A DNA stretch of 64,000 bases. It comes from Aquilaria yunnanensis. Lineage: Eukaryota; Streptophyta; Magnoliopsida; Malvales; Thymelaeaceae. The position numbers were made by a program, and so were the translations under genes. The DNA is taken from NCBI GenBank assembly GCA_039654915.1, contig CM077594.1:100268893-100332892 (forward strand), written 5' to 3'. The first letter of the stretch is position 1; each line of letters opens with the position of its first letter. Positions 1 through 64,000 of the stretch are shown here, one piece after another. The notes under the pieces were generated by a model that ran no database searches, was not told the origin of the DNA, and saw only the letters and a program-made list of their open reading frames with translations.

Positions 1-1130
1 CATGCTTAGAACTTTTAGGAGTGCTGATAAACAGCTTGATCCTAAGTTGGAGAAAATAGTCAAATTTATTAGAAAACAAAAGAAGATGGAGGACCAAGCT
101 GAAGCTGCTAGGTTAGCTGAATTCTAAAGATTACAAATGGAAAAAAGATGACTTAGCAGAAAGACAAGCTCAAGCTGAAAAAGCTAGATTGTCAGTTAGA
201 GTTAACAACAATGGTGGAGAAAATAATAACAGAGTGATAAAAGTTGATTATCACAATCTAAATCAAAGACCGCTCTGGGATTACATTCAACCCATGGTAG
301 CTGACAGTTACCATGGAATTTAGAGACTAGTAGTCAATGAATTTGGTGTAGATAAATCAGTTTGGTGGTACTCCTGTTGAAGATCCTAATGATCACCTGG
401 CTAATTTTCAGAAGTTGTGTGACATAATCAGAATTGAAGGGGCTACATCGGATGATATCAAACTTACAATATTCCTTTTCTTTCTTCGAGACAAGGCAAA
501 AAACCGGCTTCACACAACTCTAGCTGGTAGAATGACCACTTGGCACGATGTGGCTCAGAAATTCCTTATCAAATCCTTCCTTCTAACCAAGGCTATAAAG
601 TTAAAAGACAAGATTAGTGCCTTTATACAACCTGATTTTGAATCATTATATGAAGCTTGGGAGAGATACAAGGATCAATATGGATACCAAGATTGGGTGC
701 AAATTGAAATGTTTTACTATGGGCTGAATAGACAAACAAGGACTATTGTTGATACTATAGCTGGTAGAACACTCATGTCCAAGACTTCCCAGGAGGTATA
801 TAATCTTTTGAAGGACATGGCTTTCAATAGTTATCAATGGCCTTTTAATAGAGCTAGTGGAAGAAGAGAAGGTACTCATGAGGTAGATCAATTAACTCAT
901 TTTTCTACTCAATTTTCTGCTTTGACTAACCAATTTGCAAAGTTTTTGATGAAAGACAAGCAAACTGAACAAGTTGTAGCAGAGAGCTCCCATTTTTATT
1001 AATCTGAGGAAGATTTAGAGCAAACTAAATTTGTGAACCAAAAATTTTATGGGTGTAGGTCTAATATAATGCAAGGGCAATATAATCAAGGCAATATAAA
1101 AGAAGATGGATTCAGACTTGTTTGAAGACA
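1..1130 (+). pseudogene. Decayed Athila-type Ty3/gypsy gag fragment
   Basis: The open part (about 352-1002) reads as a retrotransposon gag capsid domain. It contains GGTPVEDPNDHLANFQKLCD, then an FLRDKAKNRLHTTLAG stretch, LYEAWERYKD, YGLNRQTRTIVD and TLMSKTSQEVYNLLKDMA. This order is typical of the Athila lineage. Upstream, 2-127 is a short frame ending in a stop, and 128-350 continues the N-terminal homology across frame changes and stops (for example an in-frame stop near 320). After the stop at 1000-1002, gag-like Asn/Gln-rich reading continues to about 1120 and fades. No protease or pol follows and no LTR is seen. It is an old, truncated copy whose 5' part lies outside the window. It is not related to the gag of the element that begins at 1643. 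Confidence 0.8.
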
Positions 1131-1637
1131 TTCTCAATTTTAGTTTTAGTCAATGAGTGAATCAAACAAGCACAACTTAGAATCAATTGGCTAGTTCAAA
1201 ATATTTTAACTGAAACTTAAATGGTTACGCACTTCGATGAGAGCTTGTGTAGGTTGATATCTTCAAAGCACTTAACCATTTTTAAAATTGACCACTGCCA
1301 AATCTGAAGCAGTTCCCAACCGCTTCAAAAATATTTGAAGCAAGCCCTATGAAAGCAATTATTTGAAGCAGTCAGCAACCATTTCTGTTTATTTTAAAGT
1401 GGTCAAAACCGCTTATTTGAAGTCATGAAACTTGTTTCTATGATTTTGTTTTCTTGTTTAAAGCGAAGAAAATGCATGTAATTTTGAAGAGCTTGCTCAC
1501 TTGTTTTCAGACAGCTTCTTGATTGAAGGTAAATATAGATAAAAGCAGGGTGTTTAGGATTGGAGTAAGTCAAGATGAGGTTCATAAATTGGCGGAAGCT
1601 GTTGGGGCATAGGGCTGAAAAACTACTAATTAAATTC
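1131..1637. other. Non-coding stretch, left flank of the large retrotransposon
   Basis: I see no gene here. Before the retrotransposon inserted, this sequence was continuous with the DNA that now starts at 19871. The short frames at 1403-1585 and 1575-1772 have no recognisable content, and the second runs into the LTR. Confidence 0.5.
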
Positions 1638-1642
1638 TCGGG
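1638..1642. repeat. Target-site duplication, left copy (TCGGG)
   Basis: TCGGG lies directly before the LTR start at 1643. The same five bases follow the other LTR at 19866-19870. A 5-bp duplication is normal for Ty3/gypsy integrases. Confidence 0.93.
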
Positions 1643-4600
1643 TGTGGCAACGTCGGGTTTTCGGGAGTCGCCACCAATCGGTTTTCGCTCAGGTCGATTG
1701 GATACCTTAAAATATGGTCTGCGAGAGTTCGGGGATCGGGAGTACGGTTACGCTAAAACAATATTGTTATAGCGCCCAAAATTGGCACCTTAGTTGATTT
1801 TAATTTTGTTTTACTTTGCTTTAAAAAAAATTCAGTTAATTTTCAAACTAGAAATTTTAACTGAATTAGTCGAAATGTGGATTTTTTAAGTTAAGTTGAT
1901 ATTTCCGAACCATGGACTCTGCCGAGTCATTTGGACACGGAAGTTTTTAATTCCGAACCATGGACTCTGCCGAGTCACCCGGACACGGAATGTTGATGAT
2001 ATTTTAAATAATTTAATCCATATCGTAAAATATGAATTTTTATCTTTTGTATTTATTTAATTTATTTAATTAAAAAATTTTGATATTTTTCAAACCGTAG
2101 ATCTTGACGGATCATCCGGATATGAAAATTATTTTAAAAAGGTGAGCCAAAAAATAATTATTTAATCAAAATTTCATTTATTTAATAATGAAACCAAAAA
2201 TTTATGTATATTTCAAAAATAAAAGAAAATTTTTAATATTTTATTTGTTTTATTTTGTTTTAATGAAAGATTAACCAAAAGTAATTATTTAATTAAGAAA
2301 CCAAAAATTTATATGCATATTTTAAAAATAAATAAAAGTTTTTGATATTTATATATTTTATTTTTTTGTGTTCTTTTTTATTGATAAAATAAGTCTAAAA
2401 TATTTAAAAAAAAATTAATTCTTTTTTCTTGTTTATTTTTATTACCTTTATTTGAAATTATTTGGGTAAAATTTTATTTTGTTTAATAAAGGAAACAAAA
2501 AGTTATATCTTTTTATTATTTTGAAAGAAATAAGTAAAATATTACTGGATAAAAAAAATAAGTAAAATATTATCCCAAAGTTTTTCAATCAAAAAGTAAA
2601 ATATTACTGAATAAAAATAAATAAGTAAAATATTATCCCAAAGTTTTTCAATCAAAAAGTAAAATACTACTGAATAAAAATAAATAAGTAAAATATTATC
2701 CCAAAGCTTTTCAATCAAAAAGTAAAATATTACTGAATAAAAATAAATAAGTAAAATATTATCCCAAAGTTTTTCAATCAAAAAGTAAAATATTACTGAA
2801 TAAAAATAAATAAGTAAAATATTATCCCAAAGTTTTTCAATCAAAAAGTAAAATATTACTAAATAAAATCCTGAAGTTTTTATATCCTTTTATTCTTTTT
2901 ACTAATAAAGAAACTAAAAAGTTATACTTAATAAATAAGTAATATATTGCTGGATAAAGAGATAAGTAAAATATTAGCCCAAAGTTTTTATTTTTTAATA
3001 AAAGAAAATTTATTTATATACTTTATGTAAAAAAATATATATATATATTTTATATACTTTATTTAAAAAAATATTTTCCAAGCCATGGATCCTGGCAGAT
3101 CATTTGGACATGGAGTTTAATTTTTATTAATTATTTATTTAATTAATTATTAATTAAATCATAATTTTTATTGGATTTTTATTATTGTTTTTCTTGAATT
3201 TTTAATTATTATTACTATAGAAATATATTTAAAAAACAGAATTGATTTTTTTTGTATTTTTAGAATTATTTAATTATGTTTGTTAAATAATTTTTAATAA
3301 AAAGAATAAAAAGTTTAACTTTTTGTTCTCTTTAAAGAAATAATTAAAACATATGTTTCAAAATAATAAAAGATAATTGTCTTTAAAAAATGATTTTTAA
3401 ATAGAATAAAGTTAATTATTCACATAAAAGAATCTTCTTTTAATTAGTTACTGTTTACTTATTTATTTATTTTTTATTATTAAATAAGTGAAATAAATTT
3501 TATCATAAAATAAAATTTTGGCATAAAGGAAAATTAAATAAAGTAAGGTAAAGGGGAGGTTTTATTTTAGTTTAGACATAAAAAAAATGCATAAAATAAC
3601 ACATGTAAACATATAAAGGAATATTAAAAGATAATAAATAAATAAATAAAGTGGGGCTTTTTGACCATCCACTTAAAAAAAAATAAATAAATAGGAGGTA
3701 TAACCTTCCATGAATTATAAAAGTTAGCAAAAGTTAGAAAAGTTAGATGTTAATAATGATAATAACAATAATAAAAGGTTAGTAAATTAGTAACAATAAT
3801 AATAATAAAAGGTTAGTAAAGTTAGTAAAGTTAGTTGTTAATAACAATAAAAACAAAAGTTAGTAATGTTAGTTGAGTTAATTATCAATAATAACAACAA
3901 TAATAATAAAAATTAGTAAGTTAATAATGATAATAACAATAACAATAAAAGTTAGTTATGTTAGCAATTAATAATAATAATAATAATAATAATAACAATA
4001 AAAGTTAGTATGGTTAGTAAGTTAGTGAGTTAATAATAGTAACAACAATAATAATAGAGGTTAGTGATAATAACAACAATAAATAATAGATAAACAAATA
4101 AATATTAAAAGAGTTAGTAATTAGTTTTTCTTTCTGCAAGGATAAAAGAAAAGGTTAGTGACCAAAGTGAAAGAAATTGAAAAGATGAATGATTATGTGG
4201 GAGTTTTACCTTTTGAAATTAAAACTTGAATTCTGAGAACAGGAAAACAGGGACGCGCGCGCGCACGAGGGGGAAAGGGGGCGGAGCTGGGCGACGGCAC
4301 GCCAGGCGAGGGACGGCGAGGCAACGGCGGGCCAGGAATGGGGCGACGAGGCGACGGCGGGCCAGGCGAGGGACGGCGGTGTGACGGCGGGCCAGGCGAG
4401 GGGCGGCGGCCGGCGAACTAGGAGAGAGAGACGCGGCGGAGGGAGAGACGGGACACGACGGGAAGAGAAGCGGACGGCGGCGGGACGGCGTGGGAGCTAC
4501 CGGCGGCGGCGGGCGTGGCTGGGCCGGACGACGGCGGCAGAGGAGAGAAAAACGGTGAACGGAGAGAGAGAGAGAAAACGGAAGAAAAGAAAAAAACAAA

Positions 4601-5250
4601 CGAAGAAGATGGTCGAATAGTAAGAAAAAAAAGTTTTGGGACTTTCTGGGCAGAGAAAGGATAAGCTAGGGAATAAGGCTGTAATTTTATCTTTTTTTTG
4701 AAACGGAGCTCTAAGTTTTCTTTCTATTTTTTTCTGTGTTCAGCACAAAATTTGGGGGGCTATTTATAGAGGAAGTTTGGCTGAACTGTTGATGGATAAA
4801 TTAATAAAAAATTTCAAACTTATCTTTTAAATTGGTAAAATGACAATTTTAGTCCTTTACGTCTCTCAGCCTCTGGATAAGTTCCTGAAGCTTCTGATTT
4901 TGACAATTTTGTCGTTTTCTGTCAATTTGCGCCAGAAACGTCGGCAGGCCCAAAATTTTATGTGACAAACTACCAAATGCTCCTGGAACTTTCAGAATTT
5001 GTCAATTTTTCCCGAAACTTCTTAATGTTGTCATTTTTACCTCAAACTTTTAAATTTTGCCATTTTTTTTGAGTTTTCTTTTTTTCTTTCAAATACACAC
5101 ATATATCATTTTAAATCAAATCTTCACAAAAAAAAATGTATTTTAAACTAATTAAAATTTTTAGTAATAATAATAATAATAAAAATAATAATTTTTTTTA
5201 TTTAATTTCTTTTAAAATTTTTTATGGTCGGACGAAATTGGGTGTCAACA
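1643..5250 (-). repeat. 3' LTR of the retrotransposon (3608 bp)
   Basis: On the element strand it begins TGTTGACACCC and ends GTTGCCACA. It contains, on the + strand, about five 63-bp tandem units (2535-2850), microsatellite-like AATAAT/GTTAGTAA stretches (3700-4130), a GC-rich block (4245-4565) and a TATA box (4760-4768). The ORFs read here (2542-2844, 4219-4599, 4381-4620) are products of tandem repeats or GC-rich low complexity and occur identically in the other LTR, so I do not call them genes. Confidence 0.93.
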
Positions 5251-5263
5251 GCTGCCCCCCTTT
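5251..5263 (-). other. Polypurine tract
   Basis: The element strand reads AAAGGGGGGCAGC directly before the LTR start TGTTGACACC. This purine run at the inner edge of the 3' LTR is the expected primer for plus-strand DNA synthesis. It confirms the minus-strand orientation. Confidence 0.85.
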
Positions 5264-5349
5264 GCATGCTTCATGAGACATGATGTATGCAAAGTCGTTA
5301 CCAAATTTCGTCCGGCTTAGCTAGGCATTGAAAACCTTTTCGCCGCCTA

Positions 5350-6310
5350 AATCCTGAGGTTAAGGAACTCTCCTTAGAACCCCGGCGATAGGAGCTCTCC
5401 TATCGTTGAAGGAAAATTGATTGTTTCTGAGGCAAAGGTTCCATCCTTAAAACCTCGGATTGATTGATTGATTTCGAAGCAAAGGTTCCATCATTAAAAC
5501 CTCGAATTGATTGATTGATTTCGAGGCAAAAGTTCCATCCTTAAAACCTTGAATTGATTGATTGATCTCGAGGCAAAGATTTCATCCTTAAAACCTCAGA
5601 TTGATTGATTGATTTCGAGGCAAAGGTTCCATCCTTAAAACCTCAGATTGATTGGTTGATTTCGAGGCAAAGGTTCCATCCTTAAAACCTCGGATTGATT
5701 GATTGATGTCGAGGTAAAGGTTCCATCCTTAAAGCCTCGAATTGATTGATTGATGTCGAGACAAAGGTTCCATCCTTAAAACCTCGGATTGATTGATTGA
5801 TTTCGAGGTAAAGGTTCCATCCTTAAAACCTCGAATTGATTGATTGTTTTCGAGGCAAAGGTTCCATCCTTAAAACCTCGGATTGATAATTGATCTCGAG
5901 GCAAAGGTTCCATCCTTAAAACCCCGGATTGATTGATTGATCTCGAGGCAAAGGTTCCATCCTTAAAACCCCGATGATGAAAATTGGTTGTTTTCGAGGC
6001 AAAGGTTCCATCCTTAAAACCTCGGATTGATAATTGATCTCGAGGCAAAGGTTCCATCCTTAAAACCCCGGATTGATTGATTGATGTCGAGGCAAAGATT
6101 TCATCCTTAAAACCTCGACGATTGATTGAGTTCGAGGCAAAGGTTCCATCCTTAAAACCTCGGATTGATAATTGATTGTTTTCGAGGCAAAGGTTCCATC
6201 CTTAAAACCTCGATGATGAAAATTGATTGTTTTCGAGGCAAAGGTTCCATCCTTAAAACCCCGATGATGAAAATTGATTTTGAGGCTAAGGAGCTCTCCT
6301 TAGGACCTCG
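5350..6310. repeat. 46-bp minisatellite beside the 3' LTR (roughly 18 units)
   Basis: Units contain GAGGCAAAGGTTCCATCC, CTTAAAACCTCG and GATTGATTGATT, spaced about 46 bp. The edge units are variant forms with GGAGCTCTCCTTAG. The minus-strand frames at 5776-6057 and 6152-6475 are repeat translations (MEPLPRDQLSIRGFKDG-type) and are not called as genes. Tandem arrays in this position are common in Tat/Ogre elements. Confidence 0.9.
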
Positions 6311-6823
6311 AGCGAAATTTATATGAAAGCAATTGAAATTGGAATAATTTTCTTCGAAAGTGTGAATTTTCATAATAGGCGAGCGCAAAGAATTAGGCTT
6401 CGATAAAACGAGTGAATCTTGATGATGACAATAACACTGACAAATTATGTAAAGGGAACGGATGTTTGGAATCAATATCCAAGGTTCATCTAATATTTTC
6501 TTCAGTAAATATAGATTCCCTTGTGAGATATGTCATCCAAATAAGGTCAAAGCTTAACTACCCCAAAATGTTATGCCTAGTAGACCTAATAGGATGCGTC
6601 TCAAGAGTAATAAAAATTACTCTTTACTCAGCCATTCCAACCTAAAGGCATTGTCGCATGGTTTTAATATCAGCATGGACGAAACTATCTTATAAAAAGA
6701 AATTCCCTGAAAAGAAAAACTGAAACGCGAAAGAAAATGCTGATAATAAAACTAAAGGACAAGAAAAACGGATCAGATCGCTTTTTTCTTCCACAATACT
6801 TCAACAGGGTGAGTAGAGGACCA
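6311..6823. other. Non-coding spacer 3' of the LOG gene
   Basis: No gene or repeat is recognised. It would hold the 3' UTR of the LOG ORF. The frame at 6412-6645 has no recognisable content. Confidence 0.5.
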
Positions 6824-7453
6824 TTATGGGAGTGAACTGGTCGGGAAAGACTGTCGTGTCCAGTCTATCTGAATCATTGCTGGATCTGGTTCAGGAACAA
6901 AAGCTTGTATTTTATCTAGCAATTCTTCAGCAGTTGTTGCGGATATTATGATTCGCCGTGCCACTCTTGATATGAAATTCTTCTGCATAGCATAATCCAT
7001 AAAAGCTATCAGACCTGTAAAGAAATTGTTAACATTCAAAAGCCCAATGGGTTTCTTATGCAAATTAAGTTGGGCCATGGAAGCAATTTGAAAGACTTCT
7101 CCCAATGTGCCAAAACCACCTGGTAGAGCGATAAAAGCATCAGCATTTAAAAGCATTTGTAACACACGCTCTTGCAAATTTTTAACCACTAATTCTTCTC
7201 CAATCGTGCCCCCAGAAACAAATTTCAAAGGTCCAGGGATGATGCCCAAAACTTGACTTCCTCCTAAAGATGCTGCTGATGCTACACCTCCCATTAGTCC
7301 GACACTACCTCCTCCATAAACTAAATGTATTTTTCGCTCAGCTAATACTCTACCCAAATGGTTGGCTGCCTTTAAATACTCTTCATCTTTTCCAGGAAAA
7401 GCCCCAGAAAATACACAAATACTTCGGGGTTTACGAGTGGAGGTTTTCTCCAT
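6824..7453 (-). CDS. LOG-type cytokinin riboside 5'-monophosphate phosphoribohydrolase, intronless, retrotransposon-borne
   Basis: This 209-residue ORF is the usual size of plant LONELY GUY proteins. LOG enzymes release active cytokinin bases from their riboside monophosphates in one step, in the cytosol or nucleus. Seen: N-terminal Rossmann strand SICVFSGAFPGK (11-22), LVYGGGSVGLMG (44-55), QVLGIIPGPL (67-76), a QER segment with Arg96, and the family motif PGGFGTLGE (111-119), which fits PGGxGTxxE. GLLNVNNFF follows, then a C-terminal VPEPDPAMIQIDW. The catalytic Arg and motif Glu are kept. The Lys usual after the ER pair is Val here, and the sequence belongs to a divergent LOG branch. Plant LOG genes normally have several introns; this copy has none, which suggests capture from spliced RNA. 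It has its own TATA box and an upstream repeat array and reads in element sense. Catalytic activity is inferred. Confidence 0.92.
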   Translation of the reverse strand: MEKTSTRKPRSICVFSGAFPGKDEEYLKAANHLGRVLAERKIHLVYGGGSVGLMGGVASAASLGGSQVLGIIPGPLKFVSGGTIGEELVVKNLQERVLQMLLNADAFIALPGGFGTLGEVFQIASMAQLNLHKKPIGLLNVNNFFTGLIAFMDYAMQKNFISRVARRIIISATTAEELLDKIQAFVPEPDPAMIQIDWTRQSFPTSSLP

Positions 7454-7494
7454 TCCTATCCTTACCCATGTGAAAAAAGAAGAAAAGAGGATAT

Positions 7495-7504
7495 ATTTAT
7501 AGAG
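7495..7504 (-). promoter_or_regulatory. TATA-box module of the LOG gene
   Basis: The minus strand reads CTTTTCATCTCTATAAATAT. TATAAAT ends about 42 bp before the LOG ATG. Nearly the same string (TTTCATCACTATAAAT) precedes two of the three zinc-finger genes, so the promoters appear homologous. Confidence 0.65.
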
Positions 7505-7535
7505 ATGAAAAGATAAAGTAATAATTTTATTCTCA

Positions 7536-7920
7536 AGAGTGGATACATTATTGCCAGCTATACACAGTAGTCACGACTATGGCTCAGGTCGGGAGTGGGT
7601 ACATTATCGTCAAAAGAGGAGGAAAATTTCAAAAGCAACTAAAATATACAGTAGTCGCGATTGTAGCTTATGTCAGGAGTAGGTACGTGATTGTCGGAAG
7701 TGAAGGAAAATTTCAAAAGTGGCAGCTATATACAGTAGTCCGTGTCAGGAGTGGGTACATTATTGCCAAAGGAGGAGGAAAATTTCAAAAGCGACAGCTA
7801 GCATGTACAGTATCGTGACTATGGCTCATGTCAGGAGTGGATACATTATTACCAAAAGGGGAGGAAAATTTCAAAAGCGACAGCTAGCACGTACAGTAAT
7901 CGTGACTTTGATCCTCGTCT
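7536..7920. repeat. Upstream repeat array of LOG (about 5 units of 70-88 bp)
   Basis: Units start near 7536 (partial), 7588, 7672, 7743 and 7830. Each carries GTCAGGAGTGGGTACATTAT, GGAGGAAAATTTCAAAAG, a CAGCTA block, GTACAGTA and a CGTGACTATGGCTC segment. Single diverged copies of the same block precede the zinc-finger genes (about 8575-8670 and 9410-9510). It is therefore the shared upstream region, amplified only in front of LOG. The frames at 7579-7818 and 7719-7946 are repeat translations. Confidence 0.85.
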
Positions 7921-7932
7921 TCCACTGGCTTT

Positions 7933-8481
7933 CTATGAATCGGTGATTTGCATCTCATTTAGCTTTCTCACAAACTGGCAAACAGGGTCGTTTAGGGTTA
8001 GATTCCCAAGACTGTAACGATCTCGTTCTTTTTGGAAAATTATCCATAATCCAACCACCTCAAATTGCACTATTCCGCAAGAATGCGCTTCAAGAACCTC
8101 TCGAATATCTTCTAGAGATTCCTTACGCAAGCCATTCTTAATGAATCTTATTCTATCATTACGATTTCTGGTGATCACTCCTGGAGAACGACAGTTATTG
8201 CCGCAAATCCACCATCTACAATTATGACAAACGCCTAGCCTTTTTGCTCTTCTTTTTTTGGCATAAGCGCTTTTACCAAAGCCGGGCATACGGGGAAAGA
8301 ACGCTTCTGGAACTTCACCAGCTGAATGAACCTTAGCTTCAATTAGCGACCGCACATTATCAGGAATGCCTTTGTGCATAAATACTCTGAATCGTTCACA
8401 TCTAGCTTGATAAATCTTTTTAAGAACATTTATTGGGAAGGAAGGAAAATACTTTCGTAGGGCGGAAAGAGAAGACTCCAT
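7933..8481 (-). CDS. Cysteine-rich zinc-finger protein, copy 1 (carlavirus CRP-like)
   Basis: ORF of 182 codons from the ATG at 8481. The frame is open slightly further upstream, but no earlier ATG exists and the paralogues begin at the same Met. Order: N-terminal SLSALRKYFPSFPINVLKKI, an IEAKVHSAGEVPEAF segment, basic GKSAYAKKRRAKR, then a Cys4 finger of spacing C-x2-C-x4-C-x3-C (CHNCRWWICGNNC) and an FIKNGLRKESLEDI tail ending near VCQFVRKL. The basic block followed at once by four cysteines resembles the nucleic-acid-binding cysteine-rich proteins of carlaviruses and relatives, though the viral finger has wider spacing and the C-terminal 85 residues here are extra. This copy is the most diverged (CRWW where the others have CGRW). 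The family assignment is by eye; the function is inferred as RNA or DNA binding. Confidence 0.75.
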   Translation of the reverse strand: MESSLSALRKYFPSFPINVLKKIYQARCERFRVFMHKGIPDNVRSLIEAKVHSAGEVPEAFFPRMPGFGKSAYAKKRRAKRLGVCHNCRWWICGNNCRSPGVITRNRNDRIRFIKNGLRKESLEDIREVLEAHSCGIVQFEVVGLWIIFQKERDRYSLGNLTLNDPVCQFVRKLNEMQITDS

Positions 8482-8540
8482 TGATGAAGGAAGCAAAGAA
8501 AGAAATTAGTGATTGTAGGAAACGAAAATAACTAACAAAT

Positions 8541-8550
8541 ATTTATAGTG
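8541..8550 (-). promoter_or_regulatory. TATA-box module of zinc-finger copy 1
   Basis: The minus strand reads CCTTTCATCACTATAAATAT, about 60 bp before the ATG at 8481. It matches the LOG module. A single copy of the upstream repeat block follows at about 8575-8670. Confidence 0.6.
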
Positions 8551-8697
8551 ATGAAAGGGATAATGCGTTAATTACACTTACAGAAGCAAGTACATTATTG
8601 TCAAAAGAAAAGACAAATGACAGCTTATATGTACAGGAATCATGACCGTGGCTCTCATCTTCCACTGATTTATGTCCAGTAATGGCTTCAATGCCTT

Positions 8698-9246
8698 CTA
8701 TAAGTCGGGGATTTGCTTCCCATCCAGTTTCCTTACAAACTGACAAACAGGGTCGTTTAAAATCACATTCCCAAGACTGTAACGGTTTCGTTCTTTATGG
8801 TAAGTCCTCCATAAACTGATAATTTCACCTTGCACTTTTCCACAAGAATGCGTTTCAAGAGTCTCTCGGATATCTTCCAGAGATTCCTTACGCAGGCCAT
8901 TCTTAATGAATTTTCTTTTATCTTCACGATTTATGGAGATGTATCCTAAAGAGCGACATTTAGTAATACAATTCCATCGCCCACATTTATAACACACGCC
9001 TAGTCTCTTTGCTCTTCGCCTTTTGGCATAACGGCTTTTACCTAAACCGGGCATGCGGGGCATAAATGCATCTGGAACTTCACCCGCCAAACGGACCTTA
9101 GCTTCAATTATCCACTGCACATTATCGGGAATGCCTTTGCGTGTAAAAACTCTGATTCTTTCACATCTAGCCAGGTAGATCTTTTTAAGGACTTTTATTG
9201 GAAGGGAAGGAAAGTATTTTCGCAGTGCAGAAAGAGTAGAATCCAT
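8698..9246 (-). CDS. Cysteine-rich zinc-finger protein, copy 2 (carlavirus CRP-like)
   Basis: 182 residues, intact, ATG at 9246. It shares the whole architecture of its neighbours: LSALRKYFPSLPIKVLKKIY at the N-terminus, GKSRYAKRRRAKR (69-81), finger C85-x2-C88-x4-C93-x3-C97, then REDKRKFIKNGLRKESLEDI and a C-terminal LNDPVCQFVRKLDGKQI. The basic stretch could also serve for nuclear import. Two further cysteines (135 in ETHSCG, 158 in PVCQF) occur in all three copies. No signal peptide or membrane segment is seen. Substitutions relative to copies 1 and 3 are spread along the gene without frame damage, so the copies may have been under selection. Function is unknown; nucleic-acid binding is inferred. 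Confidence 0.77.
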   Translation of the reverse strand: MDSTLSALRKYFPSLPIKVLKKIYLARCERIRVFTRKGIPDNVQWIIEAKVRLAGEVPDAFMPRMPGLGKSRYAKRRRAKRLGVCYKCGRWNCITKCRSLGYISINREDKRKFIKNGLRKESLEDIRETLETHSCGKVQGEIISLWRTYHKERNRYSLGNVILNDPVCQFVRKLDGKQIPDL

Positions 9247-9366
9247 TGATGAGAGAAGAATTTGAGAGAAGAGGGAAATGAATCAGTTATTGTAGGAGAC
9301 TGGAATAACCGAATTTAGAAATCACGGGGTATCTTATCCGCTGCTTAATCAGAAGGAAGAACACGC

Positions 9367-9376
9367 ATTTATAGTG
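9367..9376 (-). promoter_or_regulatory. TATA-box module of zinc-finger copy 2
   Basis: The minus strand reads CCTTTTCATCACTATAAAT, about 120 bp before the ATG at 9246. It is homologous to the modules at 8541 and 7495. One copy of the upstream repeat block lies behind it at about 9410-9510. Confidence 0.6.
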
Positions 9377-9535
9377 ATGAAAAGGGATAACGTGTCGATT
9401 ACACTTAGGGGAGCGTGTACATCTGTCAAAAGAAAATGCAAACTTTTCCAAATATAACAAACTGTATGTACAGTAATTGTGACTGTGGCTCACATCTTCC
9501 ACTGGTTTTTCGTCCAGTAACGGCATTAACGGCTT

Positions 9536-10084
9536 CTATGAGTCGAGGATTTGCTTCCCATCCAGTTTTCTTACAAGCTGGCAAACAGGGTCATTTACAG
9601 TCAGATTCCCGGGACTGTAACGGTTTCGTTCTTCATGAAAAATGCTCCACAAACCAAGTAGTTCACGTTGCACAGATCCACAAGAATGCGTCTCAAGAGT
9701 CAATTGGATATCATCCAACGAGTCTTTACTCAGGCCATTCTTAATGAATCGTATTTTATCTTCTCGATTATCAGAGATCATCCCTAAAGAACGACATTTA
9801 GTATTACAAGTCCACCGTCCACATTTATGGCAGACTTGTAACCTTTTCGCTCTTCGCTTTTTGGCATAAGAGCTTTTGCCTATACCAGGCATGTGAGACA
9901 CAAATGCCTCTGGGATTTCACCTGCCAGACGAACCTTGGCTTCGATTAACCACCGCACATCTTCAGGGATTCCTTTGTGCATCAGAACTCTTAATCGTTC
10001 ATAGCGAACTTGGTAGATCTTTTTGAGGATGTTCATTGGGAGAGAAGGGAAATACTTTCGCAAGGCGGAAAAAGTAGGATCCAT
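9536..10084 (-). CDS. Cysteine-rich zinc-finger protein, copy 3 (carlavirus CRP-like)
   Basis: 182 residues, intact, ATG at 10084. It has the same domains as copies 1 and 2: FSALRKYFPSLPMNILKKIY, GKSSYAKKRRAKR, finger CHKCGRWTCNTKC, then REDKIRFIKNGLSKDSLDDI and VCQLVRKLDGKQI. It is the first of the cargo genes in element orientation. Its upstream region aligns with that of copy 2 up to the TATA site, where it reads differently (CATTTTGATAGAT on the + strand instead of CATTTATAGTGATG), so its own promoter may be lost. The ARCER motif near residue 28 is VRYER here. Confidence 0.77.
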   Translation of the reverse strand: MDPTFSALRKYFPSLPMNILKKIYQVRYERLRVLMHKGIPEDVRWLIEAKVRLAGEIPEAFVSHMPGIGKSSYAKKRRAKRLQVCHKCGRWTCNTKCRSLGMISDNREDKIRFIKNGLSKDSLDDIQLTLETHSCGSVQRELLGLWSIFHEERNRYSPGNLTVNDPVCQLVRKLDGKQILDS

Positions 10085-10239
10085 TTTCTAGGAGGAAGTA
10101 AAAGAAAGAAGGGGTGAAGGAATCAGTTATTATGGGCAACTGAGAGAACCGACTTGAGAGTCACGGAGTACCGTATCCGCCGTTTAACCGGAAAAGTAGA
10201 TCATACTTCATTTTGATAGATATTTTTTTTTATCCGTTG

Positions 10240-10590
10240 ATCCAGTCCTCGATTATTGAATCCATTGTCCGCTTTTGACAAAGTTTCAACGACAATATTT
10301 CTTGATGTCTGCCTTATCTTTGACCACAGCTATCTCTTATCTTGGATGCTGCTAAGCTGGCATCAATCCTGTCCTTCCAGGTGTAGCCTCGATTATTGAA
10401 TCAATTGCCAAGCTTTTGACAATATTGTCTACTTTATCCTTTTTGATATCTGCCTTATCCTTGGCTATAGCTATCTCTTATTTTGGATACTACTAGCTGA
10501 TGTCAATCCTGTCCTTCCAGGTGTAGTCTCGATTATTGAATCAATTGCCAGGCTTTTGACATATTGTCTACCTTATCCTTGAATTCCTGA
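10240..10590. repeat. 140-bp tandem repeat (about 2.5 units)
   Basis: CTCGATTATTGAATC recurs at 10248, 10388 and 10528. The intervening CTATCTCTTAT and CAATCCTGTCCTTCCAGGTG blocks are conserved. It is non-coding and lies upstream of zinc-finger copy 3 in element orientation. Confidence 0.8.
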
Positions 10591-13146
10591 TGCGGGTTGG
10601 TCCCGCATATTAGCTGTGTATCCAGTGATAGATTGGTAAGAGCTGATATTATTGAGATCTCAGCTTATACTGCTGTAACGGTGCGGTGGATGTGTTTCCC
10701 ATTTGATTCCTATCGTGTAAAAATCATGCATGCATGATGTGAAATGCATGAATGCAAAGCATGTGTAATTGATGGTTTTTTTTTTATTTTTATTTATATT
10801 TATTTTTTTATTTTTTATTTTTTTTGGATTGATCTAGTTCTTCATATCTTTGCTTTACTGGATCCTCTTTATAATTGCCTTCTTGGACTATCATTGAATC
10901 TCTTTATGCTTTCCAGCTTTTGTTCACTGCCTCAAAAGCCCAACTCTTTTCAAAATCCCCTTTCTTTGACTTGTTCTTGAATTTTGGCCTCAATTTCTTT
11001 AAAGTTGGCCCGCCTCATAATTTATATCTCTTTCGGGTACTCATCCATTGTCATGGATTTGATACCATCAAAGGCTTTACTTTCAATGTCTGCTTTGCCC
11101 CTTTTCTTGTGACCGTGCCGACACTTACTTATTCCCATGTTATAATCTGAATGATTGCTCTTCCTTGAACTCATGTTTTGATCCATAAGACTTGCCCCCT
11201 TGTCTATTGAGCTTCTTTGTTGGCGGTACTCCTCTTACGCTTCGTAGAGACTACTTTGCCCCCCTGAATATGGTGTTTATGTGAAAAGAGATATCATCTC
11301 GCCTTTGATTTAACAGAAGGTTGAGGATTTCTAGACCTTTGTGATGGCACTTGATCGTAAATTTCTCTTACAAGAACCATATCTTATTAAAGAAAGACTC
11401 AAGCTATCTCCTTACTTTTAAGTCTACATACATTAATGAATAATGGTTTGGCTTTAAAGAAAAACTTTCATCAATTTTCAAAGCTTGACAAAGTAATTTA
11501 CGGTCTTTGTTTTCAATTAAAATGTCCTGTCATTCTTCCCTTTCCAACTCGAAGACATAAACTGTGCAAGGCAATAAGGTAGAAACATGATTCACAATAA
11601 TAGCCTTTTAACTGAATGAGGATGATATCAAGAGGTAAATGTTAGGTGTGAGGAAAGTTAAGTTTGAATGTTTTTTTTTTTTTTGTGGCAGTCTTTTAGC
11701 TGAATGAGAATGATATTAAGAGGTAAATATTAGGTCTGAATAAAGTTAAGTTTGAGTGGTGTGAAAGAAGGGTCTTTTAATACTACTCGTGAGCAAATTT
11801 GATTATGGTGAAAAACTCAATAGTGATGACCTCAAACTTGCCACTCTTTCCAGAAAGTTAGACCTCATCTGTTGCCCCCCAACTATTGTGATCTTTATGC
11901 ATGCTTGGTTTGAGGGTTACTTTTGTTTTCTAAACCGCCTTTACAGGTTTTCAGTCTAGAATCCATAGCTCACTTTTTCTATCTTTTTTCTTTTGCTCTA
12001 GTTTGAGCCCTTTTTTTCCTTTCTTTTTTTTTGTTTTTGTTTTTGTTTCCCTTTCTTTTTTTTTTTTGTTTTGTTTTTTTTTGTTTTTTTTGTTTTTATA
12101 TATATATTTTTTTGTTCCTTTTTTTTTGTGTGTGAGCTATGGTGATGACATATTTGATAACTTTCTTGAAGTGAGATGACTCAAGTGGCCTTGCTTGCTC
12201 GTGCTTGTTCTCAGTTCTTTTTGGTTTTGAATTTTCCCTTGTTGGCTTTTTGATGGAAGGGATGAACTTTTTCCTTTTCGGAGTTTTTGTTACAGAGAAC
12301 CGAGATCATAGCCTTCTTGAAATGAGATGATTCAAGTGGCCTTACTTGCTTGTATTTGCTCTCAGTCTCTTTTTTTTTTTTTTTGTTTTGAATTTTCCCT
12401 TGTTGGCTTTTTGATGGAAGGGATGAACTTTTTCCTTTTTTTTTTTTGGAGTTTGTGTTATGGAAAACTGAGAATCTTTTTTTTTTTTTTGTATTGAGCA
12501 TTTGTGAGAATTGGGAGGCCACTGAAGTCATTTAATATGAGAGCTACCTTGTTTGGAAACTAACCCCAAACTTCTTGCAAGGATGTTGATAACCACTATG
12601 AATTCTTTTTTTTTAGAGTTGGGGTGCAACATATGAAATCCTTCTTACTAGATTTGACAGCACTTTCAAGATTGTCACTATTAAATCTCACTTAACTTTT
12701 TATTTTCACCCACGAGTAGTATCGTTTTCAAAGTAAAGTGTGATAGCAATAATGGATAGTATAATGGAAAGGAGTGAGAGATGGATATAAAAACGGAATT
12801 TTTGGTAAGAAGTGGTAGAATGTGTAGGTGTAATAATTGAATTTTTGGTAAAAATTGGTAGAATGTGTAGAAGTAATAATGGGATTAAAAAGTGGTAGAA
12901 TGCACACGCAACATCTTTTTGTTGTACCAGAAAAAGAATAGCAGGTGTCCATTTAACAAAGACTACACCCTAGATTCTGGACTAAATCTAGGAGATTTTT
13001 ACTATTAAATTACTTTTGCAAGCTTTCAAAGATACAAGTTTATTCAAAGGATTCCCTGTCATTCGAAAATGTATGCGGACTGTTAGGTCAGATCTGACTT
13101 GGAGCCCTTCTAAAATCAATGTAATTCCAGCTCAAAATCTTCACTT
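10591..13146. other. Non-coding interior of the retrotransposon where pol would be expected
   Basis: No protease, RT, RNase H or integrase motif is readable on either strand. What is present: long T-runs (A-runs in element sense) at 11670-11690 and 11990-12125, a roughly 88-bp duplication (11603-11765), a roughly 149-bp duplication (12161-12460, carrying TTTTGAATTTTCCCTTGTTG twice), and a GGGGGGCAAC purine run near 11874 resembling the polypurine tract. The frames at 10744-11150 and 12211-12531 are low complexity. Confidence 0.6.
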
Positions 13147-13304
13147 TCAATTACCAATCACATCGGGCCTAGCAGCTTGACCTCGGTTTTGTTTGATTTG
13201 TAGAGGAATGGCCTTGGGACTTGATGGCTTAAGAGTAGGTTTTGAGATTGGTATAGCATTGACTTCTTGTTCTTTAATGATCACATTCACATCATCATAA
13301 AAAT
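13147..13304 (-). pseudogene. Out-of-frame continuation of gag
   Basis: Just before the gag stop the neighbouring frame reads YDDVNVIIKEQEVNAIPISK and continues for about 45 codons to a stop at 13147-13149. This resembles the end of Tat/Ogre gag before the protease. It suggests a one-base slip near 13300, after which the rest of gag-pol was lost. A programmed frameshift is possible but nothing shows it. Confidence 0.6.
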
Positions 13305-15038
13305 GATAAGTTGGGATGAGTCTATGAGTCTTTGCAGATTCTTACGGAATTCTGAGCATTCTTGGATAGAATGACTCTTACTGTCATGAAAGTTGCACCA
13401 TTCCTCATCTTCAACTTCTTCATGTCCAAAAGAAGGCTTTCCCATGATAATCCCTTCTTTCACAAGGCATGAATATACATGCTTAAGAGGGGTTATGATA
13501 TCATTGACTGACTTTTTCATCAGCCGGTGTTCTTCTATCATATTGACTGGTTTTTCTTGATGAGGCGGCAATGGATTGTGAGTGACGTTCGGTTCATCGG
13601 AAAAGTCCAACCACTTTGATTCGATTAATTGTTGGACTATACGTTTCAATGCTGTGCAATTTTCCAAGCCATGGCCTGGAACGCCATCATGATATGGGCA
13701 AGTTATGTTGGGGTCATACCACGTTGGATATGGGGGTCCAAATGGATTTGTAGGAATTGGACGGATAAGTTGACTTTCTATGAGTTTTGGATACAACTCA
13801 GTGTAAGTCATGGGAATTGGTGCAAAAACTTCTTTTGGTTTTTGTGTGGGTACTGGAGGAGTCGGAACAAGTGGCCGTAACTGATTAGGCCTGTTGAGAG
13901 GATAATTGTTGGGCCTATTGGGAGGATAATCATTAGGCCTATTGGAAGGATAATCATTGGGCATATTGGGAGGATAGTCATTGGGCCTATTGGTAGGATA
14001 ATAATTGGGCCTTTTGGCAGAATAGGATAGGCGAGGACCGGTAGCCACAGTACCTACGAGGGGAATCCCTCTTTCGCGTCCTATTTGTTGTACTTCTTCA
14101 TCTTTTGTTCTGGATGGTCCTCCTCTTTTCATAGGATCACTAAAGGACTCAGCAATCTTCCCAGTCCTAATCCCATGCTCGATCCTTTCTCCAGACATGA
14201 CAACATCGGAGAAATTAGTTGCCGAATTGCCAATGAGTTTGTCATAATATGGGTATTTCAGTGTCTGGACAAACAAAGTGACCATTTCTTTTTCTGTCAT
14301 GGGTGGCTGAACTTGTGCAGCTAAGTCCCTCCATCGTTGGGCATATTCCTTGAAAGTTTCTGGCTTTTTCTTCTCCATGTTTTGGAGAGTTTGGCGATCC
14401 GGAGCCAAGTCCATAACATGTTTATAGTTGCCGATGAAGGCCTGAGCAAGGTCATTCCAAGTTTTGATGTTTCTTGGTCCTTGACTTAGATACCACTGCA
14501 ATGCTGATTTTGTGAGACTTTCCTGAAAAAGTGCAATCCACACCTTTTCATCTTTTGTGAGTGGTTGTAGTCTCCTTAGGAACAGTGTGATGTGAGTGAT
14601 GGGATCACTCGTTCCATCGTATTTTACGAAATCCGGTACTTTAAAGTCCGAAGGGATTATGACGTCTGGCACTAAGCAGAGGTCATCCACTGAGAGAGAT
14701 CCGAATATATTACCTCCTTCAATGGCTCGCAGTCTCTTCTCTATTGTTTCGAGCTTTTGAGATTCTGCTTCTTCTTTTGGTAATATATTCTTCTCTTCAT
14801 GTACAGTATCTTGTTTCAGGTGAACACTAGCAGACGGTCCTGATTCTTGCAACAGGTTTTCTTGGACTGAGACTCGTTGCGGGGTGAATCCCGGGGGATA
14901 AGTGGGATCTTGTACTTCTTTGATGGGGACTTGAGTTGCTTTCCCTTTGATTAATTCCATCAATTGTCTCATCTGTTCTGACATACTTTCAATCTTGGAC
15001 TCCATCTCCATGAGACGTCCTTCGGCTTGTTCTGCCAT
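13287..15038 (-). CDS. gag: Gag polyprotein of Tat/Ogre-type Ty3/gypsy retrotransposon
   Basis: 583 residues. It would assemble the virus-like particle in which the element RNA is copied. Order: coiled-coil-like N-terminus (MAEQAEGRLMEMESKIESMS), a PPGFTPQ linker, LCLVPDVIIPSDFKVPDFVK leading into the capsid domain, WYLSQGPRNIKTWNDLAQAF, APDRQTLQNM and KEYAQRWRDLAAQVQPP. These are hallmarks of the Tat/Ogre lineage. A nine-residue repeat of the type PNDYPPNRP runs about five times (DNA near 13887-14015). Two noncanonical zinc knuckles follow, CPYHDGVPGHGLENC and CNFHDSKSHSIQEC. The frame stops at 13287, but gag-like reading continues in another frame to 13147. It is the only retroelement gene in the element. 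Confidence 0.9.
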   Translation of the reverse strand: MAEQAEGRLMEMESKIESMSEQMRQLMELIKGKATQVPIKEVQDPTYPPGFTPQRVSVQENLLQESGPSASVHLKQDTVHEEKNILPKEEAESQKLETIEKRLRAIEGGNIFGSLSVDDLCLVPDVIIPSDFKVPDFVKYDGTSDPITHITLFLRRLQPLTKDEKVWIALFQESLTKSALQWYLSQGPRNIKTWNDLAQAFIGNYKHVMDLAPDRQTLQNMEKKKPETFKEYAQRWRDLAAQVQPPMTEKEMVTLFVQTLKYPYYDKLIGNSATNFSDVVMSGERIEHGIRTGKIAESFSDPMKRGGPSRTKDEEVQQIGRERGIPLVGTVATGPRLSYSAKRPNYYPTNRPNDYPPNMPNDYPSNRPNDYPPNRPNNYPLNRPNQLRPLVPTPPVPTQKPKEVFAPIPMTYTELYPKLIESQLIRPIPTNPFGPPYPTWYDPNITCPYHDGVPGHGLENCTALKRIVQQLIESKWLDFSDEPNVTHNPLPPHQEKPVNMIEEHRLMKKSVNDIITPLKHVYSCLVKEGIIMGKPSFGHEEVEDEEWCNFHDSKSHSIQECSEFRKNLQRLIDSSQLIIFMMM

Positions 15039-16235
15039 TAATCTTGTTTGGAGTCGAGTTGAATATCGGTGTTAAGGTCCAATTTTACCTTTTTAAAGGA
15101 ATATTTATTTTATTAGATTCTATGCGTATATGATTGATGTGATGGATGCATGCAATGAGATTATGTTTTTATCAAAATTTATATGCACGTGATTGATGTA
15201 ATGGAATGCATGCAATGAGATTATTTTTATCAGATTTTATATGCGTGTGATTGATGTAATGGATGCATGCAATATAAAGTGAGATTATGTTTTTATCAGA
15301 CTTTATATGCACGTGATTAATGTAATGAAATGCATGCAATGAGATTATTTTTATCAGATTTTATATGCATGTGATTAATGTAATGGAATGCATGCAATGA
15401 GATTATTTTTATCAGATTTTATATGCGTGTGATTGATGTAATGGAATGCATGCAATGAGATTATTTTTATCATACTTTATATGCACGTGATTAATGTAAT
15501 GGAATGCATGCAATGAGTGAGTTTGTTTATCCATTATCGTAGAACTTCAAAACTTTTAGTTGTCATTATAAAGACCAAAAAGTTAGCATAATTTGATGCG
15601 TGGTTTTGATGCATGAAGAATAATTGCACAAGAAAGATAAGGTTATTAATAAGTTAAATAGCAATTAACAACTCATGAAGTATTATGGAAAAATGAATTA
15701 AAACCATAAATATAAGACACGAAGAAAATAAAAGTGTAGAGCAACAACATAGCATAACAAGGACGTGCTTATGGCGTTGGTAAAATGGTAGAAATTCTAT
15801 GGTCAGTTCTATGGTTAAGTGAGGAGTTCTATATGCATAAGGTAGCTTATCAAAAAGGCAAGGGATAGTTCCCGAATCCCGTCACTAAATCATAGTGACG
15901 GCCCGATTCCTTACCCTCTAGGGTTAATGTAAGGAATGGATTAATTCGAGTCGTAGCTTTTCGTGGGCCCATGCAGAGACTAACCGTCTCAGAAGGCAAT
16001 ACACTACTTTGCTACTTTGAAACCGGTGAAGGCTTGGAGACCGTGGCCTCACAAGGACAGCAACACCAATTCCGCTTAGAAAGAATCGTGTTTGATTTAA
16101 GGAAGCTCGGGTATAGAGCTTCATATTGTGAATGCATTATGCATGTTTAGAATAAGTAAATATAACATATAAATCCACATAATAAGCAAAGTAAATCAGA
16201 ACAAATCAACTTTAGGCTCGACTCACTAACGTGGA
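15039..16235 (-). other. 5' leader of the retrotransposon with tandem repeats
   Basis: Untranslated region between primer binding site and gag. At about 15115-15525 there are about seven tandem units of roughly 58 bp containing GATTGATGTAATGGAATGC, ATGCAATGAGATTATTTTT and ATCAGATTTTATATGC. Autonomous Ogre elements carry an extra ORF upstream of gag; none is present here. The short frame at 15924-16124 has no recognisable content. Confidence 0.7.
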
Positions 16236-16254
16236 GTCCCCAGTGGAGTCGCCA
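16236..16254 (-). other. Primer binding site (tRNA complement)
   Basis: The element strand reads TGGCGACTCCACTGGGGAC, three bases inside the 5' LTR. TGG at the start fits the CCA end of a tRNA. Ogre elements are described as using tRNA-Arg; I could not check the match. Confidence 0.8.
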
Positions 16255-16519
16255 AGCTGTGGCAACGTCGGGTTTTCGGGAGTCGCCACCAATCGGTTTT
16301 CGCTCAGGTCGATTGGATACCTTAAAATATGGTCTGCGAGAGTTCGGGGATCGGGAGTACGGTTACGCTAAAACAATATTGTTATAGCGCCCAAAATTGG
16401 CACCTTAGTTGATTTTAATTTTGTTTTACTTTGCTTTAAAAAAAATTCAGTTAATTTTCAAACTAGAAATTTTAACTGAATTAGTCGAAATGTGGATTTT
16501 TTAAGTTAAGTTGATATTT

Positions 16520-17730
16520 CCGAACCATGGACTCTGCCGAGTCATTTGGACACGGAAGTTTTTAATTCCGAACCATGGACTCTGCCGAGTCACCCGGACA
16601 CGGAATGTTGATGATATTTTAAATAATTTAATCCATATCGTAAAATATGAATTTTTATCTTTTGTATTTATTTAATTTATTTAATTAAAAAATTTTGATA
16701 TTTTTCAAACCGTAGATCTTGACGGATCATCCGGATATGAAAATTATTTTAAAAAGGTGAGCCAAAAAATAATTATTTAATCAAAATTTCATTTATTTAA
16801 TAATGAAACCAAAAATTTATGTATATTTCAAAAATAAAAGAAAATTTTTAATATTTTATTTGTTTTATTTTGTTTTAATGAAAGATTAACCAAAAGTAAT
16901 TATTTAATTAAGAAACCAAAAATTTATATGCATATTTTAAAAATAAATAAAAGTTTTTGATATTTATATATTTTATTTTTTTGTGTTCTTTTTTATTGAT
17001 AAAATAAGTCTAAAATATTTAAAAAAAAATTAATTCTTTTTTCTTGTTTATTTTTATTACCTTTATTTGAAATTATTTGGGTAAAATTTTATTTTGTTTA
17101 ATAAAGGAAACAAAAAGTTATATCTTTTTATTATTTTGAAAGAAATAAGTAAAATATTACTGGATAAAAAAAATAAGTAAAATATTATCCCAAAGTTTTT
17201 CAATCAAAAAGTAAAATATTACTGAATAAAAATAAATAAGTAAAATATTATCCCAAAGTTTTTCAATCAAAAAGTAAAATACTACTGAATAAAAATAAAT
17301 AAGTAAAATATTATCCCAAAGCTTTTCAATCAAAAAGTAAAATATTACTGAATAAAAATAAATAAGTAAAATATTATCCCAAAGTTTTTCAATCAAAAAG
17401 TAAAATATTACTGAATAAAAATAAATAAGTAAAATATTATCCCAAAGTTTTTCAATCAAAAAGTAAAATATTACTAAATAAAATCCTGAAGTTTTTATAT
17501 CCTTTTATTCTTTTTACTAATAAAGAAACTAAAAAGTTATACTTAATAAATAAGTAATATATTGCTGGATAAAGAGATAAGTAAAATATTAGCCCAAAGT
17601 TTTTATTTTTTAATAAAAGAAAATTTATTTATATACTTTATGTAAAAAAATATATATATATATTTTATATACTTTATTTAAAAAAATATTTTCCAAGCCA
17701 TGGATCCTGGCAGATCATTTGGACATGGAG
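16520..17730 (-). repeat. Dispersed LTR motif with a conserved short hairpin, four copies
   Basis: Copies are at 16520-16556, 16568-16604, 16706-16741 and 17694-17730. Equivalents in the 3' LTR are at 1905-1941, 1953-1989, 2091-2126 and 3079-3115. The first two contain GACTCTGCCGAGTC, a 5-bp stem with a 4-base loop. The diverged copies have GATC on both sides of the loop, so pairing is kept while the bases differ. All lie in the transcribed part of the LTR. The role is unknown. Confidence 0.6.
17150..17465. repeat. 63-bp tandem repeat within the LTR (about 5 units)
   Basis: The unit contains AAGTAAAATATTATCCCAAA and TTTTTCAATCAAAAAG and is repeated about five times with few changes. The copy in the other LTR is at 2535-2850. 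A 21-residue repeat read in translation is only the shadow of this DNA repeat. Confidence 0.88.
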
Positions 17731-18859
17731 TTTAATTTTTATTAATTATTTATTTAATTAATTATTAATTAAATCATAATTTTTATTGGATTTTTATTAT
17801 TGTTTTTCTTGAATTTTTAATTATTATTACTATAGAAATATATTTAAAAAACAGAATTGATTTTTTTTGTATTTTTAGAATTATTTAATTATGTTTGTTA
17901 AATAATTTTTAATAAAAAGAATAAAAAGTTTAACTTTTTGTTCTCTTTAAAGAAATAATTAAAACATATGTTTCAAAATAATAAAAGATAATTGTCTTTA
18001 AAAAATGATTTTTAAATAGAATAAAGTTAATTATTCACATAAAAGAATCTTCTTTTAATTAGTTACTGTTTACTTATTTATTTATTTTTTATTATTAAAT
18101 AAGTGAAATAAATTTTATCATAAAATAAAATTTTGGCATAAAGGAAAATTAAATAAAGTAAGGTAAAGGGGAGGTTTTATTTTAGTTTAGACATAAAAAA
18201 AATGCATAAAATAACACATGTAAACATATAAAGGAATATTAAAAGATAATAAATAAATAAATAAAGTGGGGCTTTTTGACCATCCACTTAAAAAAAAATA
18301 AATAAATAGGAGGTATAACCTTCCATGAATTATAAAAGTTAGCAAAAGTTAGAAAAGTTAGATGTTAATAATGATAATAACAATAATAAAAGGTTAGTAA
18401 ATTAGTAACAATAATAATAATAAAAGGTTAGTAAAGTTAGTAAAGTTAGTTGTTAATAACAATAAAAACAAAAGTTAGTAATGTTAGTTGAGTTAATTAT
18501 CAATAATAACAACAATAATAATAAAAATTAGTAAGTTAATAATGATAATAACAATAACAATAAAAGTTAGTTATGTTAGCAATTAATAATAATAATAATA
18601 ATAATAATAACAATAAAAGTTAGTATGGTTAGTAAGTTAGTGAGTTAATAATAGTAACAACAATAATAATAGAGGTTAGTGATAATAACAACAATAAATA
18701 ATAGATAAACAAATAAATATTAAAAGAGTTAGTAATTAGTTTTTCTTTCTGCAAGGATAAAAGAAAAGGTTAGTGACCAAAGTGAAAGAAATTGAAAAGA
18801 TGAATGATTATGTGGGAGTTTTACCTTTTGAAATTAAAACTTGAATTCTGAGAACAGGA

Positions 18860-19180
18860 AAACAGGGACGCGCGCGCGCACGAGGGGGAAAGGGGGCGGA
18901 GCTGGGCGACGGCACGCCAGGCGAGGGACGGCGAGGCAACGGCGGGCCAGGAATGGGGCGACGAGGCGACGGCGGGCCAGGCGAGGGACGGCGGTGTGAC
19001 GGCGGGCCAGGCGAGGGGCGGCGGCCGGCGAACTAGGAGAGAGAGACGCGGCGGAGGGAGAGACGGGACACGACGGGAAGAGAAGCGGACGGCGGCGGGA
19101 CGGCGTGGGAGCTACCGGCGGCGGCGGGCGTGGCTGGGCCGGACGACGGCGGCAGAGGAGAGAAAAACGGTGAACGGAGA
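18860..19180. other. GC-rich low-complexity block inside the LTR
   Basis: A strongly G-rich stretch (GGCGACGGCGGGCCAGG-type repeats, CGCGCGCGC run) sits in otherwise very AT-rich LTR DNA. It lies about 200-500 bp downstream of the LTR TATA box in element orientation, so it would be in the long leader RNA. The same block is at 4245-4565. The 126-residue Pro/Arg/Ser-rich frame across it is low complexity and I do not call it coding. Confidence 0.6.
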
Positions 19181-19374
19181 GAGAGAGAGAAAACGGAAGA
19201 AAAGAAAAAAACAAACGAAGAAGATGGTCGAATAGTAAGAAAAAAAAGTTTTGGGACTTTCTGGGCAGAGAAAGGATAAGCTAGGGAATAAGGCTGTAAT
19301 TTTATCTTTTTTTTGAAACGGAGCTCTAAGTTTTCTTTCTATTTTTTTCTGTGTTCAGCACAAAATTTGGGGGG

Positions 19375-19383
19375 CTATTTATA
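19375..19383 (-). promoter_or_regulatory. LTR TATA box
   Basis: The minus strand reads TATAAATAG inside CTCTATAAATAGCCCC, a strong plant TATA box about 490 bp into the LTR. The same site is at 4760-4768 in the 3' LTR. In the 5' LTR it is positioned to drive the genomic transcript through gag. Confidence 0.7.
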
Positions 19384-19865
19384 GAGGAAGTTTGGCTGAA
19401 CTGTTGATGGATAAATTAATAAAAAATTTCAAACTTATCTTTTAAATTGGTAAAATGACAATTTTAGTCCTTTACGTCTCTCAGCCTCTGGATAAGTTCC
19501 TGAAGCTTCTGATTTTGACAATTTTGTCGTTTTCTGTCAATTTGCGCCAGAAACGTCGGCAGGCCCAAAATTTTATGTGACAAACTACCAAATGCTCCTG
19601 GAACTTTCAGAATTTGTCAATTTTTCCCGAAACTTCTTAATGTTGTCATTTTTACCTCAAACTTTTAAATTTTGCCATTTTTTTTGAGTTTTCTTTTTTT
19701 CTTTCAAATACACACATATATCATTTTAAATCAAATCTTCACAAAAAAAAATGTATTTTAAACTAATTAAAATTTTTAGTAATAATAATAATAATAAAAA
19801 TAATAATTTTTTTTATTTAATTTCTTTTAAAATTTTTTATGGTCGGACGAAATTGGGTGTCAACA

Positions 19866-19870
19866 TCGGG
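19866..19870. repeat. Target-site duplication, right copy (TCGGG)
   Basis: Identical to 1638-1642. Confidence 0.93.
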
Positions 19871-19928
19871 CATTTTGGTAGGTGTGAATATGAAGAAAAT
19901 TGAAGCTTGGTCTCAAGAGATTGAGAAA

Positions 19929-21049
19929 CACTACTAGAAAAAGGACAATTTTTGACTAAATTTTTTTATGGTTAGCCATCGGAAAATGCATTTTCTAGCT
20001 GATAATTGTCGAAAACACATTCATTGGGTTCTAACACATCAAAATTAGGTTCCCAATAGTGTCATTAGAAAATCTAACGGGTGGTGCCTGTCGAAATTTA
20101 AAAAAAAAAAAAAATTTGTCTGAAGTTGCAAATAGTAGTTACTTGAATGCCCTTATTCAAAGATTTGTCTTTAGTTTTTCAAGATGCCAGAAGTTTTGGA
20201 CTCAAACAGCCATTTTTCAGCTCTTGTTTTCTTCATAGAATTAACTACACACATATCCTCTAGCTCCTAGAAATGTATAGTTTGGTCCCAAGGTCTTTAT
20301 GAGTTACACTTAAACCACCTCCAGGCATAAATTTGTAAGAAAGATATGAAGGAAGAAAAAGAAAAATAATGAAAGGAAGTAGAAAATGATGAGAAAGAGG
20401 AGGGAAGAAGAAGAAGAAGACGAAGAAGAAGAAGAAGAAAAAGAGAAAGAAGAGGGATTAAAGGAAGAAAAGGAAGAAGGTAATGATGAGGAAGAGATGA
20501 AGAGAGGATGAAGAGGAGGAGGAAGAAAAAGAGAAGGAAGGAGGAGGAGAAAATTTTGAGAGAAAGAGAAGGAAGATGGGAGAGAAAAAAAAAATGAGGT
20601 ATTGATAGAAGAGGATGATTTTATAATGGTGGAAGAGGAGAGAAAAAATTAAATTTAAAATGAAAAATTGAAATTTTTACCGGGGGAATTTGGAGGAAAT
20701 TTTTTCAATTTCCAATAGCTTGTATTGAGTGTAAGAAATTTTAAACTTAGAAAATTTTATTTTGACGGCCAATTTTAACTGAAAATTTCTTTAGCTAATG
20801 GAAATGTGGTTAGAAAAATTTTTAATGACTAGCCATTGGAATTTTTGACAGATAGCTGTTGGAAAATGTCCGTCGAAAAAATAAATTTGATAATTTTCAT
20901 TTTTGAGGACAAATTTGGATGGAGAGAAGTTCATTGGAGCCATCGAAAAATTTCACAAGACAGTTTCCGATTGCTATCCGTTGGAAATGTTTTACGGCGG
21001 TAAGCCATTGGAAAAATACATGTTTGGAATTGACATAGTTTTAGTAGTG
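19929..21049. mobile_element. Non-autonomous CACTA element, 1.1 kb
   Basis: It begins CACTACTAGAAAAAGGAC and ends in TTTTAGTAGTG, the inverse of CACTACTAAAA. A 3-bp AAA duplication lies on both sides (19926-19928, 21050-21052). The ends carry imperfect repeats of the type GCCATTGGAAAAT / GTCGAAAA. The middle (20340-20600) is a GAAGAA/GGAGGA-rich purine tract. No coding region is seen. Confidence 0.8.
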
Positions 21050-21119
21050 AAATGTAAGCAGAAATTTTGAGTATTTTACCCCTATTTTTCTTTTCAATAT
21101 TTGAAGCCCCAGTCACTGT

Positions 21120-22250
21120 TATAAGACAACTTGAGATGTGGTGCCAATTCTTTAGGGAGGGGTGATGGGGTGGTTAGAAAGTTAGCATGGGTAAGGTGCT
21201 TGGACAAGAATAAGTGGGATCGAGGGTTGAGTGTGGGAGTTTGCTACCAAAAAACTTGGCTTTGTTAGGTAGATGGTGGTGGAGGTTTAAAAAAGAAAAG
21301 GGAGTGTTGTGGGTAAGAGTGATTACGAGTTTGTTTGGCGAAGATGGGGGTTTGGAAGGAAGTCTTGGAAAGGGAGAAAGCGGCGGGCTGTGGAGGGGTA
21401 TGTATTAATGATATCCGGGTTTGATATTGAGGACGAGGGTATTCAATTCATAGATTCCTTTAGAATAAGGGTGGAGAACGGGGAAAATGTTAAATTTTGG
21501 AGTGACATTTGGGCGGGTAACTGTAAGCTTGGGTTGAGGTTTCCTAGGTTGTTAGGATTAGAAGAGGGCAAAATGTGCCGGACAAAGGATAGAGGGGCTT
21601 GTATGAATGGGGAGTGGTGTTGGAGTTGGAGACATCGGAGGGAAGTGAGAGGTAGAGAGTTTGGCGAATTGGAAGAATTAATTCAATTAATTGAGAACTT
21701 TTCTGAGTGATGGGGGACCAAAAGATGATTGATATTGGAGTTTTTGGTCAAGGTGATGACTTCACGGTGAAGAGGCTGGCAATTTTAATTGATGCTGCAT
21801 GCCCATCTTCGTGTGGAGGCCGATGAACAAACTCTTGGATGGCAACACTTGGATTCCTTAAAAAAATTAATGTGTTCGTGTGGAGGGCACATCAAGATCG
21901 GCTCCCTACAAGGTGGAATTTTGCTGCTCGAAGATTACAACTGAATTCTACAATGTATTAATTGTTTGCAGCGGAGCAATGAAGAAAGCCAACCATGTTT
22001 TGCTCAGGTGTCCATTTGCTGCAGCGGTGCGGGGTTTGGTTTGCAGATTGTGGCTGCAGGTACGTACGAAATTCTCAGGAATCGAATTTTCAGATGCAAT
22101 CACGGAGCTGGCTCCAAACCTGATGCTAAACAAAGAGCAAATGAAGGTCTGTGGCAATGAAGATAACAGCTAGGACTTTGTGGGGAAACAGAAACGACAT
22201 TGTATTCCGGACAAGGAAAAGGGAGAAGATCAATTATGTGGGGGGTTTAA
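21120..22250 (+). pseudogene. L1-type LINE remnant (end of RT and zf-RVT region)
   Basis: In shifting frames one reads GSLLPKNLALLGRWWWRFKK (near 21235-21295), RIRVENGENVKFWSDIWAG (near 21463-21520), then near 21860-22000 a NVFVWRAHQDRLPTRWNFAA-type segment and CPFAAAVRGL. These are the conserved end of plant LINE reverse transcriptases and the zinc-binding RVT domain. At least three frame changes and several stops show it is dead. It lies between the small CACTA element and the bHLH gene remnant and may account for the loss of that gene's 3' half. Confidence 0.75.
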
Positions 22251-22339
22251 AGGTATTATATTATCTTTTTTTGTGGTTTTATAACAGGTGTTCCAAATTG
22301 GAATTGAGTTGGGTTGAATGAAGGCTGTTAAAAATAGCT

Positions 22340-22510
22340 AATATATATATATATATTGTTTCATATTGTTACAATACTAAAATACCGATATTTTTCAACT
22401 ATTTATTTACCAGCGGCTAAACAATTGTAATTATTAACGCGTAGAACCGTTGGTAATGGAATATAAAATTTAGCAATGCATGGTACCGTTGATAATGGAA
22501 GTTATTAATT
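22340..22510. repeat. CACTA-type subterminal repeat fragment
   Basis: Copies of ACCGTTGGTAATGGA and TACCGTTGATAATGG, preceded by an (AT)n run, resemble the subterminal repeats at 40142-40530 and 53090-53299. No complete end is seen. Confidence 0.45.
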
Positions 22511-22607
22511 GCTAGAGGATTGACATTTTTGTATTGGTAGATTTCCCACAGAAAAAGCTAGCACATGGAAATGCGGACAGATTTGGTTGATTAATAGTAA
22601 TACATAC

Positions 22608-22821
22608 CTCAGTGCCCAAGCCATTGAGGCAGGTAAAAGCATCACCACCTGGAGTTTTGGCAGCTTGTCTGCTTTCCGGAGAAGCAAATGAAATGCAATT
22701 GGAATTTCCCCACGATAATTCCATTCCAAAACCAGTAGCCGCTGCTACAGAATTCTGGTGGTAGGAGCGTCCACCATTAATTACCAGCTCTTCGTTTCCT
22801 TCAGATATTGGTAATAAAACA
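22608..22821 (-). pseudogene. Internal exon of a bHLH128/130-like transcription factor gene
   Basis: The frame reads LLPISEGNEELVINGGRSYH and then GFGMELSWGNSNCISFASPE, with DAFTCLNGLGTE at its end, followed by a GTATGT donor. This matches the region before the DNA-binding domain in plant bHLH122/128/130-type proteins (a GFGM-SW-N block and an FTCLN-LET block). Exons for the basic helix-loop-helix itself are not found downstream; that space is occupied by transposon sequence. The acceptor near 22822-22824 is approximate. Confidence 0.7.
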
Positions 22822-23724
22822 CTTATTTTTTTAAGTTGATTCTAAACAAAAATTAAAAGTAACTTCTTTTTTTATATCCCATGGTGAATTTGTTTAGTTT
22901 TCAGTACATATATAATAATAATATATAAAAAAAATAAAATCAAAATATCCCAAATTAAGAATGCTTTGTGGCTAGAGATGCTACTTCATGTATCAACAAA
23001 ATTTAAAAAAAAAAGCCATTTTTTATTTTTACAAAATTTAATGACAGGTTTTTTTTTTCCTAAGTGAGTAGGGCATTAAAATTATTGTTCCAAGAAATGA
23101 AAATTGCATCAAACTCGACTATGAATCATGTAGTTTAGCCCTCTCCTTCAATTAACAGCCTGACGATTAAGACTTATGTTTATTATCATAAAGTCCAAGA
23201 TTCAATTTCTTACTTTCTCATGGCCTTCTTTTCATGTGCCCAAAAAAAAAAAAAAAAATTGGCGAGATATCGAGATAAATGTTTGGCTCAATTATTTACG
23301 TCGAAAATGTTTGACTCAATTATTTACATGAATAAAGTTTGACTCAATTATTTTAAAATAGCTCGAGAAAGAGAAATGATTTTTCACTTCTCTTTTTTTA
23401 TGGTAATGATTTTATACTTCTTAAAAATTATTAATGTAAACTTTACCCTCTAAAATATAATTCAACGTGATAAATTATGAATAAATTGGTTAAGTGTTAA
23501 ATCATAGCAATTGATTCAATCAATTAATTCTCTCAACTCAACTTAAAATTAGTAATCACGCAATTTAATGAGGGTAAAACAGTCTTTTGCTATTAGGGGT
23601 TTTTTTTTTTTTAAGTGCAATCGCCCAACTTGTCTCGACACCTTGGACACCGGAAAGTAGGGTAAAAGAGATTTTTTTTTTTTAATGGTGAGAGAGAAAG
23701 ATAGAGAGAGAGCGGAAGACCTAC

Positions 23725-24067
23725 CGTTGTCGGCGGTGAGCTGAGAAAAAAATCCGGCAGGCGAGCTTTGCTGGCTGAGCAAGGAGGTAGGGCCACCGTA
23801 GGTTTGCGAGGGAGCAGCTTCGGGGTCTTGTGGGCCGTTAGATGAGAAGACTTTGGTGCAGGTTGACTCGGATTTGAGGCGGCTGGACGAGTCACCTGAG
23901 TAGTAATGACCCACAAGGGTGCTGTTGAGATTTATGGTCGTCGGCGATGATCTCGAGACGGAGTCGAGGGCTGTGGTGAGGAGGGACCCGGGAGCTGAGC
24001 CGTAGCGGACTAGGCCGCCGGGCGCCAATGACTTTTGCGGGCAAGAAGAGGAAGAAGATTGGTACAT
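23725..24067 (-). pseudogene. First exon of a bHLH128/130-like transcription factor gene, truncated gene
   Basis: From the ATG at 24067 the frame reads MYQSSSSSCPQK, LVRYGSAPGSLLTTALDSV, a GHYYSGDSS segment, and ends QQSSPAGFFSQLTADNG at a GTAGGT donor. The RYGSAPGSLLT and SSPAGFxSxL blocks are signatures of this bHLH subfamily, which acts in the nucleus on E-box promoters. The DNA-binding exons are missing, so the locus can at most make a truncated protein. About 900 bp of intron separates it from the 22608-22821 exon. The reading past 23725 to 23549 is intron. Confidence 0.8.
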
Positions 24068-24092
24068 TACTTGAAGCGTTAGAAAATAATTA

Positions 24093-24126
24093 TAAGAGAG
24101 AGAGAGAGAGAGAGGGAGAGGGAGAG
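24093..24126. repeat. GA microsatellite in the 5' region of the bHLH gene
   Basis: A run of GA with a few GG interruptions lies 30-60 bp upstream of the bHLH ATG, probably in its 5' UTR. Confidence 0.85.
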
Positions 24127-24429
24127 ATGTAGGTGAAATTAAAGGGCGGGCCGGGGGAAGATAATTGCAGCCAAGTTTGTCGAGGAAATTCGATAGACAA
24201 GAGTTGTGCAGCCTTCATCACGTACGACCCCGAAACTATTATCATGCTTTAAAACTCTTCTCTTAATAAAGTTGGTTAGTTATTCAATTATTTTAAGTTC
24301 GAGTAAGTCTCTGTTTTGTCTCATCGCTACCTTTAGAACAATACACTTACCTTTTGCTATTTCAAAATTAATTTATGAATAAAATCGTGCCTGTACCGTG
24401 TCACACTACTAGAAAAACCGCATTTAGAG

Positions 24430-24850
24430 ACGGCCATTAGCGACGGCTGGCCGTCGCTAAACATGATATAGCGACGGCACATCGTCGCTAAAATGCCCGT
24501 CACTAATTCACTCACCGCTAATTTTCTAGCGACGGTTACCGTCGCTAATTAGCGACAGCTAAACGTTGCAAAACAGGCCGTCACTAATTTTCCGGTAACG
24601 GTGTCTGCCGGAGCGTTAGCGACGCATAGCCGTCGCTAGTTAGTGACGCGTAGCCGTCGCTAACTAGCGACGCATAACCGTCGCTAGTTAGTGACGCGTA
24701 GACGTTGCTAGCTAGTGACGCGTAGCCGTCGCTAACTAGTGACGCATAACCGTCGCTAGTTAGTGACGCATAACCGTCACTAGTTAGTGCCAGTTAGTGA
24801 CGCGTAGCCGTCGCTAGTTAGTGACGCTTAACCGTCACTAGTTAGTTCTA
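24430..24850. repeat. Left subterminal repeat array of the CACTA element
   Basis: About 20 units alternate AGCGACGG / CCGTCGCTA / TAGTGACGCGTAGCC and lie in both orientations, so neighbouring units can pair. A short right-hand remnant (25914-25950) lies beyond the inserted hAT-like element. Confidence 0.85.
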
Positions 24851-24866
24851 GTTAGTGACGTGTGGC

Positions 24867-25905
24867 TAGGGGTGAAAAAAGGCCGGGCTTTTTTCGGGTA
24901 GCTCAAGCTCGAGCTCGAGTTAGGGCATTTCGAGTCGAGCCTAGTCGAGCTCGAGCTGAAAAACGGGCTCGAATATTTTTAGGGCTCGAGCTTGAGCAAA
25001 TCCGGCCCCAAAAACTCGCGGGCTTATCAGGCCCCTTTTACGTTTGTTTTTTTGGGCCATCAGGCCCTAAAGGCCTAAACTCTATTCCTCTCTCTTCTGC
25101 GTTCTGCGTGTCTCTCCTTCGTTCTGCGTTCTTCGTTCTGCGTGTCCCTAAAAGCCCCCTCCTTCGTGTCTCTCCTTCGCCTCCGCCATTGCCGACGACG
25201 CCGATTCCTCCTCCCTCGACCACGGTGCCGCCACTATCAGCCACCACAACGTCGGCCACCATCGACAGCAAGAGCAGAAGATCGACGCCGCTGTCACCAT
25301 CGCTGACAACAACCCCACCCGACGAGATCGTGTTGCTGGATGATGACAATCGCCGCCGATCGTGTTGCTCGATGATGACAATCGCCGCCGATTGGTTGCT
25401 CGCACCACTGCCAACGATCCGCCGATTGATTGCTCGCACCACTACCAACGATAGCCCCACTCAAGATAGATGCTGCCGCTATCAACGCTCAAAACAGACG
25501 CCGGAGACCCAGATCTGCAACTCGTGGATGGACTAAGGTGGCTCCACTGTCGAATTGAGGGAGATGATGCCTCATTTGTGAAGTTCACAAGATTAGGGTA
25601 GAACCGCAAGCAACTATAAAGTTTGGGATAAGTTCTCCATTTTCCCTTCTCTGGTTATCAATGTAAGAAAAATTACAAATTTAGTCCCAATCTTTTATCT
25701 AAGTTGTAGATAGGGTACTAAAGATTTATGTATCATTCGAGCTTCCCGGGCTTTCGAGCCGAACTCGAGCCCACCTCGAGTCGAGCTCGAGCCTAAAAAA
25801 TTGGGCTCGAGCAATTCGAGCTCGAGCCCGAGTAGTACCGAACAGTGAAGAGGCCGAGCTCGAGCTTAGTGGGCTCGAGCTCGGCCCGGCCCATTTTCAC
25901 CCCTA
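24867..25905. mobile_element. hAT-like non-autonomous element nested in the CACTA subterminal array
   Basis: The inverted ends are TAGGGGTGAAAA at 24867 and TTTTCACCCCTA ending at 25905. A perfect 8-bp duplication CGTGTGGC lies at 24859-24866 and 25906-25913, the size expected for hAT. The inner flanks are rich in TCGAGCTCGAGC palindromes. The core (25080-25530) is GC-rich and gives long frames on both strands (24862-25536 +, 25038-25460 -) with Pro/Ser/Thr-rich low complexity. I see no transposase and do not call a gene. Confidence 0.85.
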
Positions 25906-25913
25906 CGTGTGGC

Positions 25914-28100
25914 CTTCGCTAGTTAGTGACGCGTAGCCGTCGCTAATAACTAGAAAAAATTTTAAAATTGTAGAGACCGCTAGTTCCATTATATGCATCC
26001 ATACGAATTCAGCTATATCATGGTCAACATTTTCATCAGCAAACCTCCACTATACGTGTCTATTCCATACAACCCAAACACAAAACTAGGTAACATTAAT
26101 CCAAAGTTATGTTATACACTCCCAATAGTCATAAACATAACAATTGATATTTAGAATACATACAATGTCACAATGTATTTTGGCTAATTTACAACCTTAA
26201 TAATTATAGTGCCATAAAATAGGCCCAGTTAATGGAATAAAAAAGACATGTGAGACAGATTAAGTTACACAGAAGCACAAGAAAAGTGAAACTATTTCTT
26301 ATGTGCTAGGAGTGAGGAAGGTGCTTTTCTAATATGCGGATCTTTTCTTCTTTCTTTCTCAGCAGGAGTCGAGAATTTGCAGTAGAAGGATCATTGTTGC
26401 CACTTCCATTGGAAAATAAGACTTCTGCACAGATAAAGCACCTTCATCTACTTCAGTCAAATGCCTAGCAGAAAGTGAAAGAATAGTATGACGTTGCAAG
26501 AATCATAGTTTAGAATAAAATCATGACATGGACCCCTATGTTTGGAGGGAAGTCAACTTTGGGTCTTTCAAAATTTTAAAAAAGAAAACAGAAAACACAG
26601 CAGCATTTTCCAGGATTGAGAAAAAAAATAACTGAAGCTTACTCATATTTGAATTCCCAAATGGCCAAGTAATTCGACTAACTAATCTCAAAATATCCTT
26701 CCAGTATCAACACTGACAACAAGCAGCTCTATAGCTTCCGAAGTATATTCATAGCTAAATTAGCTCAATATATAGCTTTCTAACCCATATTTGTGTCATA
26801 ACCTGTGCAACTACCATTGCTAGTTATTGTAATAAGTAGACCAACTGGTATATCCAAAAACCTGAAAATAAAAATTCCAGTTGCTTTCCCCCTTTTCAGC
26901 TTTCTTTCTGCTGATTGAATTACAGATAAAATATCAAGTCCTATGATAAGTGATTGATTTTAGCCCATACAAACATTTTGCAATGCCACTTAACGGTTAT
27001 ATTTCATTTTTTTTTCTTTTTTTCAGTTCAGAAGCCATAAACATATTCCATAACTGTCAATTGCTTAATCTGATATGGAAGAGACTAGTGAAGAAAGTAG
27101 ACCTTTGTTATAGCTTCTTGAATGAATTTCTCAACCTGTAAGAAAAAATTTCTATAGTGTAAGATGAGTGAGATCTATAAAGCTGAACATGGAATAAAAC
27201 CCACTTGAGAAATGGACCTTCTATTGATTGGACTGCAAATAATAACTTCAAGAAAAAAAGACAGGCACATAAAGGCACATTCTTTCAATCTGGGCTCCTG
27301 AAAAGGCAATTATATATTTTCACACATGTAACCCATCTTTTAGCAGGCATCCCCAGAAACAGAATACAAACTTACAAGTTGAACTTTAAAAAGAGTTCGG
27401 AAGCAGTAGAGGAAAATTTCAGTTGCTTTTACAGGGAAAATGAAGGAAAAAATCCTAGGAATCAATAAGCAGTATGAATACTATTGAAAAGAAATACCAT
27501 AAGATAATTCATTGGAATCTTATATAAGCAATGAATTACCATCTTGCACTAGTACTCTATTTACGCAGACACAAGTCTGCCCAGTTCATCCTAGACCTAA
27601 GATTAAATTTAAACATTCACTTAGGTCTTGATATAACTCTTAGTGAGCACGAGCTAACTATGTCCAGAATTTGGCATTTTGGTCTGCTAAGTGCAGTCCA
27701 ACACATTTAGTTAACAGATGTACTAGATAAATCACCAAGTTAAGAGTAACAGACTAGAATTATCACCAAGATTAGTTGCAAAAACACAACTATTGCATAC
27801 ACACTAAAGGCATCCATGAGAAACTAACTTGTACTACCTTTATGGTAAAATAAGGCACCAGCATTATGGCGCAAACTAAACATGTCCAAGGTAGTCTTTA
27901 GGTCACAGAAATGAACTTGCAATAATATGCATTAGATTTCAATGCCTTTCCAGCAAGGCATCACTTCCGCTTTAGCAATAAATCAGAAACCAAAAATGTC
28001 CAAGGAACTATTCACCCATTTGATGAAGAAAATACATACGCATATGCCAATGTACCAGACCATATTAATTCCACAAAAATCAAAAGGATGGGAAATCACA
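25914..28100. other. CACTA interior, probable captured introns and flanking DNA
   Basis: AT-rich, without an ORF I recognise. A stretch at about 26290-26470 on the minus strand can be read for some 40 codons (an SRLLLRKKEEKIRILEKHL phrase) and could be another captured exon. I cannot assign it. Confidence 0.4.
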
Positions 28101-28113
28101 GGAATTAGATTAC

Positions 28114-28845
28114 CTCCTCTGGGAAATAGATCCCATTTGACTTTTTCATCAATTCAGCCCTGAAAACACAAATATTCAGAAGATAACAAGATATATCAGC
28201 TGCAATGGCATAGAATGAAAGCTTCATTAATTGCAAAAAACTACTGTTCGATACTACAAACTCACATGTCTCCACCTTCACAGTATCCGGTGATAATACA
28301 AACGTAGCAGCCCTAGAATAGACAGATGGCCATCACTTGTCATTTGAACAACTTAAGAAGAAAAAAAAAACAGATGCTACTTCCGGAAGAAGCTCGAATT
28401 AGTTGCTAATTCTTACTTTCTCAACCCAAGCTTCCTTGAATTCAACAATGTAAGGATGCTTAATTCGCGCAATAAGAGCCATCTATACCATTTAACAGAA
28501 AGCAAATTCCACAAATAAGTTAAAAAAAAAAACAAATCCTAGTCTATCCAAAACATAATCAAATTAATCAAACCGACGCCGAAACTTACCTCTTGATGTG
28601 CAGATCTTCTACAGCGCTCCGTCTGCCTCGCCAATCTGATCTTCTTCAACACGTACCTATAAATCACATAGAACCAAGTCAAATAACCAAATCAAGAAAT
28701 ACTTGAAAGAAAATGTAGCGGCGAGAGAGGGCGTAAGGGAGCAGTACTTTCTCTTTTCAGCTTTGTGGTGGACCAGAATGGCGGCGCCGAAAGCACCGCG
28801 GCCGATCTGCTCCATGATCTCGTACTGATCCATTCTGGACTCCAT
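28114..28845 (-). pseudogene. Captured 5' half of a NIMA-related (NEK) Ser/Thr kinase gene, five exons
   Basis: Exons: 28845-28748, 28656-28590, 28482-28417, 28312-28266 and 28159-28114, all with GT/AG borders and joining in frame. They encode MESRMDQYEIMEQIGRGAFG with the glycine-rich ATP loop, YVLKKIRLARQTERCRRSAH with the ATP-binding Lys, MALIARIKHPYIVEFKEAW, GCYVCIITGYCEGGDM (hinge), and AELMKKSNGIYFPEE. This is the start of plant NEK kinases, which act on microtubule and growth control. The exons with the catalytic HRD and DFG motifs are absent, so no active kinase can be made. A 5' UTR intron with donor CAG/GTAAATT (28878) indicates genomic capture with promoter-proximal DNA. Splice sites are intact, so capture looks fairly recent. 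Confidence 0.87.
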
Positions 28846-28877
28846 TTGACCCTTCGAATCAAATTGAAAACAATTTA

Positions 28878-29200
28878 CCTGAGTCAGGAGAACATCGGCG
28901 CGCCTTTCAACGGGTGGGGAGGACCGATTACCTTCGATTCGGGCCGACGCAGTAGACGATTAGCAGTGGAGGAAACTATCGATTCCCTGCGGGAGGGGAG
29001 GCTGAACGACTGGGCATTTTCGGCCAAATGGCTGCCGATTTAGGCAGGGGAAAGGAGGCAGAGAAGATTGGAGCAGGCGAGCCTCAGTTTGAAATTGAGA
29101 GATCACTGAAGAAGTCAGTGCAAAGAGACCATCAGACAGGGAGGACGCGAAGACTGAAAAGAGAGGTGAAGGAAATATAATGAGCTAAGCGATGGCTGAC
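28878..29200 (-). other. Captured 5' UTR and promoter-proximal region of the NEK gene
   Basis: The GC-rich block upstream of the kinase ATG, including a splice donor after CTGACTCAG, is likely the first non-coding exon. The plus-strand frame at 28765-29043 overlaps it and is a shadow. Confidence 0.5.
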
Positions 29201-29581
29201 TGTCGCTTACAAGTAGCGACTACTCGCCCTCGCTACTTGTGTTAATATCACCCCAGCAGGCTAATTATAAAATAGTAATAAATTAGTAATAAATGATCAA
29301 GCCTCATGTGATAATAAATTAATGGTCTATTAATTTAATTTTTATTAAATAGATTATTTACTAATTACTAAAAAAATGTTTAGAGATTTGTATGCTACAT
29401 TAATTAAATTAAAAATTATAATTATACAATTAAATAAGTGACATATAAAATGATAACTGGTTTTATTGAATTAGATTTAACATAAACAATAAGTAAAATA
29501 AAATGTGAAAAATTGGAAGTCACATTATAAAGATTAAGTAATTGAAAAGTGACAAATTAGCAACAATAATGACTAACACAT

Positions 29582-30717
29582 ATATCAACTGAAATAATTT
29601 ATGTTGTGTGAGAATTTAAGACGTCACACAATTTTCAGCTATAATATTTTCATTTTTCTGGTAGTGTATTCAAAAGTAATTATTTATGTTCAATCACATA
29701 ACAATTTATCACAAAAAATGACAGGCACATGAGAACCCAAACTTTTATTTTTTTATTTTTATTAGTTTAGCGACGTGTAACCGTCACTAAGTTAGCGACG
29801 GCAAGACGTTACTAAGTTTAGTGACGCATAACCGTCACTAAATTAGCGACGGTAATACGTCACTAAAATTAGTGACGCATAACCGTCACTAAGTTAGCGA
29901 CGGTAACCCGTCACTAATATTAGCGACGCATACACGTCACTAAATTAGCGACTATAAGGCGTCACTAAAATTTAGTGACGCATAAACGTCACTAAATTAG
30001 CGACGGCAAACCGTCACTAATTTTAGCGACGCATAACCGTCACTAAGTAGCGACGGCAAACCGTCACTAATATTAGCGACGGTAACCCGTCACTAATATT
30101 GGCGACGAATAACCGTCACTAAATTAGCGACGTTAAGGCGTCACTAAAATTTAGTGACGCATAACCGTCACTAAATTAGAGATTTTAACTGTCACTTATT
30201 TAGCGAAGATAGCCAAACACAAACTTTAGAAATGTTTAACAGTCAGTAAATTTTTAATGGTAAATTATCACATAAAGCCCGGTGAAAGTTTTGCGACGGA
30301 TATATTCGTTGTGTATTAATATTTTTGTTTTATTATTCTGTTTATTTAAACAAGATTATTTGTTGTAATGCTAAAGATACAGCAGTTTGTTTGATAGAAG
30401 GATCTCAATAACGTAAATAAAATTCGTATAATCTTAATAAAAATTGTTTCGTGAGGAAAAAAAAATCTACAATCTAAATACATTTGTATTATATCAACTG
30501 AAATAATTTATGTTGTGTGAGAATTTAAGACGTCACACAATTTTCAGCTATAATATTTTCATTTTTCTGGTAGTGTATTCAAAAGTAATTATTTATGTTC
30601 AATCACATAACAATTTATCACAAAAAATGACAGGCACATGAGAACCCAAACTTTTATTTTTTTATTTTTATTAGTTTAGCGACGTGTAACCGTCACTAAG
30701 TTAGCGACGGCAAGACG
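29582..30717. repeat. 909-bp offset direct duplication inside the CACTA right arm
   Basis: 29582-29808 and 30491-30717 are nearly identical, from ATATCAACTGAAATAATTT through the first subterminal repeats. Both contain TTTTTCTGGTAGTG, which inverted is CACTACCAGAAAAA, itself a CACTA-type end. The arm may have grown by duplication or by internal insertion. Confidence 0.8.
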
Positions 30718-31000
30718 TCGCTAACTTTAGCGACGTGTAACCGTCTTGCCGTCGCTAAGTTTAGCGACATGTAACCGTCACTAAGTTAGCGACGGCAAGA
30801 CGTCGCTAAGTTTAGCGACGTGTAACCGTCACTAGTTAGCGACGGCTTACCGTCGCTAAGTTTAGCGACGTGTAACCGTCACTAATTAGCCGTCGCTAAA
30901 ATTTAGCGACTAACAGCCGTCGCTAAATTCTCACCGGAATATTACCGACTATTAACCGTCGCTAATTAAACCGTCGCTAAATTCGATTTTTCTTGTAGTG

Positions 31001-33489
31001 TCACTTGGTTTAAAAATGTAAAAAAAGACACTGTTATTCGTCATAGTTTCAATTAGGAATTAGTTATTAAAATGATGAAAAATTTAAGCTTTATATATGT
31101 ATTTTAACTGTGTTGAAAGAGTTTTCCATGGCTTGAAGTTGATTGGGTGGGGATCCACTTTCGGCGTGTGCCATTCGCGAGCCTCTGTATTATTCTATCA
31201 ACTCTTTGCATCTTATTAATCACTTCCCGTACGCAACTAATGCATGTGTCTGGTTTTGGTTTCTGCTAATCCCTCCAGAAATATATCATTAAATTCAAGC
31301 AAGTTGTTTTTAATCTAATTAGCTAGCTAGCTAATTGTAAATCAATAAAATTCGCAACACAAAATACAACGACTATTGTCCCTAAACTATACACAGGGTC
31401 CCATTTCGAGTTTCAAGCTTTTGATCTTAATCATCTTATTAATTAAACTGCTCAATGATATCTGCTTGATCCATATAGATTTAGTTGGTAAGGCCAATTA
31501 CCATCTAATCCAGTGTCTAATTACTTATTCACCACCCAAGCTTTCTGAGCGATCATTAATCATCACCCTCAAATTATATTGCACCAATTTGTCGATCGCC
31601 ACCATCTATAGCTTGCTAGACTCCTTAAATCGACGTTATGGGAGAATGGTCCTTACTCTAGCTTGTCATATATATATCAAAGTCTTAGCGGACTCCTAAT
31701 ATTAAAACACTAAGAATAATTAGTTTTGAGTCTACCAAGCAAATCTTTGACGTCTAATTAAGATGGAATGAAAAACTAGGTATAGTTATGGATAAATACA
31801 CCAAAGTTTTCAAAGTTAGCAATACTTTCTTTTCTCATCATCTAGTCATCACTAAATGACATTTTAGATTTTAGTGTGATTCCAATCCTTTTCAGCAATA
31901 CTTTCTTTTCTCATCATCTAGTCATCGCTAAATGACATTTTAGATTTTAGTGTGATTCCAATCCTTTTTATGTAAATGGTCATTAAGAAGACTTCAAAAA
32001 ATAAAAAAACCTTATAGAAACTATATATGAGATTTTAATTATGTAATATTTACACATTAATTTATATATCTTATGCGTCATATAGACATATAGAATTTTA
32101 CCATTTCAATCTGAATTTTTCTTTTCCTTTCTCAGAAACAAGAAAGAAAAAGTAGTACTAGTACCAACTATATATAAAGGACGTATTTAATTTTGTACCA
32201 TTTAGCTTGACCGAGAACAGTTCACATGAATAGGCAAAAGTAAGTTCATGAACTGAACAAGGTTTGCACTAGATTTAATTACAAGCAAGTTGCAAATAAA
32301 GTCGATCGAAGAATCTCTAACCAATAACCTTGCCCAATTAATTTATTAAGGATTGGGAAGTGTATAAATTAAGAAACTAACTAAACAAAGCTGTGTGCTT
32401 CATACCCTGGTTTTCTACCAACAGATTTTGACTCCTATGATCGTACCCTTCTACCCCTCTATCTATATACCTATCTATTAATTACGTGAACAGAAAAATT
32501 TAAATACCAGATCATTTATACAATTTGCCATGACTTTTGTATAGCAGTTTAATTTTTAGGATTTTTTTAATTTTAACAAAAGCTACTTGAGTCAAACGCA
32601 TTTTACAATCCAATAACTGCAGTTCAATTTTTATGATTATATTGCTTGTTCTAATTTTATTTATAGAGGTCAAGTAGTAACAGAAGTAAAACGTTTTTGC
32701 TTACCGTAAAATTCTTCTTCACAATCTTATAATCATTAAGATGTCAACTGCCTTCCACTTTCGCTTCATTTGGGAAAATTCACCGTTTAACATTAGGTAT
32801 TGAAAAAACTATCTAATGATAAATTTTACAATCAAAGAGTATGGAAAAATTATTATAGCTGTTGATAATTTATTCAACATCTAAAATACTAATTTAGATT
32901 TTTTTTGTCAAACTTTTGGTTTTTTTTTTTGTTTTGGTAAAATATTCTACTTCATTACAATATTAAGGTTCGGAGAGCGCATTCGAAATAAATTAAAGGA
33001 TTTGGCCTTTTCAATTTATAACATCATTCAAAGAACTTCTATCTAATTTGAACACAAAACATTCTTCAACTGAGGAAAAACAATTTGAAACAATTCTAGT
33101 TTTATGAGGAAAAGCTAGAGTAAAGAATGTATACCAAGGAGATCGACCTTATAACCTATTTATAAATACGCACTATTTTTCTCGGAATTAGGTCAGAGAA
33201 AACTCGTCGTACTCACTTTCAGTTAGTGGAAAAAATGACAATTATTAGACTTAATTAAGTTAAGTGGTTTAGAAAATTTCTACATATGTGCTGCTCAAGA
33301 AAACAAAAATACAGAACTGCCACGTGTGTAAGGTTGGAGGATGGAATAAGTAAAGCATTCATTCTTGATATGAATATGCTTTACAGGAAGGACTCGACTT
33401 AGATGATAAGTACTACCTCTATCCCTTTTTTTTTTTTTGCATCATTTAAAATTTTTAACTTAAATTTATATTTAAAAATTATAAGTCTT

Positions 33490-33551
<62 letters not shown>

Positions 33552-34083
33552 TTAACAAATATTAATACAAATAAATTTAAGTAAAATTTAAGTAAAAAAA
33601 CTGAAATGGTAAAAAAAAAAACTCAAGACCGAGAAAGTAATAGTATATAACAAGCAAAGACAAATCTTAACTATCCATTTATATATGAACCCGGCCCCGT
33701 GACCAACAGACAACAGGCTCTAAATTAACAAGGGAAAAGGAAAAACAAAAACCAGGAGGTGGACTAAACTACTAACAACTTGTATATATCTATATATATA
33801 TCGAGACTCCCGTCTGGCTCTGGGTTTGGGCCACCGAATTCCAAAGCGAAAAGACACCGATGATAAGTCCCAAGCTTTAGCCGGATAGGTAGGATACGAT
33901 GAGTGGGACTTTCTGGTTCTACGCTTTATACAGGAAGCAGAATTTCGTTTTCCCGTGCCATGCCGGAGTACCTTCGTGGACCAACAGGACCCACTTCGCC
34001 GGAGATTGAAGGGCGCAAAGGAGAAACCCTTTTCCTTTTCAAAAGTTTTTATCAAAATGGTAATGAAACCTCGATCGTCACCT
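31001..34083. other. AT-rich intergenic DNA
   Basis: No gene recognised. It contains a 76-bp tandem duplication (31818-31969, with TCATCATCTAGTCATC twice) and an (AT)n microsatellite (33495-33547). The 111-residue frame at 33720-34055 (-) and the frame at 31376-31699 (+) have no recognisable domain. Confidence 0.5.
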
Positions 34084-34093
34084 AATTAATAAC

Positions 34094-35323
34094 CGGTAAT
34101 TTACATGCGCTACCTCTAATTTTTAATTATATTTCTGTTTTAACCGTAATCTTTACTTTGTTTGTAACGTATTTCTAATGTGGTTAAAATGTTATATTTT
34201 AAACTTTTTTTTGTGATAAAAGTCATTATTTCAAACGGAAAAAGATATGCCAACATATTATTGTAGGGGAAACTCTTAATTTCAACCCCCAAAAATCTTC
34301 CTTTTAATAAATAATCCTGAGAACTTTAAAACCTCCCTCACCCACCACCACTCACCTATTTCTGCTATTGCTCACCCTCACCCGCCGCCACTCACTCCTC
34401 TCTAGCATCCCCTGCTTTCGATTCCACCCACGATTCCTCTTATCCGCCTTTGATTCCGTCACAATTCCTCTCCTCCGCCTCTGATTCTGTGCGCGATTCC
34501 TCTCCTCTGCCTTTGATTCCGTGCGTGATTCCTCTTCTCCCCCTCCGATTCTGTGCGCGATTCATTGCTATTCATATGCAATTTGGGTGAAGGGTGGATA
34601 GGAGAAAGGAAGCAGGAGAGGCTACTAACGATGTGGGTTTGACTGAGCTTCTCTTTGATTTGGGTGTAGCAGTTGATGCATTTGGGCGGAGGACGTTGTT
34701 CAATAGATCGATGAGCCTCTGTTGCCAGTCACGTAGCAAATGATTTGTTTGTTAGAATTGAAAGCCAGCGTCATTCCAAGAACAATAATTAAAGGCGAGT
34801 CTTAGGCATGAAGAGGATTTGGGTTTCGGTCATGAGGGTGTTGGTGGAAGTGGCAATCGATGAGGAGGATCAGAGAGAGGGAGGTGGCAGCAAGCAAATT
34901 GTTAGGCTTTCGAGATTGACGAGCAAAGGAAACAACATGGTAAGGTGGTCTCGGCACCGAAAGGGAGGTGGTCAACGACGGGTACGGTGATGGATAAATG
35001 AGGTTTGGGTGGTGATTGTGATGGCAGCCGGTGTGGTTGGGTGTGATTAGAGAGAGAATCAGATTGGCGGTGGCCAGATTATTAGATGCAAAAGTTTTAA
35101 GATGTTTTGGAAAAGAAAAAAATTTCAGGGCTTAAATGTAACATTTATTCCTATAATTATAAGCTATGTGACATTTTTCATACAAAATAATGGTTTTTAT
35201 AAAAAAGAAATGATTAAAATGAAATATTTTATTGAAATTAAGGATACGTTACAAGCAAAATGGAGGTTAAGGTTAGAACATAAACAATAATTAAAGGTTG
35301 GGGTCAACATATGCAATTTACCC
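34094..35323. mobile_element. MULE-like element with long inverted ends (1.2 kb)
   Basis: The left end (CGGTAATTTACATG) and the inverted right end (GGGTAAATTGCATATG) stay alignable for well over 80 bp, sharing for example TTTGTTTGTAACGTAT / TTTGCTTGTAACGTAT. The flanks share AATTAATAAC (34084-34093 and 35324-35333), matching the 9-10 bp duplications of Mutator-like elements. The interior (34320-35090) is GC-richer with tandem units of GATTCCGTGCGCGATTCC type (34420-34565). It may be captured host DNA, but I recognise no gene. Confidence 0.7.
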
Positions 35324-35333
35324 AATTAATAAC

Positions 35334-36540
35334 GCTATAAAAAATAATATCTGTGTATATTAATTTGTACGATATATATAATATATATGGTGAAATGTTT
35401 GTACCGTACGTAATTTGTTATGACAGTGTATATATATATATATATCGTCTAATTAATCAATGTCCGATAATATGACGATTGTTATTCTCTCAAAGACATC
35501 ACATAGACCTCCTGAATTTTGGAGGGCTTCATCTCAATTTAATGACTTGTGATGAACAACGATTTTCACAAATTGTTAGTGACACCCTATTTCTATAATT
35601 AGTACATAACCTTCAAGAGAGGATGACGGATGCCCATTCTACAGTGGATGAGTTTTTCACCTGCAACGCAGGCATGAATATTCCTGATGCATCTTTAAGT
35701 TGACAATGCACAAAATTAAAAGGGCTTTAACTTAATTTGTGATGTCATTTAGGTAATTCCAGCATTTACAGGTGTAAAAGTTTAGGAGTAACAAGCTAGG
35801 CCACCTAGTGTCCCTACCATTAGGCTAAAAGCTTGCGTATGTCATTTAAGTAATTCCTGTGATTTAGTCTAATCTACATTTTATTTCATTTATTTTCAGA
35901 AACCTACAATTAAATTTATCTCTTTTTTTAATTACAGTGTTTAACAATAATTTCTAAAATCTTAATTTAAACTAGCAAATATTCATATTCTAGTAATTTC
36001 AAGATTTTTGATATTTTTTTTTACAGCTAACCAATATTTAAAAAATACTGATATGAATTTATAAGAAGAAAATTATATTTACAGAAAGAAAAAGCTTATA
36101 ATTTACAATGTCTATAACTATAAAAAAAAATATTAGAGGGATTGAAATTACTGAAATATGACTATCGTATGGTTTAAATTAGAAGTTGTTATCGGATAAT
36201 GTAAAAGAAACATAGGGAAAAATATAGGTTTTTAAAAATAAAGTGAGGTAAATTGTAGGTTAGGGCAAACCTAAATTTCTATAATTATCTGTGTAATTAT
36301 CTGTGTACTTTTTTACTCTACATTTATATGTTTATATTCATCTCTATGTTTGATTAATTTAATTATTATTTATGGTTGATGAGAATGAAGGGTTAGTCAT
36401 ATTGCTTCCTTGTAAGTTGTTATTTTGAAGAACTTATTAGAACCTGTGAACAGGGAACAAATATATTGTCTAGAGAACTTGATCGAGAGTTGTTTAACTG
36501 TGAACAACCCATTTACATCTTTTTGCCACCAACATTTGTT
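35334..36540. other. AT-rich intergenic DNA
   Basis: I see no gene or structured repeat beyond short AT runs (35430-35445). Confidence 0.5.
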
Positions 36541-38340
36541 TTTTTTTTAACGGCCAATGCAAATATTTATTGAAGAAAATAAAAAGTACAGAACACTAGC
36601 CAACAAGAAGCTAGACTAGATATGACCAGGTACAAACCAAAATCCTTTTACCTAATCGAATATGTTATAGACAACAATGGATTATGACACCACTCATATT
36701 AGGAATAACTTAATTTTAAGGACCTATTAATAATCCAAGGAAAAGAAGTACTTTGAATTGAATAAACAACTTCTCTCAGGTGCAAGACCTTGTCCTTGAA
36801 AATAAGCTCATTCCTAGCCCTCCAAATAGCTCATGCCAAAATGATAAGTGTGGTTTACCAAGCTTCGACTTGCTCCTTTATCATGTATGTAGCTAGCCTT
36901 GATTGAAGAATGTCAACTAAATTCTGAACAGATGGATCACCAGCCTCCCACCAGTTGAAATCCAAGCCCAAAATTTGTCTAACGCAAGCACTTCTTACAA
37001 GAATGTGACCTGTATCTTCAATGCAGTTGTTACAAAATGGATGAATTGAGCTTTGGATGATGACACCTCTAAGCACCAGGTTTGATCTTGTTGGTAGCCG
37101 ATCCGGAATAGCTTTCAAAGTGAAAATATTAAGCTTAAGGGGAACAAGTCTGCACCAACATTCTTTGCTAGTAAAGTTTTGCATGCTCAAAGCCTTATCA
37201 TCTATCAAATATCTTTCTTTTTTAACATCATAAAAGCCTCCAATGCCTGCTGCCCATTTGATTTTATCCTCCTTGGAGATGTTCAAGTTGCCCGATTGAA
37301 TAACTTGTAAAAGATTGTTAAATTCTCCAACTTCCCTTCCACACAAGTCTTTTCTCCATTCCATTCCCACCTCTAGACATCACCTTCCCAAAACCCTATC
37401 TCATAAACCTTGCTCAACTTATTTAATGAAAGGTTGAAAAGCCTATGAAATTTTGACTCACAGCTTCCATCCCCAACCTAATTATCTTTCCAAAACTCAA
37501 TCTTATCTCCTCTGCCTAACTCCCACTAAATGACTCACTAAAGGGGACTCATAATTTGTCAATCTCTCCTCCAATTTTAATAACACTGCCCCATATTTTC
37601 CCTAACCTCCTCTACACCTGATCACCCATGATACCTCATTTCGGACAGTACAGACTTACTACCAAGCTTCTCCACAAGGAACCCTCTTCATTTACAAATC
37701 CCCACCACCATTTTCCTAGTAGAGCTAGGTTTTGTTAGATAAGACTATCCACGCTCAACCCGCCTTTCTCTTCATTCACCAATATTTTATTCCATGAAAC
37801 CCATACTATTTTTCTACCCAACCTGAAACCCCTTCAAAAGAAATTCATTCTTAATTTTTCAAGGGTGTTTAAGACACTCGTAAGGGCTCAAAATAAAGAG
37901 AAATAGAAAAAAGGGAAACTTGAAAGCACCGACGTCAACAGGGTAACTTTTCCTCCAATAAGTAACAGATTCACCTTCCAGAAACTGAGTTTAGATTTAA
38001 ATTTATCGACCACTAATTTAAAGGATTCCATTCATTTTGGATTAGCACCTACTGGTAAACCCAAGTAAATAAATGGGAGCTTCCCTGCTGCACAGTTTAG
38101 CTCTCTAGCTGCAACTTCCCCTTCCTCTTCACGAACACCAATACCATATACTTTGCTCTTTGCCATCTTGATTTTCAATCTAGAAATTAACTAGAAAACA
38201 ATGAGTATCCTCTTCAAGTTGATCAGATTATTACCATTCCAATTGCCAATGAATAATGTATCATTGGCGTACCGAAGATGAGTTAGCAAACACTCTTTAG
38301 ACCCTACATTCACCTTGTGAAAAAACCCTTCTCCATTGCT
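36541..38340 (-). pseudogene. L1-type LINE remnant, reverse-transcriptase and zf-RVT region
   Basis: On the minus strand, from about 38340 downwards, broken frames read HLRYANDTLFIGNWNG (the RT active-site box, with YAND for YADD), LPFIYLGLPVGANPK, and further on GGKVTLLTSVLSSFP. The open part 37370-36855 is the zinc-binding RVT domain: WCRLVPLKLNIFTLKAIPDR, LPTRSNLVLRGV, then CNNCIEDTGHILVRSACVR. A T-run at 36541-36550 (A-run on the LINE strand) may be the poly(A) end. Multiple stops and the Asn in the active site show it is inactive. Confidence 0.82.
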
Positions 38341-38389
38341 TTTTTAACCATTTGTGCTTGTCCTCTACTCCTTGATCCAATTTCCCAAC

Positions 38390-38700
38390 TCCCTCCCTGT
38401 CGCCAACCCCACAACCAACTTCCCCTATCACCCGAACAACTCCATCTCTTTCTTACCACACAATCTTTGTTCACCTCAACCTAAATAATCTGGGATATTT
38501 TTCTTGCAGCCTCACATCTTCCATCCAATAATCCTACCAAAACTTAGTTTTTTCACCGTTACCTACTTTTCTCCCAAACAACCTTATAAAAGAGATCCCA
38601 CTCCTCTTAATATCAAACCCTGTTTTTGCCTTTTACAATGATTCCCCAAACACCTAATTATGACTCTCCTATAAGTTCCTTATTGCTTACAAAAAAAAAA
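38390..38700 (-). pseudogene. Second LINE fragment
   Basis: Minus-strand frames contain a sequence of the form VGNGEKTKFW...YPRLFRL with stops, the segment normally found just after the RT domain in plant LINEs. Its position upstream of the RT part at 38340 means it belongs to a different, overlapping LINE copy. Confidence 0.55.
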
Positions 38701-40138
38701 ATTCCTTCCAAAGTCCACCATATCCTAACAAAAAATACACTGTATATCCTTCACCCATATAGTTTAATGTTTAAAGTGAAAAAATTCTCAACAAATTGAT
38801 TAACCTGAAATAAGAAAAGGAATGGATAGTGGGGAATCACTAGTGAATAGAGCATGACCCTCTCTCAAGTTACTACATAAGCTATCCCACAATTGCTTAT
38901 TGTACTAAGGATATCAAAGGACATCCAATTTGATGAGGATTCAATTACATCCAATTCAATGAGAGGTTTTTTTTTTAATTAAATGGATCCGACCTTGGAT
39001 TTGAGTTTTTTTCCTTCACATGTTAGGTTCGGGTGAGTTAAAACCCTTGATTGTGTAGAAATCCACAAGGAGAAAAACTGTTCAATACAAAACAATAACC
39101 AAAACTAAACAAGATGCAAAAAATTTAAATTGAACCCATGCAAAAGAATGCAAATCTAGATAAGGATCCAAATTGTTGAGAATTGATTTTAAGAGGGAGG
39201 GGATCCGGAGAAGAAGATGAAGTTTGGTCTAATTTATGTTTAAATCTCGGGGATTATGTGTTGTGTCAATTTGAGTATAAAGTTTCTTATGTTTCCAGTA
39301 TAATAATTTATTATTATAAAAAAGGAGGTCATGTGGTGTTAGATACTACTACATTGACTCAAAAGATATCACATCATCAAGTTTTATTGAAGATAATAAA
39401 AAAATTGATGGAAGAAACTCAGATGGGATGGGTGCCATGAGATAAAACACTTTACAATAGTACAAGTTAAGACAAGAGATCAATTTAAGACAAGTATTAA
39501 AACTAGGACAAGACGATTATGAATTTTACCTAACAGAATTTGAGAATGCTTATAGCCCTTGGACCCAAAAGCCCAACCCAGCTCTCCTGCCCGCGTGTGG
39601 CCTACCTCTTCCTAAACCTCAACCTAATGTTGACTTGCTGAGTCCTGCTAATATTTGAGCTACGTTACAGGCTTCATAATTATGTCAGTTATTTATGTGA
39701 CCAAAAATATCCTTTTTTATGTAAAAAATGAAAAAAAATATGATAAAAGTATTGATATAATTGTTTTCTGTTTATGTGATGACAATATATATTTTCGCTA
39801 TTTTTGAAGAAAATTCTTAATAAAAAAATCGGAAAAAAGGTATTAGTTAGATTAGCATACAACATTCACCAAAGAATTAATTAGTTTAGGTTTTAGTTTG
39901 ACGCTTATATTAAGATTAAAAAAAATACCCAGCGAGAAAAATGGTTATTCTTCTAATACACAGCCGGTCCCCCGGAACGTCTATATCCGGCTTTTGCTAG
40001 GTCAATCCACGCATGTAAGGACGTACGCTATTTGACTGACTAAAGCTACTTTAGTTTTGTTCACCAACAACTTCATTCCTAATAATTCCAGACTTCTTTC
40101 ATCGGAATTTTTTTTTTTTGACCTCTCTCACAAGTAAC
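38701..40138. other. Intergenic DNA
   Basis: No gene, RNA gene or clear repeat is recognised. The frame at 39183-39440 has no recognisable content. Confidence 0.45.
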
Positions 40139-40141
40139 ATG

Positions 40142-40530
40142 CACTACAATAGAAAAAAGTTATTTACCAACGGTCATTACTAATGACCATTATTAATGTG
40201 AAGTTATTGGTAAATTATACATTAGAAATTATTTTATCAATGGTTTAATATATAACTATTGGTAATTTTCAATATTTGCACATTGGTAAAAAAGCTATTG
40301 GTAATAACAAATAGTATAACTATCCAGGATAGATTTTTTTTTTTTTGCAATGGTTAAACCTTTATTAATGTGTAAAACTGTTGGTAGCTACTAATGCGTT
40401 TGGCCGTTAGTAAATTATTAATATGTAAAACTGTTGGTAGTTTATTAATGTGTTTGACCGTTAGTAAATTAATTTCACATTAAAAACAATATATCAGTTT
40501 CCAACATTAAACCGTTGGAACTGTTTTTTT
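40142..40530. repeat. Left end of a CACTA-type element (partner uncertain)
   Basis: Starts CACTACAATAGAAAAAAG and carries TTGGTAA / ACCGTTAGTAA subterminal repeats. The same repeat type reaches a right-hand end at 53299. If they pair, the outer element is 13.2 kb with several elements nested inside. The flanks (ATG left, ATA right) agree at only two of three bases. Confidence 0.5.
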
Positions 40531-41229
40531 AAGAAAAAAATTACAGTAAATAATTAAAATAGGCTGCCTGCAAAGAAACAATTAAAGTGACGCTTCCCAC
40601 TAAACACATATTTATTGAATAAATAAAATTATAAAAATATACTCAATACACTGTTGTTAGTACAAGGAAGACAATGAAGTCCTATTAAGATTACACAAGT
40701 GCAGCAATCCAATCCATTTGCAAATCAGTAATTAAAATCTCCAACTCCAAGAGCTCCTGGTTAACAGCGCCTAAAAGGAAACACAAACTTTAACTCTAGG
40801 CCAAAGAGGCTAAAAGGCATAACTAATTCATAAATAATCTGACAAAAATCGTTCACAAAAGTAACCTTGCATTTCTGTGTGAAATTTGCCATATAGAAGC
40901 AACATTAACATGCTCAATTTTTAAACGTCAAAAGGCGTCAGGAAACACTTCTAGTCTTAAATGGGTTGGTCAATTTTTAAACCCAAGAGAAAATGGAAAT
41001 TCTATGAGACCATTACACTAAACAATGTTGGTAATGATTCTATTACTTTTTGTTGCACATCTCTTCAACTTCTCGTCCAAGAACAAGAATGTCATCCTAC
41101 AAACTCATCATTACAATCACATCATTACCACAAACTCATCATTACAATTATATCATAACAAGAACAGATTACTTGTTTCATAATTTATAATCAGAATCAA
41201 CAGCCATATCATATTTATCATAGTGGAAA
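40531..41229. other. AT-rich DNA between two CACTA ends
   Basis: Nothing recognisable; possibly the interior of an older CACTA element that starts at 40142. Confidence 0.4.
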
Positions 41230-41673
41230 TCACACTACTAAAAATTTTATTTTTTTCAACGGCCAATTTTCCAACGGCTAGGCCAATCCATTGAAAATTT
41301 CCAGAGTGCAAGGCGGTTGGAAAATGTAAAAAAAAAATTGTAACCCATGAAAAAAAATTTCTAACGACCAAGCCTTTGGAAGCATGCAAAATTTATAATA
41401 GAAAATTTTCCAACAGTCAAGGCTATTGGAAAATATGGAAGTCAAATGGTTCAATTTTCATATTTATTGTTGCCAACGACCTAGGCCGTTGGAAATATTT
41501 AGTAAATTTTTCCAACAGCCTATGCCGTTGGAAACCTTTGGTGAATTTTCCAACACCTTAGGCTGTTAGAAACATTTGGTGACTTTCTTGGGAGCATTTG
41601 ATGAATTTCTCCAACGGCCTAGGCCGTTGGAAATACATTTGGTGAAAAATTTAAATATTTTGATATATATATG

Positions 41674-41674
<1 letters not shown>

Positions 41675-41713
<39 letters not shown>

Positions 41714-41720
41714 ACACACA
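41675..41720. repeat. CA microsatellite
   Basis: A run of about 22 CA units with one CC interruption. The frames here (His-Thr repeats) are artefacts of the microsatellite. Confidence 0.95.
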
Positions 41721-41789
41721 TTTATATATGTATGCATATTACCATAATACATATATATTAATAGGTATATATATCTTACACATTATTAT

Positions 41790-44700
41790 TGTCATGTCCA
41801 GCTTAGCCTCTGGCCCATTCGGGTCCAATTACTTAACCATGCAACGAAATTCCATAAAAGGGGCATTTAATCCTTATCAAAACATATGGGTATGAACCTC
41901 AGGATATTACTAGTATTAGCTCATTAATGATTTACTTAGAAGTTAATGTTGTGCTCTCGGAAACAAACTAGCACTTATGTGGAACTTGTGTGTTCATTTC
42001 AAGCTTGTTATCAAACATAGCCAAGTACGTGCATGACAACTAAAACACCAAATCAAGCTTTAAAAACTTTGTGGTTTATGCACATATTTTTCATAATCAA
42101 GCATAAGCTTATAAACATACGATTATGCAATCCATCATCAACATTACTTAGGCCCAAAATGTTCCTAACCACCAAAAGTCCAACAATCCATGTTCAAGCC
42201 ATTAACACATATTATGGCCAAATATACTTAGATTCATTTTTAACATGCTTTTTTACTTAAGTACCCGAAAGGGTCCATAAATACTTAGAATCACAAATTT
42301 GGTTTTTAAGACAAACCAAAATACATAGCACATGTTTATACATGGCAAATCACACATAGAACACATTTCTACCTTAGGGACTTTGTTCCCACAATCTAGA
42401 CTCAAAGTTCTGCACATAAAGTCCACACTTATTAGCTTGATACATAAGCAACCCATAACAATTAGAATATTGAGCAAATACATATGTACACACACAAACC
42501 TTTTTACCAACAGAAAGAGTATAAAATACTCTTGATCTTAGTTCCATTCTAGTGCTCCTTTTTCCTACATTAAGTAGAGAAAGGCATGAGTAAAACTCAG
42601 TAAGGATTCCGTACAGCTCATAAAGCCTAACATAGCACAAGTATATCTTGGCAAAATATAATCCAAGCTCCTGCAAAGAAAACACTAAAACAAAGAAAAT
42701 ACAGGATATATGCATATAATAATAATCGGGGTCAGCAAGCACAACCAAACATAGAAGCACACAAACACATACACCATTTAACACCATATTCCCATGAAGG
42801 CCAGAGCAAGCATGAACATATTTTCTTTAATTTCGGTTAACCATTTATTAGTCCGTATTAATCTGAGATCTCTTTATGCTTGGGAATTGAGTTGGCCAAC
42901 CCAATTCCTAGCCGTAATGTTTGCACGGAGCTCGCTAGCACAAAGTTACCTAAGCAACAAAACATAGCCTCTGTAGCACCTTAGGATCACATGGCATTCT
43001 TTATCCATCACCTAAGGGCACTGGATACTCAAAAAGCATAAGAATCCTTACCACAAAACCCTTAGCAACTTTGTTGCCCGAAAGCTTTAGAAACTTGTTT
43101 CTTTGCCTTTTCCTTGCTTGTCATAGCTAGAACTTAATTTCTAGCTTGAGAACCTACAATGTTGAATTATTAGCAAGTATATTCTTGCATTACCATAGCT
43201 CGAAAGCTTACATATGCCAAGAAAACTTGGTGGAACACACAATACCTCAACCAAATGAGGTATGGCCGAATCTTTTGGCTTGATTTCCTTAGAGCTCCCG
43301 CTCGTCTTTTCTTGAATACACCACTTGATTCCTAGCCTTGAAAGGTTTTAGAAGCTTATGTGCATCAAGAACATAATTTTCAAACATGAGAATGCCAAGA
43401 ACAGACTTGGCCGAAACTTCCCTTAGTTGATGGCTTCCAAAAACGTCTCCTTCTTTCAATCTTCTTCTTGATTCTTTCTTGGGATGTTCTTAAGAGCTTA
43501 TAGACACCAAGAACACTTAGTAAAAGCTCAAGGATACTAAAAAATAAGCTATGGCTGAATGGTATTTGAGAGAGAAGAGTTGGAAGAGTTTGAGAGTAAA
43601 CTTAGAAAAAGATTAAAGAGAGATATGAGGAAGAGTAAAATGAATGAATTTGGGAGCTTAATGGGCATGTAATGGACAAATTTGGGAGGGGAGAATGAGT
43701 GTATCATGTGCTTGGTGTTGGGTTTCGAAAGCCAAACAAGCATAGCGGAATTTAACCGAAACCCTCCAGGATTCAAGTGAAATAGGTAAACCGGGTGTTT
43801 GAAAATTTTCATACCTAATTTTCGGTTAAGATCTCTCACCCAACTGTAGAGTCGAATCACAAAAACTGAACAGTTGATGTGTTCAAGCTTTCTATGGTAT
43901 CCACACGAGCCTCTCGGGATCACTACGCTTCCACCACGTCCCGGCAGATGCATTTCTCTTGCTTTCACAGTGCTAGCTTGCGTCCTCAAAGGAATTGCAA
44001 GAGAAGAGTGCGGCTGTCCTTTTGGGAGGCTAGGGCAAGAAGCTACGAATTTTTCACTAAAAGTTGTATTTATAGTGAGACTCAACTTCTAGGCCTAATG
44101 GGTTTTAAAGCCCTAATCCAATTAGGTTTCAATTTCGAGTTTAATAATGGCTCAACTTTTGGGCCCATTATTAATACGAAATTATTGTGAAACCATAACC
44201 CAAATAATTAGCCCATGCACTCTAATGATCCAAATAGCTCTATATATACGACCCAATAGGCTCTTACCATGTTGGCAATGATCATAAATCACATTTATGA
44301 TCATAAGCAATGAGCGGTGTCTAGCAACACATCATTATTACCCAAGTGACAAGATTGTCGGTGATTCGACTAAACCTTTATGATCATCACCGATAGATGC
44401 CATTACCTCTTTGTCCAAGATATCAAGATTAAGCACGAGATATGGAATGTGTCACTCTCGTATAGCCCAAATCTTTTGTTTCTTGATTACCGAGTAGACC
44501 AATTTAAACTGATGACATTGATATCGTATATCAACTCATCCGAGCATGGCCATGCATTTTCTAAGTCTCACTCTATCAAGGGGCCCGAAGATATCACTCC
44601 CGTTACATAGGAGGGACAAATCCCAAATTGATCATACAAATCCCTCCACATGATATGTGACATATCCAATGACCTCTTTCAAGTTCACTCAGTTACGAGT

Positions 44701-45645
44701 AATAAAGGAAAGTATCAAAGCATGTGACTCACATGTAGGGAACCTTGATAACCTTAGGTCAAAGAACTACATATACCATGATCACTATGAAATCACTTAT
44801 GACACTCATATAACGATCCATGTAGTGTTCTCATGGTGGGTCGGTCCAGTACACAAGTTCCCCAACTTGTACCCATATGTAGACTACATATATTATATTA
44901 GTCTCCACATATGCTAGTCGTTATGTATTATTGCAACCCGCTTCACAATAATACTAGATTAGGGACGTTTGAGAATATCATTATTCTAGGGTTACAATTA
45001 TGTTTATTACGTTACGCAGAAACAAAACAACAAACATAATTGCTGGATTAATGCCTTAATAAAATATCATGACTCAACATATAAAAAATACAATCATCTC
45101 ATGATTGGCTTTTTGGGCACAATACTAACACTTAGATGAGTGGGAGATAAGTGGGGGATAAATTGGAAGACTTGTGTGGGTGGTGGGGTGAGATAGTCAA
45201 AAGTGGGGACAAATTGGAAGACTTTGGTGAAAGTTGGTTGAATTTGTCAAAAGTAGGGACAAGTAGGTGGAGGAAGGAATCCTAAGTGATGAGTTGGATT
45301 AAAATAATGGGAAATGAAGAAATGTGGCAGCCATGGCATCCAATGCCTTTAAATTGGCTAGTCCCCCCACGTAGTCCTTCAATTCCTTGTATTTGGGCAA
45401 TTGAGCTCAACCACCAAAAATCCCTTTTTGTCCAATTGAGTCCCTCACATTAAATTTTTATCATTTTACTTGACCTAGGCCAAGTTTAAATTCTGAGAGT
45501 GTCCAACACTTATCATACTCCCCGGTCCCACTTAATTTAGTGTCTCCTAAACTCAATGAGCTTAATTCCCAATTTAGGAAAAATTCTTGAGTCCTAAATT
45601 CTCATAGCCCAAGGCTTAATTACTTAGGATTTTGTGGGCATTACA
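41790..45645 (-). mobile_element. Solo LTR of a gypsy-type retrotransposon, interrupted by another LTR
   Basis: It begins TGTCATGTCC and, inverted at the right, TGTAATGCCC. A perfect ATTAT duplication flanks it (41785-41789, 45646-45650). There is no gag, pol or second LTR, so recombination has left one LTR. Without the 1.4-kb insertion at 43716-45130 it would be about 2.4 kb. The terminal sequences resemble chromovirus (Tekay/Del-type) LTRs, from general recall only, and strand is a guess. Frames inside (42253-42510, 42374-42787) are not genes. Confidence 0.78.
43716..45130 (-). mobile_element. Solo LTR, copia-like, nested in the gypsy solo LTR
   Basis: On the minus strand it begins TGTTAGTATTGTGCCC, followed by AAAAAGCCAATCATGAGATG, typical of a widespread plant copia LTR type. 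It ends CGAAACCCAACA. The flanks are CTTGG (43711-43715) and CTTAG (45131-45135), a 5-bp duplication with one change. The frames at 43549-44085 and 44380-44917 are not recognised as coding. Confidence 0.65.
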
Positions 45646-45650
45646 ATTAT

Positions 45651-46990
45651 TATATTTATACATAGTATATTTTTATACATATTATAATACATATCATAAT
45701 AACATATACATAGTATATGATATATGATGTATATGCCATACATATATAATTATTATATATATATATATATATATATACCACATATGTTAATGTATCATAT
45801 ATATTACATATATTAACATATATATTACATATATTAATCTATCATATATATTATACTACAATGTTTCATATATTATAATGTATGTAACATATATATAATA
45901 CTATAATATAACTTAACCCATATATGTTATAACCCAGCCCAAATATTAAAGCCTAGCCTATATAACTCTTCTATATACATCTTAACCTAGCCTTAGTCAA
46001 GCCTCATAATCTCTCTCACTCCCTGTGCCGCTCACAATCTCTCTCACTCTCTCACAATCTCGCCTCACCGTTCCTTCCATAGCTTCATCGTCTTTAGGCC
46101 CTCTCGTTGCCGTCCATCCCTTGGCTCGCCCTCATTCTTTGCCGCTCACAATCTCTTTCTCTCTCTCTGCCGCCTCATCTCTCTCACTTCCTCTGCCTCT
46201 CGCCTCACCGTTCCCTCCATCGCTTTGCTGTCTCTAGGCCTTCTCCATCGCCGTCCATTGCCTGGCTCGCCCTCGTCCTTCGATAATCCTTGCGTGTCGC
46301 ATCGCTGGCTCTCGTCCTTTCAGGTAGTCTCTCGGTGCTCGCCGTTGTCCGTCGCCCCATCATAGATGAATCAACAATGTAGATGAGCAGATTTGATCAG
46401 CAGTCCTCTTTGTCATTCGTGCGTGCCATCGTCTGCCGTCGTTGGTCATCCATGCGCGTCTTTGTTCTCGCCCTCCTTGTACGCCGTTCTCCCTACCCTC
46501 ATCAGATGCCTCACTTTCCGCCCGGCAAATGATATAGGTTATTTGTAATTACATATGAGTTTTTCGATCGTGGATCTATATTTTTTAATTGATTATTGAT
46601 TATTGGATGTGATTCGAATTAGATCTGATTGTTGGATTAGATCAACTTGTTAGATGTGCTTGTTCAAATCGGTGGAGTTGTTGGATCCGAAACAGATATT
46701 TTGAATTTTTATTGTTTTGAATTTGTAATTTTATTGATTATAATTTGGGGGTTTTTTTTTGTTGTGATTTTGTGATTGAGGGTTGAACTTTTATATTTTT
46801 TCAATTTTTTGAACTTTGTAATATTTTGAATTTTCTATAATTATAATGAATTTATTTTTGTAATATTATAAAATATAGTGGTATTTATTAAAATAAAAAT
46901 ATAATTTTTGTGAATATAACAATAAATTTGATAATATATTAAAAATTTATTTTTTGGAGGTTTGTAATTTTTTTTATTTTTTGAAACACA
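45651..46990. other. CACTA interior: AT tract and CT-rich segment
   Basis: 45651-45910 is a (AT)-rich palindromic tract with ATATATTACATATATTA repeats. 46010-46340 is CT-rich with a two-fold repeat (GCCGTCCATCCC / GCCGTCCATTGCC ... GGCTCGCCCTCG) and gives Ser/Leu/Pro-rich frames. It resembles a plant 5' UTR or first exon and may be captured host DNA, but no gene is identifiable. Confidence 0.4.
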
Positions 46991-47224
46991 GTTTCTAACG
47001 GCCTTGGCTGATGGAAATTTCCAATGGCTAGAGCAGTTGGTGTATTTTCTAATAGCTCAAGCCATTGGAAATAGTAAAATTTTTCCAACGGCTAAGGCAT
47101 TGGAAAATAAGGCAGCTGTTGGAAATTTTTTTACCAACGTGTCTGTTTCCAACGGCTTCACGTTGGAAATATGTAATTTTCCAATGTAAGGCCGTTGGAA
47201 ATTGACCTTTTTTTAGTAGTGTCA

Positions 47225-48123
47225 TCCGTTGGAAATATGTAATTTTCCAACGCGAGGCCGTTGGAAATTGACATTTTTTTGATAATGTCAGTAAATTACC
47301 TTATCCCGCCCAAAGTTACCTTCCTCAAACATAACTGAAGATCCCGATATGTTGCAGACTATTGATAAACCTACTCAAATTTGCACCATTAACAAGTTCA
47401 TAAAGCCAAAATTGCTCCAGTTACCCGCAAAGGATAAAATCAATAGAGGAGAAAGAATAAAATGGAGTAGCAGAAACAACAAGATCCGTTACCAGCATCT
47501 CTTTACCCAACCCCAGGCCGAGCACAACGCTGCTGAAGCCACTCTCCCAACCGGCGCCGTCACATCCGCTGCTGAGAGAGGCATTCGGCCCCCTCTCCAC
47601 CCTGCCAACAAAACTCTGCAAAGCAATCGTCATAACAACTCAAAACCTAGAAATCAAACAAAAAAATTTAGAGATTCAAAATTTCAAAACTCGATGTATA
47701 AAAGTTGGTTGTGATTTGAAAAAATTTCTTTAGAGAAAATTAAAAAAAAAAAAGAAAAAGAGGAGTAAAACCATGTAAACAAATCAAATCTCTGTGAAAA
47801 GAAATTTGAGGCTGAAACTTTGAAGCTTGATGCAAACAAAATGGTTGTGTTTTCTAAAAAAATGTCTTTAGAGAAAGTTAAAGAGGAGGAAACAATGAAT
47901 TAGAATATGTAGAGAAAGTTAAAGAGGAGGAAACAATGAATTAGAATATGTTAGCCGATTGAAAAGTTTTCGGTGACCAGAGCCGTGTTGCCGGAAAAAT
48001 CACCTTAACAGCAGCAATGTGTGAAGAAACAGGGGCAACATGTTGAACTTTAAGAAACATGGGCAACATGTTAAAGGAAGCTTTAAGAAACATGGGCAAC
48101 ATGTTGAAGGAAACTTTCAGGAA
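47225..48123. other. Non-coding DNA right of the CACTA element
   Basis: The frames 47349-47714 (+) and 47421-47633 (-) have no recognisable domain. A roughly 33-bp tandem repeat with GGGCAACATGTTGAA occurs at 48029-48126. Confidence 0.4.
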
Positions 48124-48128
48124 CATAG

Positions 48129-49699
48129 TGATAAGCTTATATTTATTATATTTATTTCTCTCATATTTAGTATGTTTTAATATGTTTTGAACCTTAAATA
48201 TATATTTTGAGTATGTTTTGTAGCTTAGAGCATATCTGGACTCAATTGATTGAAAATGGATTTGAATTGCCGTTTTACAAGTTTTAATTTGGTTGTGCTC
48301 TTTCAGGATGTTGATAGATTGGTGATGTTCCGGTATAAAAATTATATCTTGAGCTACAGAGATCGGAATGAAGTGATTCTTGATTCATTGGAAAGCTAAG
48401 ATCTGGAGCTACAAATCACATTCATACCATGAAACCCAGTTTGCAAGTTAAGAGGGTCAAATTTGGCTTCAAAGTCGCGATTTACGAGTCACCGATGGTT
48501 CAAAAGCAGCTGTAGTATTTTGGGCATATCTTTGGCTGTAGATGTCCGTTTTATGATATTCAGGTGTCGTTTCGAAGATAAGAAAGAGCTATACAACTTT
48601 TATGCTTTGAGTTTTGAGAAATAATGGCTGCATCAAGGTCGAATATCAGCTTGAAGTTGCTACTGATGTCCTGGAGTATTGCTTGGCTGACAACTTTGAA
48701 ACCTTATAGTTATTTTGAATCTTTTTATTTGTTTGGGGTACTTTTGTAATAATATAGAAAGTTTAAGAAGTTTTTATGAGTTTAGCCATAGGTTTTAGGT
48801 TTCTTTGGTCTTTAATAGCGTGGCTGCCGCACACCAAGGGAGCTCTCCATTTTTTCGTAATTCTAGTTTTAGTTTCTTTTATTATTCTTTTTTTTTTTTC
48901 TTTCGATTATGGCTGAGTAATTTTTTAGTTCAGTTTTAAGGACGATTTTCATCACCAACACCGGTTGCGAGGATTGATTTTTCTTGCTTAAACTTTTTTT
49001 AATTTCAAATATTTACTTCTTTGTTGTTCAGATTTATTGTAATTAATTTTCCTGTTCTCGCTTGTTGAATTGGTTCTGCAATTGCAAATCTGCTTGATTT
49101 TCTTTCAACCGCTTAGGTGAAGAATTTAATTAGAAGCAAGTGAATTGATTGGAGATTACTTTTATTTCTGGTTAGTTCATACGAATAAGTAAGACAGGTT
49201 AAATTGTTCAAGCTTTTAGATTGTTGCCTGGAATAAACTTTTTGATTCATTGATCTTAATGCTGATTTTGAGATAATTAGAAATTACTTTTCAATATCTA
49301 GTTACTCAAAATTAAAAAATTAATCTGAAGCTTTTTCTGGTTAATTTTATTGCTGAATTCTTAAGGTTTTTTTTAGCTTTAAAACGAGTTCTGTTTATTT
49401 GCTTGAATTGAAGAAATATTTTCTTTCGATGATCAACTGCGTGATTGGAATGGATAGTCAACCATAAACTGAGCGTTTTTAGTATTGGTTAATTTCGTTT
49501 TGATTCTACAGTTAATTAGTTTCATCTTTTAATTGAAGAAACCCCCCCAATCTTTTATTTCAGTTTTCTGACAGGAAGCTTTCAGTAAAAAAAATCTCCT
49601 TTGGGATTCGACTTGGTTTTCACTGCTAGACTATAAATTTATTTATTCTGAGTTGTTAGGGATACCAGAATTATTTTTTGCGGTTTCGACGACCGGTCA
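48129..49699. mobile_element. Solo LTR (1.57 kb)
   Basis: It begins TGATAAGCTTATATTT and ends GACGACCGGTCA, with a perfect CATAG duplication at 48124-48128 and 49700-49704. The phrase TTTGGGATTCGACTTGG before the right end is typical of plant LTR and TRIM/LARD-like elements read on the + strand. No internal region remains and no ORF is seen. Confidence 0.8.
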
Positions 49700-49704
49700 C
49701 ATAG

Positions 49705-50159
49705 TTAGGATTCGTGCTTAGCGAGGGTAAGGCGAAGGCGTGGGTGTGAGCATATTGTTCGTTTGCCGTTCACTCAACTAAAGTTTAGGCAACTTACAAT
49801 TATCCTATAAGATTTTCCCTAATTTATAGTTTGCCCACCATTATTTTTTAAAACTTACACTTTGTCTAATGTTTCCTTTATACTGTTCAATAAAAACTTC
49901 TAAAATTGTAATTTAAATTATACAATAGTCATCTTTCAGTAATTTTAATCTCTCTAATATTCTTTTTGTAGTTAATAAACATTATAAATTATCATTTTTT
50001 TATTTTTGTAAATGTATTTTTTTTCCTGTAAATACATATCAGTATTTTTTGGCAATCAGTTACCTGTAAATAAAATATCAAAAATCTTGAAATTTTTGGA
50101 ACATTAATATTAGTCAGTTTAAGTTAGGGTTTTAGAAGTTGTTGTCTGACACTGTAAAG
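49705..50159. other. AT-rich spacer
   Basis: Nothing recognised. Confidence 0.45.
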
Positions 50160-50162
50160 GAA

Positions 50163-52726
50163 CACTATAAGAAAACAAGGCATTTGAGACGGAAAAAAAT
50201 GTAAGGAAACCGTAGGAAATAGTCATTTCCTACAATTAAAATCGTCGGACAAAACTGTAGGAAAAAGTAGTGTCGGAAGTAAAAATCGTCGGATAAGCGT
50301 AAAATACTCCTACGCTTTTGTGATGACCGTGGACCCCTGCTTATCCGACGGTTTTGAGATGTATTAACTCTTACATTTTTCTGACAAAAGTATTTCCTAC
50401 GGTTTTGTGACCCCACTTGTCCTACGGTTTTGTGACGCCATTTGTCCTACGGTTTTGTGACGTTATTTGTCCTACGATTTTGTGACGTTATTTGCCCTAC
50501 GATTTTGTGATTTGTCCTACGGTTTTGTGACCCCACGATCTCCTACGGTTTTCTGACATTAATATTTTTCCTACGATTTTGTGACAAGTTAAAGAATTTA
50601 GTAAATTAATTTATACACAAATTATAAACATATTATATTGCATTATATATATATATATAACAATTGATCAAAGTAGTCAATAATTCACTATACATAACAA
50701 TAATCAAAATTTACAGAAAAAAGTTAATTACAAAAAACTAAATGTCTAATATAAAATCAATGGGATGCAGTGCCGGGCTGATCATCCCCATCCCGCTGGC
50801 TACAATCGTCCTCATGATGCTGAGTGGAGGATCCGGTCCGTAGGTCGTCTGAGAGAGCTGATGCATGTATAATCCCCTGCTAAGCATGACGCTCATTGCA
50901 GCCTCGGTCTCTCGCTGGACCTAAGTGCGAACGTCTGCCTGTAACCGGGTAAAATCACTCCGTAGCTAGGTGTTCTCAACCCTCAGTTGAGCAATCTCAG
51001 CCGAATCAGCACGTGGAGCCTAAAAATTTAATAATTATTGTGCTAACTTTAACTAATTACACTAACATTATTGAAGAGACAACAATATTACTCTAACATT
51101 ATTGATGTAACAGTTTTTATGTTAACCACATACATAGTAACATGCTTTTGTACAAATAGAACTTACCATTATTACACTAAAAATTATTTATAACTAACCA
51201 CATACATATTACTAACACCATATATAAAATTACTTAAAACATATAATATAAAAATTGGCTTTGAAAAATATAACATGCAATACATGCATTATGTAAACAA
51301 CAACTATATATAATAACAAACATTAATTATATATAAAAAAACTGCTTAAAAATTTAAAATACCTAGTTGAAATATCTCTGGAGGGGAGTTTGGGAGTGGG
51401 TTTGGAAGAGGGCGTCGCTGAATAGAGGGAATGGAGTGATGAGAACTGGAGAACGTCCCACGAATTTAAAGAGAAGATACGGCGATTAAGCTACCTAATT
51501 ATCCTACGATTTTCCTGCACTTTTTAAAATTGTAGGAAAATCGTAGCAAATTATCCTACGGTTTTCTTACGAAAATTAGGAAATGCATCAAAAACGCAGG
51601 AAACAAAAATTTTAAGCTTCCCGCCATTAATTGGCTTCCCGCCTTGATTTTATGACAGTTACCTTTTCCTACAGTTTTGCTACTTATTTTAAATATTAAC
51701 TTAAAACCGGCGGATAGCGCACTGCCCTAGGTGACATTGTCCTACATCTTTCCTGCGATTTTTTGAAAATGCGTTAAAACCGCCGGTCATCACCTACACT
51801 TTTCTTACGTTTTTTAGTATTAACTTAAAACCGTCAGACGCCATATATATATATATATAATTTTTAATGTGTATATTTATGAAATAATTACTATGTTAGT
51901 TCACTTTTTTTAGTTGAAGAATAAATGAAAATATTTATATTTGGAATTTAAATTTATGGATTTAATGTATATGGTCAGATTGAATCTTCCAAATTTATTA
52001 ACATTATTATCATTTTTTTAATAGCATGCAATAATTTTTGGATGGAAAAAAATTGATATATTCATTTCAATGACACAGGTAATTAGATATGTGATGATTA
52101 AATTTGATAAATTTAATATTTTTCAGTCCAAAACACAAATGCATTCAAAGTTATATTACGACTTCAAATAAAACATGCAGATGTTTTGAACAATTACACT
52201 TAATCAAACATGCTGAAAGAGTAGCATAGATGAGCTGGAGAAGAGGAGATGGGTGGGTATTTATAAACAAAATCTGTAGCAAAATCATAGAATATATATG
52301 AAAAGTCAAACTGCAAGACTGGTGTAGTAAATATGTAGTAATTTACGTCAAAAAAATGTAGGAAAAGTAAACTGTAGGAAAATCGAAGGAATAAATTTCC
52401 TACATTTTTAAGACGTCTATATCCTCGTTTGTCTCAAAAGCGTAGGATAACATATTGCAGGAAAAGCGTCGGACAACATATCCGACGCTTTTCTTGCACA
52501 TATAGTCCCTACCTATTTAATTCGCATAAAAAGCATCGGATGCATTTGGTGCCATAATTTTCCGTTATCCTATTCTGACAGATGTGCTACGGTTTTATCT
52601 GTCACACTTTTATTGAATGAAAACCGTCGGACATAATTTTTTGTCCGACGGTTTTCTTGCGAATAGTTTTCCTACGCTTTTTTCTTTAGGAAATTGACGT
52701 AGGAAATGCACTTCATCCTTGTAGTG
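50163..52726. mobile_element. CACTA element remnant (2.6 kb)
   Basis: It starts CACTATAAGAAAACAAGG and ends CATCCTTGTAGTG (inverted CACTACAAGGATG). A perfect GAA duplication lies at 50160-50162 and 52727-52729. Subterminal repeats of TCCTACGGTTTTGTGAC and GTCGGA type occur at 50390-50590 and 52330-52690. At 50757-51030 the minus strand reads a heptad-like stretch (SAEIAQLRVENT...LQADVRT) ending near HPIDFI, which looks like the C-terminal coiled coil of a CACTA transposase. Stops and loss of all else make it a deletion derivative. Confidence 0.82.
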
Positions 52727-53089
52727 GAAGGAGGGTGTAAAGTGTAGGTTTCTAAAAATAGAATGGATAAAGTATAAGTTAGACCAAACTATAGGGGTGG
52801 ATTTTGCAATTTTCTCGCTAAAGTTTCTGATTTGCGTAAGACATTTAAAAAGGATAAAATCCACCAAAGCCCATCATTAATTTTATAATTTACAAACAAG
52901 TTCCCAACTTTAAAACTCTTACAATTTTATATCATATTAACTACCACTAATAAATAATTTTAAAAAATCTAGGGGGGGCAAGAGCCCCTCCCCATCCCAA
53001 CATAGCGACATCCCTGGAAACTTTTATACTGGGGAGATTAGAAAAATTCATGCTTTGGCCCCACATTTTCTATCCTTTTTTCAATTGGC

Positions 53090-53299
53090 CCCTCAGTTTG
53101 AATTTTTAATAGCTTAGGCCGTTGATAGTTGGTACTATAAAATTCATGTACCAACGGTTCAACGCGTTGGTAATTACTAACTGTTTGAGCCGTTTGTAAC
53201 TATCAAATTCTCTTACCAGTGATTTAATGCACTGGTAATAACCAATGGTCTAACAATTGATAATTGAGGCATTGGAAATTGCCATCATTTTAGTAGTGA
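53090..53299. repeat. Right end of a CACTA-type element (partner uncertain)
   Basis: Ends TCATTTTAGTAGTG at 53299 and carries TACCAACGG / GCGTTGGTAATTACTAA subterminal repeats of the same type as 40142-40530. Confidence 0.5.
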
Positions 53300-53339
53300 T
53301 ACATGTTTATGTGACATCGGTACAGAAATAAAGTTGAGG

Positions 53340-53867
53340 TTCCTGCTTCAAGGAAACTGGGAAAGTTGGGGGGGGGGGGTGTAATTAGAAACTGGGCTAG
53401 TAATTCTTGGCGGATGGTGCTGATAGTGTTTCTGCTGAACTATGGGCACTGGCTGAAGGCCTTAAGCTGGCAAAACATATTAATGCTTTCCCTTCGATCA
53501 TTGAGCTGGATTCACAAGCTGTTGTACAGCTGATGAATATAGCTCAATGCAATATTTCTAGACTAATGCTGCAGCCACATGATAAAGAGGAACAATGTGG
53601 TAATGGTGCAGCACACTTTTAGGGAGGCCAATAGAGCAGTGGATCTTCTCACGAAGAAGGGAGCAGTTTTGAAGGATGAGGGCACTTTGGTTTTTTGGAA
53701 ATGCCCTGACCCCTTGTTGTAAACTAATCTTCAAACTGATGCCATGAGAATTACTTATTTCCCTCGCTTGTGTAAAGCCCATGGAGTGGATCCCGGTTAA
53801 CTTTGTATTTTTTTTTGTGCCGTCACGCTGTGTTTAATATATTTATGCCTATTTACCAAAAAAAAAA
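53340..53867 (+). pseudogene. 5'-truncated LINE with RNase H-like domain
   Basis: The frame reads SAELWALAEGLKLAKH, IIELDSQAVVQLMN, then after a frame change TFREANRAVDLLTKKGA. This is the RNase H-like domain at the C-terminus of plant LINE ORF2. A poly(A) run ends the insert. AAGTTGAGG occurs on both sides (53331-53339, 53868-53876), a target-site duplication. The insertion is short because reverse transcription stopped early. Confidence 0.82.
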
Positions 53868-53876
53868 AAGTTGAGG

Positions 53877-54307
53877 CCGAAATGGTGGTTTAACATGGTG
53901 AAATCCCCACTCAGTTGATCACATGATATATAGTAAATAAACTAGAAAATCATATAGAGCCATGTAAATATCCTCATGCTTAACAAAGGCATGCATAAGC
54001 ATCTTTTTAAAGTAAATACCCTGCTTTAATTTTCAATTTACATATCTACTCTCTTCATTTCATCATTAATACTGTGTTGCAAATATGTATTATGGAATTT
54101 GTAAATTTTAAAGACGCTTCAACCTTTATTTTCACGTGGAGCATCCGCATACAATGCTTCATTGTTTATTGAGATAACTTGGTTGGGCTTAGGGCAGTTA
54201 ACAACATGTCTTTATAGTGCATCAAGTTATTTATGGAGAGCGTAAGCAAATTCTATTCGCTGCAACAATTGTATTGCTAACCAAGACTCGGGTGGAGGCA
54301 TTACTCA
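53877..54307. other. Intergenic DNA
   Basis: Nothing recognised. Confidence 0.4.
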
Positions 54308-54931
54308 ACCCTAAACCCTAAACACTAACCTTAAATTCAAAAACACTAAACCCTAAACTCTAACCCCCACTCTAATGCTAAACCCTAAACACTAACCCCA
54401 ACCCTAAACCCTAAATCCTAAACCCTAAACACTCACACTAACCCTAAATCCAAAAACGCTAAATGCTAAACTCTAACCCTAACTCTAATCCTAAACACTA
54501 AATACTAACCTCAACCCTAAACCCTAAATCCTAAACCCTAAACACTAACCTAAACCCTAACACTAACTCTAACACTAAATCCAAAATTCCTAAACCCTAA
54601 ACCCTAAACTCGAAACCCTAAACCCTAAACTTGAAACCCTAAACTCTAAACCCTTAACCCTAAATACTAACATTACTAACATTAAATCCTAAGTCTAACC
54701 CTAAACCCTAACCCTATCACTAACCCTAAACACAAACACTAAATCATAACCCTAAATACTAAATTCTAAACATTCACCCTAACATTAACTCTAATACTAA
54801 CCCTAACTCCAAATTTTTTGGAGACTTCCAAATTTGAAAACTCCCAATTTTTGGGAGACTAACACTAACATAACACTAATTCTAAACACTAACCCTAATT
54901 AACACTAACCGATCTAACCCTAAACACTAAA
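54308..54931. repeat. Degenerate interstitial telomere-type array
   Basis: About 600 bp are built from CCCTAAA, the plant telomere unit, with many variants (CACTAAC, CCCTAAC, CTCTAAC). The units run in one orientation. The degree of change suggests an old insertion or break repair rather than a chromosome end. Confidence 0.9.
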
Positions 54932-56804
54932 ATTTTCACTTTATAGAGGTTTCTATATTTGGAAAGTAGTATCTCTTTTGAAGTTTCCATATTTAGTAAG
55001 TTTAAGAATCTTTTAGAAATTTGTAAAAATTACGACTTTGGTTGTTAATCTATTTATTTTCATTAAATTAGATTTCCAACAATTTGAAAATTAGCTTAAG
55101 GTTTCGCCATCGATAAGAGTTACTGAAACATATCGCATTAACTTTTCATTAATTTTTAATTTAACACAAGATTTTTAAGATTTTTGCAATGTAATAGTAG
55201 TTGAATGTCATTGGAAAATCATAGGAAAAAAAATAAACAATTGAGGCTAAAAATCATAACAAATCATAACAAATATCCTTTCTTGTAATTGCTTATAAAT
55301 ATAAAAAAGAAACAAAAAAATGAAGACCTAGCTTTAGGGGGAAAGTGTAATTAGGAGCCAATTCAAAATAATGTTTACTTCTTAATTAGATATCATTAAT
55401 CAATCAGGTTCAGTTGTAGCATGGGTCATTAAAAGTAAAATAACCCTTTGTTTTTTACAAAATACATACCATGCTCACTATTTTAACTCACACTTGCAGC
55501 TTGTTTAAGCCTAATCTGTTGTGTCTGGGACTTCTCTAACTCACTTATTACCTTCATTTATATTAGCCTTTGGGATTAGAGATGACTAAATAAAAATTTC
55601 AAAATCTTGATTTGAATATTAAAATCATATAATTTTATGATTCAAATTAGAAAAACAATTTCCCCATTCCTTAGAAACCTCATCTTTTCTCATCCAACTC
55701 ATTTTATTCTGTCATCACCTCCATCATTCTCTACCGTTTCCAGCTAAATTTGGACTTCTATTTGGATCTGGGTGGTTTTCTTTTAATTTTTTATTATTTG
55801 ATTGACCTTATATGATATTATTTATCAGATTTTATGGTAGACGTAATCTCATTCAAATCTTAGTATTTAAAAGTAATCAATGACTCTCATATGGTAGATC
55901 TTTAATTGAAGGCAGGCAACAATGGGTTTAGGTTTCCTGGGTTCACCAGAATTTTGACTTTTATGAGGTGTCCCGACACTTTGCAAAAGATATGGAGGCA
56001 ATTGTATAAAATAAAGTCAGTTTTTCTTAATAGATTTTATAGGTAATCTTTTTATTTGTATAGATAGTTTTGTTTAGATCTTTATTGTCTGGTTGGTTCT
56101 AGCATTGCTTGGTTATTATTGGCTTAGTCTGGGCTTTGTTCCAATTATTTATTAGTTTTGTACTTCAAATTTATTTTGACTTACCTGGAAAGAACGGCTT
56201 GATCTGATCGTCTTTCCTTCATTCAGTATTGCATGAAATAGTAGCTTTTTTGTAACGAGTTTTATGTTTCTGTTATCCCTTAAAGTCTTATGTTGTTGTT
56301 GGTTTATAAAATATTGCTTAGCTTACTTTTAATTGGAATGAAACATCTTTTCCAAAAAGAAAAAAAAAAGTAGTTTGATTATATTCTACAATTACAATTA
56401 CAATTTTTATTCAATTTTGTGACTATATTTCATATAAAACAAGAAAATGATTCCACTTGAAATACCAATTTTAACAACTTTGATCAAAACCCTAAAATAA
56501 AAAGGAAAAAAGTTATTTGCTTCATTCTTCAATTGTTCTGTTGTTGGAATTGTGAACCAAGATCATTGAACCTTTACTTCTAAAACCAAACAAGAGATTG
56601 ATGAACCTTGACATTAGGACTCGTGATTGGCCCTTAATAAACTCTTCACCAAAGATGGAGTTAGGTAAAAAACAAAGCGCCTGAGATCCAGCGGCTCAAG
56701 CGACAAATAATAAAGCTAGCAAGAATTCTTCGGCTCTTCAACAAGGCTTGGACGGTTACAGAATCAAGTATTGAAGCAACCATGGTGGCTTTGGGTGCCG
56801 TGCA
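54932..56804. other. Intergenic AT-rich DNA
   Basis: No gene or structured repeat is recognised. Confidence 0.45.
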
Positions 56805-56812
56805 CTGGCAGG

Positions 56813-59800
56813 CAGGGGCATAGCCAAGATTCTAGACTAGGGGCAGGGTGAGAGTGAAGACATGAATGACTTGTTAAAATATATAAATTTGCAATCAACA
56901 ATAGAAAACATCAAATAGCAATATATATAAACTCATGAAACTTAAAAATCTATAGTAATTAAGTTCAATACAAGAGTTTATAACTCAAAGTTTAACACGA
57001 CGCTCATTCAAATCTCTAAAATCATCAAGTATTAAATCTAAATTGAAAGTCTCCGTAATATATTTTTTAATATACAAAAGAAGACTATTAGCAAGATAAT
57101 CATTGTCCATTTTGTTTTTTAATTTAGTTTTCACAATTTTCATTGTTGAAAAAACATGTTCTGTAGTAACAGTTGACATAGAAAGACTCAATATCAAACA
57201 GATCAATCTATGAATCATAAAGTAATAACTTGACTTTTCGATAGTTGTTAAAACTTGTCATAACTCAGCTATTGATGATAATCCTTCAAAATCTGACAAA
57301 TTTCTAACGTTAGCATAAAAATGCCATAATTGAAAAGGCATCAAGTTATGTTCATGTCTTGAAAAATCATTGGGATAATATTTCTGGACAAGGCTGCAAA
57401 TGGAATCAATATCGAATGATTTGAACCCATCTTTTGGATTCAAACACAAGTTTAACTTCAAAAGCTCTATAAGACGCTCATTGAACCTAAAAAATATCTC
57501 CCGTAATTGAAAATCTATAGTTTCCTTGAACACATCAAAATGATAATAATGCCCCACATCAATATCATCATGACTACTATGCCTCACAAAATGGGGAGCA
57601 CTCATATTTGGAACATCAATATCATGTAGTGAGCAAAATGAGTAGACCTTTTGAATAAAAGAATTCCATCCATCACTCTTTAACTCTTGTAAGCACAATG
57701 AAGAAGTTCCCACCAAGTCTATTGTTTTTATAATTTCTTGACCCTTTTATTGTAATGGTTGGCATAGAACATCAGTAATACAAAAAATCTCATACATCAA
57801 ATAAGTAATGAAGATAAACTCAAATGAAAGCATTCTTTTCAAAGCAATTGCTGCATCTCCTATTGATTTATAACTAGCACAATCTTCCATAACATTTTCA
57901 AGAACCTTAAAAACAGCATCAAACATATTAAGAAGACTGCTAACTGATGCAAAGTGAGAACTCCAATGGGTATTACCCGGCCTTTGCAAAGTACCAATTT
58001 GGTTAGCACCAGTTTCAGTTTTAAGCTCATCAATAGATATCAAGTATGTAATATTATTAGCATGAGTAGCTTGCAACTCATTCTAGTGTTTACAAAAGGA
58101 AGTAACAACATTGACAACAAGAGATAAATTTTGAAAGAACTCATGTATAACATATACATGTTTTGTTGCCATAACTAATGCCAATTGTAAGCGACAAACT
58201 AAGCAAAAGACATAATATGCTTTAGGACAATCATTGAGAAACAATACTTGCAATATTTTTCATTCCCCATGCATGTTACTAGCACCATCATACCCTTGGC
58301 TACAAATATTTTGAACATTTAATTCATGATCAGAAAGAATACTACAAATCTCAGAGTATAAACTAGTTGATAATCTATTTTTCACATGTGAAATACAGAA
58401 GAACCGCTTCTATACACAACATTTGATGTCAACAAATTGAAGAACAAGGGCCATTTGTTCCTTTTTACTTTTATCACTTGCTTTATCCACAATGATACAG
58501 AACATCGAATTACCAATATCCTTACGAATATTCTTTCTTATATTTTTTGCAAATACAAGCAAGATTTCTTTTTGTATTATGGGAGATGTGTATTTTGCAT
58601 TGTAAGGAGCATTTTCTAAGACAACACTTGCCAGTTTATCATTATAAGATGCTACATATTTTAGTAGCTTAAGGAAATTTTCTTGATTTCTTGAATCAAT
58701 AAACTCATCATGGCCTCTAAACGCAATCCATTGAAAAAATAACCACTGGACAACATCGATTAAAGTTCTAAGCCGAAGTCTATTATTTTCAATCTTTTCC
58801 TCTGATTGTTTCTCTATTGCCTTATCAATATGACTGGATTGGTTCAATAATGCTGCACAATTACTCACAACATTATTGTGTGGGGAATAAGGGCCTAACC
58901 CCATACATTTGAGTAATGAGCAATTTTTTCCATTTTAACCTTTTTCCATTTCTAAAAACCATTCACAGTAAAAGAATCCCAACTATTTTGTGCTTTTTAT
59001 TTCTTCGTAAATAGATAGCAACAAAAATAGAATGCAACATTTTTTGTTTCAGAATACTCAAGCTAAGGGAATTTAGGAAACCATGAATATTGAAACTTTC
59101 ATTGATTATTTTCTGACCTTGAATGAAGATAATCACACTTGATTTGATAAGGACCGTCATTTAAGTACGCCCTTCTTATCTCATCCCATTTGTTGACCAG
59201 ATATGTCTACATTAGTGGGTGCAACCCTAGATAACGCATTATAGAAATATTTGTAGAAGTTGAAGTTCCTGGAGTTTGTTGAGAAGATTCAACAGTTGGA
59301 GATTGAAGATAATCTGCATCTCCAACAGATTCTAAAACCTTTTCCACCATTCATGGACATTGACCCTTTTGGGTTTGACTTTCACTTTCCAGTGGAGACT
59401 TTTTCTAAAAGAAGTAGAATAGTTTTTTTTTTGTTTGCTACCTATAGCTATGGAAGCAAACTTAAAACATCAAGATAACAAAGCTAACTGATTCAAAGTA
59501 AATATTTGTGCTAAATTCAGTGCTAATGCTTTATAATTTGTAAATATTTTTGAATATCAACTAAGTGGAATGATTTTTTTATCAACAAACAATAGCAAAC
59601 TTTTCCTCTTAAAAAGAATTTTAAGTCACTTAGAAGTTAGAACAATTCAACATGTACCAAGTACCAACTAATATACTCAGAATCTCTAACTCTAACCCAA
59701 CAACAAATCAACAGGCAACACTTTTTTATTTCTCATACATAATAGACACTCAAAAGCTTTAACCCAACAACAATTAAGTCTTTTCTTCCCTCTTCAAGAA

Positions 59801-60261
59801 ACCAAGTCAATTAAATAAAATCAACAAAAATAGTGGAGACATTGAAATGAGCTGCTTCACTAACCTGGAAAATCAGATTAGTCGAAAGGCATAAGAGACC
59901 AAATATGGGCAGAGAGCGAATTAGATTTGAGGGAAGGAGGTTGGTAGCCGCCACCTACCATTGAAAAGGAAGAGTGTGAATCACACGTAGCATCCACAGC
60001 CACAGAAACCTTTGTAATCGTAAATTGCAAATAGAGGGGATGAAGCTTAGTGAAACTGAAAAGGGAAAAAAACGTACTGGATTCATTAAAAATAGTAGTT
60101 TAAAACATATAAAATCTCCCATTAATTTTAAAACATACACATAGGTACCTAATTTTAGTTTTCCTACAATTATATCACATATATTACCTACCCCATAAAA
60201 TTTTCCAAAATTCTAGGGAGGGGGGGTGGCCACCCTCCATCCCTATTATAATATGCCCCTG
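56813..60261 (-). mobile_element. hAT transposon with broken transposase
   Basis: The left end CAGGGGCATAGCC and the inverted right end CAGGGGCATATTATAA share the typical plant hAT terminus CAGGGGCATA. The 8-bp flanks CTGGCAGG (56805-56812) and CTAGTAAG (60262-60269) agree at five of eight bases; the three differences are all transitions. It contains one degraded transposase gene on the minus strand. Confidence 0.78.
56985..59200 (-). pseudogene. hAT-family transposase (TTF zinc finger, DUF4371, dimerisation domain), degraded
   Basis: In order on the minus strand: near 59200-59040 an N-terminal TTF-type zinc-finger region in broken frames (DEIRRAYLNDGPYQIKCDY, then NVAFYFCCYLF). 58904-58410 is the DUF4371 part (FFQWIAFRGHDEF, FCIIVDKASDKSKKEQMALV, with Asp of the catalytic core). 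58076-57747 holds GTLQRPGNTHWSSHFASVSS. 57716-57258 holds FNERLIELLKLNLCLNPKDG and a YYPNDFSRHE segment. 57218-56985 is the hAT dimerisation domain with LSMSTVTTEHVFSTMKIVKT. At least five separate frames are needed, with stops such as that after 58410. This is the zinc finger MYM-type 1-like class common in plants. It is inactive. Confidence 0.88.
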
Positions 60262-60269
60262 CTAGTAAG

Positions 60270-63200
60270 AGATGCAACGGCATAAAGGAGAGGGTAGGTT
60301 GAGTGACCAGCAGAGGGCACAATGTTGTAATTTTGTCAAAAGGACTGAGCTTTTTGCTTATAATGAGAAGTGGGTCACGAGTGACTACATTCTAAGCCCA
60401 CTGGGCTAATTAATGGTAGATTAAAAAGAAGCTAAATAATCTGAACTGGCCCAGTGTCTACCTGTAATTATACTATATTCTAAAGAAGAAAGAGTTTTTA
60501 TTGTTCATCACCAGTAGTTTTCCACTGTCACTTTTTTTTTTTTTTTTTTTTTTGCTTCTACCAACTTATTGTCAAAACCATATTTTGGTCCCTAAATGTT
60601 TCACATCTGTCATAATGCTACCCCACTTTTATTTGTTGTTGCCAGATAGAGGGTAGACCATTTGCTGACAGTGACATGATTGTTATATCATAAAGATTAA
60701 GGAATATTACTAGCCATAATGAACATTACAGGGACTTAAGAGTATTTTGTCCCCTTTTTTGACACGTTACCCACCATTTCAAATTTTTTTTACTCTCCTG
60801 TAAAATGGTCAAATCTCTTCTTTAGTCCCTGGATATAACATTTCTGCCATAATGGTTCCCAACGTTCATGATCTGTCATATTTTTTTTTTTTGCCCTTTT
60901 GCTAATAAGAATTTTTGTATTTATTAGAAATCAAAGGTTTTTAAGGAGAATGGAAGAGGGCTATCTTGATCCCTGGTTGCAAGTGTGGCAGCCTTTCTTA
61001 TATGTTTTTATTAATCGTATTAAATACCAAAAGCTTGTTTTTTTTTTTTTGCATAGCTCGAGTCTGAGTTTTAATTATATAGGTTTGATTCAAAATTTTA
61101 ATTAGTTGAAACAAATACACACTTTTCATAATGTATGAATGCTTTATATAGATTTGATTTAGAGTTTTGATTAGTTGCATAAGTGAACAATTTGTATGAT
61201 ACATGAGTGCATAATTCTTAAAAGGTTTTATTTTCTCATTAATTCATTAACAAGGAAAAAAATCTGGAAAACCTATGCATGTATATTGTGCAATATTATC
61301 CTACACTATGAACACCAAAAATTTTCTAAATGCTAGAAACTTTCTTTCTCTTAATGGTTTTATTGAATTGATTAATCGAATTGCTTTAATCATTTTTCGT
61401 ATCTTTAATGCTCTTTTGATAGTACATAAACACATCTTCAGATAACTACTCTGTGTGCTTATAATTATTTATACTCAAATTTTACTTAATGTCAAGGTAA
61501 GCCTTAATGGTTAAATTATAAATCTATTAACATATATTAAGGAAAAATTTGTGTTTCAATCATATTATTTTGTAACTCATGATTGTGTTTTGCAGTATGA
61601 ATTATTCTCTATGGTTTAATATAATAATTTAGTCCATAATTGCTAAAATTGAAAGTAAATTTTTCTAAATAAATTTCTCATTGATGTTATCTAATTCGTT
61701 TTAACTTAAGTCAATTAACTTCAAAATGTTTTATTTTTATTCTGATATCTTTTTTACCTGAAATTAATTTTATGTAAAATACAATATTATATATTTTCAA
61801 TAATCCATTAAAAATAAAATTTTTATAATCTTACTAAATTTTCATGAATTTTTTAGTTTAAGGTATTAAAAAGGAAAATTCATAAAAACTGAGCAATATC
61901 ATAAAAATTTACTTTCAAGTGGATTATTGCATCTACATAATATTGATTTTCAGATAAAATTGATTTTAGGTAAAAAAGATGTAAAAGTAAAAATAAGTCA
62001 GTTGATTTAAATTAAAAGGAATTGGCTAATTAATTTAAGTTGATAAAAGAGGGGAATTTTTAGTGAACTATTTTTAATGAAAGAATTATACATTTCAAAA
62101 TACATATAATTTTATTTTTCTATTTAGCTATTTTCAATTATTGTTCAGGTTAGTTCGGCTTTAATCAATTTTTTTTCATATTTTTTTAATTATTTATTAT
62201 TTTAAATTTTTTATTAAAAAATACCCGCTAGATCGTACGTGCCATCATACCTCGTGGCATTCTTATTACTGATGGATAAGTGTAAGTTCATGACAGTCGA
62301 AGGTGTAACTATAATGTAATTTATGGATAGATGAGTTTAATTGTAAAAGGTTCAATAAATTCTATCTAAATCAATTTTGAACACTTTAGTATCGAAGCTT
62401 GATTAGATAAAGTATCAAATGTTTTTTCAAACTTAAATTTAATAAGACTCAAATTGGGTTCATGCATTAACCTATGTCCAAGTCTCGGGTTCATTGCACC
62501 ATTAGTTACAAACCTATAATTATCATTGTAAACTAATTGGTTCTCAACCTCTCCTAAATCTTTAAGAATGTTTGCCTATTGGTCCCTAGTCCTACAAAAT
62601 TCATCAACGCTGATATAAATGTAAAATATTAAAATTCTAAATTTTAATTTAAATTATTCAGTAAATATATTTCAGTAAAATCAAACTGTATTATAATTTT
62701 TTATAATTACTGGAACAATTATTAGTCTTTTTTCTCTCAAAATTGAGTTTATGTGCTAACTTAATCTTTTCCTATGATTAGGGACCAATATACAATATTT
62801 TTATAAATATTTAGAATCAATATGCAACAAAAAAGGGTGAGGATTGATTTCCTTAGCGAATAAGTTACTATATTCATATGATGTAAAAGTCGCTAATTGC
62901 GTGTCAAATGGCAATGTTGTCATACTTTCCATTACATTCAACGTTTTCTATTAAAATAAAAGGGCTATAATGGATAATTTTTGAAGGTTAGGGACCAAAT
63001 TAAAATAAATATATAAGTTATGGGTGAAAATGAAACAAAAAAAAAATAAGTCGGAGGTCACTTATGCACTCTACTGCACACATGGATCTGCTTGAAGAAT
63101 GAAAACATGTACAGGGATGGGAGTTATGCAAATAAAACCTATGGCCTGTAGATAACCGTTTGTGATGAGTGGTTTTGTAGGTAAAAATACCCTTAATGGA

Positions 63201-64000
63201 AAGGACATGAGTAACAATATTCATTTGTGATTAGTGGTTTTGCGAGATTCGAGGGATTCATGACAAGTAACCCGTCATGCATGTGATCCATGATTGGTTA
63301 AAGTGGAAAGGATGAAAGATTAGAGTGTTAAGTGGTAGAGAGTGAACAGATCGAGGTTAATGATAGTTTTTTTTTCCTTTTTTGATAATATATTGACTAT
63401 CCAAGGGTACACTCGTGGCATAGAACCGTAGATCGTAGGTATAGGTGTAAATTTTACCTACCAATTGATACCTGTGAATTCACGTGTAATACTTGTGGGC
63501 ACAAATAATAGGAATAACACACCCGTACTTAACATGACCCAAGCAGTTGTGATCCTTGAACACATAGCTTCAAACACTCGATGGGTTCCATGAAGCCATT
63601 CGATAAAATCATCATTCCGATTGCGTTGTTGTCTTAAACTAGTAGGGGCAGTTTCATGTTTCTACAACATGCCTATTTTAGAAATATTGTGTGTTGTTTG
63701 GTATAATGGAATAGAATAAATAAAATTTATAGTAGCCATTAATGAGGTTTCATGTTATACAACTAATCTTGAAGTAGTGATTGTTACAAACCATTTAGTT
63801 GAACAAGAAGAGCATTAGAGTACAAAAGGTAGTTGCTTTACATGTACATGCAACTTTTCTAACCAAAGTGTGATGAGATCTGACATCTATAGGAACATGT
63901 CCCATGTAAGTCGTAATTGACTAGTTGATTAAGTGTGCTCTATTTAAAATCTTCATGGTTCTAGTTATTTAACCTATTATACAGTCATGCATAAGTTATG
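60270..64000. other. AT-rich intergenic DNA
   Basis: I find no gene, RNA gene or bounded element. There are homopolymer T runs (60533-60553, 60880-60892). The short frames (60899-61105, 63018-63224) have no recognisable content. Confidence 0.5.

Follow-up and report, generated by a model that had tools for sequence, protein, structure and literature searches.

A LOG-type ORF and three zinc-finger ORFs recur as a cassette in a retrotransposon family of Aquilaria yunnanensis

The element and its gene content

The window (the whole stretch of 64,000 nucleotides of A. yunnanensis DNA that was analysed) contains an LTR retrotransposon (Table 1), recognised by its paired LTRs, a target-site duplication and ends of the TG...CA type (read on the minus strand, it starts with TGTTGACACC and finishes with TTGCCACA). 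An earlier note on this DNA had described four intact ORFs on the strand of gag within a bounded, young element, and this description was borne out: the LTRs are identical over 3608 bases and bordered by TCGGG on both sides, and the four ORFs, three encoding finger proteins (F1, F2 and F3) and one a LOG-type protein, are all open and lie, like gag, on the minus strand. Since its LTRs are identical, the element is a recent insertion. It has no pol of its own: the four minus-strand ORFs of the spacer between gag and F1 matched no Pfam family (E 0.01), and the reverse transcriptase, RNase H and integrase pieces of a relative found no match anywhere in the element, which therefore could not move unaided. 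We take it to belong to the Tat/Ogre lineage of Gypsy, an assignment made from gag, the primer binding site and integrase letters for a copy without RT, and we likewise assume that the primer binding site resembles the 3' end of tRNA-Arg. An Arg-tRNA primer binding site is stated for Ogre elements in passages of a published account (PMC9289625). No Rfam family was detected in the window at gathering thresholds, nor at E 0.1 within positions 6800-10300, and no relatives of the finger proteins, gag or LOG were found in the viral contigs searched.

Table 1. Features of the element, with positions in the window
Feature	Position	Strand	Remarks
Whole LTR retrotransposon	1643..19865	minus	18,223 bp (18.2 kb); gag present, pol absent; identical LTRs and TCGGG on both sides
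5' LTR	16258..19865	minus	3608 bp, 100% identical to the other LTR
3' LTR	1643..5250	minus	3608 bp, identical to the 5' LTR
Target-site duplication TCGGG, left	1638..1642		directly outside the LTR
Target-site duplication TCGGG, right	19866..19870		directly outside the LTR
Presumed primer binding site GCTTGGCGACTCCACTGGGGAC	16236..16257	minus	adjoins the 5' LTR
gag, 583 aa	13287..15038	minus	PF03732 Retrotrans_gag, 45.9 bits
F1 with 5' leader and 3' flank	9450..10195	minus	74% identical to L001 over 776 columns
F1, 182-aa zinc-finger protein	9536..10084	minus	open; Pfam match
TATA-type box TTTCATCACTATAAAT upstream of F2	9367..9382	minus	exact match
F2, 182-aa paralogue	8698..9246	minus	open; Pfam match
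TATA-type box upstream of F3	8541..8556	minus	same box scan as for F2
F3, 182-aa paralogue	7933..8481	minus	open; Pfam match
Array of about 4 repeats of 84-86 bp, before LOG	7555..7907	minus	
TATA-type box upstream of LOG	7495..7510	minus	same box scan as for F2
LOG-type phosphoribohydrolase, 209 aa	6824..7453	minus	PF03641; one unbroken frame, without LxLxL tail
Polypurine tract GCAAAGGGGGGCAGC	5251..5265	minus	adjoins the 3' LTR

That the cargo comprises a LOG and three virus-type finger ORFs was confirmed by Pfam matches above cut-off. All three finger ORFs matched the carlavirus-type profiles, some barely (Viral_NABP 23.3-31.6 bits, cut-off 23; Carla_C4 24.0-28.7 bits, cut-off 20.9). The pairs that include F2 show 71% amino acid identity, and comparison of F1, F2 and F3 with each other gave dN/dS values of 0.12-0.32 at a dS of 0.5-1.5; the three are old tandem duplicates. 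A C-X2-C-X4-C-X3-C finger was present in 103 of 120 homologues and in all four of F1-F3 and the finger ORF of L001 (a contig from another source), directly preceded by a basic stretch in 95 of the 120 and again in all four, and the carlavirus spacing C-X2-C-X12-C-X4-C occurred in none of the 124 sequences examined. The carlavirus character that had been ascribed to the fingers is thus weak, as the profiles match but the cysteine spacing differs. There are at least 342 plant-type finger homologues, and the 150 best matches listed for F1 in the genome are all open, with 98-100% identity. The structure model of the finger protein was poor (pLDDT 63.5). Downstream of the stop codons of the finger ORFs a hairpin with one double change was noted; 162 of 500 shuffles did equally well, and it is not claimed.

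The LOG ORF scored 106.3 bits with Lysine_decarbox (PF03641, cut-off 27) and 178 bits with Arabidopsis At2g37210 (entry 2a33). Alignment revealed both the PGGxGTxxE motif and the conserved R; the residue following this R is not K, unlike in LOG3-type LOGs, and the LOG lineage of the A. yunnanensis genome has the near-invariant residues 18, 118, 126 and 131 altered. Close relatives of the LOG protein include Populus LOGs, at least nine named eudicot genera have relatives, and the combination of finger and LOG recurs in other eudicots. Three TATA-type boxes, upstream of F2, F3 and LOG, were found in the whole window, a number reached in none of 100 shuffles (at most 2 mismatches); of 20 sampled copies, 9 have an exact version of the box before LOG at the equivalent position.

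Recurrence of the cassette and its position behind pol

The earlier note had stated that the ORFs moved with the element and had proposed to look for them in other copies; they do move with it, and they do recur. In the 842-Mb genome the LOG tag occurred 2,557 times and the F1 tag 1,432 times, with no occurrence of the backwards-pattern controls of either. A LOG tag followed downstream for 44 of 62 F1 tags, at a median of 2,789 bases (none in two control arrangements). Among the LOG and F1 copies searched, which are the best-scoring ones, at least one finger ORF lies upstream of LOG on the same strand in all 20 other LOG-centred copies sampled, making the association a family trait, and all six F1-centred stretches have the order F1-F2-F3-LOG. 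A one-off capture is ruled out by the tag counts together with these 20 contexts. Within the matched stretches F1 was intact in 13 of 19, F3 in 11 of 18 and LOG in 11 of 21.

Pieces of pol were found in one of 20 sampled stretches (L014), in the order RVT_1, RNase H, RVT_3, integrase H2C2, followed by F1, an F2-like ORF and LOG. In L001, the lineage of which we take to be Athila-like, integrase is followed after 204 bases by a finger ORF, with a dN/dS of 0.13-0.20 relative to F1. The extra genes are therefore sense ORFs downstream of pol, on the same strand, in both L014 and L001, the copy in the window being without pol. In view of L001, it was considered that another lineage had taken over the cargo of an Athila-like element, but this was dropped as the main story, L014 having the cassette behind the pol of its own family.

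Selective constraint on the cassette

For 20 copies drawn from the 150 with the best LOG scores, a sample biased towards good copies, dN/dS among copies, broken ones included, was 0.30 for LOG, 0.20 for F1, 0.42 for F2, 0.30 for F3 and 0.27 for gag. Six gag-less copies gave 0.33 for LOG, 0.18 for F1, 0.44 for F2 and 0.26 for F3, and nine gag-deleted copies gave 0.49 for LOG, so that the cassette remained below 0.5 throughout the copies without gag. Copies lacking the ORFs and neutral decay, named in the earlier note as signs of a one-off passenger capture, were not what we found for the family as a whole (the pair in 20 of 20 copies, dN/dS 0.20-0.42), but single copies do decay, LOG being intact in 11 of 21. 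Together with the recurrence, these ratios indicate that the cassette ORFs are under selective constraint and represent a kept cargo, not a lone stowaway.

Proposed role of the cassette and alternative explanations

Given the demonstrated anatomy, recurrence, order and selective constraint of the ORFs, we consider it rather probable that the element is a recent copy, devoid of pol, of a Gypsy-type family with a high copy number, and that the standing 3' cassette F1-F2-F3-LOG of this family aids the element via the host cell. The cassette is part of the gene content of the family; relatives that do have pol carry it after pol and before the 3' LTR. F1, the first ORF after pol, is presumably produced from the LTR transcript, and separate TATA promoters would serve F2, F3 and LOG. 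With their basic stretch and CX2CX4CX3C finger, the F proteins would be nuclear proteins that bind nucleic acid and may help expression or spread of the element, by analogy with the role reported for carlavirus cysteine-rich proteins in viruses. LOG is predicted to free active cytokinin from its nucleotide; the cytokinin would steer the cell into division or a meristem-like condition in which new insertions become heritable, and pol-less copies would be mobilised by the enzymes of pol-bearing relatives. Against this reading stand the bias of the dN/dS sample, the value of 0.49 for LOG in gag-deleted copies, the broken ORFs in the matched stretches, the altered LOG residues and the missing K after the conserved R, the finger spacing unlike that of carlaviruses and the poor model of the finger protein. 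More speculatively, and rather doubtfully, virus-type nuclear finger proteins and a cytokinin enzyme, which in most relatives also has a nuclear, corepressor-binding tail, may form a long-carried kit for host reprogramming. The kit would be selected even where gag and pol are lost, since it would turn the cell into one (dividing, less silenced) that is permissive for the copy expressing it. In that case, non-autonomous elements can be selected for their effects on the cell and not for being copied alone.

That the cassette was caught once and multiplied with the element without any benefit, the low dN/dS reflecting earlier host selection and the choice of good copies, seems quite unlikely to us. 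Such a passive history would agree with the many broken copies, with the best-scoring nature of those searched and with the fact that pol-less copies are moved by others, so that selection on their genes is not expected. Against it, within-family dN/dS is well under 1 with broken copies included and similar to that of gag. Moreover, all three frames of F1-F3 are open in spite of their divergence, and the pair recurs in other eudicots, with a finger ORF behind integrase in L001. The likeness to carlavirus proteins in both Pfam profiles could also mean that an RNA virus integrated in the element and left the finger genes as relics unrelated to the life cycle of the element, which is highly improbable: the finger genes had no further viral gene next to them, the spacing differs from that of carlaviruses in all 124 sequences, and they have numerous plant-type homologues and the same place behind integrase in L001. 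An origin from an integrated RNA virus is disfavoured.

It is unlikely, though less so, that the main function of the element LOG has ceased to be that of a hormone enzyme and that in most relatives its C-terminal basic and LxLxL tail, which we take to be an EAR-type motif, makes it a nuclear corepressor recruiter brought to DNA or RNA by the finger proteins. The tail is present in 100 of 120 element-type LOGs and in none of 120 plant LOGs of the LOG3 type, the type covered by the comparison, and of 23 representatives with less than 75% identity, 18 have it as their extreme C-terminus; K follows the conserved R in 120 of 120 LOG3-type but only 4 of 120 element-type LOGs. Yet the tail is absent from all 19 readable LOG ends of copies in the A. 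yunnanensis genome (the 20th being cut), and PGGxGTxxE is retained in 111 of 120 element-type LOGs.

The case also bears on annotation, as genes named as host cytokinin enzymes, for instance LOGL10 of Populus, fall within the element-type clade. The persistence of additional ORFs in plant retrotransposons is described as an open question in the passages concerned (PMC7264820). The present case, which one genome holds in many hundreds of copies, combines a recognisable enzyme with a recognisable nucleic-acid-binding type of protein and shows constraint where neither gag nor pol was kept, and manipulation of the hormone state of the host by an element is therefore directly testable.

Comparison with known systems

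Gag-only non-autonomous LTR retrotransposons are known as the TR-GAG type; the window element shares with these a gag without pol, and adds four kept ORFs. Athila-like elements with likeness to LOGL4 have reportedly been noticed by Steinbauerova et al. The earlier statement that no described plant retrotransposon carries the pair needs qualification, as a LOG (YgdH) domain in Gypsy elements, like here a LOG-type ORF inside a plant Gypsy element, was already published for Citrus and Populus, although the relevant passages mention no finger genes, C-terminal tail, internal promoters or comparable copy number (PMC9289625). In the literature we found no report on the finger genes or on the pair of LOG and fingers.

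The orchid Gypsy elements with an AlkB-type demethylase ORF are, according to the same passages, also large and have a kept extra domain shared with Betaflexiviridae RNA viruses, but this is another enzyme, with activity shown in vitro (PMC9289625). With the cysteine-rich, nucleic-acid-binding proteins of carlaviruses, as far as described in the source sections, F1-F3 have in common the profile match and the basic stretch before the finger, but not the finger spacing (PMC8839810). Finally, the cassette in L014 and L001 agrees in position and strand with the sense ORFs between pol and the 3' LTR of other plant elements; those described in the passages concerned are env-like, while here they are a hormone-enzyme gene and virus-type finger genes (PMC7264820).

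Structure and age of the element

The element that holds LOG and the three zinc-finger ORFs (F1 to F3) comprises, in sense order, the 5' LTR, leader, gag, spacer, F1, F2, F3, LOG, an array of 47-bp repeats and the 3' LTR, with TCGGG bordering both LTRs on the outside. Because the LTRs show no difference across 3608 bases when compared with each other, the insertion would be no older than some 32,000 to 59,000 years if substitution rates of 1.3e-8 and 7e-9 per site per year are assumed. No coding sequence was recognisable among the ORFs of the gag-to-F1 spacer, and no pol was found within the window element in searches with the spacer ORFs and with pol pieces of a relative.

Features of the element and its surroundings in the window
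Feature	Position	Strand	Remark
Whole element	1643-19865	-	LTR pair and TCGGG flanks
3' LTR	1643-5250
47-bp repeat array	5416-6260		about 18 copies, between LOG and 3' LTR
LOG	6824-7453	-
F3	7933-8481	-
F2	8698-9246	-
F1	9536-10084	-
gag	13287-15038	-
58-bp repeat array	15131-15517		in leader
5' LTR	16258-19865
gag fragment of another Gypsy element	532-1002	+	just outside left LTR; Retrotrans_gag E 0.0045, below cut-off; presumably Athila-like
Repeat region	29581-30745		256-bp stretch recurring 909 bases on, 98% identity; 51-bp spaced repeats between
zf-RVT fragment	36855-37379	-	33.6 bits; presumably a LINE-type remnant
DUF4371 fragment	58410-58934	-	135.7 bits; presumably hAT-transposon-like

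Recurrence across the genome

LOG and the fingers belong to a retrotransposon family of high copy number that keeps a cassette of a hormone enzyme and finger proteins; the earlier note had rightly seen LOG and three fingers in a bounded element, and the extent is larger. In the 842-Mb assembly, a 26-base LOG tag (at most one mismatch) occurs 2,557 times (1274 + 1283) and an F1 tag 1,432 times (705 + 727), with no occurrence of either pattern read backwards. The pair recurs: exact places were listed for the initial 24 Mb of contig C1 (100 LOG, 62 F1), and here 44 of the 62 F1 tags are followed on their own strand by a LOG tag no more than 6 kb away, at a median of 2,789 bases; the control arrangements (F1 downstream of LOG; opposite strands) gave 0 each.

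A domain search for LOG scored and listed the best 150 of 3310 first-look candidates, and 20 LOG copies spread over this listing were examined, each in a stretch of 10 kb. All 20 carry at least one same-strand finger ORF upstream, in the order F1, F2, F3, LOG wherever several fingers occur; L022 has additional F2-like genes and L017 has F3 alone, by protein match. The counts in the genome and these 20 contexts reject a one-off capture of passenger genes, the reading that the earlier note had named as its refutation. F1-centred stretches held F1-F2-F3-LOG in six of six cases, LOG being open in four, and F1 was open in 150 of 150 matches listed in the genome, at 98-100% identity.

Position relative to pol

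Pol pieces were found in one of the 20 sampled stretches, L014. Here F1, an F2-like ORF and LOG lie downstream, on the same strand, of domains for reverse transcriptase (76 bits), RNase H, RVT_3 and integrase zinc binding; this copy is itself broken by early stops in F1 and LOG. The C-terminal part of gag was found in L014, and leader and further gag upstream in the stretch L031. L001, a public 3330-bp contig (DAIEQH010000041.1) deposited under a bacterial Nomurabacteria MAG, is evidently contaminating plant retrotransposon DNA; in it an integrase (60 bits) is followed, after 204 bases, by an intact finger ORF. It matches the window at 74% over 776 columns, the similarity extending past the finger ORF on both sides, with dN/dS of 0.13-0.20 between its finger and F1. 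We read the cassette as additional ORFs in sense orientation that lie behind pol and before the 3' LTR. Judging by sequence features, we presume a Tat/Ogre lineage for the window family and an Athila-like one for L001.

The flank 3' of the finger stop codon (9450-9535, and 2348-2435 in L001) is conserved and may form a small hairpin; the hairpin had one double change among three sequences, no better than shuffles.

Selection and expression

Among the sampled copies (L010-L029), nine of 20 lack the middle part of gag (about residues 37/44 to 240) through two types of deletion and seven have no gag match, the cassette being retained in gag-deleted and gag-less copies. Over the 20 copies and the window, with broken copies counted and stops skipped, dN/dS was 0.30 for LOG, 0.20 for F1, 0.42 for F2, 0.30 for F3 and 0.27 for the shared part of gag; it was 0.33, 0.18, 0.44 and 0.26 for the four cassette ORFs in six copies without a gag match, and 0.49, 0.22, 0.37 and 0.28, with 0.30 for gag, in the nine gag-deleted copies, but all copies were drawn from the best-scoring 150, which counts against a reading as selection. 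That only some of the matched stretches are intact (LOG 11/21, F1 13/19, F2 18/21, F3 11/18, where one frameshifted gene may be counted twice) also counts against it.

The window has exactly three copies of the TATA-type box TTTCATCWCTATAAAT, one each ahead of F2, F3 and LOG, and F1 has none; 0 of 100 shuffles reached three boxes at up to two mismatches. Of the 20 LOG-centred stretches, 18 contain the box and nine have it directly before LOG, and F2, F3 and LOG may be expressed from such boxes. Hypothetically, the cassette might bring about the cell state proposed in the earlier note, of dividing cells and weakened silencing.

Relatives in other plants

The window LOG matches the LOG-family Pfam domain (106 bits) and Arabidopsis At2g37210 (178 bits). 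Among the best 120 relatives listed of 8000 scored candidates, 36 are from Reevesia pubescens, spread over 17 chromosomes, and others from Populus, Paulownia, Diplodiscus, Xanthoceras and Parasponia. The finger search gave at least 342 proteins (named sources Rhamnella, Xanthoceras, Populus, Orobanche and Acer), so that LOG and finger relatives together cover at least nine genera among the matches listed. For listed rows on contigs below 100 kb (69 LOG, 111 finger), LOG and finger shared source and identical contig size in four fitting pairs, where shifted sizes gave 0.55 on average (largest 3), and above 2 kb in three against 0.08 (largest 2), indirect evidence for linkage.

A tree, for which the program warns of long branches, combined element-type LOGs (44 of the 120) with LOG3-type plant LOGs (30 of 120) and two outgroup fragments. 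In it a branch (96/76) has the element-type LOGs together on one side, and the group of LOG3-type and At5g11950 (99/96) falls outside them. An LxLxL at most 12 residues from the end, behind a basic run, was found in 100 of the 120 listed element-type against 0 of 120 LOG3-type LOGs, the plant LOG type that the comparison covered; it stands at the exact end in 18 of 23 element-type representatives under 75% identity. We take this tail to have the shape of the EAR corepressor-binding motif. It is absent from the window LOG, and the LOGs of the 20 copies end in SFP[TI]SS[LVI]P in 19 cases, one being cut. A lysine follows the conserved arginine in 120 of 120 LOG3-type against four of the 120 listed element-type LOGs.

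Comparison with known systems

PMC9289625 describes a LOG (YgdH) domain for two Citrus species in their Gypsy consensuses, and for Populus trichocarpa when a filter was switched off; the paper cites Steinbauerova et al. Finger genes of the F1-F3 type in retrotransposons were not reported in the open-licence literature searched.

In the finger tree, the three fingers of the window group with P0121, P0122 and P0238 (100/97). Their pairwise dN/dS of 0.12-0.32 at dS 0.5-1.5 points to old duplicates kept open. All three score above cut-off with both carlavirus-type nucleic-acid-binding Pfam profiles, though in two of the six cases by about 3.5 bits or less, and all 15 proteins of a wider set match both at E 0.01. 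The spacing C-X2-C-X4-C-X3-C is found in 103 of 120 homologues, whereas the carlavirus spacing, as given in PMC8839810, occurs in 0 of 124 sequences examined; F1-F3 thus resemble carlavirus proteins in profile match yet differ from them in one defining feature, the spacing of the finger.
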